Source of the DNA: a virus
IMG/VR virus record: IMGVR_UViG_3300046780_000604
Span: 1-38,572 of that record
Direction: 5' to 3' (one strand)
DNA: 38,572 nt
In this document: piece after piece, positions 1 to 38,572 of the stretch
Numbering within the stretch: position 1 is the stretch's first letter
Layout of the letters: each line of letters begins with the position of its first letter
The notes under the pieces: generated by a model
Database searches by the model: none
The model's input: the letters and a program-made list of their open reading frames with translations, nothing else
What the model was told of the DNA's origin: nothing
Position numbers and translations under genes: made by a program

Positions 1-57
1 TTGCACCTCCCTGCACGCGCACGTGCACGCGGCCGACCACGCGGTCGCGCACGCGGC
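1..57. repeat. Terminal direct repeat (matches 38516-38572)
   Basis: The first 57 bases match the last 57 with three differences, at window positions 12, 20 and 21. Positions 22-57 are identical. This supports a circular or circularly permuted map. Because both ends lie in a repeat array, the join may also be an assembly breakpoint with collapsed or missing cassettes. Confidence 0.8.
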
Positions 58-106
58 CGTACACGCGGTCGTACACGCGGTCGCTCACGCTACCGAGTCG
101 CGTCAC
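1..106 (-). CDS. Repeat cassette ORF 4 (cut by window start)
   Basis: Starts at GTG 106-104, which overlaps the stop of cassette 3 as GTGA. It encodes TRLGSV, then six tetrapeptides (SDRV, YDRV, YGRV, RDRV, VGRV, HVRV), then QGGA at the window edge. The near-identical copy at 38511-38572 shows how it would end (GGAT, TGA). VGRV uses GTC at site 1 and HVRV uses GTG at site 2; both are rare departures from the NRC GNC pattern. Function unknown. Confidence 0.6.
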   Translation of the reverse strand, partial: MTRLGSVSDRVYDRVYGRVRDRVVGRVHVRVQGGA

Positions 107-321
107 GTTGCACCTCCCTGCACGCGGTCGCCCACGCGGACGCCCACGCGGCCGTACACGCGGACGCCCACGCGGCCGTCCACGCGGCCGCCCACGCGGT
201 CGTACACGCGGCCGTACACGCGGCCGCCCACGCGGCCGTACACGCGGCCGCTCACGCGGCCGTACACGCGGGCGCGCACGCGGACGTACACGCGGCCGTA
301 CACGCTACCGAGTCGCGTCAC
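103..321 (-). CDS. Repeat cassette ORF 3
   Basis: 72 residues: a TRLGSV start, fifteen x-x-Arg-Val tetrapeptides and a QGGAT end. Site-1 residues are Y, R, S, G and D; site-2 residues are G, V, A and D. The GTG start sits about six bases after GGGAGG in the tail of cassette 2, and its first bases form a GTGA overlap with that cassette's stop. The product is very basic, with one Arg per four residues, and has no recognisable domain. Translation is inferred from the start, stop and ribosome-site architecture, not from homology. Confidence 0.6.
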   Translation of the reverse strand: MTRLGSVYGRVYVRVRARVYGRVSGRVYGRVGGRVYGRVYDRVGGRVDGRVGVRVYGRVGVRVGDRVQGGAT

Positions 322-524
322 GTTGCACCTCCCTGCACGCGGCCGCCCACGCGGCCGCCCACGCGGTCGCCCACGCGGTCGCCCACGCGGACGTGCACGC
401 GGCCGCCCACGCGGTCGCCCACGCGGTCGCCCACGCGGACGTGCACGCGGCCGTACACGCGGTCGCGCACGCGGACGTGCACGCGGTCGTCCACGCGGTC
501 GTACGCGCTACCGAGTCGCGTCAC
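318..524 (-). CDS. Repeat cassette ORF 2
   Basis: 68 residues: TRLGSA (Ala where most others have Val), fourteen tetrapeptides and QGGAT. It contains an internal higher-order duplication: the series HV, GD, GD, GG occurs twice in a row. It is the most Gly/Asp-rich member. The GTG start overlaps the cassette 1 stop as GTGA and is preceded by GGGAGG. Function unknown. Confidence 0.6.
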   Translation of the reverse strand: MTRLGSAYDRVDDRVHVRVRDRVYGRVHVRVGDRVGDRVGGRVHVRVGDRVGDRVGGRVGGRVQGGAT

Positions 525-715
525 GTTGCACCTCCCTGCACGCGGCCGTGCACGCGGACGCTCACGCGGACGTGCATGCGGTCGTGCACGCGGCCGTACA
601 CGCGGCCGTCCACGCGGACGCCCACGCGGACGCCCACGCGGACGCCCACGCGGCCGTACACGCGGCCGTACACGCGGCCGTACACGCGGGCGTACACGCT
701 ATCGAGTCGCCTCAT
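521..715 (-). CDS. Repeat cassette ORF 1 (first of the array)
   Basis: 64 residues from ATG 715-713: MRRLDSV, thirteen tetrapeptides, QGGAT. It starts inside the 3' end of the upstream gene (699-1166), whose TAG stop lies within the cassette start sequence. The last eight tetrapeptides (GV, GV, DG, YG, HD with Met replacing Val, HV, SV, HG) and the tail are the same as in the solitary cassette at 13423-13641, base for base over about 114 bases. That indicates recent copying between the two sites. Confidence 0.6.
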   Translation of the reverse strand: MRRLDSVYARVYGRVYGRVYGRVGVRVGVRVGVRVDGRVYGRVHDRMHVRVSVRVHGRVQGGAT

Positions 716-1166
716 TGGCTCTTCGTTGCCCATCGAGTAGCACCATGTCACACGATGCCTCTCCAGTCAACGGAATAATCCCCGCCTCCTCCAGCGCCGC
801 CATCAGCTCCGGCGGTCGCTCCCGTAGCAGCCCCACGAACGCCTCTCGCCGCACCTCCGGGCTCTGCTGTCCCCTCGTCGGCTCCGCGGCCACCGCCGGC
901 GCCACGGTCCGCGCCCATGCCGCCAGGAGCGCCGTAGCGCCCTGCAGCCGAGCGTGCGCCTCCTTCGGTCCCATCAGCTCACCGCTCTCCGGATGCCGCA
1001 TGGTCCGGAGCATGTGGACCGCCTCGAGCGCGCCGACCGTGAGCGCCGCCCGCACGTCTGCGTCCGTCACTGGTCCGAGGGCTCGGGAGGGGTCAGTCAC
1101 CAGACGCATTATGCCACACCGCGCAGCGTCGGCCAATGACGGCAAACTGTTAACTTTTGGATACAT
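699..1166 (-). CDS. Candidate terminase small subunit or late-operon protein
   Basis: 155 residues from ATG 1166, or 136 if the ATG at 1109 (MRLVTDPS) is the true start; neither has a clear Shine-Dalgarno sequence. The middle (about residues 35-95) is Ala/Leu-rich and predicted helical. No catalytic motif is visible. Its size, its place at the head of the late operon and its position upstream of the large terminase cluster suggest a small terminase, but this rests on order and not on similarity. The C-terminus (EATR, TAG) lies inside the first repeat cassette, so the native end may have been altered by it. Confidence 0.45.
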   Translation of the reverse strand: MYPKVNSLPSLADAARCGIMRLVTDPSRALGPVTDADVRAALTVGALEAVHMLRTMRHPESGELMGPKEAHARLQGATALLAAWARTVAPAVAAEPTRGQQSPEVRREAFVGLLRERPPELMAALEEAGIIPLTGEASCDMVLLDGQRRANEATR

Positions 1167-1182
1167 GTGTCAAAAATGACAC
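1167..1182. promoter_or_regulatory. 16-base inverted repeat, motif GTGTCAAAnnnGACAC
   Basis: GTGTCA-AAAA-TGACAC is a perfect palindrome immediately upstream of the ATG at 1166. On the minus strand it contains TTGACA, a -35-like hexamer. The same motif recurs in tandem at 33329-33360, just upstream of the portal gene. It is a candidate operator or activator site for late genes. If it is part of a promoter, the downstream gene more likely starts at 1109. Confidence 0.5.
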
Positions 1183-1189
1183 GGTTTCA

Positions 1190-1215
1190 CATACCGAAAA
1201 GGCGGTTTCGGTATG
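1190..1215. promoter_or_regulatory. 10-base-arm inverted repeat
   Basis: CATACCGAAA, a six-base gap, then TTTCGGTATG: perfect 10-base arms. It lies just after the stop of the leftward regulator gene at 1231-1473 and before the next gene. No T-run follows on the minus strand, so an operator or attenuator is as likely as a terminator. Confidence 0.5.
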
Positions 1216-1230
1216 CGGATCGCGCGCGCG

Positions 1231-1473
1231 CTATGGGATTACGGATAGTTTGGGCGGAATCTCCAATCCCAGCTCTCTCAGCGCATTCCTGACAGCGATT
1301 CGTGTGGCGAGCCTCATGCGCCGATCTGTCACGGCTCGATAGACGGTTCGGTGATTGAGGCCGGTCATGTCGGCGACCCGACGCACCACGTCATCACTGC
1401 GCGCGAGGTGTTCCGGGTACAACTGGGCGGCCTTTTCAGTGAGAACTTGGTAACTCAGTTTCGGCATTCGCAT
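1231..1473 (-). CDS. Small helix-turn-helix transcriptional regulator
   Basis: 80 residues. Residues about 27-70 read as a LacI/Cro-type DNA-binding fold: VVRRVADMTGLNHRTVYRAV is a helix-turn-helix, followed by a helix resembling the T-x-x-x-V-x-x-A-L-x-x-L-G-L element that closes LacI-type headpieces. No effector domain is present. An alternative ATG lies two codons in. It is flanked by two palindromes on one side and the TCGGGACA repeat region on the other, so it probably regulates the late operon, the small rightward operon, or both. Which sites it binds cannot be told from sequence. Confidence 0.65.
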   Translation of the reverse strand: MRMPKLSYQVLTEKAAQLYPEHLARSDDVVRRVADMTGLNHRTVYRAVTDRRMRLATRIAVRNALRELGLEIPPKLSVIP

Positions 1474-1523
1474 ATGATACCACGGCGCGCGGATATCCGC
1501 AGAATAAAACCAGATACGATTAG

Positions 1524-1765
1524 TCGGGACAGGCTGATTAGTTTAACGATTACACTGGGTTTGCTGGTTTTTTGAGGTTACCTTGTCCCGACTGTCCCGT
1601 CGGGTACCATAGCGGCGGTTTTGTAATTGTGGGCCAATGTGGGTATATGTAGTTAGATTAACTGTACTCCTGGACTCTATAGGTACTCGGGACACTCGGG
1701 ACAGACCGAGAAAAATAGGGGTGTCCCGAGTGTGGTCGTCGCGCTGGCCCGAGTAGGTCGGGACA
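1524..1765. promoter_or_regulatory. Noncoding region with seven TCGGGACA iteron-like boxes
   Basis: The 464 bases between 1474 and 1937 hold no convincing gene. TCGGGACA occurs on the plus strand at 1524, 1687, 1696 and 1758, and inverted at 1584 and 1722; a one-mismatch inverted copy is at 1593. Two same-strand pairs are spaced nine bases apart. The boxes at 1524 and 1758 are extended by the same AGGCTG-like sequence. The stretch also contains the most AT-rich segment of the neighbourhood (about 1500-1680). It is a candidate replication origin or a cluster of repressor operators. Confidence 0.55.
1621..1649 (+). promoter_or_regulatory. Candidate sigma70-like promoter for the 1938-2915 operon
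   Basis: TTGTAA at 1621-1626, a 17-base spacer, then TATATG at 1644-1649, inside the AT-rich part of the iteron region and pointing at the rightward genes. The implied leader is long (about 280 bases), and no other signal nearer to 1938 was seen. Confidence 0.35.
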
Positions 1766-1937
1766 GGCTGCCGGTGTACGCATGATGTTGCGCAATGGCG
1801 CATGATGCGTACATAGCGGACGGCGAGACGACGCGGTCCTCACCGGGCGAATCTGCGCCATACGCCGTGGCACGGTCGATGCAATGTGTGTCTACAGTCA
1901 GCAGCCAACCACTGACCCCCAAAAGGAACCCAGCACC

Positions 1938-2228
1938 ATGACCATTACCGCCAAGTTCTCGACGATCTGCCCCTGCTGCAACACCCGCATCGCGGCCGGA
2001 TCCAAGGTCGAGTGGACCAAGGGCAGCCCCGCCCGCCACGTCGCTTGTGCGAGCTCCGCGCCCGCCGCGAAGCCCACGACCTACAGCGGTCGCATCGAGT
2101 CCTCTCGCCGCGCTTGGGGCGCTCGCCGGGGCATGGGCTCGGGCCACGGCGCCGCGGTCAAGGTGCCTGGGTACTCGTCGTACTGCACCGACTCCCCCAC
2201 CTGTCGCTGCTACGACTGCGCGAGCTGA
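1938..2228 (+). CDS. Small zinc-ribbon protein
   Basis: 96 residues. The start is ATG 1938, preceded by AAGGAACCCAGCACC, rather than the upstream in-frame ATG at 1884. Residues about 5-40 contain CPCC, then a GSKVEW-TKGSPARHVAC stretch that looks like a treble-clef or zinc-ribbon knuckle with C/C/H/C ligands. The C-terminus has a second cysteine group (CTDSPTCRCYDC). The middle is Ser/Arg/Gly-rich. The knuckle is familiar from hypothetical proteins of phages and actinobacteria; no activity is known to me. It is the first gene of a three-gene rightward operon. Confidence 0.7.
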   Translation: MTITAKFSTICPCCNTRIAAGSKVEWTKGSPARHVACASSAPAAKPTTYSGRIESSRRAWGARRGMGSGHGAAVKVPGYSSYCTDSPTCRCYDCAS

Positions 2229-2301
2229 GAGATCCGGTCCGGGGTCTCTCCACGGAGGGGCCTCGGGCCGGGCAAGTCAGCCCGATCCAAGGAGACCCAT
2301 C

Positions 2302-2679
2302 ATGGCCAAGCAACGCACCATCACGCTCACGGACGCCCCCCCGATCAAGATCAACGAGGAGACGTGGCCAGTCATTGCCGAGGGCGAGGACTATCCCGGG
2401 CAGTACGATTTCCAGGCATTCGATCTCGCCTGGATCAAGGTCCGTCGCCACGAGGACGGGCGCACGATCGTCTACGGCGGCGCCGGAGACGGGAACGGCG
2501 GGGGGCGACCCGAGCGCGAGGGGCGCCGCTCCGGGTATCTGCTCGCTGACGCTGCGCGGACCGTCCAGACGATCCGCCAGGTCGCCGAGGAGCTCTCCGA
2601 GGCCGCGTACTGCGAGGGCCTCGCGGAAGCCGCGGGACGCAGAGCTATCGCGGACCTGCCTGCGGAGGAGCTCTCGTGA
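2302..2679 (+). CDS. Conserved phage protein of unknown function
   Basis: 125 residues from ATG 2302 with a good ribosome site (AAGGAG about eight bases upstream). The N-terminal half, with TITLTDAPPIKINEETWPVI followed by a KVRRHEDGRTIVYG-like strand, recalls short phage hypothetical proteins that pair a beta-rich front with a helical back. The C-terminal 50 residues are Ala/Glu-rich and helical, ending IADLPAEELS. No enzymatic motif is visible. Its stop overlaps the next gene's GTG start as GTGA. Confidence 0.65.
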   Translation: MAKQRTITLTDAPPIKINEETWPVIAEGEDYPGQYDFQAFDLAWIKVRRHEDGRTIVYGGAGDGNGGGRPEREGRRSGYLLADAARTVQTIRQVAEELSEAAYCEGLAEAAGRRAIADLPAEELS

Positions 2680-2915
2680 ATCGCGACGCTGCCAATCGCT
2701 TCGGGATTGCGCTCCGCTACGCGAGCCCGCCGCCCGGACAGGGCTCGACGCTCGGAGACTGGCGCGAGTACGCCGAGCGTGTCGTGTCGGAGGCGAGCGT
2801 CCGCGGGCTCACCATGTCGGTCGCGCTCTCGGATCCGGAGGACGAGGATGCCTGCGCTCAGGAGGACGCGGCCGAAGCAGAGGCGGACGCCAGGAGGATG
2901 CTCGGCGAGGAGTAG
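2676..2915 (+). CDS. Small acidic hypothetical protein
   Basis: 79 residues starting at GTG 2676, with GGAGGAGCTCTC immediately upstream and a GTGA overlap with the preceding gene. The last 30 residues are Glu/Asp/Ala-rich (a run around DPEDEDACAQEDAAEAEADA). No family was recognised. It ends 12 bases before the palindromic terminator at 2927-2961, so it closes the rightward operon. Confidence 0.6.
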   Translation: MNRDAANRFGIALRYASPPPGQGSTLGDWREYAERVVSEASVRGLTMSVALSDPEDEDACAQEDAAEAEADARRMLGEE

Positions 2916-2926
2916 CCCCAAAAAAC

Positions 2927-2961
2927 GGCCCGTAACAAAAGCATGCTTTTTGTTACGGGCC
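2927..2961. terminator. Bidirectional palindromic terminator
   Basis: GGCCCGTAACAAAA and TTTTGTTACGGGCC form a perfect 14-base-pair stem around a short GC-rich loop. The stem is GC-rich at the base, but the A and T tracts lie inside the stem next to the loop, and CCCCAAAAAA lies just before it on the plus strand, so minus-strand transcripts get a T-run. It sits between convergent genes and overlaps the very end of the leftward ATPase gene. Confidence 0.75.
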
Positions 2962-4260
2962 AGAATTCGGTCGCCGATACCGTCGAACTCTGACCCCGTG
3001 CTCCCGGGACCGCCCGCAGACCCACCCTAGGCGCCCCATGACGGCGCCGATACGCTGCTGGGCCTGGAGGCTCCAGTCCTCGGGAGCGATGCCCAGACCG
3101 GCGAGGATATCGCCCACCGTGACGGCATCGCGAGGGTCGCACGGCAGCCCGGTTCCGTGGCCCTCGAGCCACGCGGCGATCTTCGCTTCCCACTCGTCGC
3201 CGATGTAGCGCTGGTCCTGCTCGTCCTCGATGGCCGCCGCCAGCTCCACGGACTTCGGGTCCGGCCACCAGTGGGCGCCGCTTTCGTAGGCGCACCGGGC
3301 CTCGGCTAGGAGCTGGTCTCGGTCGCGACGGAGCGCGTCCAGGTCGATGGCTCCGACGCGGACGGGCCAGAAGCGGCGGTTGCCGGTGTCGTCGCGGAGG
3401 TATCCGGGCTTGTTCGTGCTGCCGGCGAAGACGCACGTTCGTGGAATGTCGACGACGTAGCGTTCGAATGGCGGCCGGTAGCGGTCCGAGCGGACGGTGA
3501 GGAACGCCTTGATCCGCGTGACCTCGTGGCGGGAGAGCGCGTCCATTTCGCCGAGTTCGATGCACGTCATGCCAAGGAGTTGCTGTTGGCAGTCCTTCGA
3601 GCCGAGGTCCGGGAGCTGGTCGGTGAAATAGTCCGCGCCCGCAAGTACCCGGAGCGCGCTCGACTTCGCGGCGCCCTGCGGCCCCTCGAGCACGAGTACG
3701 TGGTCCGCTTGACAGCCGGGCTCGTAGATGCGCGCGACCATCGAGATGAGCCACCACGCGCCCACGGAGGCAGCATATTCTGTTGCGCTGACACCCAGAT
3801 ATGTGCTCAGCCACCGATCCAGACGTCGCACTCCGTCCCACTTCAGGCCCTCGAGATGGTCGCGCATGGGATTGAAACGCTGTTGACGCGCGGCGAGTTC
3901 TATGCCGTCAGATACCAGATCCTTGCTCGCGGTGAGCTTGTTCATGCTCGCGAGCGCCGCGATCGTGACGTCGCGAATGTAGGTATCGACCGGGCCGCGC
4001 TTGGGTGATGCGAAGCCGACCATCTTCGGGAGCTTCTTGACGAGGAGCGTCTTCCTAGAAAGGTCGTTGAAGGCGAAGCATCCGCGGAACGCGACGTCGT
4101 GCGTGAGAATCAGCGCAACGTTTCCGACGCAGGCCGTGAGCCGTGGCTCTCCGTTCTTGTCATCGCGTCCGTAGACGAGGCCGCGTTTCCATGGCTCAAG
4201 CTCGACGACGTTCGTCGGTGGCTCTTCTCGGTCGTCCCCGGGCTCGCGTGCTGCGCTCAT
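2953..4260 (-). CDS. VirE/D5-type P-loop ATPase, probable replicative helicase
   Basis: 435 residues from ATG 4260; an upstream in-frame ATG exists at 4278, but 4260 gives an ATGA overlap with the preceding gene. It resembles the virulence-associated E family (PF05272), common in phage and satellite replication modules. Walker A is GPQGAAKS at about residues 193-200, a Walker B-like CIELGEMD follows at about 233-240, then a GSTN sensor and a GNRRFWP arginine-finger region. No DNA primase or polymerase motif was found in the N-terminal 130 residues. It is the last gene of the leftward early operon and probably drives replication together with the SF2 helicase upstream. Confidence 0.85.
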   Translation of the reverse strand: MSAAREPGDDREEPPTNVVELEPWKRGLVYGRDDKNGEPRLTACVGNVALILTHDVAFRGCFAFNDLSRKTLLVKKLPKMVGFASPKRGPVDTYIRDVTIAALASMNKLTASKDLVSDGIELAARQQRFNPMRDHLEGLKWDGVRRLDRWLSTYLGVSATEYAASVGAWWLISMVARIYEPGCQADHVLVLEGPQGAAKSSALRVLAGADYFTDQLPDLGSKDCQQQLLGMTCIELGEMDALSRHEVTRIKAFLTVRSDRYRPPFERYVVDIPRTCVFAGSTNKPGYLRDDTGNRRFWPVRVGAIDLDALRRDRDQLLAEARCAYESGAHWWPDPKSVELAAAIEDEQDQRYIGDEWEAKIAAWLEGHGTGLPCDPRDAVTVGDILAGLGIAPEDWSLQAQQRIGAVMGRLGWVCGRSREHGVRVRRYRRPNSGP

Positions 4261-4421
4261 CGGGTGTCCCGGTGGCATTCGTCGCAGGACATGAGCTTAT
4301 CGAGTCGATACCACCAGGCGCGGACGCCAGCGCGGAAGAGTACGCCGCACCAATAACAATTGAACGCGAAACGACTCCGCGGAATGCGGATCGCTAGCTG
4401 CGGTTGCCAGTGCTGAGTCAT
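4257..4421 (-). CDS. Small zinc-finger protein
   Basis: 54 residues with two CxxC knuckles (CYWC and CDEC) about 25 residues apart, each in an aromatic or basic context, as in HNH-like or other four-cysteine zinc folds; no HNH histidines are evident. ATGA overlaps join it to the helicase upstream and the ATPase downstream, so it is probably made with them and may be a small replication accessory protein. A longer frame reaches 4463 but would run into the helicase gene. Confidence 0.6.
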   Translation of the reverse strand: MTQHWQPQLAIRIPRSRFAFNCYWCGVLFRAGVRAWWYRLDKLMSCDECHRDTR

Positions 4422-5869
4422 CGCTGTTGGAGCGGAGCGAGGGCCCACTCTCGCGGGGGCCACGCACCGAAGAGGGCCTTGTATCTTACACCAACAAATC
4501 CCGGCTTGAGACCTTTCGCGATCTGGACGGCGCGTAGCGCGTCGTATTCCGCTCGCTTGTCCTGCTCCGGCACGCCGCGGAGCGATGGCTCGACTCCGAA
4601 AAGTTTCTTGTATTCCTTCACCACGAATTGCAGTCCGTATCCCTGGCGCTTCGCGAGCATCCGGAGGCGCCGATACTCGGAGAGTTTGTGCTCGTCCGCA
4701 GTATCAGCGCCCTGGTAGACGCGCTGCAATCCGGCATCGTAGATCCGCACCTCGACCGGGCGCGGCTTCGGCGGCACCCAACCGCAGAGCGGACAGGCCG
4801 CGAGGCCGTTAGGGTACATTGCCATACACTCGGCGCAGCGTCGTACCTCGCTCTTACTCGCGCGCTGGATGGCCTTCCCGGTGAGCGAATATTCACGGTC
4901 CTCCGTGGGGTAGCCGTGGCGCGCGGTTGCGTCGACCAGATCGAGCAGGAGTGCGTGCGGCTTGCTAGGATGCGGACGTAGCACGCGCCCGACCATCTGC
5001 AGGAATGTGCTCGCGTGGTCGGGGCATCGGGCGAGGAGACACGTCGCGGCGGCGGGGATGTCCACGCCCTCGGTCATGGTCGCGACGTTGCAGAGTACGC
5101 GGACGAGTCCGGCGGCGAAGTCCTCGAGATAGCGGTCCCGGTCCTTGTCCTTGGTCTTGCCGTCGATGGTACGCGCGTTCACCCCGGCGAGACAGAAAGC
5201 GCGCTCCCATTCGGTGCTACGAGCGACGCGATCGAAGAACGCGAAGGCCATCGTGCCGGGGGCGAACTGCTGGTACGCCTGCACCGGATCGCACGCCCAG
5301 CCCGAGGACGCCTTGTCGCGAGGCGGGGCGTAGACGACGCATGGCGCCAAGTGACCGGCCGCGAGCAGCTCGGAGTACGACGCGGCAACGACCATCTCGG
5401 AGCAGACGTCACCCATCGGCGAGCCGTCGCGACGCTCAGGGGTAGCGGTTAGAAACACCTGTTTCGCATGCTGGTAGGCGCCGGCGAACGTGTGCCAGTA
5501 CTCGGACGCGGGGACGTGATGGTGCCCTTCGTCGAACACCATGAGATCCGCGTCTGGCCGGAGTCCACGCGCGAGGAAGGACTGAATCGTACCCACTTGG
5601 ACGGGCGCTGCGGCGTCGTCGCGCATCCCGGGGCAGACGGCCCCAACGCGGTGCCCCGCGAGCTCCAGGCGCTCCACGGCTTGCGCGATGAGCTCCTTGC
5701 GGTGCGCTACCCAGACGGAGCGGCGGAAGCCCCCGACGAACTCGGTGCCGCATGTGGTCTTGCCGCTACCGGTGGGCGACACGAAGCACACGGAGCGATG
5801 GCCCGTGTCCCAGTGCTCGCGCGTCTGGCGGCAGCCACGGGCCTGGTAGTCGCGGAGGGTCTGGCTCAT
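4418..5869 (-). CDS. SF2 DNA helicase (DEAD/DEAH, Res-subunit-like)
   Basis: 483 residues from ATG 5869 (ATGA overlap with the preceding gene; an in-frame ATG at 5893 is less likely). It has motif Q-like LRDYQ at 5-9, Walker A SPTGSGKTT at 31-39, VAHRKEL motif Ia, DEGH Walker B at 113-116, TATPERRDG motif III at 141-149, and C-terminal motifs ending in VGRVLRP. After the second RecA-like domain comes a four-cysteine zinc ribbon (CAEC and CPLC), then a helical tail of about 110 residues. This architecture matches phage and restriction-type SF2 helicases related to RadD/UvsW-type enzymes used in replication restart and recombination. Confidence 0.88.
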   Translation of the reverse strand: MSQTLRDYQARGCRQTREHWDTGHRSVCFVSPTGSGKTTCGTEFVGGFRRSVWVAHRKELIAQAVERLELAGHRVGAVCPGMRDDAAAPVQVGTIQSFLARGLRPDADLMVFDEGHHHVPASEYWHTFAGAYQHAKQVFLTATPERRDGSPMGDVCSEMVVAASYSELLAAGHLAPCVVYAPPRDKASSGWACDPVQAYQQFAPGTMAFAFFDRVARSTEWERAFCLAGVNARTIDGKTKDKDRDRYLEDFAAGLVRVLCNVATMTEGVDIPAAATCLLARCPDHASTFLQMVGRVLRPHPSKPHALLLDLVDATARHGYPTEDREYSLTGKAIQRASKSEVRRCAECMAMYPNGLAACPLCGWVPPKPRPVEVRIYDAGLQRVYQGADTADEHKLSEYRRLRMLAKRQGYGLQFVVKEYKKLFGVEPSLRGVPEQDKRAEYDALRAVQIAKGLKPGFVGVRYKALFGAWPPREWALAPLQQR

Positions 5870-5991
5870 TGGTACGTCACGATCCGCCGCCATCGCGGCG
5901 CGGTGCCGGTCTCACCGGTCCAGAGTCGCACGGGGCGTCGGGGGGGGGCGTTCCGTGGCGGGAGGAGCAACCAGACCCAGCGCGGCCTCAC
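5866..5991 (-). CDS. Small basic protein with a C9 tract
   Basis: 41 residues: MRPRWVWLLLPPRNAP then a basic, Trp-containing tail. GTGA joins it to the gene upstream and ATGA to the helicase downstream, which supports it as a real coupled ORF although it is short. A nine-base C tract on the coding strand (5940-5948) encodes part of it. One-base slippage there would change or end the product and break the coupling to the helicase start. No family recognised. Confidence 0.5.
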   Translation of the reverse strand: MRPRWVWLLLPPRNAPPRRPVRLWTGETGTAPRWRRIVTYQ

Positions 5992-6227
5992 CGTAGCGCC
6001 CGCATGCCGGTAGCGACGCCTCCGGCTGCGAGCTTGCCGATCCAGCGGCAATCGAGGAGCGCGGCGTGAGCATCGTCCGGGCACAGCGACCCAGCCGCAA
6101 GCGCCTCGCGGATCGCGTCGATGCGGCGGAGATAGGCCATCGTGAGCGGCGGAAGAGGAAGCGTGTCCCACTCCAGCACCAGGCGCAGGCCAGGACGGTC
6201 GACGATGGAGGCGCGAACGGTGAGCAT
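5988..6227 (-). CDS. Hypothetical protein
   Basis: 79 residues from ATG 6227, with GAGGAATAA just upstream serving as ribosome site and as the previous stop. The N-terminus is strand-rich (MLTVRASIVDRPGLRLVLEW). The rest is helical, with DAIREALAAGSLCPDDAHAA followed by a Cys and a basic end. It resembles no family I can name. It sits in the middle of a coupled run of small genes leading to the helicase. Confidence 0.6.
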   Translation of the reverse strand: MLTVRASIVDRPGLRLVLEWDTLPLPPLTMAYLRRIDAIREALAAGSLCPDDAHAALLDCRWIGKLAAGGVATGMRALR

Positions 6228-6413
6228 TTATTCCTCGGTAACGCACTCCTGACGGAGCGCCTTTCGTGTCGCGTCGTTCTTGAGATTCATCAGGCCGCAG
6301 CGCGCGCAGTAGCGCCAGTTCAGGCACTTTTGCGTCATCTGATGGGGACCACGAACGATCTTGCCATGCGCCGGCCCGCGCCACTCGGTCCACTCGATGG
6401 CCTGCTTTTTCAC
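6228..6413 (-). CDS. Small protein with one CxxC motif
   Basis: 61 residues starting at GTG 6413, in GTGA overlap with the nuclease gene upstream. It contains WRYCARCGLMN, a single zinc-knuckle-like CxxC, and a third Cys near the end (RQECVTEE), too few for a classical single zinc site unless His residues or a dimer complete it. The Trp-rich N-terminus (EWTEWRGPAHGK) is unusual. Function unknown; probably a nuclease or helicase operon accessory protein. Confidence 0.6.
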   Translation of the reverse strand: MKKQAIEWTEWRGPAHGKIVRGPHQMTQKCLNWRYCARCGLMNLKNDATRKALRQECVTEE

Positions 6414-6760
6414 TCGGACGCCGCAGCTCTCGCCCGCTCCAGCGCCTCGCGCGCCTCTTCCGGGGTCCGCACGATGGCAGCGAATCCACCCATGCTTCGC
6501 ACCATCGCGGCCCAGCGCTGTTGCTCCTCGGTGGTGCGGCCCGTGTCGCTTTTCACCTCGAGACAGAACCAGCGCCCGCGGGGACCAAGGATGCCCACGA
6601 GGTCAGATGAGCCGTTCATGAGACCGTATTTCACCATCGCTCCATGATGATCCGCTACGCCGACGTTGTTGCGGAAGATACGCAAGTCTGGCTCGCACCC
6701 GATCTCTTTCATGATGCCCGCGAGCCGCTCGGCCTCGATGCGCCTCGGGCTTGCCTTCAT
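6410..6760 (-). CDS. VRR-NUC family nuclease
   Basis: 116 residues from ATG 6760, which has GAAGGG five bases upstream; longer in-frame starts exist. It matches the virus-type replication-repair nuclease fold (PF08774), a small PD-(D/E)xK nuclease. RNNVGVAD at about 30-37, GSSDLVG with the catalytic Asp at 53, CLEVKSDTGR with Glu 68 and Lys 70, then TEEQQRW with the conserved Gln at about 80. These are the expected catalytic residues in order, so the enzyme should be active. Phage stand-alone versions are thought to cut branched or flapped DNA. The helicases downstream are plausible partners. Confidence 0.88.
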   Translation of the reverse strand: MKASPRRIEAERLAGIMKEIGCEPDLRIFRNNVGVADHHGAMVKYGLMNGSSDLVGILGPRGRWFCLEVKSDTGRTTEEQQRWAAMVRSMGGFAAIVRTPEEAREALERARAAASE

Positions 6761-6768
6761 CGGGCCCT

Positions 6769-7005
6769 TCAATTGCGATTCCATTCGGCTTGCTGCGCCG
6801 CGCGCTTCCGCGCCATGCACGCTTCGCAGCGCGGATCGTTGCACGGAGGAGCGCTCACCGACGGAGTCCGCACGCCCTCGAAGAATCGCACAACGGCCGC
6901 TTCTACCATCCGTTTCGTGCGGCGCTCACGGACGTATTGTCTCCCCCAGAGAGCCGCGAGCAACGACGCGCTGCCGGCCACGTACCCGCAAAGGAATAGC
7001 ATCAT
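6769..7005 (-). CDS. Small membrane-anchored cysteine-containing protein
   Basis: 78 residues from ATG 7005 (ATGA overlap with the previous gene, AGGAG upstream). Residues 1-22 are hydrophobic (MMLFLCGYVAGSASLLAALW), then RQYVRERRTKR gives a positively charged inner face. This suggests an N-terminal transmembrane anchor with the rest in the cytoplasm. The C-terminus holds CNDPRCEAC, a compact three-cysteine cluster. No family recognised. Confidence 0.6.
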   Translation of the reverse strand: MMLFLCGYVAGSASLLAALWGRQYVRERRTKRMVEAAVVRFFEGVRTPSVSAPPCNDPRCEACMARKRAAQQAEWNRN

Positions 7006-7610
7006 GAGCTTTTCTCCTGAAATGAATCCGACGCGGACCATTTCCCCGTGCCGGTGAGTCTCCCGCCATCGTGCTCACCCTTGAACCACACTAGGAAATC
7101 TTTCGCCCCGAGCCCCGGGTTGGCCGCGCAGAACGATTCGGCGCAAGCGAGCACGACGGCCGGTGGCTGTTCGAACATCAGCTCGACCTTCCGCAAAATG
7201 CCAGTGACGGTCAGCGACTCCACCGTAGCCGGCACGACGGGCGGCGGCGCAGGCTGCTCGGTCGCTTCGGCTCGCACCACGGCCGCGAACGTTTGGAGCG
7301 CCGCCTGCGCCTGTTGCTGGGGAGGGAGCGCTACCGGCACGGGCGCCGCGACCATCACCGGCCGCGGCCCCGCCGGCACGCTCTCCAGCGCCACCGGGAC
7401 CGGTAGCCCAAGCTGCAGTAGCGCCCGCACTACGGCAAGCTGAGACTGCAGCCGGGAAGGCCCCCCGCTGAGTACGTTTCGCACGGCACCCTCGGACAGG
7501 AGCGTTACGCCCATCACCTGGCGCACCGTTGACACATCGGGAACGATATGCGGGACGGGCTCCGGTTTTAGCGGGGGACGCTTAGCGCGCGCTTGGGCCT
7601 TTGCTACCAT
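7002..7610 (-). CDS. Hypothetical protein, Pro/Ala/Val-rich linker
   Basis: 202 residues. Residues 20-75 are helical (STVRQVMGVTLLSEGAVRNV followed by a Leu-rich stretch) and could hold a helix-turn-helix-like element. Residues 75-125 are Pro/Val/Gln-rich and probably a disordered linker. The last 75 residues form a second helical domain with two Cys. The ATG at 7610 has AGGA only two to three bases away. Placed between a zinc-knuckle gene and a membrane protein in the early operon. Function unknown. Confidence 0.55.
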   Translation of the reverse strand: MVAKAQARAKRPPLKPEPVPHIVPDVSTVRQVMGVTLLSEGAVRNVLSGGPSRLQSQLAVVRALLQLGLPVPVALESVPAGPRPVMVAAPVPVALPPQQQAQAALQTFAAVVRAEATEQPAPPPVVPATVESLTVTGILRKVELMFEQPPAVVLACAESFCAANPGLGAKDFLVWFKGEHDGGRLTGTGKWSASDSFQEKSS

Positions 7611-7625
7611 GGTCCTACGGATATC

Positions 7626-7830
7626 CTATCTATCGCCCTCGCGCCAGAGCGTTCCGTTGCGACGCCGCGGCGCGATGGCGCTCTGTTTCTGTCGCGCCGC
7701 ACATTGGTCACAGCTCGCCCGCATCGGCCGGGGGGGGGCGCTTCCCGCATCCGCCGCAGAGCCCCGCGGCGCGCCGCCGGTGGTACCGGGAGCGCTCGGT
7801 CGCGCCATGGTTCGGGTTGCTGCTGCTCAT
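7626..7830 (-). pseudogene. Zinc-ribbon protein split by a frameshift at a nine-base homopolymer
   Basis: From ATG 7830 (ATGA overlap with the gene upstream) the frame encodes NHGATERSRYHRRRAAGLCG, then GCGKRPPP, and stops at 7708. Shifting one base at the G9 tract (7730-7738; C9 on the coding strand) continues into CDQCAARQKQ and ends at 7626. Together the two halves rebuild the common phage pattern RRRAAGLCxxCGK...CxxC, which this window also contains intact at 33967-34197. Either a sequencing or assembly length error, a real slippage mutation, or a slippage-controlled gene; sequence alone does not decide. Confidence 0.6.
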
Positions 7831-8003
7831 CGGAGGGAGAGCTGCTCCGGCTCGTGTGACGCCATGCATGGCTTGTCGGTCCACCAGTCATGCCGGGCGC
7901 AGTAGAGCGGCAGCCGCGGGTGCGGACGGTTCGAGAGCTGCACCAGGGACTCACCGGACCCGGAGGCCCAGAAGTAGACACCCGTCTCCTGGTTGGATTC
8001 CAT
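7827..8003 (-). CDS. Small Cys/His-containing hypothetical protein
   Basis: 58 residues from ATG 8003, chosen because GGGGGTG lies at proper spacing; longer in-frame starts at 8054 and 8033 would overlap the previous gene. It contains YFWASGSGESLVQLSN then CARHDWWTDKPC, a possible two-Cys plus His metal site. No family recognised. It stops in an ATGA overlap with the split zinc-ribbon gene. Confidence 0.5.
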   Translation of the reverse strand: MESNQETGVYFWASGSGESLVQLSNRPHPRLPLYCARHDWWTDKPCMASHEPEQLSLR

Positions 8004-8010
8004 GGGCGGC

Positions 8011-8319
8011 TCACCCCCGCGGTTGCGTGCGGCCATATATGCGGGCCCTTCCATGTTCGAGCACCGCCGCGTCCTCCTCGGCACTGAACAGAGTGTCCGG
8101 CGTCGCATAGACCCAACCTACGGGGTCGTTGCACGCGACGCATCGAGCGCCAGCGCGCGGCACCCCGTCCGGGTCCGCCTCGAGATGATGGCACCGAATC
8201 TCGAACGGCTCTGCCTTGCACCCCGGGCACGCTCCGTCCGCGATAGCGGTTTTCCCGTGCCCGACGACCGGGCGCACGTCGAGCCCGGACAGTCTCTCAA
8301 TTTCTAGACGGACGGTCAT
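8011..8319 (-). CDS. Zinc-binding hypothetical protein
   Basis: 102 residues from ATG 8319 (ATGA overlap). CPGC at about 34-37, then a CHH around 46 and CVACND around 63: enough ligands for one zinc site. The N-terminal strand (MTVRLEIERLSGLDVRPVVG) looks folded, and the tail is Arg-rich. One of several cysteine-rich small proteins in the early operon. Function unknown. Confidence 0.6.
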   Translation of the reverse strand: MTVRLEIERLSGLDVRPVVGHGKTAIADGACPGCKAEPFEIRCHHLEADPDGVPRAGARCVACNDPVGWVYATPDTLFSAEEDAAVLEHGRARIYGRTQPRG

Positions 8320-8555
8320 TTGCACCACTCCAGTTGAGCTGCCTCATGGCGCGTTTTTCGCCCCCCCCCGTTCACTCGGCGCTCCAGCTTTTTCAGCTCA
8401 CCATGCGCGTTTTCCGCTTCCGCCTTGAGCGCCTTCGTTCGCGCGGCGTCCGCAGTCGGATATTCCGCGAGCAAGCGCGCGTCCAGCCGTGCGACCTTGG
8501 CGCGCATCGCCCCGAAGTCGCGAACTAGAATCGCGCGCCGTTCCTCGCGCGTCAC
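8316..8555 (-). CDS. Small charged coiled-coil protein with a G9 tract
   Basis: 79 residues from GTG 8555, in GTGA overlap with the DUF6745-like gene. It is almost entirely helical and charged (TREERRAILVRDFGAMRAKV, then ADAARTKALKAEAENAHGEL), so a coiled coil is likely. A nine-base G tract on the coding strand (plus-strand C9 at 8361-8369) encodes the Gly triplet near the C-terminus; slippage there would alter the last 15 residues and uncouple the next gene. Confidence 0.6.
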   Translation of the reverse strand: MTREERRAILVRDFGAMRAKVARLDARLLAEYPTADAARTKALKAEAENAHGELKKLERRVNGGGRKTRHEAAQLEWCK

Positions 8556-9436
8556 GTTTCGATCCCATACGAGAGCGTCGGGTTCTTGTCGCAGTCGCTC
8601 GGCGTCGCGCCGCGGACCGCCTGCCACTTCCGCGCTCCCGCCGCGGTTTTCAGCTCTTCGTGAACGGGCTCCACATATTCGGGTTGCGCGCCATTCTGCA
8701 GTGCCGGGCTCTGCTTCTTGAGCCACTTCCCCGGGTCGGACCCCATGAGCTCGTACCGAAGCCCCGTAGCGTCGTCGGTCCAAGCGTCGAGCGGCTTCGC
8801 GCCGAGAATATCCGCAACCTTCCCCCAGCCGAGTTTTTCACCGAGCGCGCGACGGATCTCCGTATTCGTCTCGCTCTTGATCTCGTCCGCCGTGTAGCTC
8901 TCCGGGTTGAACACCAGCCGATCCGGCACCGCGGTGCCGTGCCAGTAGCAGAGCCCGGTCCCGTCGTGCCACTCGACGGCGAACCCGGTCGAATGATGAA
9001 GCTGCCCGTCATCGTCGCGCGCCATCACTCGAGGCAGCGCAATCACGAGCGCGCACTCGTCCAGGAGCACCGAGTCAAACGCCTGTTTGAGGTAGTCGCG
9101 GAGCAATAGCACCTCCGCAGCCTCCTCGTTCGTGAGCACCCCGGCGCGATGCCAAAAATCGTAGAACGCTACCCAGCCCGCATCCGACAGCCCGAGCCAA
9201 TCGAGCAATCGGTCAGTGGAGCCGGTGAGCTGCTCTTCCAGCGCGAACGCGGTAGCCGGCGAAGCGCAGATTTCGATCCGCTCCGGGCAGGGCTTGTCGT
9301 ACATCTTGTAGACCGCTTCCAGCCACGGGCGCACGCCTTCGCGCGTACACGTGCCGGGGTTGTCCAGAATCGCGAGATATTCCTCCGCCACGACGTCCTG
9401 GAGAGCTTCTTGTTCCGCGGTCAACGCTTCGAGCAT
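8552..9436 (-). CDS. DUF6745-like protein
   Basis: 294 residues, ATG 9436 with CGAGGAGAAAAAG upstream. The middle section has FAVEWHDGTGLCYWHGTAVP, then a P-x-x-Y/I-T region with an IKSETNTEIRRAL helix. This is the hallmark order of DUF6745 proteins found in actinobacteria, planctomycetes and some phages: a W.DG..YWHG strand pair, then an E..NAE.RR helix. No enzymatic role is established for the family. The N-terminal 100 residues are helical and resemble the repeat-like front part of the same family. It heads the coupled group down to 7626. Confidence 0.6.
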   Translation of the reverse strand: MLEALTAEQEALQDVVAEEYLAILDNPGTCTREGVRPWLEAVYKMYDKPCPERIEICASPATAFALEEQLTGSTDRLLDWLGLSDAGWVAFYDFWHRAGVLTNEEAAEVLLLRDYLKQAFDSVLLDECALVIALPRVMARDDDGQLHHSTGFAVEWHDGTGLCYWHGTAVPDRLVFNPESYTADEIKSETNTEIRRALGEKLGWGKVADILGAKPLDAWTDDATGLRYELMGSDPGKWLKKQSPALQNGAQPEYVEPVHEELKTAAGARKWQAVRGATPSDCDKNPTLSYGIET

Positions 9437-9504
9437 GTGCTTTTTCTCCTCGGGCTGATGCGCCCGGCTGCGACCGCCTCGGTAGGCGAGCGCAACCCGG
9501 AGCG

Positions 9505-9801
9505 TCAGTCCTCGACGGCTCGGTCTTCAACGCCTCCGCGCTCGCGAAGCGGGTACACCTCGTAACTGCCGGGCTCCAACGTGATGGCCTTGTGGCGCCC
9601 CGCGTGCGTCACCTCGGTAGGCTCCCCCACCGAGAGGAACAGCGTGCGCCCATCGCGACGGTGCCCAACGAGCCCCACGACGGTGTGCGGGCCGGAGTCG
9701 CGACCGGACAGAACCAGGCCCGTGACGGGCTTGAGCTCACCCGGGACTGGACCCGAAAGCTTGTTGAAAACGAGATCGCCCTGACGTGCGTAGAGTTGCA
9801 T
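9505..9801 (-). CDS. Small beta-rich hypothetical protein
   Basis: 98 residues from ATG 9801 with AAAGGACCACA upstream. It begins MQLYARQGDLVFNKLSG and continues with a strand-rich body containing SGRDSGPHTVVG, a GHRRDGRTLFLSVGEPTEV segment, and an ending EVYPLRERG. It resembles short phage and bacterial hypothetical proteins with this layout, but I cannot name a family. A 68-base gap downstream (9437-9504) contains only the ribosome site of the next gene. Confidence 0.6.
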   Translation of the reverse strand: MQLYARQGDLVFNKLSGPVPGELKPVTGLVLSGRDSGPHTVVGLVGHRRDGRTLFLSVGEPTEVTHAGRHKAITLEPGSYEVYPLRERGGVEDRAVED

Positions 9802-9811
9802 TGTGGTCCTT

Positions 9812-10075
9812 TCAGAAACGGAGAGAGAGAACAGCGGAGGCCTCATCATCGAAGCCTCCGGAGCGTAGCGCGTCCGCGGTGTCGCGGATTGACTGGTCGA
9901 TATTCGCCCGGCGAAGCGTACGCGCCTTCGCGCGAGCGAGCAACGCCGCGTCGTTGTGGCGATTCACTAGCCGCCGCACTTCGGAGTCCGCAGCGGCGTG
10001 CAGGATCGGGCAATCATCGCTGATAATGGCCTCGCGACGGAGGCGATTCGCGGTGTCCAGGGCGCGGAGGTTCAC
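9812..10075 (-). CDS. Small helical hypothetical protein
   Basis: 87 residues from GTG 10075 (GTGA overlap with the previous gene), chosen over the longer frame to 10102. It is Ala/Arg/Leu-rich and mostly helical (ALDTANRLRREAIISDDCPI, then EVRRLVNRHNDAALLARAKA). It has one Cys and no catalytic motif. Unknown function; third gene from the leftward early promoter. Confidence 0.55.
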   Translation of the reverse strand: MNLRALDTANRLRREAIISDDCPILHAAADSEVRRLVNRHNDAALLARAKARTLRRANIDQSIRDTADALRSGGFDDEASAVLSLRF

Positions 10076-10251
10076 GCTGCCACCCGCGTCGGTCGCCGCC
10101 ACATCATCTCATAATGCCGCTGTCGCGCGTTCGACACGTCGATACGGCGACATGCGCGATCATTGTAGTTGTCTTCCAGCGCGCGGGCCAAGGAGAGTGC
10201 CTGGAGCACACTGGTGAACTGGGCCAGGAGAACGGTTACCGGGTCGGTCAC
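10072..10251 (-). CDS. Small hypothetical protein
   Basis: 59 residues from GTG 10251: TDPVTVLLAQFTSVLQALSL followed by a charged helix and a basic C-terminus (MMWRRPTRVAA). GTGA overlaps occur at both ends, which is the main reason for calling it. Second gene of the leftward early operon. No family recognised. Confidence 0.55.
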   Translation of the reverse strand: MTDPVTVLLAQFTSVLQALSLARALEDNYNDRACRRIDVSNARQRHYEMMWRRPTRVAA

Positions 10252-10409
10252 GCTGCGCCACCAAATTGGTTGGCGGCGTTGCTGAGCGGGAAAACCGCGA
10301 TTGAGACGTCAAGATCGGAGCGGCCCGTCTGGATCGTCGACAACCACCGGAGACCGTTCGCAAAACGGTCCAGGCTGGCCCAAATCTCGAACTTGGCGCG
10401 TTGCTTCAT
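10248..10409 (-). CDS. First gene of the leftward early operon, small protein
   Basis: 53 residues: MKQRAKFEIWASLDRFANGL and a strand-rich remainder (LSTIQTGRSDLDVSIAVFPL). The ATG sits in the mirror-image promoter, with TATCGT only six bases upstream. Transcription would then start at or near the A of ATG, implying leaderless translation. Its first seven codons have no upstream ribosome site. Early phage proteins in this position are often regulators or host-takeover factors, but nothing in the sequence shows that. Confidence 0.6.
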   Translation of the reverse strand: MKQRAKFEIWASLDRFANGLRWLSTIQTGRSDLDVSIAVFPLSNAANQFGGAA

Positions 10410-10500
10410 CCCCAGACGATAGCGGCCATCGCGTAGCCAGTCAAGAATCTTTCCAAAGAATCTTGCAAAACCGTTTCGGTGCCGCTATCGTCTGGGGATG
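10407..10500. promoter_or_regulatory. Mirror-image divergent promoters and operators
   Basis: A 20-base sequence ending in CTGGGGATG occurs at both edges of this region as a perfect inverted repeat (10407-10426 and 10481-10500). It contains TATCGT and the start codon of each divergent gene. Leftward: TTGACT (10444-10439), 17 bases, TATCGT (10421-10416). Rightward: TTGCAA (10463-10468), 17 bases, TATCGT (10486-10491). A direct repeat AAGAATCTT lies between them at 10443 and 10456. The XRE repressor at 10498 is the obvious candidate to bind the two arms and control both operons. Confidence 0.75.
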
Positions 10501-10704
10501 GCAAAGGGAGCCGCGCTCAGGGAATGGCGAGTCCGACACGGTCTCAAGCCGGAGCAGGTGGCCGTGGCCGCCAAGGTAAGCCGGCAGACAGTGGAGAACT
10601 GGGAGAACGGCAAGGGCGAGCCCGGCGCGTCGCAGGTCGTGGCCATGGCGGCGCTCGCCCCCGGGTTGCCGACTGCGCTCGGACTGATCGGCGGCGCGGC
10701 GTGA
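10498..10704 (+). CDS. XRE-family (Cro/CI-like) repressor
   Basis: 68 residues. A helix-turn-helix fills residues 5-50: LREWRVRHGLKPEQVAVAAK then VSRQTVENWENGKGEP, the classical Q-x-x-x-A and V-S-x-x-T-V-x-x-W-E-x-G pattern of XRE regulators. No C-terminal oligomerisation or peptidase domain follows, so it is Cro-sized. It is the first gene of the rightward operon, and its start codon lies inside the right arm of the mirror-image operator, which suggests autoregulation. It is probably translated from a leaderless mRNA. Confidence 0.85.
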   Translation: MAKGAALREWRVRHGLKPEQVAVAAKVSRQTVENWENGKGEPGASQVVAMAALAPGLPTALGLIGGAA

Positions 10705-10871
10705 AACGACTGCGGGACCCCGTCAGATACCAGGCGTCGACCTTGTACGTCGCCAATGTGGTCGGTTTTTGGGTCGGTCAGCGCGTGACGTCTGAATTGA
10801 CCTCGCGTGTCTGGATTTCGCTCGGTTCTCCGATTGCGGATCGGGCTCGTTTCGCTGGCAACCACTCCTGA
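10701..10871 (+). CDS. Small hypothetical protein
   Basis: 56 residues from GTG 10701 in GTGA overlap with the repressor gene. It has a basic start (MKRLRDPVRY) and a semi-hydrophobic middle (LYVANVVGFWVGQRV) that is too short and polar to call a membrane segment with confidence. It ends six bases before the exonuclease-RecT start. No family recognised. Confidence 0.55.
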   Translation: MKRLRDPVRYQASTLYVANVVGFWVGQRVTSELTSRVWISLGSPIADRARFAGNHS

Positions 10872-10877
10872 GGAACC

Positions 10878-12323
10878 ATGTCAAAATCATTGCTATTAAT
10901 CGACATTTCCGGCATTTTCTGGGCCGCATGGCACGCCACCGTAGCGCTCCCGACCGGAGGCGAGGCATATGCGATTGCCGTCGCTTCCCCCGGAGCCCTC
11001 CGGTGCGACGAGTACGACCACGTTGCGATCTGCTGCGACGCCTCGCCCTACACCCGCCGCAAGGCCCTGCTGCCCACGTACAAGGCGCAGCGTGATGCGC
11101 CGCCCGCGGCGGCGCTCGACCAGTTCCGCCGCGTCAAGGAGCGTCTGGTCGCAGATGGACACCTCCTCTGGTCCGTGCCGGGTGAGGAGGCCGACGACGT
11201 CATCGCGACGGCCGTGGAGTTCGCCAAGCGCGACGGGATGAGCGTTACGATCGCGAGCTCGGACAAGGATTTGCTCCAGCTCGTGGACGATGAGAACGAC
11301 ATTCGCGTTTTCTCGCCGTCGAAACAGAAGACCTTCGATCGTGCGGGCGTTATCGAAACCTGGGGCGTGCCGCCCGAGATGCTACTCGACGCCCTGGCGC
11401 TCCAAGGTGATACCTCGGACAACGTTCCGGGCATCCCGGGAGTGGGTAAGAAGAACGCCGCGAAGCTGCTTACCGAGTACGGCGGCACGCTGGACGCAGT
11501 GCTCGGCAACTGCGACAAGATTCCGACACCGAAGATGCAAGAGAACGTGTTTCAGGGTGCCGCGGCCGCGCGGCTCGCGAAACAGGTGATCGAGCTTCGG
11601 CGCGACTGCCCGATCCGGTGGGAAGAACTGTTCGAAAAGAGAGAGGTAAAGCCAGTGAGCGAAGCAACACCAGCGATTCAAGACGGCGAATTCGATCCGA
11701 TTTCTCTGCCGCCCCCGAAGAGCGAGCCGAGCGCGGAGGCGCCCGTCGCGACTCCCGTCATGCAGGCGCCGAAGTCCACGGCGCTCGCGCTTGCGCCGGT
11801 CGAATGGGCGCAGGCCCTGGAGCCGCGCACGCTCGCATCGGCGCAGACGTTCGCGATTGCCGTGGCGAATTCGCGGCTATACCCGCGCATCTCGAACCCG
11901 GACGCCGCGCTCGTGGTCATCGTGCGGGGTCGCTCGATCGGGCTTGGCGCGATTCAGGCGCTCGACGTGATCCACTATTTCGACGGCAAGACTGCGCTCC
12001 ATGCGCATCTCATCACGGAGATGGTGACGCGGCACCCGGACTGCGAGTGGTTCCGCTACATCGCGGGGGATAACACCTTTGCCGAGTACCACACGAAGCA
12101 GCGCGGGAACGAGACTCCGGTCAAGTTGCGCTACACCATCGAGCAGGCGGAGCGCGCCGGGCTGCTGGCGACGAAGCCGGGGAAGGAGCCCGGAAACTGG
12201 CACAAACGACCGGACGAAATGCTGCGGAAGACCTGCGCGGTGCAGCTCGGCCGCATCGTGTATCCGGGTGCCGCGCTCGGGTTGTACGCGCTCGAAGAGC
12301 TCGGGGCGGAGGCGGGAGAATGA
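10878..12323 (+). CDS. Fused FEN/PolA-type 5'-3' exonuclease and RecT-like annealing protein
   Basis: 481 residues, ATG 10878 with GAGGAACC upstream. Residues 1-255 are a 5'-nuclease: LLLIDISG with Asp 9, CCDASPYTRRKALLPTYKAQ with Asp 54, EEADD at 103-107, SSDKD at 127-131, and QGDTSDNVPGIPGVGKKNAA at 176-195, the helix-three-turn-helix with Asp 178 and 181. A Pro/Ala linker (258-315) follows. Residues about 318-476 resemble RecT-family single-strand annealing proteins: AVANSRLYPRISNPDAALVV, IQALDVIHYFDGKTALHAHL, then MLRKTCAVQLGRIVYPG and GLYALEEL. It should resect double-strand ends and anneal the exposed strand in one polypeptide. Normally these are separate genes. Confidence 0.85.
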   Translation: MSKSLLLIDISGIFWAAWHATVALPTGGEAYAIAVASPGALRCDEYDHVAICCDASPYTRRKALLPTYKAQRDAPPAAALDQFRRVKERLVADGHLLWSVPGEEADDVIATAVEFAKRDGMSVTIASSDKDLLQLVDDENDIRVFSPSKQKTFDRAGVIETWGVPPEMLLDALALQGDTSDNVPGIPGVGKKNAAKLLTEYGGTLDAVLGNCDKIPTPKMQENVFQGAAAARLAKQVIELRRDCPIRWEELFEKREVKPVSEATPAIQDGEFDPISLPPPKSEPSAEAPVATPVMQAPKSTALALAPVEWAQALEPRTLASAQTFAIAVANSRLYPRISNPDAALVVIVRGRSIGLGAIQALDVIHYFDGKTALHAHLITEMVTRHPDCEWFRYIAGDNTFAEYHTKQRGNETPVKLRYTIEQAERAGLLATKPGKEPGNWHKRPDEMLRKTCAVQLGRIVYPGAALGLYALEELGAEAGE

Positions 12324-12550
12324 GCCGCGTTCTGACCGTAGGACAGGCGCTCGACAAGGTACGGGCGATCCTCGGGACTCAGGCCGCGAGGGAAAAGCAA
12401 GCGCTGGCGGAGCTGCGCGCCAGCGACCGGGGCCGCATCGTGCAATGCGTGGCGAAGCTCGGCCCGAAGGACCGGGAATCGCTCATCGAGTTGCTGAAGC
12501 ACACGGACGAAGCGAAGAATCAGACCGAACTTTTCGAGGAGCTCAAATGA
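12320..12550 (+). CDS. Small helical hypothetical protein
   Basis: 76 residues, ATGA overlap with the exonuclease-RecT gene and with the MazG-like gene. It is entirely charged and helical (RVLTVGQALDKVRAILGTQA, then RESLIELLKHTDEAKNQTEL). No family recognised. Tight coupling suggests a recombination accessory protein, which is only an inference from position. Confidence 0.6.
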   Translation: MSRVLTVGQALDKVRAILGTQAAREKQALAELRASDRGRIVQCVAKLGPKDRESLIELLKHTDEAKNQTELFEELK

Positions 12551-12900
12551 ACCTAAACCAGATGGCTGCGGACATTCACGAAAACGCGAAGAGCAAGGGA
12601 TTTTACGATGAGCCACCGAGTTTCATGGACAGGATCGCGCTAATGCATTCGGAGCTATCAGAGGCCGTGGAAGAGTTCCGAGATGGCCATGCCCCGAGCG
12701 ACGAACGGTATAGCGCGCCACGTGACAGCGGAGGCGTCGGGGCGGGCAAGCCAGAGGGCATCCCGAGCGAGTTTGCGGACGTTATCATCCGCGTGCTCGA
12801 CGCCTGCGCGTACTACGGGATCGATATCGAACGCGCGGTCACCGAAAAGCACGAATACAACAAGACGCGACCGGTGAAGCACGGGAGAGCCCGGCTATGA
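12547..12900 (+). CDS. MazG-like nucleotide pyrophosphohydrolase
   Basis: 117 residues from ATG 12547 (ATGA overlap). It has the all-alpha NTP-PPase metal motif: HSELSEAVEEFRDG with Glu 36 and Glu 39/40, then EFADVIIRVLDACAYYGIDI with Glu 75 and Asp 78, and a final KHEYNKTRPVKHG helix as in MazG-related phage proteins. The fold hydrolyses nucleoside triphosphates to monophosphates. Phages use such enzymes to alter nucleotide or alarmone pools. A Gly/Pro-rich insert lies at about 50-72. Confidence 0.8.
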   Translation: MNLNQMAADIHENAKSKGFYDEPPSFMDRIALMHSELSEAVEEFRDGHAPSDERYSAPRDSGGVGAGKPEGIPSEFADVIIRVLDACAYYGIDIERAVTEKHEYNKTRPVKHGRARL

Positions 12901-13439
12901 CGCGCGACGAATTCATCCGTCTTTCGACAACTGAGCAGCTCACCGCAATTTGGGGACTGCTCCAGGAGCGTGGCAGCATTCCGATCAGCGGTCCGCCCGC
13001 GCCAGTCGCGACGGGCGCCGGTGACGGCCGGGCGCCGCGTTTCGACACGATGATTTTCCGCACCGGCGGGATGGTGCAATACGCCTCGGAGACGGACCTG
13101 AGCGGCCTGATTTTCTGGCGCGACCGCAGCGCGCAGCCGCCAAGCGATCCGAAGTATGCCGAGAGCAACGCCAAGATGGTAAAGGCGCTGGACTACTGGA
13201 TCGCGTACCGCCAGGCGTGCCCCACGGCGCAGTGGGTGGGTCAACGGAATCACGAGGCGGTCACCGCTAAGCCGCCGAGCGACAAGCCAGAGACCTACCT
13301 GCGCGGAGCGCCCACTGCGGCGCCGAGCGCGCCGACCCCACCGCTGGAAGACGACGATATCCCATTTGCCTGGAACGTGACGAGCGAAGTGGATGAGCGA
13401 TGGATAATCGCGCGCAGGGAACGTGACGCGACTCGGTAG
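12897..13439 (+). CDS. SSB-tail-like protein with displaced acidic motif
   Basis: 180 residues, ATGA overlap with the MazG-like gene. After a mixed N-terminal region and a Pro/Ala-rich linker (RGAPTAAPSAPTPP) it carries LEDDDIPF, the acidic tip that ends bacterial single-strand-binding proteins and recruits their partners. Here it is internal: about 23 more residues follow, ending RERDATR. The final codons and TAG stop lie within the start motif of the repeat cassette at 13423. No clear OB-fold is evident, so SSB is a suggestion from the tail and from its neighbours in a recombination operon. Confidence 0.55.
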   Translation: MTRDEFIRLSTTEQLTAIWGLLQERGSIPISGPPAPVATGAGDGRAPRFDTMIFRTGGMVQYASETDLSGLIFWRDRSAQPPSDPKYAESNAKMVKALDYWIAYRQACPTAQWVGQRNHEAVTAKPPSDKPETYLRGAPTAAPSAPTPPLEDDDIPFAWNVTSEVDERWIIARRERDATR

Positions 13440-13641
13440 CGTGTACGGCCGCGTGTACGGCCGCGTGTACGGCCGCGTGGACGGCCGCGTGTACGTCCGC
13501 GTGGGCGACCGCGTGTACGGCCGCGTGGGCGTCCGCGTGGGCGTCCGCGTGGACGGCCGCGTGTACGGCCGCGTGCACGACCGCATGCACGTCCGCGTGA
13601 GCGTCCGCGTGCACGGCCGCGTGCAGGGAGGTGCAACGTGA
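13423..13641 (+). CDS. Solitary repeat cassette ORF 8
   Basis: 72 residues: GTG start, TRLGSV, fifteen x-x-Arg-Val tetrapeptides (YG three times, DG, YV, GD, YG, GV, GV, DG, YG, HD with Met, HV, SV, HG) and QGGAT. It begins 17 bases before the end of the upstream gene. The bases ahead of its start (GCAGGGAACGTGACG) are a shortened version of the usual ribosome site. It lies in the opposite map orientation to the main array, but in both places it is read in the direction of the host operon. Bases 13528-13641 are identical to 634-521. Confidence 0.6.
   Translation: MTRLGSVYGRVYGRVYGRVDGRVYVRVGDRVYGRVGVRVGVRVDGRVYGRVHDRMHVRVSVRVHGRVQGGAT
13423..13641 (+). repeat. 12-base tandem repeats of the solitary cassette
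   Basis: Fifteen units of TAC GGC CGC GTG type. Only the first two bases of codon 1 and the middle base of codon 2 vary, apart from one GTG to ATG change. The same rare ATG variant occurs in cassette 1 of the main array. Confidence 0.95.
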
Positions 13642-13694
13642 TGCGGCTCGGGTACCACCTAGCGCCTCGCTGTCAGAGATGCGTCGCCACGTAG
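13638..13694 (+). CDS. Short ORF after the solitary cassette, probable cassette remnant
   Basis: 18 residues (MMRLGYHLAPRCQRCVAT) from the GTG that overlaps the cassette stop as GTGA and follows GGGAGG. Its first bases, GTGATGCGGCTCGG, are the same as the start of cassette 7 at 38180. This looks like the beginning of a further cassette whose repeats have been lost. It runs 22 bases into the end of the opposing gene at 13673. Confidence 0.35.
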   Translation: MMRLGYHLAPRCQRCVAT

Positions 13695-13930
13695 GCCGCG
13701 CCCGCCACCACGATCGCCACGATGCCGAGCGCGAGCAGTAGCCACGCCGGTGCGCGCCGCAGCCTGAACCCGCCGGGACCCGCCAGGCTCATCGCTGAGT
13801 CCGGTGGGTCGCTGTCGGGAATCGTCGGCTGCCGATCGTGCGTGTAGACGTTCACCACTGGCGTTAGCTCCTCCGGGCCTTCACGGAAGCGCCGTATCGC
13901 CGCCCTGAGCTCGTCAGGCCGCGTGGCCAT
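13673..13930 (-). CDS. Small protein with C-terminal membrane anchor, lysis cluster
   Basis: 85 residues from ATG 13930, with GGAGGG nine bases upstream. A charged, Pro-rich N-terminal region is followed by one hydrophobic segment at the very C-terminus (APAWLLLALGIVAIVVAGAA). That is a tail-anchored topology. It is the last gene of the late operon, next to the endolysin and a coiled-coil protein. A holin or spanin-like role is possible but not shown. Confidence 0.6.
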   Translation of the reverse strand: MATRPDELRAAIRRFREGPEELTPVVNVYTHDRQPTIPDSDPPDSAMSLAGPGGFRLRRAPAWLLLALGIVAIVVAGAAYVATHL

Positions 13931-14123
13931 TGGGCGGGCCCTCCAGGAGCCGAAGCCGCCTCTCAACGCGGGCTAGCGCCTCGTCATGGTCGTCCGTGAC
14001 CATGTCGACCTTGGTACGGATGGCCGCGAGACCGTTCCGGGGGTCCTCGATGGCGGCGCGGATGGTCCCGAGCTCGTCCGCGATGAGCTCCAGGACGTCC
14101 GCGAGGCGATCTCTCTGGCTCAT
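13914..14123 (-). CDS. Small coiled-coil protein, lysis cluster
   Basis: 69 residues, ATG 14123 with GGAG six bases upstream and an ATGA overlap with the endolysin gene. It is helical throughout with heptad-like spacing (RLADVLELIADELGTIRAAI, then DEALARVERRLRLLEGPPNG). It resembles short coiled-coil proteins that accompany phage holins and spanins. There is no signal or membrane segment, so it is probably cytoplasmic and may pair with the tail-anchored protein downstream. Confidence 0.55.
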   Translation of the reverse strand: MSQRDRLADVLELIADELGTIRAAIEDPRNGLAAIRTKVDMVTDDHDEALARVERRLRLLEGPPNGHAA

Positions 14124-14581
14124 GTGGTCTCCGGTGGGGGCGCGGGCGTGGTGTCGCGCTCGGGGAGCGTTTTCCCTGCGCGGGCGTCGGCCAGGGTGAG
14201 GCCGGGGTGGTATTCGAAGTGCGGGAGGTCCGTGATCGTCTTGAAGTCGCCGCCCCAGTCGAGCCCGGTGGCCTTGCCTAGCTCACCGATGCGGCGCCAC
14301 AGGCGGATATCGTTCGGCCACGTCGCATGGCCCTCGTGGAGCACCGCGACGTCAAACGCCAGATGGTACTCGTGCCACGAGTAGCCCGGAGGAGCGCGCG
14401 TCACGATGGGCCCCGGAGCGGTACGGCCCTGCGCGTAGAGCTTCGCCTGCTGCTGCGGCGAGCGGTATCCCTGGGTCACGCAAAGATCGATTCCTGCGGC
14501 CTTGGCGGTCTCCAATAGAACGCGGCACTTGCCCTGCACCTCGGGGTGTAGCTGCGCGATGAGGGTCTCGGTAACGGTCAC
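14120..14581 (-). CDS. Endolysin, M15-family peptidase (L-Ala-D-Glu type)
   Basis: 153 residues from GTG 14581 (GTGA overlap). It has the VanY/M15 zinc-peptidase signature: VTQGYRSPQQQAKLYAQGR at 35-53 (substrate Arg), SWHEYHLAFDVAV at 68-80 with zinc ligands His 70 and Asp 77, then GLDWGGDFKTITDLPHFEY with the third ligand His 121. The usual SxHxxGxAxD has a His in place of the Gly. The fold matches phage endolysins that cut the peptide stem of peptidoglycan. There is no cell-wall-binding domain, as expected for a Gram-negative host. Holin-like genes lie just upstream. Confidence 0.9.
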   Translation of the reverse strand: MTVTETLIAQLHPEVQGKCRVLLETAKAAGIDLCVTQGYRSPQQQAKLYAQGRTAPGPIVTRAPPGYSWHEYHLAFDVAVLHEGHATWPNDIRLWRRIGELGKATGLDWGGDFKTITDLPHFEYHPGLTLADARAGKTLPERDTTPAPPPETT

Positions 14582-14778
14582 GGCTTGGGTTCCAGTGCCG
14601 CCGCGGCAGCGCGAAACGACTGGCTTGCGCTGGTCGACATGACCGGCGTGAGTTCATCAAGGCACTCGTTCAGCTCGCGCTTGCGTCGTGCACACTCTAT
14701 GAGCGCTTCGCGGTGAGACTTCTCCTCGTCGAGGATGGTCTTCACCGCTTTGCGGATGACGGCGCGAGCGTCGGGCAT
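14578..14778 (-). CDS. Small helical protein, lysis cluster
   Basis: 66 residues from ATG 14778; the stop overlaps the endolysin GTG as GTGA. Strongly charged helices (RAVIRKAVKTILDEEKSHRE, then CARRKRELNECLDEL) with two Cys. No signal peptide. Function unknown; probably lysis- or virion-associated from its position. Confidence 0.55.
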   Translation of the reverse strand: MPDARAVIRKAVKTILDEEKSHREALIECARRKRELNECLDELTPVMSTSASQSFRAAAAALEPKP

Positions 14779-15006
14779 CTACCGGCACGCCTCCCGTTCC
14801 GCAAGCCAGCGTTCGGTAGCCGCGTCCGCGATGGGGCAGTCTTCCGCGTTGCCAGCCTGGACGCACGCGAGCACGGCCGGCACCACTTGAGCGGTCATCT
14901 CGGCGCGCTGGATCTCGACCTGCGCCGGAGTGCAGTGACCGATACCGAAGCGCGGCGGAGGCGTACCGCAGCCGACGACGAGCAGCGCCAGGAGGAGCGC
15001 CCTCAT
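14779..15006 (-). CDS. Small lipoprotein, possible outer-membrane spanin
   Basis: 75 residues from ATG 15006. MRALLLALLVVGC is a short signal peptide with a lipobox (VVGC), followed by GTPPPRFG. The mature part has four further Cys (HCTP, LACV, EDCP, EACR) and is helical. A small Pro-containing lipoprotein beside holin and endolysin genes fits an o-spanin, though no i-spanin partner with a clear inner-membrane anchor plus periplasmic coil was identified. ATGA overlap with the gene upstream. Confidence 0.65.
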   Translation of the reverse strand: MRALLLALLVVGCGTPPPRFGIGHCTPAQVEIQRAEMTAQVVPAVLACVQAGNAEDCPIADAATERWLAEREACR

Positions 15007-15215
15007 GGCTTGCTCCGCGGCCCGATGCCGAGCGCGCCGCCGACCTCGGCCAGGAGCGCGGCATAGTCGACCGCCACGGTATTGACGATATTCTTCAGGC
15101 GCGACCAGCGCGGCCCGTCCGGAAGCCGCTTGGCGGCCTGGTTGACGGCAGTGGTGACGGCCCCGAGCGCTAGGAGCGTGGGCCAGTATTGCGTGACGAC
15201 GGTGACAATTTGCAT
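15003..15215 (-). CDS. Holin-like small membrane protein
   Basis: 70 residues. Residues 8-25 (TQYWPTLLALGAVTTAVNQA) form one moderately hydrophobic segment. It is followed by KRLPDGPRWSRLKNIVNTVA and a second Ala/Leu/Val-rich stretch (YAALLAEVGGALGIG) that could be another membrane or amphipathic helix. The basic linker between two hydrophobic stretches is common in phage holins. Its position next to a lipoprotein and endolysin supports a holin call. Confidence 0.55.
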   Translation of the reverse strand: MQIVTVVTQYWPTLLALGAVTTAVNQAAKRLPDGPRWSRLKNIVNTVAVDYAALLAEVGGALGIGPRSKP

Positions 15216-15224
15216 GGTGTTTTC

Positions 15225-15302
15225 CTAAATCACGAGAGCGGCGCCGACGAACGCGATGGCGCCAAAGAACATGAGGAGCCAGGCGATGGCGTCGCGGATC
15301 AT
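15225..15302 (-). CDS. 25-residue single-span membrane peptide
   Basis: MIRDAIAWLLMFFGAIAFVG followed by AALVI: almost one uninterrupted transmembrane helix. It starts in an ATGA overlap with the gene upstream and ends in TAG at 15225, nine bases before the holin-like gene. Very short, but the coupling and hydrophobicity make a lysis-cluster membrane peptide (holin or antiholin) likely. Confidence 0.45.
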   Translation of the reverse strand: MIRDAIAWLLMFFGAIAFVGAALVI

Positions 15303-15631
15303 GGCTTGATCTCCGCTTGCGCGTCGACCTGCGCATTGAGCACGGGATCCGGAATCGGCACCGCAACTGCAATCACCGCGAGCACTTGAGCTGCGCGCGG
15401 GTCCGGCGAGGCCTGGAGCTTTGCCGTTAGCTCGGGCGCGATCGTCACGGCGCCGTCCGCGTCCGGCAGAACGTACGTGCAGCCGGGCACCGGGATGCCT
15501 GCGGCGATGCGCGCCTGCCAGTCGGCTGGAATGTCGATGTGGATTCCGCCTCCGACTGGGACACCAGCGGTCGGAGGGACGCAAGCGTTGACCTTGTCGC
15601 AGTCTGCGCGCGAGAGAAGAATCTTGGTCAT
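15299..15631 (-). CDS. Hypothetical late protein, beta/Ala-Pro rich
   Basis: 110 residues from ATG 15631 (ATGA overlap with the lectin-like gene). It contains two Cys near the N-terminus (ADCDKVNAC), a GVPVGGGIHIDIPADWQARI region, then an Ala/Val/Pro-rich C-terminal half. No catalytic motif. Located between a candidate adhesin and the lysis genes; may be a tail-fibre accessory protein. Confidence 0.5.
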   Translation of the reverse strand: MTKILLSRADCDKVNACVPPTAGVPVGGGIHIDIPADWQARIAAGIPVPGCTYVLPDADGAVTIAPELTAKLQASPDPRAAQVLAVIAVAVPIPDPVLNAQVDAQAEIKP

Positions 15632-16374
15632 ATCTGCACCCCAGCACCGCCATAGAGCTGCGCCCATGCCGCCAAAGCCGTGAGTTCCGTCCCATTCGGC
15701 TTGCCACCGAATGCCCCGTAGGCCCCGATCGTACATCTGCAAAACTGCGCGCCTGAGTTGCCTCCGAGCCAGAATGCGGCTCCCTCCGCGGTGTTGCCCG
15801 CAATGGCCGGCCCCGTACCGACGAGCGCTCCGATCTTCAGGTAGTCGGCCGCGGTGTTTCCATAGAGGTTTTCCCACCGATACCATGTGTTGTAACTGCC
15901 TGTGATCGCCGGAGCGGCGATCGTACCCGCGAAGTAGCTCGGCGTGTACGTCACGCTGGACGGGAGGAAGACGACCATGCTCGCCGTGCCTCCGTACGGC
16001 TTCCCATTCGCCACTCCCGTGGCGGCAACGACATTGATTAGAGCCCAAATGAACGTGTTCGACGTGCCCGGAGCCGGTCGAGTGAGTAGCGATTTGAGCT
16101 GCTGACTGGTGCCGTTGAAGTCAACGACGGGCCGCCCATTGAGTCCCATCGCGAGGTACGCGGGCGGGTTCACTCCCTCGGCGAAATGCCACCCGTTGCC
16201 CGTCTGGTCCGCCCATGCCGTCGCGAATCCACCAGCAACCGTTACACCGCGATCTGCCTGCACCCATTGCAGGCACGGCACGGAGGTGACGAGCCGAAAC
16301 CCGACCGGTAGGCCTCCGTTGCGAGCAGCAACGCGCCCCCGGTTGAAGCGAATATTCGGCCGTCGAGAAAACAT
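15628..16374 (-). CDS. LamG/concanavalin-like adhesin or receptor-binding protein
   Basis: 248 residues from ATG 16374 (one-base TGATG overlap). After a basic N-terminus there is a lectin-like jelly-roll pattern: WADQTGNGWHFAEG, GLNGRPVVDFNGTSQQLKSL, then an FIWALINVVA core strand, NTWYRWENLYGNTAADYLKI and Gly-rich ends. The phrase G.RPVVDFNGTSQ.L is typical of LamG-like domains in phage structural proteins and bacterial surface proteins. No S74 or trimerisation motif. Its place at the end of the virion genes suggests host recognition. Confidence 0.65.
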   Translation of the reverse strand: MFSRRPNIRFNRGRVAARNGGLPVGFRLVTSVPCLQWVQADRGVTVAGGFATAWADQTGNGWHFAEGVNPPAYLAMGLNGRPVVDFNGTSQQLKSLLTRPAPGTSNTFIWALINVVAATGVANGKPYGGTASMVVFLPSSVTYTPSYFAGTIAAPAITGSYNTWYRWENLYGNTAADYLKIGALVGTGPAIAGNTAEGAAFWLGGNSGAQFCRCTIGAYGAFGGKPNGTELTALAAWAQLYGGAGVQI

Positions 16375-16781
16375 CAGTCCACCTTGTCCACGATCGAAAT
16401 CCTGAGCACAGCCGTTGCGACCGTCGACTTGACGTAGAGATAGAGACCCGACGCGCATTCCTCGCGCGTCTCGTCCGCTGGGCACCGGTCCGCCTGGCGC
16501 GCCTGGTTCGTCGCACCCGTCGCGGTCTCGTCTACGGTGTCAGTGTTCGGCGCGGTATCGCTCCAGAAGTAATAGAACGCGCTATCGCAAATGATGCGCA
16601 GAAACCGCGACTGCCACTGAGTGCCACCGAAATAGGTCACGCTCGAAAGGTCGAATCCGGTGCTAACGTTCGTGATCGGCACACACGTGATCTGCCGTCC
16701 CGCGACGCCGCGAGTCGTGCCGAGTACCGGCGTCCCGCCGTGAGGTCCGAACCGTTCCGCCGCCTGAGTTTCCTTCGCCAT
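16374..16781 (-). CDS. Small structural protein
   Basis: 135 residues from ATG 16781; a TTG at 16787 is possible but would precede the upstream stop. GGGAATTGACG provides the ribosome site. It is strand-rich (QITCVPITNVSTGFDLSSVT, WQSRFLRIICDSAFYYFWSD) with a Cys pair around CPADETREEC. The C-terminal strands end LRISIVDKVD. It resembles small beta-sandwich virion proteins, but no family is named. Between the large ejection-type protein and the lectin-like gene. Confidence 0.55.
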   Translation of the reverse strand: MAKETQAAERFGPHGGTPVLGTTRGVAGRQITCVPITNVSTGFDLSSVTYFGGTQWQSRFLRIICDSAFYYFWSDTAPNTDTVDETATGATNQARQADRCPADETREECASGLYLYVKSTVATAVLRISIVDKVD

Positions 16782-16783
16782 CG

Positions 16784-19384
16784 TCAATTCCCTTTCATGA
16801 GCTGCTGTGACCTGGTTGCGAGCATCGATGCCGCTTGCGGAGCGCGTCCGTTCTGCGGCTTCTGGGCCACCTGAACCGATTTGAGCGCCTGCCGCATGAC
16901 GTCGATGTTCTCGGGCCGCATCGACGGCTCAATCGTGCCGTGCGCATCGAGCGCGATATCGAGCAGCTTTCGCTTTTCGTAAGGCACCGGCTCCGTGGCT
17001 TGCGAGAGCGCGAGCATCGTCGATTGCTGAATCCGCGCGAAAATCTGCGGCCAAACGTGCTTCACCGCATCGACCTTCTCGGGCGAGACGATTCCCGTGT
17101 GGAGGTCGTCTACGAGGGAGAGCGGATCCTCCACGCCCTCCACGCGGTCCGCGTAGGTCGCAAGGTCCGACATGCTGGCCGGCGGCGGCGAGTCGAGCTG
17201 CGGCGTGATACTGTTCGGGTCAGACGGCGGACACGGCAGATTCGCCGCGAGGTATTGCGACGCGCGGCCCGCGACTCTCGCCATGGCCGTCTGGAGTCCC
17301 GGAGCGACCGCGATGAGCCCATCGCCCGTGATGCCGTTCAACCGCTGCGACGCGAGCATCGGGTTCCCCGCGAGCGATTGTACCTCGGTCGCCTGCTCCT
17401 TGTAGGCCGAGCGCGCCGAGTCCGCATCGTCGGAGCGGAGCCGCGCAGCCCACGAGACCGCGCCGCGCCGCGCGAGGCCGCCGCCGTCGTCCCCGACGCC
17501 CAGGAAGCGCCCAAGCGAGGACTGGAGTCGGGACTCGGAGTGAGCCACCATCGTCTGGACGTTCCGCGCCGTGCCGAGCGCCGCGGCGGGCGCGGCGGAT
17601 AGGTCCACCGCATCGCCTGCGGCCTTGCGAGCGATCGACGCAAGCGCACCCCAGCCGCGTTCGCGGACGAACTTCGCTCCGCCCGCGGCGGCGAGTGCCG
17701 GGAACGCATGGCCACCGGTGCCGAGGAGCGTCGCGAGGCCTACGGCGGAATCCTTCAGGCCGAAGAGGTTGTTGGAAATGTCGCGGACGCCCACGCGTTC
17801 CTCGAGCGCCTCTTTCGCCGCCGTCCCGAAGCGGTAGGCGCGCTTGGCCTGCAGGTACTCGGTGCCGAGGTCGGCTCCTCCTCCCTGCGCCACGGATTGC
17901 TCGAGTTGCGTCTCGACCATGCCGCGGAGCTCGCGCATCGCTTCTTTGGTGGCATTCGGTGCGGTCTTGCCCCAGCCGGACAGCGTATCGAGCCCGCGGC
18001 GGTAGTTCCACAGGTCGGAATGCGTAACGATTCCGGCGTCCGCAAGCTCCTGAATCTTCACGGTCCGCTCCGCGATCTTCTTCGCAATCGCATCTTGCTC
18101 CGGCGTCCAGGATTCGCGCCGGAGGTTGCCCGCGAAGTCCTGCAGCTTGGCCACGAGGGGGCGCGCCTCGACGTAGGGCGCCGTGGCGTCGAGCTTCTCC
18201 ATGATGGCGCCGATCCGCTGGCCGGCGCCCTCCGATACCTCGGTAGCGCGCCCCAGGGCCGCAGAATCCGACTTGAATCCGGCAATACCTGACTCGTTGG
18301 CGAATTTCCCGAAATCCGAGAGAAGCTCCGGCGACGGCGCCTTCCCTCCGCCGAGCGATCGTAACGCGGGTTTTTGATCGTGAAATATCTGCTTCACGGC
18401 CGCTTCGTCCGAAACGCCCGAGAACCACTGCCGCGCTCGGGACTGCTGTCCCCCGGAGACGGCATCGAGGGGCGCCGTCCGCGCCGGCTCCGCATCGCTC
18501 AGCACCGAGCCCTCGGACGCTGCCGCCGCATCGCCCGCCTCGGCCCGCGCCGCCGCGCTCTCCAGGCTGGCAGCGCCCTCCGTGGCCGCCCGTCGCCCGA
18601 GGAGCTTGGACAGCCCCGCCGCGCCGCCGGCTACCACGGTCCCCGCGCCGAGCCCGAACAGCCCGCCGAGCCCGATACCGGCAAGCGTCTGCTCGGCCGT
18701 CACGTCATGGTCCCCCTTGAGCCAGGCGGCCTCTGCGGCCTGCGTGGACCCCAGGGAGGCGCCTTCGAGCACCGAGGCGCCCAGGCCCGCGCCCACGGTT
18801 GCGGCGCGCCCAGCGAGCCCGAGGGCGGCAGCGCCGGCCCGTCCCGCGCCGGCCGCGACGCCACCGAGCGGGAGCGCTCCGGCCACGGTCCCGGCGAGCT
18901 CCCCGGCGCCGCGCGCGTAGGGGTGTAGCTCGCGGTCCGCGAGCATCTGTTCGTGGGACGCGTCCTCGGCCGCGCCGATTCCTTCGCCCGCGACGTGCCG
19001 CGCCGCCGTGCCGACGTCCTGGACGAAGCCGGAGCCGGAATAGTCGGCCAGGGGGTCCTTGACGCCGAGCGCCGCGGCACCCAGGCCGGTGACGAGCTTC
19101 GGCGCAGCAAGCGCGGCGTTGACGGCGCCCGTGGCGAATCCGCGAGCGCCAGCGCCGAGCACGGAGGTTTTCTCTGCGTCCGCGGCGGCCTTCGCTTCGG
19201 CCGCGGCGTTGGAGATGTCCACCGCAGAGGCGGGGGAGTAGCCGGAGAGCGGGTCACCGAGCAGATGCGCGACGTCCGCGGGCTTGACCGGCTGGATTTC
19301 CCCGCTGGCGTTCTTGAGGTGCACCTGGCCCGCGTCGTCCTGGAAGACGACGGCGCCATTCGGGGCCTTGACCATGCCGGCCAT
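16784..19384 (-). CDS. Large internal virion / DNA-ejection-type protein
   Basis: 866 residues from ATG 19384, with TAATG overlap. A short strand-rich N-terminus (PNGAVVFQDDAGQVHLKNAS) is followed by several hundred residues rich in Ala and Gly, including long hydrophobic Gly/Ala runs around 165-265 that could cross a membrane. A helical middle with Trp and a helical C-terminus follow. The position (third in a run of three large proteins between tail and lysis genes) matches the ejection proteins of podoviruses such as T7 gp14-16 or P22 gp7/16/20, which form a channel in the host envelope. No lytic transglycosylase motif was seen. Confidence 0.65.
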   Translation of the reverse strand: MAGMVKAPNGAVVFQDDAGQVHLKNASGEIQPVKPADVAHLLGDPLSGYSPASAVDISNAAAEAKAAADAEKTSVLGAGARGFATGAVNAALAAPKLVTGLGAAALGVKDPLADYSGSGFVQDVGTAARHVAGEGIGAAEDASHEQMLADRELHPYARGAGELAGTVAGALPLGGVAAGAGRAGAAALGLAGRAATVGAGLGASVLEGASLGSTQAAEAAWLKGDHDVTAEQTLAGIGLGGLFGLGAGTVVAGGAAGLSKLLGRRAATEGAASLESAAARAEAGDAAAASEGSVLSDAEPARTAPLDAVSGGQQSRARQWFSGVSDEAAVKQIFHDQKPALRSLGGGKAPSPELLSDFGKFANESGIAGFKSDSAALGRATEVSEGAGQRIGAIMEKLDATAPYVEARPLVAKLQDFAGNLRRESWTPEQDAIAKKIAERTVKIQELADAGIVTHSDLWNYRRGLDTLSGWGKTAPNATKEAMRELRGMVETQLEQSVAQGGGADLGTEYLQAKRAYRFGTAAKEALEERVGVRDISNNLFGLKDSAVGLATLLGTGGHAFPALAAAGGAKFVRERGWGALASIARKAAGDAVDLSAAPAAALGTARNVQTMVAHSESRLQSSLGRFLGVGDDGGGLARRGAVSWAARLRSDDADSARSAYKEQATEVQSLAGNPMLASQRLNGITGDGLIAVAPGLQTAMARVAGRASQYLAANLPCPPSDPNSITPQLDSPPPASMSDLATYADRVEGVEDPLSLVDDLHTGIVSPEKVDAVKHVWPQIFARIQQSTMLALSQATEPVPYEKRKLLDIALDAHGTIEPSMRPENIDVMRQALKSVQVAQKPQNGRAPQAASMLATRSQQLMKGN

Positions 19385-21147
19385 TAGTAGGCCCCCGAGG
19401 AGTCAACGGGGCCTTCGCTGCCGCCGATTGCGCCGACCTTCGCGGTCCGTTTCGATACGTCCACGTTCGAGTTGTGGAGCGCGGCCTTGGCCGCATAGAG
19501 TTCCTCGATCTGAGCGTCGCGCGTGGCCTTGACCGGGGAAGAAAGGTTCTTCCGGATCTGCTCGACTCGATGCTCCGGCGGAACGTTCCCGCCCGTCTCG
19601 GCGCGAGCGTCAAGATAGGCCTGATTCTCCGCGGCGGACGTGAGCGCGGATTTGCCACCGATGCCGAAATAGTCGAGCACCTGACCGATGCTACTGGCGT
19701 TGTCCGAGAGGCGCTTGAGATGCGCGAGCCCGGGGCCCGCTGCTGTCGTTGCGGCCTCGCTCGTCGCCAGTCGCGGTGTGACTTCGCCTTCCGGGCTGCT
19801 CTTCTTCGAGCCCGACGTCTTGGTCTCGAGCGCGTCAACCTCCGCCGCGAGCTTCAGGTTTTCGAGCTGCTGCTTCGCTGCCGCCGGGCCGCCCCCGCCG
19901 CCCTGTAGCTTGTATTTCTCGGTCGCCTTCGCCATCACCTTGGACTGCAGATCCGCGAGATTCGCCGCGGCCTTGGCGCGCATCTCCGCGGCGAACTGCT
20001 CCGCCGCTTGCTGAGATTCCAGGCTCTTGATCTGTGTCGCTTGCGTCTCCGCGAGCTTCGCCGCGTACTGCTGCCCGTAGGCGGTTACCGCAAGCTTCGC
20101 CTCTTGCGGCTCGAGTCCGTGCGCGCGCATGAAGTTGGACATGGCGTTGTCCGCGTTCGCCCCGCGGCGCTGCAGCGAATCCATTTGCGCGTCCACGTCG
20201 CGCTGAATCGCTGAGTTCACGATCTGCAATGCATAATTCGGGCCTCCGGTCAGTGACGCCCCGAACGCCCCGAGCGCTACACTGATGGTCGAGGCGATTG
20301 CCGCCCCGGTGCCGGCCCTTCCGCTGAAAAGCCGATTCGGGTCCACCTTTTGATTCGCCACCGCGTCCTGTTCGCGCTGTAGCGATGCGTGCGTCTTGTC
20401 CCATGCCGCCTGGACCGTGGCCGCCTGGTCTTGCGCGCGGAGCTGGCGCGCGTGCGCCTCGAGCGCCGCGTCGGCCGCATTCGCCTGCGCGTCCTCGTAG
20501 TACGCCTTTTTCTGCTCCTCGATCGACGCGAGCCGCGTGAGCGTCGCTTCCCCCGCCGCGCGCGTCTCCTGCACCAGCTCGCGATTCGCCGCCTGGTCCT
20601 CCGGGCTCGCTGCGCCCTCCACGGTGCGCTCAGACAGGCCCATCTTCGCCGCCTTGCCACCGCCGCCGCGCGGAGCCTGCGAAGCAAGCGCATAGGCCAG
20701 CTCAGCCGCGGCGCCGCGGGTCTCTTCTTTGCCCCCCGGCTCGGTGCCGGGTTCGGCCGGGCCCATCTTCATGGGGGGCGGCTCAGTCGGCTTGGGAGGG
20801 GAGCGAGGCGCTTGCGGCGGCAGGGACTGACTGAGAGCCTGCGGCCTCGGTTCGGCAGGGGGCGCCGCGCTCATCGCCCCGCCCGATGGGAGGCTCATGC
20901 CTCCGGACGCATCCGGCACGCTAACCGGGGGAGCCAGCGGGCCCATTGGCGATAGACCGGGGTCGCCGCTGCCCGCCATGATGCTGGACGGGTCGACGCT
21001 CGCCGTCCGCGCGTCCGGCGGCCGAGTGAGGTCGATATGCTGCCGCATCGCCTCCGCCTCGGGTCCGGCGAACATCATCGACGGCCCGTTGTCACGGTGG
21101 AAAAGGTACCCACCGTTCGGCGCCGGCTCGTAGCCGACTAGCGCCAT
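19384..21147 (-). CDS. Internal virion / ejection-type protein, coiled coil
   Basis: 587 residues. The N-terminal 200 residues are Pro/Gly/Ala-rich and low-complexity. From about 210 to 420 there are long Ala/Gln/Glu-rich helices with heptad spacing (LEAHARQLRAQDQAATVQAA, then QQAAEQFAAEMRAKAAANLA). A hydrophobic Gly/Ala stretch near 280 (AAIASTISVALGAFGASLTG) resembles a membrane-active segment. Overlaps both neighbours by one to three bases (TGATG and TAATG). Layout and neighbours fit a podovirus ejection protein. Confidence 0.6.
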   Translation of the reverse strand: MALVGYEPAPNGGYLFHRDNGPSMMFAGPEAEAMRQHIDLTRPPDARTASVDPSSIMAGSGDPGLSPMGPLAPPVSVPDASGGMSLPSGGAMSAAPPAEPRPQALSQSLPPQAPRSPPKPTEPPPMKMGPAEPGTEPGGKEETRGAAAELAYALASQAPRGGGGKAAKMGLSERTVEGAASPEDQAANRELVQETRAAGEATLTRLASIEEQKKAYYEDAQANAADAALEAHARQLRAQDQAATVQAAWDKTHASLQREQDAVANQKVDPNRLFSGRAGTGAAIASTISVALGAFGASLTGGPNYALQIVNSAIQRDVDAQMDSLQRRGANADNAMSNFMRAHGLEPQEAKLAVTAYGQQYAAKLAETQATQIKSLESQQAAEQFAAEMRAKAAANLADLQSKVMAKATEKYKLQGGGGGPAAAKQQLENLKLAAEVDALETKTSGSKKSSPEGEVTPRLATSEAATTAAGPGLAHLKRLSDNASSIGQVLDYFGIGGKSALTSAAENQAYLDARAETGGNVPPEHRVEQIRKNLSSPVKATRDAQIEELYAAKAALHNSNVDVSKRTAKVGAIGGSEGPVDSSGAY

Positions 21148-23027
21148 CAGGGACCCCTCGATGCATAGGCGTAGTCCCGGACCATGTCGGGGCCCGCGGG
21201 CGAGCCATAGCCGCCCGGGTGCCGCGCCATCGCGGAGAAACGCGCCTGTTCTAGCGGGCTCCGGAACGTGCCGCCTCCCGCGGGATCGAACTCGAGCGGC
21301 GTCTCGATGCGCGCGCGCCGCTTGAGCTCCGCCTGGCGGTCGATGGCAGCGAACCGCGGATCCTTGTACCCCGTATCCGGATAGACGGTCTGCGTGTCCT
21401 TGATGTCATAGGCGTCCTTGTTCGCCTGCTCGATGCCGCTCTCCGGATCGTACATCGCGGGAGCCACGCCATAGCTCACCTTGAGCGCGTCGAGCTCCTT
21501 GCGCAGCCGCGCCGTTTCGGAGGCGTTCACCAGCGCAAGGCGCCCCGTATCGATCCCCTTCATGCCGCCCGGCGTGCGCGTTACTGTGCTCGCGCCTGCC
21601 GGCGTCTGCTCCAGCTCTTGCGCCATCGGGCCGAAATGCTGGCCAGGCGCCGCGCCAGCTGCACGCGGGTCCTTGTATTCATACCCATAATCTCCGAGGC
21701 CACGGAACGTCTGGTCGATGGCGTGGCCGGCGGGAGCGATGTCTGTCTTGGCGCGAATATCGGACTGCGCAATGCCGGCGCCGGCGGGAACGGCGGCCAA
21801 GGATGCGCCCCCTGTAAACGGTGCAGCGATGGCCCCAGCCGCGGCGATGCCTGCCCCCAAAACCTTGTCACCGCCCGCGCTGCCCGTGATGGTGCCGCGT
21901 CCGGTGTTGTCTGGATTGCTATATCCGTTGCGGGCAGCGATGTAATCCGCCGTGCGCTGTTTGTCGTATGCTGTATTCAGATTCGACTGATCCGCGGTGA
22001 CCTGACGCTGAGCGCTTTCATAGAACTGTCCCGCCTGATCGTTGCGTCCGCGCTGCTGCCCCTCGAGCGCCGCGTTGTTCGTAGCGACACCGGCATTGAG
22101 ACTCGCTCCCTGCCCGAACGTCTGCCCGGCCCCGCCGTATGCCCCTCCGGCCGCCTCTGCCGCCGCAAGTCGTTGCTGCTCCTGCGATCCGTAGATGCTG
22201 CCCGCGGCCTGGAATGCATTCGCCTGAAGAGTTCGGTTCGTAACGTCCTCGGCCGCGCGCTGCACGCCGATTTGCTGACTGAGCGTGCCGCCCATCTGCG
22301 CGGAATTGGCCGCCGCGTTCTGCAGCGCCAGCGCCGAGTTCCCGCCACGCACGCCCGCGGCCATCGACGCCTGATTGCGCTGGCCCTGCTCGGCCGTCGC
22401 TTTCATCGCGAGTTCGGCCGCGCTCGGACCCGCCGGAGCGCGAGCGAGCCCCATGAGCCCCGCACCAGCCTGTCCCGTGAGCCCGGTTCCGGCGCCGCCG
22501 TTCTGCGCTAGCCCGGCGAGCGCCGCGCCGGCCTGCATCTGCCCATTGCCTGCACTGGTTTGCGCTCCCTGCCACGGCGACACGCTGGCCGTATCGATGG
22601 TCGGACCAGTACGACCCGCCATCGCAGCGCCGGTGCCGCGCAGCCGCGCCGCTTCGTTCGCGGCGTAGGCCGGGTCGCCACCGAGCTGGTAGGCGTTGAT
22701 GTCCGCCGCGCCGTTCCAGCCGTTCGTGGCGACCTGCTGCGCGCCTTGAATGCCGCCGGTCACGCGCTGAGTGAAATACGGATCGCCAGCGAACTGCGCC
22801 TTTAGGGGCGTCGCGTAGGCGTCATATGCACCACTGCCCGACCACGCCTCGCCGGCGTTCGCTGGGTTCTGCTGTTGTGCCCTGAGGTAGGCATCGCGCT
22901 CCTCTGGGTTCATCTGAGCCAGGACGCCGGGACCCTGTCCCGCCAGAGACGTGAGGTCATGCGTCGTAGGAGCGACGCCCGGGTCGAAGACCCCCTGGCC
23001 GGGCTCTGGATATGGATTGTAGGCCAT
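21147..23027 (-). CDS. Ala/Gly/Gln-rich virion protein with S74 chaperone-type domain
   Basis: 626 residues, ATG 23027 with AGGAGAGAATCCCG upstream. Residues 150-420 are rich in Ala, Gly and Gln with few charges. At 422 begins an intramolecular chaperone (peptidase S74) domain: SDIRAKTDIAPAG, then FRGLGDYGYEYKDP, HFGPMAQELEQTP, MKGIDTGRLALVNASETARL and a closing helix. In tail spikes this domain trimerises, folds the shaft and cleaves itself before the Ser-Asp pair. Here about 110 further residues follow, and the main body looks like an ejection protein rather than a fibre. Confidence 0.7.
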   Translation of the reverse strand: MAYNPYPEPGQGVFDPGVAPTTHDLTSLAGQGPGVLAQMNPEERDAYLRAQQQNPANAGEAWSGSGAYDAYATPLKAQFAGDPYFTQRVTGGIQGAQQVATNGWNGAADINAYQLGGDPAYAANEAARLRGTGAAMAGRTGPTIDTASVSPWQGAQTSAGNGQMQAGAALAGLAQNGGAGTGLTGQAGAGLMGLARAPAGPSAAELAMKATAEQGQRNQASMAAGVRGGNSALALQNAAANSAQMGGTLSQQIGVQRAAEDVTNRTLQANAFQAAGSIYGSQEQQRLAAAEAAGGAYGGAGQTFGQGASLNAGVATNNAALEGQQRGRNDQAGQFYESAQRQVTADQSNLNTAYDKQRTADYIAARNGYSNPDNTGRGTITGSAGGDKVLGAGIAAAGAIAAPFTGGASLAAVPAGAGIAQSDIRAKTDIAPAGHAIDQTFRGLGDYGYEYKDPRAAGAAPGQHFGPMAQELEQTPAGASTVTRTPGGMKGIDTGRLALVNASETARLRKELDALKVSYGVAPAMYDPESGIEQANKDAYDIKDTQTVYPDTGYKDPRFAAIDRQAELKRRARIETPLEFDPAGGGTFRSPLEQARFSAMARHPGGYGSPAGPDMVRDYAYASRGP

Positions 23028-23048
23028 CGGGATTCTCTCCTGACTATA

Positions 23049-26000
23049 TCAGACTCCGCTCCAAGCGTAGGTATCGGCGAGCACAAATAGCCCGGCGAAC
23101 TGAAGGGAGACGCCCGTGGTGCCGATGATGTTGTCTCCTGCCACTCGGACCTGGTTAGTTCCGGTTTGCCCCAGGTACGACCAGGAGAATTTGCCGGTTC
23201 CAGGTGGGCCCGCAACGGTCACGGTTGCCGAGCCGGATCCGAACGCCGTTGGCACGCCACTCGCGGTGAACGTCGCTCCTGTTCCCGTATGTGCCCCGGC
23301 GACCACTGCAATCGGTACCACGAGCGGCGCTTGGTTTCCCCGTTGCCCGGCGCCAAGTCGCGCCGGTCCTTCGATCGGCATCGTCTCAAGCGAGAATCCG
23401 TGCAGGATGGGGCCGTCCGTGTAGATCTGTCCGCCCTCCGTGGTGAGGTTCTCGCGAAAACTATAGGCCACGGAACTGAGCGGCAGCTTCTTCGTGGCCG
23501 TCTCCCACTTCCGCATGATGGGGAGCCCGTTCAGCTCCGGCGTATTCGTTCCCATCGACTCGAGGAAACTAATACGCGAATCGTAGGAAGCGGAAATTTC
23601 GACGAAGCCAGCGCGCGTGCGGCCCGTGCCCACCAGCGTGAGCGAATGAACATCGCCGTACCCCGCGATTCCAAATGGGCGGATGTCCCCGGTGATCACG
23701 TGAAACTGAATCGGGTTCCCGATGTCAGTACCCGGAAGCGAATGCCCGGACACGATCGCGAGACCCGTCTGTCGAACAACCGGAAACTGCGGGACCAGGC
23801 TCGACACGCCGAGCACCGTGAGCCCGTCCCAAATACCGAGGCATTCGATCGGCACCGTCCCCGCGCTAAAAATGGCCTTCGTCCATTGCCCGATGTTCTG
23901 CTCGTCTACCAGGTCGTAGTGGTAGTAGAGCAGCGCCGACGCGCCGGAGCCGTCGTCCGAGGCTGCAAACAGGAACTCGATGCGCCCTTTGTCGATGCGC
24001 TCCGAAACGCCGCGTACCTGCGGCGTCACGCTCAGCTCATCGCGGCAGCGAATACCGATGCTATCCGGGTTGCCATCGCCGCGGCGAAGCAGAAAAATGT
24101 CCGTTCCCCATCTGCCAGCTCCGGAGAAGTAAATCCCGTTTGTTGACGTCAGAACGCTGCGCGGATCGTCACACCCTGCGGCCGTCGTGATGAGCACCGG
24201 ATCGGGAAACGATCCCTGTCCGGTGTTGTCGGGTCCCGGGCCAAAGCTGGCGACGTAGGTGCCGCCGCTGCAGAGCCCATAGAGCTTGTCATCCTGTCCT
24301 CCGAGCCCATTCACCTGGCCGCATCCGGAGACGAATACCTCGAGCCCCGGGTTGTAGCTCGCGGCCTCCCCTGGCTCGAAGGTCTTCGTACACCAGATGC
24401 GTTCCGGGTCTTCCGAGTCGAGCCCCCAGAGGCGTCCCGCATGAACCGCCATGAATAGACACGGGGGCGGGCAGTTCGCCGACAGCTCGCCGCGACCTCC
24501 GCCGGACACGTAGAGCGTTTCATTCACGGCGATTGCCGCGTCTGACTCGATATCCGTCATCGTCACGATCGAGACGTGCGACAGATACGCCGCTGCGGAA
24601 TCCCCCAGCTGATTCTTCATCTCGAAACTAAGACGGTTGAACGTCGTTCCGTTCGCCGCCGTGCGATAGGCCACGACTCGAATCGGCGCGAAGTCGTCGC
24701 GGACGACGCCCAGCGTGTTGTTTGGCTCGACCTGCTTCCGTGTCGCGTGAATCGTGCTTGCCTGCAGAGCGACACTCTGCACACCGGCGTTCACCACGGA
24801 CACGGCCGGAGATGCCGGGCTCTGATGCCTGTTGCCGGTCGCATCGGTCCACTCATAGACGAACCGATACTGATACGTACCCGCCGACAACGCGCCGACG
24901 CCCGCAATCGTCGGAGTGCTTGCCTCGGGGTACGAGTAGAACGACATTTCCGCGAACCGCTGCCCGTCGTACGCGAGCGGCGTGCCGCCTCCGACGAAGA
25001 GGTTCCCATGCGCGTTCGTGCTCAGAAACCGCTTCGGGCCGAGCGTCTGCCCGTGCCAGCATCCGATCTGCTGCCCGGTGAGGATCGATGCTCCGAGATT
25101 CACCGGGGCCACGAAAAGGAATTCGCCGCCGCCAATGTCAGCGAACCCGAACAGCGGGACTGGCGCGTTCACCGCCACCGCGACGGTCTGGACGAGACCG
25201 TTCGCCACATGCATGACCGGTGTAGGCCGACAGAACGCCTGGTCCGCGTTGCCCTCGAAGTCGAGGAGTAGATAGTGGGATTGCGCCTGGTCGTGAACGT
25301 TGAAGCGCGCCCATGCGTACATGTTACCACGCGCGTCCGTGTAGAACTTCGAGGCCAGGAAGTAGTTCGCGAACGGGCTCGTGATTTGCGCGAGCGCTCC
25401 GCCCACGTTCGGCGTGTCGCTGAGCTTCGAGATGAAGATGGGACCGCGCGGGCCCTCCGGAAGAGCTCCGGCCGGGGGCCATGTTTGGGTAAGATACGTC
25501 TGCACCGTGGAAAAGAGAAACGCCGCATGCGTCGCGTCCATACGCCCAAGCACCATCTGCCAAACGTCTCCGGCAGTATAGCCGCTCCACGTGGCGTAGG
25601 CTCGGCCGCCCGCAACCTGGTCCGGGGCGCTGAGGTCGAACGCGGTGCACGTCTCCTCGATGGCGCCGTTCGTCGTGTTCGCCGCGAGAATGAAAATCTT
25701 CTCTCCGGCATTGCGCGCCCCGAGCACCGCCACCGCCGTGGCAGTGAATGCGGCCCCGAGGTGCTGCATGTCGAACGTAGCCAACGGCGCTCCTCCGTTG
25801 AACTGAAACGTCTTGGTCATCACCGTATGGTTGCCAGCGACGAGCTTACGGTAGGTGACAACGAAACCCACCGACGTCACCGCGGCGTCAAAGATAGGTT
25901 GAACGTTGTCAGAATCTCCCGCGAGCACGGACGGGGCCGGAATAGTTGAGACCGAAGTGGCGGTAGCCGTGATGAACGTAGCGCTGATATTGACCCCGTT

Positions 26001-26612
26001 GGCCCAAATGATTGCCGCGGTCACTGCGTCCGTTGCGAGTACCCGGATTCCAGCGAACTTGTTGGGCGCGGAGCCAACGAAAATCCCGCTGATGGTTCCA
26101 CTGATGGCCTTCGCCTTCGTGTCCTTGTCGATGACGTCTACACGTACCTCGTAGGTGTTCGTGGCGACGAGCTGCACGTAGCCAATCACGAGCCAGTTCC
26201 CGAGCGCGCAAGCGTCTGCCGCAACGTACTGCCCGGCCTGGTCCGCTCCGATCGTGAACTTCTCTTCGAGGTTCGCCCGCATCGGCGATTCCACGTGCCA
26301 TTGCCCTGCCTCGCGCATCTTGTCGGCGCCTGGAAAGTACAGGTGAGCGTTCTCGTCAGTGAAGACGATCTGTTCCCCGTTCGGACCCTCCGCGAAGCGC
26401 TTCGCAGGCCCTACGAATGCAGCCGCCGCCGTCGCAAGACTCGTCGTCCCGAGCGCAGCGAAGCAATCGCGCTTCTGCAGACGCCCGAGCTTGTCTAGCT
26501 CCACGTCGTCCGCCTTGGACAGAGCCCCAGGCGGCATGAGGTTCTCTTCTAGGTCCTGTCGCAGACCGCGATTGAACTGCACCTCGAGTGTCGATGCGCG
26601 TGGCTGGCTCAC
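23049..26612 (-). CDS. Large tail or tail-stabilisation protein
   Basis: 1187 residues from GTG 26612 (GTGA overlap). The N-terminus (VQFNRGLRQDLEENLMPPGA, then LDKLGRLQKRDCF) is the opening typical of podovirus tail tubular B / gp10-like stabilisation proteins, which line the tail and bind the adaptor. The long remainder is beta-rich with propeller-like Gly/Asp turns, a fibronectin-like YEWTDATGNRHQSPAS segment at about 590-610, and a C-terminal jelly-roll-like end. No enzymatic motif. It follows the adaptor-like genes, as expected for a tail nozzle protein. Confidence 0.7.
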   Translation of the reverse strand: MSQPRASTLEVQFNRGLRQDLEENLMPPGALSKADDVELDKLGRLQKRDCFAALGTTSLATAAAAFVGPAKRFAEGPNGEQIVFTDENAHLYFPGADKMREAGQWHVESPMRANLEEKFTIGADQAGQYVAADACALGNWLVIGYVQLVATNTYEVRVDVIDKDTKAKAISGTISGIFVGSAPNKFAGIRVLATDAVTAAIIWANGVNISATFITATATSVSTIPAPSVLAGDSDNVQPIFDAAVTSVGFVVTYRKLVAGNHTVMTKTFQFNGGAPLATFDMQHLGAAFTATAVAVLGARNAGEKIFILAANTTNGAIEETCTAFDLSAPDQVAGGRAYATWSGYTAGDVWQMVLGRMDATHAAFLFSTVQTYLTQTWPPAGALPEGPRGPIFISKLSDTPNVGGALAQITSPFANYFLASKFYTDARGNMYAWARFNVHDQAQSHYLLLDFEGNADQAFCRPTPVMHVANGLVQTVAVAVNAPVPLFGFADIGGGEFLFVAPVNLGASILTGQQIGCWHGQTLGPKRFLSTNAHGNLFVGGGTPLAYDGQRFAEMSFYSYPEASTPTIAGVGALSAGTYQYRFVYEWTDATGNRHQSPASPAVSVVNAGVQSVALQASTIHATRKQVEPNNTLGVVRDDFAPIRVVAYRTAANGTTFNRLSFEMKNQLGDSAAAYLSHVSIVTMTDIESDAAIAVNETLYVSGGGRGELSANCPPPCLFMAVHAGRLWGLDSEDPERIWCTKTFEPGEAASYNPGLEVFVSGCGQVNGLGGQDDKLYGLCSGGTYVASFGPGPDNTGQGSFPDPVLITTAAGCDDPRSVLTSTNGIYFSGAGRWGTDIFLLRRGDGNPDSIGIRCRDELSVTPQVRGVSERIDKGRIEFLFAASDDGSGASALLYYHYDLVDEQNIGQWTKAIFSAGTVPIECLGIWDGLTVLGVSSLVPQFPVVRQTGLAIVSGHSLPGTDIGNPIQFHVITGDIRPFGIAGYGDVHSLTLVGTGRTRAGFVEISASYDSRISFLESMGTNTPELNGLPIMRKWETATKKLPLSSVAYSFRENLTTEGGQIYTDGPILHGFSLETMPIEGPARLGAGQRGNQAPLVVPIAVVAGAHTGTGATFTASGVPTAFGSGSATVTVAGPPGTGKFSWSYLGQTGTNQVRVAGDNIIGTTGVSLQFAGLFVLADTYAWSGV

Positions 26613-27010
26613 AGCTTGATCCAGTTCTTCCGCGCGCCATCCGGGTGGAACACCGCGGACACCTTCGAGCCAGACACGGAAAGCGTTGCGCTGCCATCGA
26701 TGGTGCAATCGGCTCGCAGACAGCGCACCGTCACCGCCGTGGCGCTCGTGGTCTCGTTCTTGAGCGCGATGGCCCCCGAGTCAGGGTCATCCGGGGGCGG
26801 CAGGTAGAGCACGATGGCGCCAGGGCTAGGGTCGTACCGCAGGATGCTCCAGTGCTGCGCGGTCGAGCTGACCTTCACGCGCGAATCGGACGGCGTGAGG
26901 CGCTGCGCTACGGCCGCGGTGAGCCCGCGCGCAAACGTGCCGACGTTCTGCTCGAACGAGTCGAGCGCACGATCCCCGAAGGTACCGACGCGCCGGAACG
27001 CCTGAATCAC
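26609..27010 (-). CDS. Small head-tail or tail structural protein
   Basis: 133 residues from GTG 27010 (GTGA overlap with the adaptor-like gene). A helical start (VGTFGDRALDSFEQNVGTFA) is followed by a beta-sandwich-like body (HWSILRYDPSPGAIVLYLPP, ATAVTVRCLRADCTIDGSAT). Two Cys lie close together. It sits between the adaptor-like and tail-stabilisation genes, so it is probably a minor tail component. No family named. Confidence 0.55.
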   Translation of the reverse strand: MIQAFRRVGTFGDRALDSFEQNVGTFARGLTAAVAQRLTPSDSRVKVSSTAQHWSILRYDPSPGAIVLYLPPPDDPDSGAIALKNETTSATAVTVRCLRADCTIDGSATLSVSGSKVSAVFHPDGARKNWIKL

Positions 27011-27771
27011 GGGCCCCGCCAGAACCCGCGCGGGTAGCGCGAAAGCATCCGCCGTCGACCGCGAGTGTCCGAACGGAACTGTGGGCCGCCAGTGCAAGCG
27101 AAGTCGAACCGCATGCGCGCCTCAATCTCCGCGTTATCGTTCTTGATGACGCTGTAGATCGGAAGCGCGACGTCACGCGCAAGGCAGTCGAGTGCGGCGC
27201 GATTGACTACCCATTCCTCGTAGCCAGCGATGCCGTCGAACGTGTCCGTGTCGTCCGCCAGGTCAGCGAGGATCGGGATGTACCAAATCACGCATTGGTA
27301 GACCGCGTCCGCACTCGGGATGATTTTGGCCACCCTAGAGCCCGCGTTGTTGCCTCCGCCGAGCTGGTAGTAGACGGGCATTCCGATGCCGCCGTTCGCG
27401 AAGATGAATTGCGCGCGGAAGTCGTTGCGGTCCGCAAGCTCGAACGGTTGCATCGCGACGGTTGCGCCACCGCTCGAGATGTCGATGCCCTTCAGGTGGA
27501 ACATGTCGTCCGGCATCGCGAGGTAGTCGCGCGGCGCCCAGTTCTCCGAGTCCACCGTGGCGCTGGTCGATGTGGCCGCCGTCTTCTGCCGGATGTATAG
27601 CATGCACCCGCAATCGCTCACCAGGCGCACGTAGGCCTGAATCGCCTGGTTGATGTAGCGGTTGATCTCCGACGACGGGTGACGCTGAGTGACGTCGGTC
27701 CCGCCGTCGACGATGTCCGCTCGATTGCACACATCCGCACGAAGGTCGAGCAACGTGCGGATGCGTGCCAT
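27007..27771 (-). CDS. Head-tail adaptor-like protein
   Basis: 254 residues from ATG 27771. The N-terminus (RIRTLLDLRADVCNRADIVD, then HPSSEINRYINQAIQAYVRL) is a helical bundle typical of podovirus gp4/gp11-like adaptors that extend the portal. The middle is strand-rich (PDDMFHLKGIDISSG), and a late helix with EEWVVNRAALDCLARDVALP closes it. The E-W-V-V/N-R-A-A-x-D-x-x-x-K/R pattern recurs in phage adaptor proteins. Gene order (capsid, small proteins, this, tail) agrees. Confidence 0.65.
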   Translation of the reverse strand: MARIRTLLDLRADVCNRADIVDGGTDVTQRHPSSEINRYINQAIQAYVRLVSDCGCMLYIRQKTAATSTSATVDSENWAPRDYLAMPDDMFHLKGIDISSGGATVAMQPFELADRNDFRAQFIFANGGIGMPVYYQLGGGNNAGSRVAKIIPSADAVYQCVIWYIPILADLADDTDTFDGIAGYEEWVVNRAALDCLARDVALPIYSVIKNDNAEIEARMRFDFACTGGPQFRSDTRGRRRMLSRYPRGFWRGP

Positions 27772-27778
27772 CGGTTTC

Positions 27779-27970
27779 TCAGTCCTTTCCCATGCAGCTC
27801 ATGACGAATTCCTTGAACGCCGCCAAGCGGTCCGGCGTCCAGTCCTCGTCAGGGAACGCTTCCTTGGCGAGGTCCGAATAGTCCTCGCCGGAATCGTCGC
27901 TCTCGTCCTCGTCGTCCTTGCCCTTCGGCGAATCCGCAAGGAGTAGAGCCAAGCCTTGACCCTTCGCCAT
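27779..27970 (-). CDS. Small acidic protein
   Basis: 63 residues, TGATG overlap with the upstream decoration-like gene. The centre is a Lys/Asp/Glu/Ser run (SPKGKDDEDESDDSGEDYSD), then WTPDRLAAFKEFVMSCMGKD. Small acidic proteins in head operons can be decoration or maturation factors; nothing specific is visible. Confidence 0.55.
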   Translation of the reverse strand: MAKGQGLALLLADSPKGKDDEDESDDSGEDYSDLAKEAFPDEDWTPDRLAAFKEFVMSCMGKD

Positions 27971-28398
27971 CAGAAGATGCCCGTCAGGCCGCCGCCGTAG
28001 ACCTTGAGCACCAGGGCGTCTCCGTTCGCGGCCTCCACGGCTGTCCCTGCGGCGTTGAGCGCCACCGTGAAGCCGAAGGTGCCCGCCACCGGGTTGAACG
28101 CCGTGATGAGGCACTGAGCCACGGTGGCCGCCGCGCTGAGCGCAACGCGGGCCTCCATGTGCGCCAGGCTCGTTGCCGATGCGGCCATCGGCGGGAAGGT
28201 GCCGGTATACGTACCGACGCCCGTACGGGTGAGCGTGATGGGCCCGGCCGCGGTCGAGCCGTTCTGGCTGACCGTGGGCGCACCCGTCGCGCCGATCGCG
28301 ACGTATGCGAGGAAGAGGAGCGTCTGCGGGTTGTTCACCCGGAGGAGCCCTCCGACCGCGTCCGACATCGGACCGCTTGCTACTGCAGGAGTTGACAT
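27970..28398 (-). CDS. Head decoration-like protein, copy 2
   Basis: 142 residues. Gly/Ala/Thr-rich and beta-strand-rich. It shares IGATGAPTVS, TGVGTYTGTFPP, AATVAQCLITA and VEAANGD with the neighbouring gene at 28412-28801 in the same order, so the two are tandem paralogues. An N-terminal extension (STPAVASGPMSDAVGGLLRV) is specific to this copy. The place directly after the capsid gene and the beta-rich nature suggest capsid decoration or head-fibre proteins; the family is not named. Confidence 0.6.
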   Translation of the reverse strand: MSTPAVASGPMSDAVGGLLRVNNPQTLLFLAYVAIGATGAPTVSQNGSTAAGPITLTRTGVGTYTGTFPPMAASATSLAHMEARVALSAAATVAQCLITAFNPVAGTFGFTVALNAAGTAVEAANGDALVLKVYGGGLTGIF

Positions 28399-28411
28399 TT
28401 TCTTGGACCTT

Positions 28412-28801
28412 TCAGAACGCGGACGTCACGCCCGAGATGAGCTCGAACACGAGACGGTCGCCGTTTGCCGCTTCCACTGGGGTACCGGCGGTATTGAGGT
28501 AGACCTGGAACGAGCACGTTCCGGCCGTCATGGAGAGAGCCGTGATGAGACACTGAGCCACGGTCGCCGCCGCCGACTTCTGGACACGGATATCCAGGGT
28601 CGGAAGCGCGACCGTGTCCGTTGGGCAAGGCGGAAAAGTACCCGTGTACGTTCCGACGCCGGTACGCGTGATGGTGATTCCCTGGTCACCGCTGACCGTG
28701 GGCGCACCCGTCGCGCCAATGTCGATGAGTGCACGAGCCAGCACTGAATCGCGACGAGCGCGAAGCGGATATTGGCCCAGGTCTCCGATGTTGATCGCCA
28801 T
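28412..28801 (-). CDS. Head decoration-like protein, copy 1
   Basis: 129 residues, ATG 28801 with GAGGCGCAGCC upstream. Paralogue of the next gene: the blocks IGATGAPTVS, RTGVGTYTGTFPP, AATVAQCLITA and VEAANGDRLV are shared, while the N-terminus (INIGDLGQYPLRARRDSVLA) differs. The segment between the shared blocks has diverged (CPTDTVALPTLDIRVQ here), showing an old duplication. Nine bases separate it from the capsid gene. Confidence 0.6.
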   Translation of the reverse strand: MAINIGDLGQYPLRARRDSVLARALIDIGATGAPTVSGDQGITITRTGVGTYTGTFPPCPTDTVALPTLDIRVQKSAAATVAQCLITALSMTAGTCSFQVYLNTAGTPVEAANGDRLVFELISGVTSAF

Positions 28802-28810
28802 GGCTGCGCC

Positions 28811-30052
28811 TCAGACCGGCACTCGGCCGTTGTAGCCGGGTGCGTTGGTGACGAGCTGCGGGAACGATTCGAGCCGGAGCTCATAGTCGTTCGTCGTCGC
28901 GTAACGGAGCATCTGCAAACCGTCTCCGTTCAGCGTGTGGATGAGCTCCGTCATGCTCCAGAGCGTCCAGTTCTGCGTTCGAGTGAAGAACGCGGAACCC
29001 TTCGGCGTGGAGCGGTTCGGGTAGATCTGCACGTTCGCGCCACCCATGGTGACCTCGAGAGTGCGGAACCCGAACGTGGTGCTCTTGTCCTCGAGCGCGC
29101 GAATGCCTCGAGACTGGAGCAGGATTTCGAGGTCCTGCCAGTCCTCGGGATGCATCCACCCGTCCGTGGGCGCCTTCATCTTGTAGCGGCCCGTCATGTA
29201 CGCACCAAGGAGCTTGATTTTCTCCTCCTTGTTGCGGCCGATGAGGTCCGCCGCAGCGACACGGCAACCCGCGAGGCGCGTCGGGTCCGACGTGCGCACC
29301 ATGCCGAAGAGGTTCGGGACGGCCACACCGGAAGCCGGGATGTACGCCTGAATACCCTTGATCTGGTTCGTCGTGGTGTTGCCCACGAAGTCGCCGTAAC
29401 GGAAGATGAAATCCGCCGCGGCAACCGTTGGACACGATGCGATGTTGACCACCGTGAAGGTCCCGGCCTCGCGCTGCACCGACAGCACGACGCACTGGCC
29501 TACCTTCTGAGCGTCCGCGCCGCCGGTGCCGTCACCGGTGGAGAAGGCGAGCGTCATGCCCTCTTCGTACGCGAAAATCTGAGAAGGAATCGCCAGCGTG
29601 ACGACGTTGCCCGTGATGCCGCCGGCCGCGATCTGACCGATGGCGCCTCCGCCCGCACCCCAGCAATGGGTGTCGATCTGGTCGGAGACCTGCTCGAACA
29701 GCGCGTCCGTCTCCTGGGTCTTGTTCGTGAGGAACGCCCCCAGGTTGTCGCGCGACGCGAGCATGACCTTGCTCCCGATCGACACGGACCCGAAGTAGTC
29801 CGCGATCGAAACGAGGAACTTCTTACCGACGAGGTTCGTCGCGTTCGACTGCGCAATCGCAAGCGACTGCGATGCGACGCCCTGCGGCGCGACGTGGATG
29901 ATCGGGACGGTGAGAGTGTCACCCCCGAAGCTGGTATTTTTCCCGACCTTGGCGAGCCATGGCCGGTCCGAGAACATGAGCTTCTCGATCATTTGCGGCG
30001 TATATCGCCGCTTGATTGCGAAATCGTATGTGGTGAGTGTTGAAGCGCCCAT
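28811..30052 (-). CDS. Major capsid protein
   Basis: 413 residues, ATG 30052 with GGAGAATCCG upstream. The order and size (after scaffold, before decoration-like genes) fit a major capsid protein. N-terminal TYDFAIKRRYTPQMIEKLMF, then a long beta-rich body with SIADYFGSVSIGSKVMLASR, an E-loop-like Asn/Thr/Gly stretch, IKGIQAYIPASGVAVPNLFG, and a C-terminal domain with WTLWSMTELIHTLNGDGLQM. I infer the HK97 fold from position and length; no diagnostic motif exists for it. It probably assembles on the scaffold encoded just upstream. Confidence 0.8.
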   Translation of the reverse strand: MGASTLTTYDFAIKRRYTPQMIEKLMFSDRPWLAKVGKNTSFGGDTLTVPIIHVAPQGVASQSLAIAQSNATNLVGKKFLVSIADYFGSVSIGSKVMLASRDNLGAFLTNKTQETDALFEQVSDQIDTHCWGAGGGAIGQIAAGGITGNVVTLAIPSQIFAYEEGMTLAFSTGDGTGGADAQKVGQCVVLSVQREAGTFTVVNIASCPTVAAADFIFRYGDFVGNTTTNQIKGIQAYIPASGVAVPNLFGMVRTSDPTRLAGCRVAAADLIGRNKEEKIKLLGAYMTGRYKMKAPTDGWMHPEDWQDLEILLQSRGIRALEDKSTTFGFRTLEVTMGGANVQIYPNRSTPKGSAFFTRTQNWTLWSMTELIHTLNGDGLQMLRYATTNDYELRLESFPQLVTNAPGYNGRVPV

Positions 30053-30079
30053 CGGATTCTCCGATGACCGCCGGGGTAC

Positions 30080-31072
30080 TCAGCCCGCCTTGAGGGCCTT
30101 CCGGTCTTCTTCTTGGGCTTTCTTCATCGCTGCAACGGTGTCGCTGAGCCACTCGGAGCCCTGATTCAGTCCGTAGAGCTTGGGAGGCGATGCCTCAGTC
30201 CCGGCCGATCGTGAAACATGCGTTTGCGGTTTCACGGGCTGCTCTTTACTTCCTGCCCGGACCGGAGGAGCCGCTTGCGCGGCCTCGGCCTTTGAGGAGG
30301 GCCGGAACACCTTGCTAAGGCTCGCGAAGTGAGCCTTGACATCTTCTATCAGCTCCTCGGCCACTTCGCCAGGGTCAAGGTCCTCACCTTGCCGAGCGGC
30401 GGCTACGACGCGCTGAAACACGGCTTGCACGAAACGTGGGTCTTCCTGCGCAAGCGCCGCCACGGTCTCGTTTTCGCTCTTCGGGAGCGACTCGGCGAGG
30501 TTCGCGTGGAAGTTGCGGAGGATGCCTTCCTCCCGCGCCGCGGCGGCTTGCTGGGCGCGCTCTCCTCGCTCCCGTTCCTCGCGCGCGTTCGACTCCGCGA
30601 CCTTCGCCTCGAGCGCGCGGACGCGCTTGAATTCGGGCGAAGCGAACGACCGCGCCGCCTGGTCGTTCATATCGTTCCACGACTTGAAGCCCCACGCTTT
30701 CGCGGCGCCGTCATAGTCGCCCTGGTCGATGAGGGCGCGGATCTTCTCCGGGCTCGTGGACTCCACGGCGAGCGCGCGCGCGTTCGCCTCCGCAAGCTTG
30801 CGGTCGGCCGCGGCTTCCTTCTCGGCGATGCGGCGCGACGCCTGGCGCTTCTCCTCGCGCTCCGCCACGCGCTCCGCCACGGTCTTGCTGGGTGCCGCGG
30901 GTGCTGCCGCGGGCTTCGCCTTCGTCGGCGCAACCACCGGCGTCGCGAGGTCTGCGGCCTGCTCCTCGGGAGTGAGCGGGCCACCAAGCTCCTCTTGTGC
31001 GGCCATAAAGTCCGCCATGATGCTGTTGCCGACCGCCAGCGGATCGACGGTCGCGTCCGCTTCGCCCGCCAT
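30080..31072 (-). CDS. Scaffolding protein
   Basis: 330 residues from ATG 31072 (TGATG overlap). It is highly charged and mostly helical: Ala/Lys/Pro-rich at 45-65, a long Glu/Arg coiled coil (ERVAEREEKRQASRRIAEKE) at about 68-105, another at 150-185, and a basic Ser/Lys tail. There are no enzymatic motifs. Acidic/basic helical proteins of this size between portal and capsid are the usual scaffold. Confidence 0.8.
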   Translation of the reverse strand: MAGEADATVDPLAVGNSIMADFMAAQEELGGPLTPEEQAADLATPVVAPTKAKPAAAPAAPSKTVAERVAEREEKRQASRRIAEKEAAADRKLAEANARALAVESTSPEKIRALIDQGDYDGAAKAWGFKSWNDMNDQAARSFASPEFKRVRALEAKVAESNAREERERGERAQQAAAAREEGILRNFHANLAESLPKSENETVAALAQEDPRFVQAVFQRVVAAARQGEDLDPGEVAEELIEDVKAHFASLSKVFRPSSKAEAAQAAPPVRAGSKEQPVKPQTHVSRSAGTEASPPKLYGLNQGSEWLSDTVAAMKKAQEEDRKALKAG

Positions 31073-31350
31073 CAGATGACCCCTCGGAATTCCTTGAGGC
31101 GCTCCAGGAGCGCAGCACCGCGCCGCTCGAGGTCGAGCAACTGAGAATGTGGCACGTTGCCCTGGCTCACGAGCTCCGCCACGAGCTCGCAGAGGTCGAG
31201 CAGCGCCGGCCGATGGTCGACGGGCGCCGCTACCGGCTCCTCCGTCTCGTCATCGAATGCGAGCGGGTCCGGCGCGTCCTCGAAGGCCTTCGCCTCCGCC
31301 ATCGATTTCGCAAGCCGCGCGTCTAGTTCCTGGGTTTCGTTCTGGTCCAT
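31072..31350 (-). CDS. Small acidic head-assembly protein
   Basis: 92 residues, ATG 31350 with AGAGGAAAATCA upstream. The N-terminal half is acidic (MAEAKAFEDAPDPLAFDDET). The C-terminal half is a Leu-rich helical pair (ALLDLCELVAELVSQGNVPH, LLDLERRGAALLERLKEF). Between portal and scaffold; perhaps a scaffold helper. No family recognised. Confidence 0.6.
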   Translation of the reverse strand: MDQNETQELDARLAKSMAEAKAFEDAPDPLAFDDETEEPVAAPVDHRPALLDLCELVAELVSQGNVPHSQLLDLERRGAALLERLKEFRGVI

Positions 31351-31366
31351 TGATTTTCCTCTTTCC

Positions 31367-33298
31367 TCAAGCGGCCATCCCGAGGCCCACCGGGGCCCCG
31401 ACTGGCGGAACGATGCCGGGCGCGCCGGGTACGGCTGCGGCTCCGGGTGCGGCGGCGGGCGCGGCAGCCTGCGGCGCGGGCGTTTTGATGAGTCGCTGCA
31501 GCGACGACATGAACCGGCGCAAAAGATTCGCGTTGTAGTTCGGTACGTCGTCGACCATCGATGCGAAGTAGTGTTGGGCGACCGTCACGAGCGCTCCAGT
31601 CGGATTGAGGAGATACCCGTCCGGCTCAGTGAAGCCGCCCAACTTCTTGAGCTCGTCGTTGTCCTCGGCATCGAGGTAACGGTCCACGAGCTTCTCCACC
31701 CATTGCGTCTCGGCGCCGTCCGACTCGAGCACCGAGTCGAGGTCAGGCATGTTCAGTAACTCGAGGTATTTGTCCTTCGAGAGGAACCCCATTCCAACGA
31801 GCTGCTCCACGATCTGCAGTCGCTGCGCCGGGTCGCGCGACATAGCCGATACGGGCGCCACGCGGCACCAGTACATGTCCTCGTCCATGTTGACGTCGGA
31901 CCACTTGATCGACTCGAGATATTTCGCGCCGGGCCACTTCGCGATGATGCCCGGGCGATGCACCGCCAGGTCCCGCATGCCGCGCACGATGAGGTCACCG
32001 ATGGGCACGAACATCAGCTCGTACGCGCGCGCCTTCGGAAGGAAGCGCACGCCTTTGATATCGTTGAGTGTCTGCTGTGCCACGGCGCTCTCGACGCCCG
32101 CCTCGTGGCGTTGCTCAGCGGAGACCTGGCTCACGCCTTGTATCTCGAAGTATTTGCTGATTTCCCGGTCGACCATTCCGATCTCGCCCGCGGTTACGGG
32201 CGGATTCATGGTCTCGTGCGGGATCTTCGATGGGTCCGTGACGGGTACGAACGTGACGTACTCGTTCCCCTTCATTGCCTCGATGTCAGCGCCGGGCGTG
32301 TAGTAGACGTATTTCGATGCGCACAGCTTGAGCCGCATGTGCATGTCCTCGGACATCTCGTTAATCTTGTCGTGCTGCGCGGCTCCGCTCTCCACGAGGC
32401 CCGTGCCCCACACACCGAACGCCTCGGACTGCCACGTCAGAATCACGAGCGGCGGAGTCGAATAGGCGAACTCTTCCTCGCACAGCGCGCCGGCCTTGCA
32501 CGCGAACACGTGCTTGCCTGGCTTCTTCGCGCTGAAGCGCATCCGCCACGCCTCGTAGATGACCACTACGGGGCTCGTGCGCGTCATCGAGATATCGGCC
32601 GCGGCGCCGCGCGTGACGTCTGCAGAGCCTTCGAGGTAGGCGCGAATGCGCGTGCGGTCGAGCTCGGTCAGGTCCTCGACGTCATCACCGGCGAACTGCT
32701 CGATCGCCGCGTCGAGATCCATCTCGTAGACGTGGAACCAGTTCTGTGGGTCGCCCTTCGCCGCCTCGAGCGGGTCAACCAGGATCTCATAGCAGGGCAC
32801 GCGCTCCAGGCGCACGCGCTCCTGGGCGATGTCCACCACTACCTTGATGACGCCACCGACCGCGATCTCCGCGTCGCGAAATACGTCCTCCGTGAGCTGC
32901 CAGGCGTCGGCGTAGCGCGCTCCCTGGCGGAGATGCAGTTGCGCCTCCACGCACTTGTCAAGCTTCTTGGCCTTGCGCTTGGTCCGCCAGTCCGCGCCCG
33001 TCGTGAGAAACATCGGCTTCGGGCGTTGCCGAGACGCGATCTCCGCCTGCGCCGTGTCGACCGCGGAGCGCGACACGTTGTAGAGCTCGTCGTCGAACGC
33101 GAGCACGCCCCCGTCCGGCCGCATCGACTCGTTGGACAGCGAACGCGCTTCGTAGCGCGACAGCGCGGAGAAGTAGCGGGTGCGCCGGTCAGCCCCGTCC
33201 GCGGCGCGCAGGGCGTCGCAGATGGCCACGACCTGGAGCGCGCACTCCTCGCCCGTCTGGCGAAACCATCGCTCCTGACCGCTGACGCCGGGTACCAC
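31367..33298 (-). CDS. Portal protein (podovirus-like)
   Basis: 643 residues from GTG 33298. It shows the layout of a dodecameric portal: helical crown-side N-terminus (ALSRYEARSLSNESMRPDGG), a strand-rich wing (CYEILVDPLEAAKGDPQNWF), the central YEAWRMRFSAKKPGKHVFAC and STPPLVILTWQSEAFGVWGT segments, stem and clip helices (DKINEMSEDMHMRLKLCASK), and an Ala/Pro/Gly-rich C-terminal tail. Size and the order terminase, portal, scaffold, capsid support the call. Its promoter region holds two tandem GTGTCAAAnnnGACAC boxes. Confidence 0.82.
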   Translation of the reverse strand: MVPGVSGQERWFRQTGEECALQVVAICDALRAADGADRRTRYFSALSRYEARSLSNESMRPDGGVLAFDDELYNVSRSAVDTAQAEIASRQRPKPMFLTTGADWRTKRKAKKLDKCVEAQLHLRQGARYADAWQLTEDVFRDAEIAVGGVIKVVVDIAQERVRLERVPCYEILVDPLEAAKGDPQNWFHVYEMDLDAAIEQFAGDDVEDLTELDRTRIRAYLEGSADVTRGAAADISMTRTSPVVVIYEAWRMRFSAKKPGKHVFACKAGALCEEEFAYSTPPLVILTWQSEAFGVWGTGLVESGAAQHDKINEMSEDMHMRLKLCASKYVYYTPGADIEAMKGNEYVTFVPVTDPSKIPHETMNPPVTAGEIGMVDREISKYFEIQGVSQVSAEQRHEAGVESAVAQQTLNDIKGVRFLPKARAYELMFVPIGDLIVRGMRDLAVHRPGIIAKWPGAKYLESIKWSDVNMDEDMYWCRVAPVSAMSRDPAQRLQIVEQLVGMGFLSKDKYLELLNMPDLDSVLESDGAETQWVEKLVDRYLDAEDNDELKKLGGFTEPDGYLLNPTGALVTVAQHYFASMVDDVPNYNANLLRRFMSSLQRLIKTPAPQAAAPAAAPGAAAVPGAPGIVPPVGAPVGLGMAA

Positions 33299-33328
33299 TG
33301 ACCCGGAGTGTGAACTACTGGTTACACC

Positions 33329-33360
33329 GTGTCAAAGCGGACACGCGTCAAACCGGACAC
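33329..33360. promoter_or_regulatory. Tandem pair of GTGTCAAAnnnGACAC boxes upstream of portal
   Basis: GTGTCAAAGCGGACAC (33329-33344) is followed directly by GCGTCAAACCGGACAC (33345-33360). Both match the palindrome at 1167-1182. On the minus strand each carries TTTGAC, and the inner one has TTGACA followed 17 bases later by CACACT, a weak -10. It lies in the only gap (33299-33363) of this part of the late operon. Confidence 0.55.
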
Positions 33361-33363
33361 GCT

Positions 33364-33756
33364 TCAGTGCGCGGCGCACCAGAAAGATCCGTCCGCTCCG
33401 ACGAAACGCCTTTCATTCTGCTGAATTGTGCGGCTGCAGCCCGCGCATCGGGTGCGGACCGGATTCCGCGGCGGGCCCTCGTAGAGGTGTTCCGGGTCCC
33501 ACCGTCCGGCGTGCGGCGGACCTCCTGGGCGCTGCGGGGTAGTCCAGTTGACCCACGTGGGCGCAGGCGGCGCCGGTGGCGTCCAGCGCCCAGCGGGGCG
33601 ACCGATGCGGCTGTAGTGAGAGTCCTCCTTCGCGGTGACGCGGTAGCCGTGCTTCTGCATGAGCCGGACGGCCGTCATCGCCGCGGTGCGCCCCTCCTCG
33701 ACGCTTTCGGTGGAGCAGGCGAGCGCAATGAGCTGCTCGACGCGCGCGATGGTCAC
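33364..33756 (-). CDS. DUF2786-like N-terminus with C-terminal zinc knuckle
   Basis: 130 residues from GTG 33756 (GTGA overlap). Residues 1-42 (RVEQLIALACSTESVEEGRT, then AVRLMQKHGYRV) match the start of DUF2786 proteins. A Pro/Trp-rich linker (RPAGRWTPPAPPAPTWVNW) follows. The C-terminus has CAGC and a final C-x-x-H (WCAAH), a complete C2-CH zinc site. The role of DUF2786 in phages is not established. It is separated from the portal by the tandem operator-like boxes. Confidence 0.6.
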   Translation of the reverse strand: MTIARVEQLIALACSTESVEEGRTAAMTAVRLMQKHGYRVTAKEDSHYSRIGRPAGRWTPPAPPAPTWVNWTTPQRPGGPPHAGRWDPEHLYEGPPRNPVRTRCAGCSRTIQQNERRFVGADGSFWCAAH

Positions 33757-33974
33757 TTCGCCTCGATGGTGACACGACCAGTGCGCTGGTCAACTCCAGT
33801 GATGACCGCGAGCTTCGGCCGAGATACGGCCAGCGCTCGAAGCACCGCGTCCGCCCGGTCCGACGCAGAACACCAAAGCAGCTTCGGATCGTAGACGCCG
33901 AGCCAACGCGCGAAGCGGAGGACGTCCACGCGCCTGGAGCGAAGCAGTTCGCCGTGTGTCACCGATTCACGCAT
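33753..33974 (-). CDS. Small hypothetical late protein
   Basis: 73 residues from ATG 33974, overlapping the previous gene by eight bases. Basic helical N-terminus (GELLRSRRVDVLRFARWLGV), one Cys, then an alpha/beta C-terminus (LAVITGVDQRTGRVTIEAK). No family recognised. In the small-gene run between large terminase and portal. Confidence 0.5.
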   Translation of the reverse strand: MRESVTHGELLRSRRVDVLRFARWLGVYDPKLLWCSASDRADAVLRALAVSRPKLAVITGVDQRTGRVTIEAK

Positions 33975-34197
33975 AGCTCCTCCGCTTCACGCGGCAAGGC
34001 TCGCAGCGGGTGAACGTCGGCCCAGCCCGGCGCTTGCCGCACGAGACGCACAGCCCGGCCAGGAGCAGCGATGCGCGGCGAGAGGCCTGGTAGTAGCGGT
34101 TCCGCGCTGCGCAGCCCCCGCACGGCAGCGGGCCGCTGCACCACTGGCACACGTCCGCCATGGCCGTGCGCAGCTTGCGCCGGAGGGTCGGGCTCAT
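33967..34197 (-). CDS. Double zinc-ribbon protein
   Basis: 76 residues from ATG 34197 (ATGA overlap). Eight cysteines in four pairs: CQWC, CGGC, then CVSC and CEPC. The second half, ARNRYYQASRRASLLLAGLC continuing CVSCGKRRAGP and ending CEPCRVKRRSY, is the frequent phage and plasmid pattern of an Arg-rich helix followed by a zinc ribbon. The split gene at 7626-7830 has the same pattern. Probably nucleic-acid binding; exact role unknown. Confidence 0.65.
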   Translation of the reverse strand: MSPTLRRKLRTAMADVCQWCSGPLPCGGCAARNRYYQASRRASLLLAGLCVSCGKRRAGPTFTRCEPCRVKRRSYA

Positions 34198-34871
34198 CGC
34201 CCCGCGTCCGCGCCGGCATCGCCCGCACCCGCGTCCGGCGGCGCGCAATGGTCCGTCCAGCCAGGTATCTCCCATGTCGCGGCGCGCTTCTCCTCCCGGA
34301 GTCCGCCGCACACGCAAAACACCTGCACCGCTCCCCGCGGACCGCATCCGTCGCCGCACACTGGCCCCGGCTTGTCGCAGTCGCACTCGCCGACGCCGTA
34401 GACGGGGATCGCGGACACGCACGAGCCTGCGTCGCGGTTCTCCCAAAACCGCGCAGGCCCAATCGGTCCCGGGTGCGGCACGTCGGCTGGCGGAGCGGCG
34501 GCCACCTCCTCGGTCCCGATGCATCGCTTCGCCGCCGGGTCGTCCGCGCAACGCGGTAGCGGCGCCTCGGGGGCAGCGGCGTCCGCGCCTTGCGCACTGC
34601 CGGACGCTTGCTGCGCAGTCCGCACCGGAGGCGGGTCAGGGTAGCTAGTGGCGTCTCCGGTCGCCGCGGAGCAACGGAGGCAGACAAGGGCGACGAGAAT
34701 CGCTAGAATCGGCTTACTCATGGGACGTTCCTTCCTGTGGGTCGGACCACCGTGAACGCGCCGCCGGGCGCACCGCTCGCAGAGTAGCCGCGCCCATGGC
34801 GGTTCGCGCGCGGACTCGATGCAACGCAGAGCGCTCCGACAGTCCGGGCATTCGTGGGTGTGCGCGCTCAT
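34194..34871 (-). CDS. Cys-rich secreted protein with an in-frame zinc-ribbon front and two possible starts
   Basis: 225 residues from ATG 34871 (ATGA overlap with the large terminase). The first 50 residues hold CPDC and CERC, a zinc ribbon. At residue 51 an internal ATG (34721) has GGAAGGAACGTCCC upstream and starts MSKPILAILVALVCLRCSAA, a signal peptide. The 175-residue secreted part is Pro/Ala-rich with about eleven Cys (for example GECDCDKPGPVCGDGCG) and ends in an Asp/Ala/Gly run. A cytoplasmic zinc ribbon joined to a signal peptide makes no obvious sense, so two overlapping products are likely. The tail composition resembles myxobacterial lipoproteins. Confidence 0.6.
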   Translation of the reverse strand: MSAHTHECPDCRSALRCIESAREPPWARLLCERCARRRVHGGPTHRKERPMSKPILAILVALVCLRCSAATGDATSYPDPPPVRTAQQASGSAQGADAAAPEAPLPRCADDPAAKRCIGTEEVAAAPPADVPHPGPIGPARFWENRDAGSCVSAIPVYGVGECDCDKPGPVCGDGCGPRGAVQVFCVCGGLREEKRAATWEIPGWTDHCAPPDAGAGDAGADAGR

Positions 34872-36286
34872 GGCGGCATCCTGAATCCCTTCCGCGCCGA
34901 TCGGCGCTTCCCTTCCTGGATCTGCTTCGCCAGCTTCGCTCGGCGCTCCTGAATATATGCGAGCTCCGCTTCCTCGCTGCCGGGCTTCGGCGGATTCATC
35001 TGCGGCGAATACTGCAGGTGGTGAGCCCTCACGTTGTATAGCGCCGAGTCGCAAAGGTCGTCACCGAATTGCTCGTGGTGGTCGTCGCGGTCCTCGTTCC
35101 ACGGTAGCACAATCATCTCTTGCCGGAGGTCGCGACAGGTGAACGGATTCAGCGTCCACGTCCCGGCGAGCATCATGCCGCGAACCATGTGGATGTTCGC
35201 AAGCTTCTGTTTCTTCTCGGCTTTGATGAGCGGAATTCCGTAGGTGTTTTGCAGGTCATTCGCGATCATTTTCCCCTGAGCGCCCTCGTCCACCACGACC
35301 AGATCAGGGCTGTATTCCTTCCGCGCCTGCTCGATGGCCGCCGCGAGCCGTGCCACCGTGAGCCCCTCGACGCGCCAGGCCGCAACGGCGTGCCAGTCGG
35401 GGAAGCCGCGCGCACTGTCTCCGACCACGAACGCGCAAGGGTCGACGAAGCCGAGATCCACCGACAGGACACGGAACGTTTTCTCGCGCTTCGGCTCCGT
35501 CGCAGCATTGAGCGAAGCGTTCCACGGGTACACCACGGCCGAATCGTCGCGGACCCAGAGCCCGCGCCACTCACGGACGTATGTCGGGTGGTCGACGGAC
35601 CAAGAGCGCTTCTCTCTCCGCTCCTTGAGCCAGCGTTCGGCGTGCGGAATGTGCGGATTGCTGAGTACCGTCCAATGGTGGACGCGCCACTCGTCCGAGT
35701 CCGCGATCTCCACGCCCTCCTGGGCTACGGCCGTCACATCATGGAACAGCCCGGCGGATACCACGCCCGGCGTGCCGGTCAGCGCCAACTCACCGTCGCA
35801 GTCGAGCAGCGTCGGCTCTAGCACTTCCTCAATCATGGGCTTGAGGTACGAGCCGTAGACCTGCCCCTCATCCACCGCGACGCGGCGGAACGGGAAGCCG
35901 CGGAACTTCTCGATCTCCGCTTCGTTCGGGCAGCCCGCGAGCCAGATACGGTGCCCGTTCGGGTGCCGCACCATGAGCTGCCCATCCTCCTCCTTGAGCC
36001 GGAGCCCGAGCCCATGCGTTCGACTGATCGCTTGCATCGCGGACCAGAGCGCGCGCGCGTTGTTGCGGCGCTGCGCGATGTAGAGGCTCATCCCGATGCG
36101 GTCGCCATCGAGCTCCGCGCCGCGGATGAGCCACGAGCCAATCCCGTGCGACTTGCCGGCGCGGCGCGAGCAGAGCGCCGATTTGCGTTTGCTCGGGTCG
36201 AGCACGAAACGACGCTGTTCCGGGAACAGCTCAGCGATATAGGCTGGCTGCGCGAAGAGGCGGAGCGCTTCGTCCTCGATGGTCAC
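34868..36286 (-). CDS. Terminase large subunit
   Basis: 472 residues from GTG 36286 (GTGA overlap). The packaging ATPase has SRRAGKS at 40-46 (the Arg-rich terminase Walker A), FRRVAVDEGQ with the Walker B Asp-Glu at 139-140, and a LTGTPG coupling motif at 169-174. The nuclease half shows SVDLGFVDPCAF with Asp 277, LVVVDEGAQGK with Asp 333, and FGDDLCDSALY with the final acidic residues at 409-413, an RNase H-like triad. All key residues are present. It cuts concatemers and drives DNA into the head through the portal encoded downstream. Confidence 0.9.
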   Translation of the reverse strand: MTIEDEALRLFAQPAYIAELFPEQRRFVLDPSKRKSALCSRRAGKSHGIGSWLIRGAELDGDRIGMSLYIAQRRNNARALWSAMQAISRTHGLGLRLKEEDGQLMVRHPNGHRIWLAGCPNEAEIEKFRGFPFRRVAVDEGQVYGSYLKPMIEEVLEPTLLDCDGELALTGTPGVVSAGLFHDVTAVAQEGVEIADSDEWRVHHWTVLSNPHIPHAERWLKERREKRSWSVDHPTYVREWRGLWVRDDSAVVYPWNASLNAATEPKREKTFRVLSVDLGFVDPCAFVVGDSARGFPDWHAVAAWRVEGLTVARLAAAIEQARKEYSPDLVVVDEGAQGKMIANDLQNTYGIPLIKAEKKQKLANIHMVRGMMLAGTWTLNPFTCRDLRQEMIVLPWNEDRDDHHEQFGDDLCDSALYNVRAHHLQYSPQMNPPKPGSEEAELAYIQERRAKLAKQIQEGKRRSARKGFRMPP

Positions 36287-36438
36287 CGGCGAAGAGGGAG
36301 CCCGTCTCCGTTCCGGGCGCGAAGCGGATGCATACGCGTCCAGAGTCGATTCAGCAGCGGTAGCCGAACGCGACCGCGAAGGGCGTGTAGCTTGAGGCCC
36401 GGCGCGGGTGCATCGCCACTATGTAGGCGACCCATCAT
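36283..36438 (-). CDS. Small basic protein before large terminase
   Basis: 51 residues from ATG 36438 (a second ATG follows at once), with GGGACCAC upstream. Arg/Leu-rich throughout (LKLHALRGRVRLPLLNRLW, then RMHPLRARNGDG). GTGA overlap with the terminase start suggests translational coupling. Low complexity makes it hard to exclude a chance ORF. Function unknown. Confidence 0.45.
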   Translation of the reverse strand: MMGRLHSGDAPAPGLKLHALRGRVRLPLLNRLWTRMHPLRARNGDGLPLRR

Positions 36439-36464
36439 GTGGTCCCTGGCGCCATCTAGGCGTC

Positions 36465-36629
36465 TCACTTCAGGCTCCGCAGCGCATCGAGCCCGAGAGC
36501 AAGCGGCCGGAACCACTGTGTCACGAGCAAATAAACTCCGTACTGCCCAATCCCGTCCGAAACGAAGAACCGCGGATGCTCGCCGCGGAGCAGCTCCGTC
36601 ATCGTGGGCCATTCGTTCGCGGACCTCAT
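36465..36629 (-). CDS. Small hypothetical late protein
   Basis: 54 residues from ATG 36629, with ATGA overlap. TELLRGEHPRFFVSDGIGQY followed by VYLLVTQWFRPLALGLDALR: aromatic and hydrophobic, perhaps membrane-associated, but with too many charges for a clear span. No family recognised. Confidence 0.5.
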   Translation of the reverse strand: MRSANEWPTMTELLRGEHPRFFVSDGIGQYGVYLLVTQWFRPLALGLDALRSLK

Positions 36630-36844
36630 TGCGGCACCACTCCCGGACGCACCATATCGAGATGCGCGAACGCCGCGAACGCCCACGGAAGCGTGTGGCG
36701 CGGCAGCAGGCAATGCGCCATTCCGAAGGCGTCACATGGACGCATCGGTGCGGAGCCCATCGCGGTTTCGAGTGCGCCGTAGAGCGCGAACCGCGATGGG
36801 TCGTCCGCAATGACGAGACGGAAGACGATGCCCGGAGGCGTCAT
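36626..36844 (-). CDS. Small hypothetical late protein
   Basis: 72 residues from ATG 36844 with ATGA overlaps at both ends. PGIVFRLVIADDPSRFALYG, then a Met/Ala/Cys-rich stretch (MRPCDAFGMAHCLLPRHTLP) and a hydrophobic end. The layout looks like a compact folded protein. No family recognised. Confidence 0.5.
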   Translation of the reverse strand: MTPPGIVFRLVIADDPSRFALYGALETAMGSAPMRPCDAFGMAHCLLPRHTLPWAFAAFAHLDMVRPGVVPQ

Positions 36845-37098
36845 GCTGCCTGGCGCTTTCGCTTCCGATCGTTGCGTGCGACCCGCAGCGCCTTCGCCCG
36901 CGGCAGCGAGTCGTCCAGCAACGCGGCCGGGTGAACAGCGCGACGTTTCGGCTTTCGCGGAGTCGGCACCGGACGACCTTGCGCGACCCACCGGCCCTTC
37001 CCCGGCTGAATTGCGCGCAGCGCCAGCGTGAGCGGACGCCGCGTTCCGGGGTTCATGCCTGCAGTCCCGCAAACGCGAGTGAAAATCGGATGCAACAT
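36841..37098 (-). CDS. Small strongly basic protein
   Basis: 85 residues from ATG 37098 (TGATG overlap with the GroES-like gene). Lys/Arg-rich, especially PTPRKPKRRAVHP and the final RNDRKRKRQAA; one Cys. Probably nucleic-acid binding by charge alone. It ends in an ATGA overlap. No family recognised. Confidence 0.5.
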   Translation of the reverse strand: MLHPIFTRVCGTAGMNPGTRRPLTLALRAIQPGKGRWVAQGRPVPTPRKPKRRAVHPAALLDDSLPRAKALRVARNDRKRKRQAA

Positions 37099-37529
37099 CA
37101 GTCCTCCTGAACCAGCGGAATGTTTTTCTGCCGGATGATCCGGTGCTCCACGTCGTCCAGCATGCACGAGTCCCCCGCCTGCGCCATGTCCACCAGGACG
37201 CGCGCGCCCGGCTTGATTGCGACGTCCATGGGCTGCCACACTCCATATTCGTCGTGATGCCCCGGCCCCGCGGCAACCACGGTGCCCCAGGTCGCTTCCA
37301 CCGTCTCGGGCTTGCGCGCCTGCGCCGGGATGAAGATGCCGCCCGCAGACGTCACATCCTGGCGCTGGTCACGGAGCCAGTCCAGGCATACGAGCACGTT
37401 GTCCGCGAACATGCGTTCGCCGGGGCGACGGGGATCGAAGCCCTCGTGGGGCGCATCTACGATCGGTGGAGCCCCAACACCGGAGCGGTATTCGTCGCGT
37501 TTCTTGGCAATCTCAGCACTTCTCATCAC
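37098..37529 (-). CDS. GroES-like co-chaperonin
   Basis: 143 residues from GTG 37529, or the adjacent ATG. A helical N-terminus of about 40 residues precedes a Cpn10 fold: DNVLVCLDWLRDQRQDVTSA, GGIFIPAQARKPETVEATWG (mobile loop with the G-G-I-hydrophobic-hydrophobic-P contact), TVVAAGPG, then PMDVAIKPGARVLVDMAQAG and an ending V-E-H-R-I-I-x-x-K-N-I as in GroES. Phages such as T4 (gp31) encode such proteins to fold their capsid protein through host GroEL. The fit is by pattern order. Here it lies in the late operon upstream of terminase. Confidence 0.72.
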   Translation of the reverse strand: MMRSAEIAKKRDEYRSGVGAPPIVDAPHEGFDPRRPGERMFADNVLVCLDWLRDQRQDVTSAGGIFIPAQARKPETVEATWGTVVAAGPGHHDEYGVWQPMDVAIKPGARVLVDMAQAGDSCMLDDVEHRIIRQKNIPLVQED

Positions 37530-37816
37530 GCTACGTCGCTCCCCGTCATCCAGTTCGCCGAATCCGCGGCCTTCGTCGGCTCGCCCTTGCTGTCGTCGAT
37601 TCGACCGTAAGAGCCGTCGCCCCAGAACACGAAGCGGCCCGGCGACACGGTGCCATCACGCTGCGGCACATTCTGATCTAGCGTTACAATGACACCGATC
37701 CCCTTGACCACTTCGATGGTGTTCACCCCGCGAGCGCCCGCGTGGAAAGAGTGGTGGCTTCCGCTGATCCACTCGTCCTGGATCGGTTTCAGTGGCACAA
37801 ATCTGCTGAGTTTCAT
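37526..37816 (-). CDS. Hypothetical late protein
   Basis: 96 residues from ATG 37816 (ATGA overlap). Beta-rich: SRFVPLKPIQDEWISGSHHS, IEVVKGIGVIVTLDQNVPQR, then a WGDGSYGRIDDSKGEP loop and GTGA coupling to the GroES-like gene. It looks like a compact beta-barrel, but no family is named. Confidence 0.55.
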   Translation of the reverse strand: MKLSRFVPLKPIQDEWISGSHHSFHAGARGVNTIEVVKGIGVIVTLDQNVPQRDGTVSPGRFVFWGDGSYGRIDDSKGEPTKAADSANWMTGSDVA

Positions 37817-37989
37817 TTCGTTTTTTGCTCCTGTGTGAGTAGCCCGCGTTCCCGGAGGATGCGCCGAATTCTGTCGCCCACTATGCCGCGCACATCCTCG
37901 CCGCGCAACTGTCGCGCCATGCTGCGCACGTCGCACTCGGCCTCGAGTGCCAGGCGCCGAAGCTCTAGAGAGTCCATGAGTCGCGTCAC
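37813..37989 (-). CDS. Small helical protein started by the repeat array
   Basis: 58 residues from GTG 37989, which sits in the cassette-type start motif (GGGAGG, GTG ACG CGA CTC) and overlaps the stop of cassette 7; or 54 residues from ATG 37977 four codons later. The body (DSLELRRLALEAECDVRSMA, then RIRRILRERGLLTQEQ) is an ordinary charged helical protein unlike the cassettes. So the last cassette hands over its ribosome site and start to a normal late gene. ATGA overlap with the next gene. Confidence 0.6.
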   Translation of the reverse strand: MTRLMDSLELRRLALEAECDVRSMARQLRGEDVRGIVGDRIRRILRERGLLTQEQKTK

Positions 37990-38180
37990 GTTGCACCTCC
38001 CTGCACGCGGACGCGCACGCGGTCGTACACGCGGCCGTACACGCGGTCGTACACGCGGTCGTACACGCGGTCGTCCACGCGGTCGTCCACGCGGCCGTCC
38101 ACGCGGACGCGCACGCGGTGGTACACGCGGCCGTACACGCGGCCGCCTACGCGGACGTACACGCTACCGAGCCGCATCAC
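37986..38180 (-). CDS. Repeat cassette ORF 7 (last of the array)
   Basis: Begins GTG ATG CGG CTC, a variant of the usual GTG ACG CGA CTC, then GSV and thirteen tetrapeptides (YV, GG, YG, YH, RV, DG, DD, DD, YD, YD, YG, YD, RV) and QGGAT. The only His at site 2 (CAC instead of GNC) of all 98 units is here. Its stop overlaps the start of the normal gene at 37989. Confidence 0.6.
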   Translation of the reverse strand: MMRLGSVYVRVGGRVYGRVYHRVRVRVDGRVDDRVDDRVYDRVYDRVYGRVYDRVRVRVQGGAT

Positions 38181-38323
38181 GTTGCACCTCCCTGCACGCG
38201 GCCGCCCACGCGGACGTCCACGCGGTCGCACACGCGGCCGCGCACGCGGCCGTACACGCGGTCGCACACGCGGACGCCCACGCGGCCGTACACGCGGTCG
38301 CTCACGCTACCGAGTCGCGTCAC
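38177..38323 (-). CDS. Repeat cassette ORF 6
   Basis: 48 residues: TRLGSV, nine tetrapeptides (SD, YG, GV, CD, YG, RG, CD, DV, GG), QGGAT. The shortest complete cassette. Cys at site 1 occurs only in cassettes 5 and 6. The GTG start has GGGAGG upstream and a GTGA overlap. Confidence 0.6.
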   Translation of the reverse strand: MTRLGSVSDRVYGRVGVRVCDRVYGRVRGRVCDRVDVRVGGRVQGGAT

Positions 38324-38514
38324 GTTGCACCTCCCTGCACGCGGTCGTACACGCGGACGCCCACGCGGCCGTACACGCGGACGCCCACGCGGCCGCGCAC
38401 GCGGTCGCACACGCGGTCGTACACGCGGACGTACACGCGGACGCGCACGCGGTCGTCCACGCGGCCGTACACGCGGTCGCACACGCGGCCGTACGCGCTA
38501 CCGAGTCGCGTCAC
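38320..38514 (-). CDS. Repeat cassette ORF 5
   Basis: 64 residues: TRLGSA, thirteen tetrapeptides (YG, CD, YG, DD, RV, YV, YD, CD, RG, GV, YG, GV, YD), QGGAT. GTG start at 38514 overlaps the stop at 38513-38511 of the partial cassette beyond it, preceded by GGGAGG. Confidence 0.6.
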   Translation of the reverse strand: MTRLGSAYGRVCDRVYGRVDDRVRVRVYVRVYDRVCDRVRGRVGVRVYGRVGVRVYDRVQGGAT

Positions 38515-38572
38515 GTTGCACCTCCCCGCACGCGGTCGTGCACGCGGCCGACCACGCGGTCGCGCACGCGGC
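38511..38572 (-). CDS. 3' end of a repeat cassette, variant of cassette 4
   Basis: Encodes RV, RDRV, VGRV, HDRV, then RGGAT and TGA. Cassette 4 at the window start reads RDRV, VGRV, HVRV, QGGA over the same bases. The two therefore differ in a hypervariable base and in Q versus R. They may be one cassette with population variation or two related cassettes. Confidence 0.55.
   Translation of the reverse strand, partial: RVRDRVVGRVHDRVRGGAT

What the first reader, a model, noticed from the sequence alone, without database searches (positions are those of the whole stretch)
1..715. Train of hypervariable tetrapeptide-repeat cassettes, a possible new diversification system
Seven cassettes on a circular map (1-715 joined to 37986-38572) plus one at 13423-13641 share the same design: conserved start module, 6 to 15 copies of a 12-base unit coding x-x-Arg-Val, conserved QGGAT end. 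By hand count of 98 units, site 1 is Tyr 37, Gly 23, Asp 10, His 10, Arg 8, Ser 5, Cys 4, Val 1; site 2 is Gly 41, Asp 28, Val 26, Ala 2, His 1; Arg is invariant and Val is Val in 96 and Met in 2. No two cassettes have the same series. The residue set (Tyr, Asp, Gly, His, Arg, Ser) is typical of binding surfaces. I know of no described family with this layout; the function is not shown.
Basis: partly seen in the sequence, partly recalled or inferred. Interest (0 to 1): 0.93.

Follow-up and report, generated by a model that had tools for sequence, protein, structure and literature searches.

The report
Phage hypervariable repeat mini-genes near DUF6745
This uncultured phage carries a row of tiny coupled genes, each made of a four-amino-acid repeat that varies at two residues, and the same repeat occurs in many other phages inside or directly beside one uncharacterised protein (DUF6745), which suggests a fast-changing binding module of unknown target.

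Summary
Seven cassettes on the minus strand (1-715 joined to 37986-38572) and one on the plus strand (13423-13641) share a start module, 6-15 x-x-Arg-Val units and an end module with a ribosome-binding site whose stop overlaps the next start. The hand counts are exact. It is not unique to this phage. Stand-alone cassettes of the same design, with different sequences, occur in at least nine other phages. The same array is embedded in many phage DUF6745 (PF20530) proteins, on SV, QL or SL scaffolds. In three phages the cassettes directly follow an array-less DUF6745 gene and its small partner; the window has that pair at 8552-9849. DUF6745 is in 9 of 14 array records and 0 of 24 controls. Variation falls on codon 1 (bases 1-2) and codon 2 (base 2), hardly on third bases; some near-identical phages differ mainly inside arrays. 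No reverse transcriptase was found. Best reading: a diversified repeat module of a DUF6745 system, varied by recombination of units and cassettes plus selection; target unknown. Translation and function are inferred, not shown. Assembly of repeats from metagenomes is the main caveat.

The parts
521..715 (-). Cassette C1 (64 aa, MRRLDSV + units + QGGAT); start choice at 715 is a judgement, longer frames exist
   Evidence: translation and start context
318..524 (-). Cassette C2 (68 aa)
   Evidence: GGGAGGT upstream, GTGA overlap with the C1 stop
103..321 (-). Cassette C3 (72 aa)
1..106 (-). Cassette C4, first part, cut by the contig seam
38511..38572 (-). Cassette C4, last part; overlaps window 1-57 with 3 mismatches
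   Evidence: L009 spans the seam
38320..38514 (-). Cassette C5 (64 aa)
38177..38323 (-). Cassette C6 (48 aa)
37986..38180 (-). Cassette C7 (64 aa)
37813..37989 (-). 58-aa frame after the train, started by the same GTGACGCGACTC module (VTRL-MDSLELRR...)
699..1166 (-). 155-aa frame upstream of the train, ends inside the C1 start module; no PHROG or Pfam match
13423..13641 (+). Solo cassette (72 aa), a diverged copy of C1
8552..9436 (-). Array-less DUF6745 protein (294 aa)
   Evidence: PF20530 E 6.4e-13
9505..9849 (-). Small partner of DUF6745 (QGDL... family, 114 aa, no Pfam match)
   Evidence: 50% identical to the G005 partner
10878..12323 (+). Exonuclease/RecT-like fusion, possible aid to array recombination (inferred)
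   Evidence: phrog_107 and phrog_4171

Best explanation
The cassettes are genes for small hypervariable repeat proteins. They are the stand-alone (trans) form of the tetrapeptide array that many phages carry inside a DUF6745 protein. Each array keeps a fixed polar-hydrophobic pair (Arg-Val here; Ser-Val, Gln-Leu or Ser-Leu elsewhere) and shows two variable residues per unit. Each end module carries the ribosome-binding site of the next cassette, so one train could give several variants from one transcript (inferred from sequence). Diversity comes from gain, loss and reshuffling of units and whole cassettes by recombination, with selection that keeps sites 1 and 2 varied and mostly polar while third codon bases stay uniform (inferred). 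The phage exonuclease/RecT may help (inferred). The product most likely serves as the variable recognition part of the DUF6745 system against a changing host partner (inferred; target unknown).
For: Same design at different G+C and codons in unrelated phages. PF20530 in 9 of 14 array records against 0 of 24 controls. In G003, G005 and G010 the order is partner, array-less DUF6745, cassette, with overlapping or abutting stop and start. The same array lies within DUF6745 frames and in two deposited phages. Codon-position bias over 2842 units: 52%, 12% and 38% at the three variable bases against 2-6% at third bases. Array changes exceed flank changes in window/L009 and L163/L180. C1 and solo are copies differing by unit loss and substitution.
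Against: No translation or binding data. The array is not confidently folded in models. Five of 14 array records gave no PF20530 match, among them G004 with two trains. In the window itself the cassettes are not next to DUF6745. Some near-identical pairs have identical arrays. Low synonymous variation also fits recent expansion of a DNA repeat.
Confidence: 0.55

Rival explanations
1. A selfish or neutral 12-base minisatellite. It expands and moves by slippage and recombination, is tolerated because a 12-base unit never shifts the frame, and has no protein function; the trains are simply tandem gene duplications.
For: Units are uniform at synonymous bases within a phage. Some bacterial genomes hold homogeneous repeats matching the same DNA pattern. 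The array in DUF6745 is modelled as unstructured.
Against: The variable bases are codon 1 and codon 2 non-synonymous bases in array after array, with polar residues favoured. The tetrapeptide period persists on different scaffolds and at G+C 0.39-0.79. Strong tie to one protein family.
Confidence: 0.22
2. A DNA-level site: an array of 12-base binding sites (packaging, partition or replication), translated only by accident.
For: The window train lies upstream of the packaging and head genes; a conserved base skeleton recurs within each phage.
Against: Position in the genome differs between phages (next to DUF6745, recombination or helicase genes). The array is embedded within frames of a known domain. 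Cassette ends carry ribosome-binding sites and overlapping starts.
Confidence: 0.07
3. A diversity-generating retroelement or similar targeted mutagenesis system writes the variation.
For: Window units have the NNC form typical of such variable codons, and no invariant base of the window unit is A.
Against: No reverse transcriptase (PF00078) in ten records, with positive controls. Ser-Val arrays keep an A in the invariant AGC codon. Variation extends through long tandem arrays and unit number changes.
Confidence: 0.05
4. Assembly artefact: the trains or their variation are made by short-read assembly of repeats.
For: Contigs often end in arrays. The window seam has 3 mismatches in 57 bases. 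The G012/G040 difference lies at trains. The L168 array frame is broken.
Against: L010 equals the window over the solo cassette and L009 agrees over C5-C7 and part of C4 apart from 5 bases. The array also occurs in deposited phage records MW584211 and MW202476.
Confidence: 0.06

Closest known systems
DUF6745 domain proteins (Pfam PF20530), function unknown
   Same: Many phage members carry the same kind of period-4 array in front of the domain; array-less members sit next to stand-alone cassettes.
   Different: The window cassettes themselves contain no DUF6745 domain and are separate, coupled mini-genes.
Diversity-generating retroelements
   Same: Localised non-synonymous variation in a phage gene, including NNC codons.
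   Different: No reverse transcriptase found; variation spread over a tandem array with changing unit number.
Phase-variable contingency repeats
   Same: Tandem repeats in coding sequence that change length.
   Different: A 12-base unit keeps the frame, so sequence and length change rather than on/off state; neighbouring units differ at two set residues.
TALE-type repeats with paired variable residues (from general knowledge)
   Same: Repeat scaffold with two variable residues per unit.
   Different: Four residues per unit instead of about 34; no evidence of DNA reading.

Membership tests
DUF6745 (PF20530) | Cassette protein matches the profile | tested here: not met
   No PF20530 match for cassette proteins
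DUF6745 (PF20530) | DUF6745 gene present in the same genome | tested here: met
   Window 8552-9436, E 6.4e-13; 9 of 14 array records
DUF6745 (PF20530) | Cassettes adjacent to DUF6745 | tested here: inconclusive
   Met in G003, G005, G010, G012 and G008, not in the window itself
Diversity-generating retroelement | Reverse transcriptase in the genome | tested here: not met
   PF00078 absent in G000-G009
Diversity-generating retroelement | Separate invariant template repeat | not tested
   No dedicated template search was made
Contingency (phase-variable) repeat locus | Unit changes shift the reading frame | tested here: not met
   Unit of 12 bases, frame kept in all cassettes
Binding or recognition module | Shown ligand | not testable with these tools
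   Needs experiment
Translated small proteins | Ribosome-binding site and start at each cassette | tested here: met
   Junction sequences; translation itself not shown

The most novel reading that the evidence does not exclude
A retroelement-free phage diversification system: trains of translationally coupled mini-genes express a set of repeat proteins that differ at two residues in four, rearranged by recombination, as exchangeable recognition subunits of a DUF6745 complex.
Probability: 0.35. Interest if true: 0.92.

Novelty: new variant of a known kind. Interest (0 to 1): 0.77.

Why it matters
It links an unstudied phage and bacterial domain (DUF6745) to hypervariable tetrapeptide arrays seen in about a hundred viral loci, in two arrangements: inside the protein and as separate coupled mini-genes. 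If the products are made and bind something, phages have a way to diversify a recognition surface without a reverse transcriptase, and the target would point to an unknown host-phage conflict.

Tried and rejected
DGR: no reverse transcriptase. Known families: none for the cassettes; weak Bactofilin, GvpQ and MSCRAMM hits are below cut-off and look like composition matches. PDB: 'TLP-4' (9ikm) is a composition match to S-x-T-A-S repeats; no PDB fold match at E<=0.001 for the DUF6745 model, and in the viral library only DUF6745 or unnamed proteins. AlphaFold of the cassette gave one low-confidence helix, not used. Bacterial hits of a narrow DNA pattern were homogeneous minisatellites or chance. 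tblastn with cassette-like proteins found nothing, probably because of the low-complexity filter. Many hits of the loose R-V pattern are RVRVRV-type repeats and were set aside. Ten literature searches, including the residue strings and DUF6745, found no description. I have a vague, unverified memory of a term 'variable codon tandem repeats'; no paper was found and preprints are not held, which is one reason I do not claim a categorically new kind.

Full report
OBSERVATION. The minus strand holds seven cassettes across the contig ends and the plus strand one more at 13423-13641. Each has a start module ([V/M]-[T/M/R]-R-L-[G/D]-S), 6 to 15 units GTG NNC GNC CGC (Val-x-x-Arg) and an end module GTG CAG GGA GGT GCA ACG TGA. 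The end module contains the ribosome-binding site of the next cassette, whose GTG start overlaps the TGA stop. The last junction starts a 58-aa frame (VTRL-MDSLEL...) ahead of a GroES-like gene and the terminase-portal-head block. The window is an IMG/VR virus record. Its ends overlap by 57 bases with 3 mismatches, and contig L009 from another data set runs through the seam, so the circular join is right but the seam cassette is uncertain. Open frames alone mean little, since all reverse frames are open as well.

RELATIVES. Exact DNA scans found the same phage in another data set (L009, L010) and a different phage with an analogous train, ATGAAGCAGCTAGGC + units + GTTAGGAGGCTGCAATGA (G003). 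Wider patterns gave trains or single cassettes in G004 (two trains), G005, G006, G007, G008, G010, G011 and G012 (about 15 cassettes, many of them MIDPG[PE]CV...EEES). A train at G+C 0.44-0.51 with different codons (MKDIISNSV...KEYKF) came from a 150-kb virus, L150. Start and end modules differ between phages; in the junctions inspected a purine-rich, ribosome-binding-site-like stretch precedes a start at or near the stop. A Ser-Val pattern then hit 106 viral stretches. Of 83 longer array frames, 34 carry the DUF6745 signature, with the array between an N-terminal part (WCGSPLSQGLTRAI) and the DUF6745 domain (YGQHDANWLAFYDYF). Pfam confirms PF20530 in the four such proteins that were scanned. 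A second, unnamed host protein (MCxFFS...LLKxW-array-AYTGSFF; 11 frames by a simple motif) had no Pfam match in the one member scanned. In two deposited phages the scaffold is Gln-Leu (prophiGD102-1) or Ser-Leu (MW202476) with similar variable residues.

THE DUF6745 LINK. PF20530 is present in 9 of 14 array records and 0 of 24 unrelated viral records, Fisher p 1.2e-5. The records were not chosen by DUF6745, but the set is small and was picked by hand from the hits. In G003, G005 and G010 the order is small partner, array-less DUF6745, cassettes, with the DUF6745 stop overlapping or abutting the first cassette start. In G012 cassettes follow DUF6745 after a short gap, and in G008 the array gene precedes it. 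The window has an array-less DUF6745 at 8552-9436 and the partner at 9505-9849, away from its cassettes. The pair is shared between phages with different cores: window and G005 share 51% and 50% identity for DUF6745 and partner, but 24% for TerL and no portal or head match. So the module probably moves between phages (inference). Bacterial members in Streptomyces and Deinococcus lack the array and sit by STM4011-STM4015 genes. The Deinococcus member has a leucine-rich-looking stretch in its place, by eye, without a Pfam repeat hit.

VARIATION. Over 151 arrays and 2842 units, deviation from the array majority is 52% at codon 1 base 1, 12% at codon 1 base 2, 38% at codon 2 base 2, and 2-6% at third bases. 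In the window third bases deviate in 2 of 392 cases. Site 1 has a purine at its second base in 97 of 98 units, which gives polar residues, Gly or Cys. This suggests selection on the protein. Synonymous uniformity also means that units are homogenised or recent. Window and L009 differ at 5 bases in 7011, all inside the array. Two of these lie in the seam cassette and two are adjacent, so the conservative number of events is 2 to 4 (chance 0.009 to 0.00009). L163 and L180 are about 98-99% identical outside but 12 unit edits apart in 18. Other pairs are identical throughout (L202/L247, L205/L238), and L010 equals the window over 10,084 bp including the solo cassette. C1 and the solo are copies that differ by unit loss and substitution. 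G012 and G040 are near-identical over about 29 kb, but G040 lacks about 10 kb, with the junction inside trains. All of this comes from assembled contigs.

MECHANISM. Shown: sequence design, repeated occurrence, DUF6745 association, codon-position bias, no reverse transcriptase in the ten records searched. Inferred: translation, recombination as the main source of variety, help from annealing proteins, binding. Annealing or recombination genes lie near the array or module in the window and G003 (exonuclease/RecT) and in G008 (Sak4-like, SSB-like), and helicases in G004 and G010; such genes are common in phages, so this is weak. Structure prediction does not help: the DUF6745 flanks are confident, the array is not, and the cassette is a low-confidence helix.

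VERDICT. I file it as a new variant of hypervariable tandem-repeat proteins: a stand-alone, translationally coupled form tied to the uncharacterised DUF6745 module. The reading as a new kind of diversification system remains open.

Noticed in passing
G012 (L128-L130) 13500-23562 against G040 (L269-L270) near 20437: Two near-identical phages differ by about 10 kb lost between two cassette trains, including DUF6745; either train-to-train recombination or an assembly jump.
   Followed up: partly
L146, L147, L186, L193, L197, L203, L205, L221, L242, L246: A second, unnamed phage protein (MCxFFS...LLKxW-array-AYTGSFF) carries the same Ser-Val array without DUF6745.
   Followed up: partly
L060 500-1000 (-), L063 500-1000 (+), L032: Another period-12 coding array with the pattern A-[A/S]-x-V, variable at one or two codons, possibly a related kind.
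   Followed up: no
window 37098-37529 (-): GroES-like co-chaperonin (phrog_3188, E 1.2e-7) just before the packaging genes.
   Followed up: no
window 12897-13439 (+): 180-aa frame before the solo cassette contains EDDDIPF, like the acidic tip of single-strand binding proteins, but runs about 25 residues beyond it into the cassette start.
   Followed up: no
L265, L266: Bacterial DUF6745 plus partner pairs lie next to STM4011-STM4015 radical SAM and related genes.
   Followed up: no
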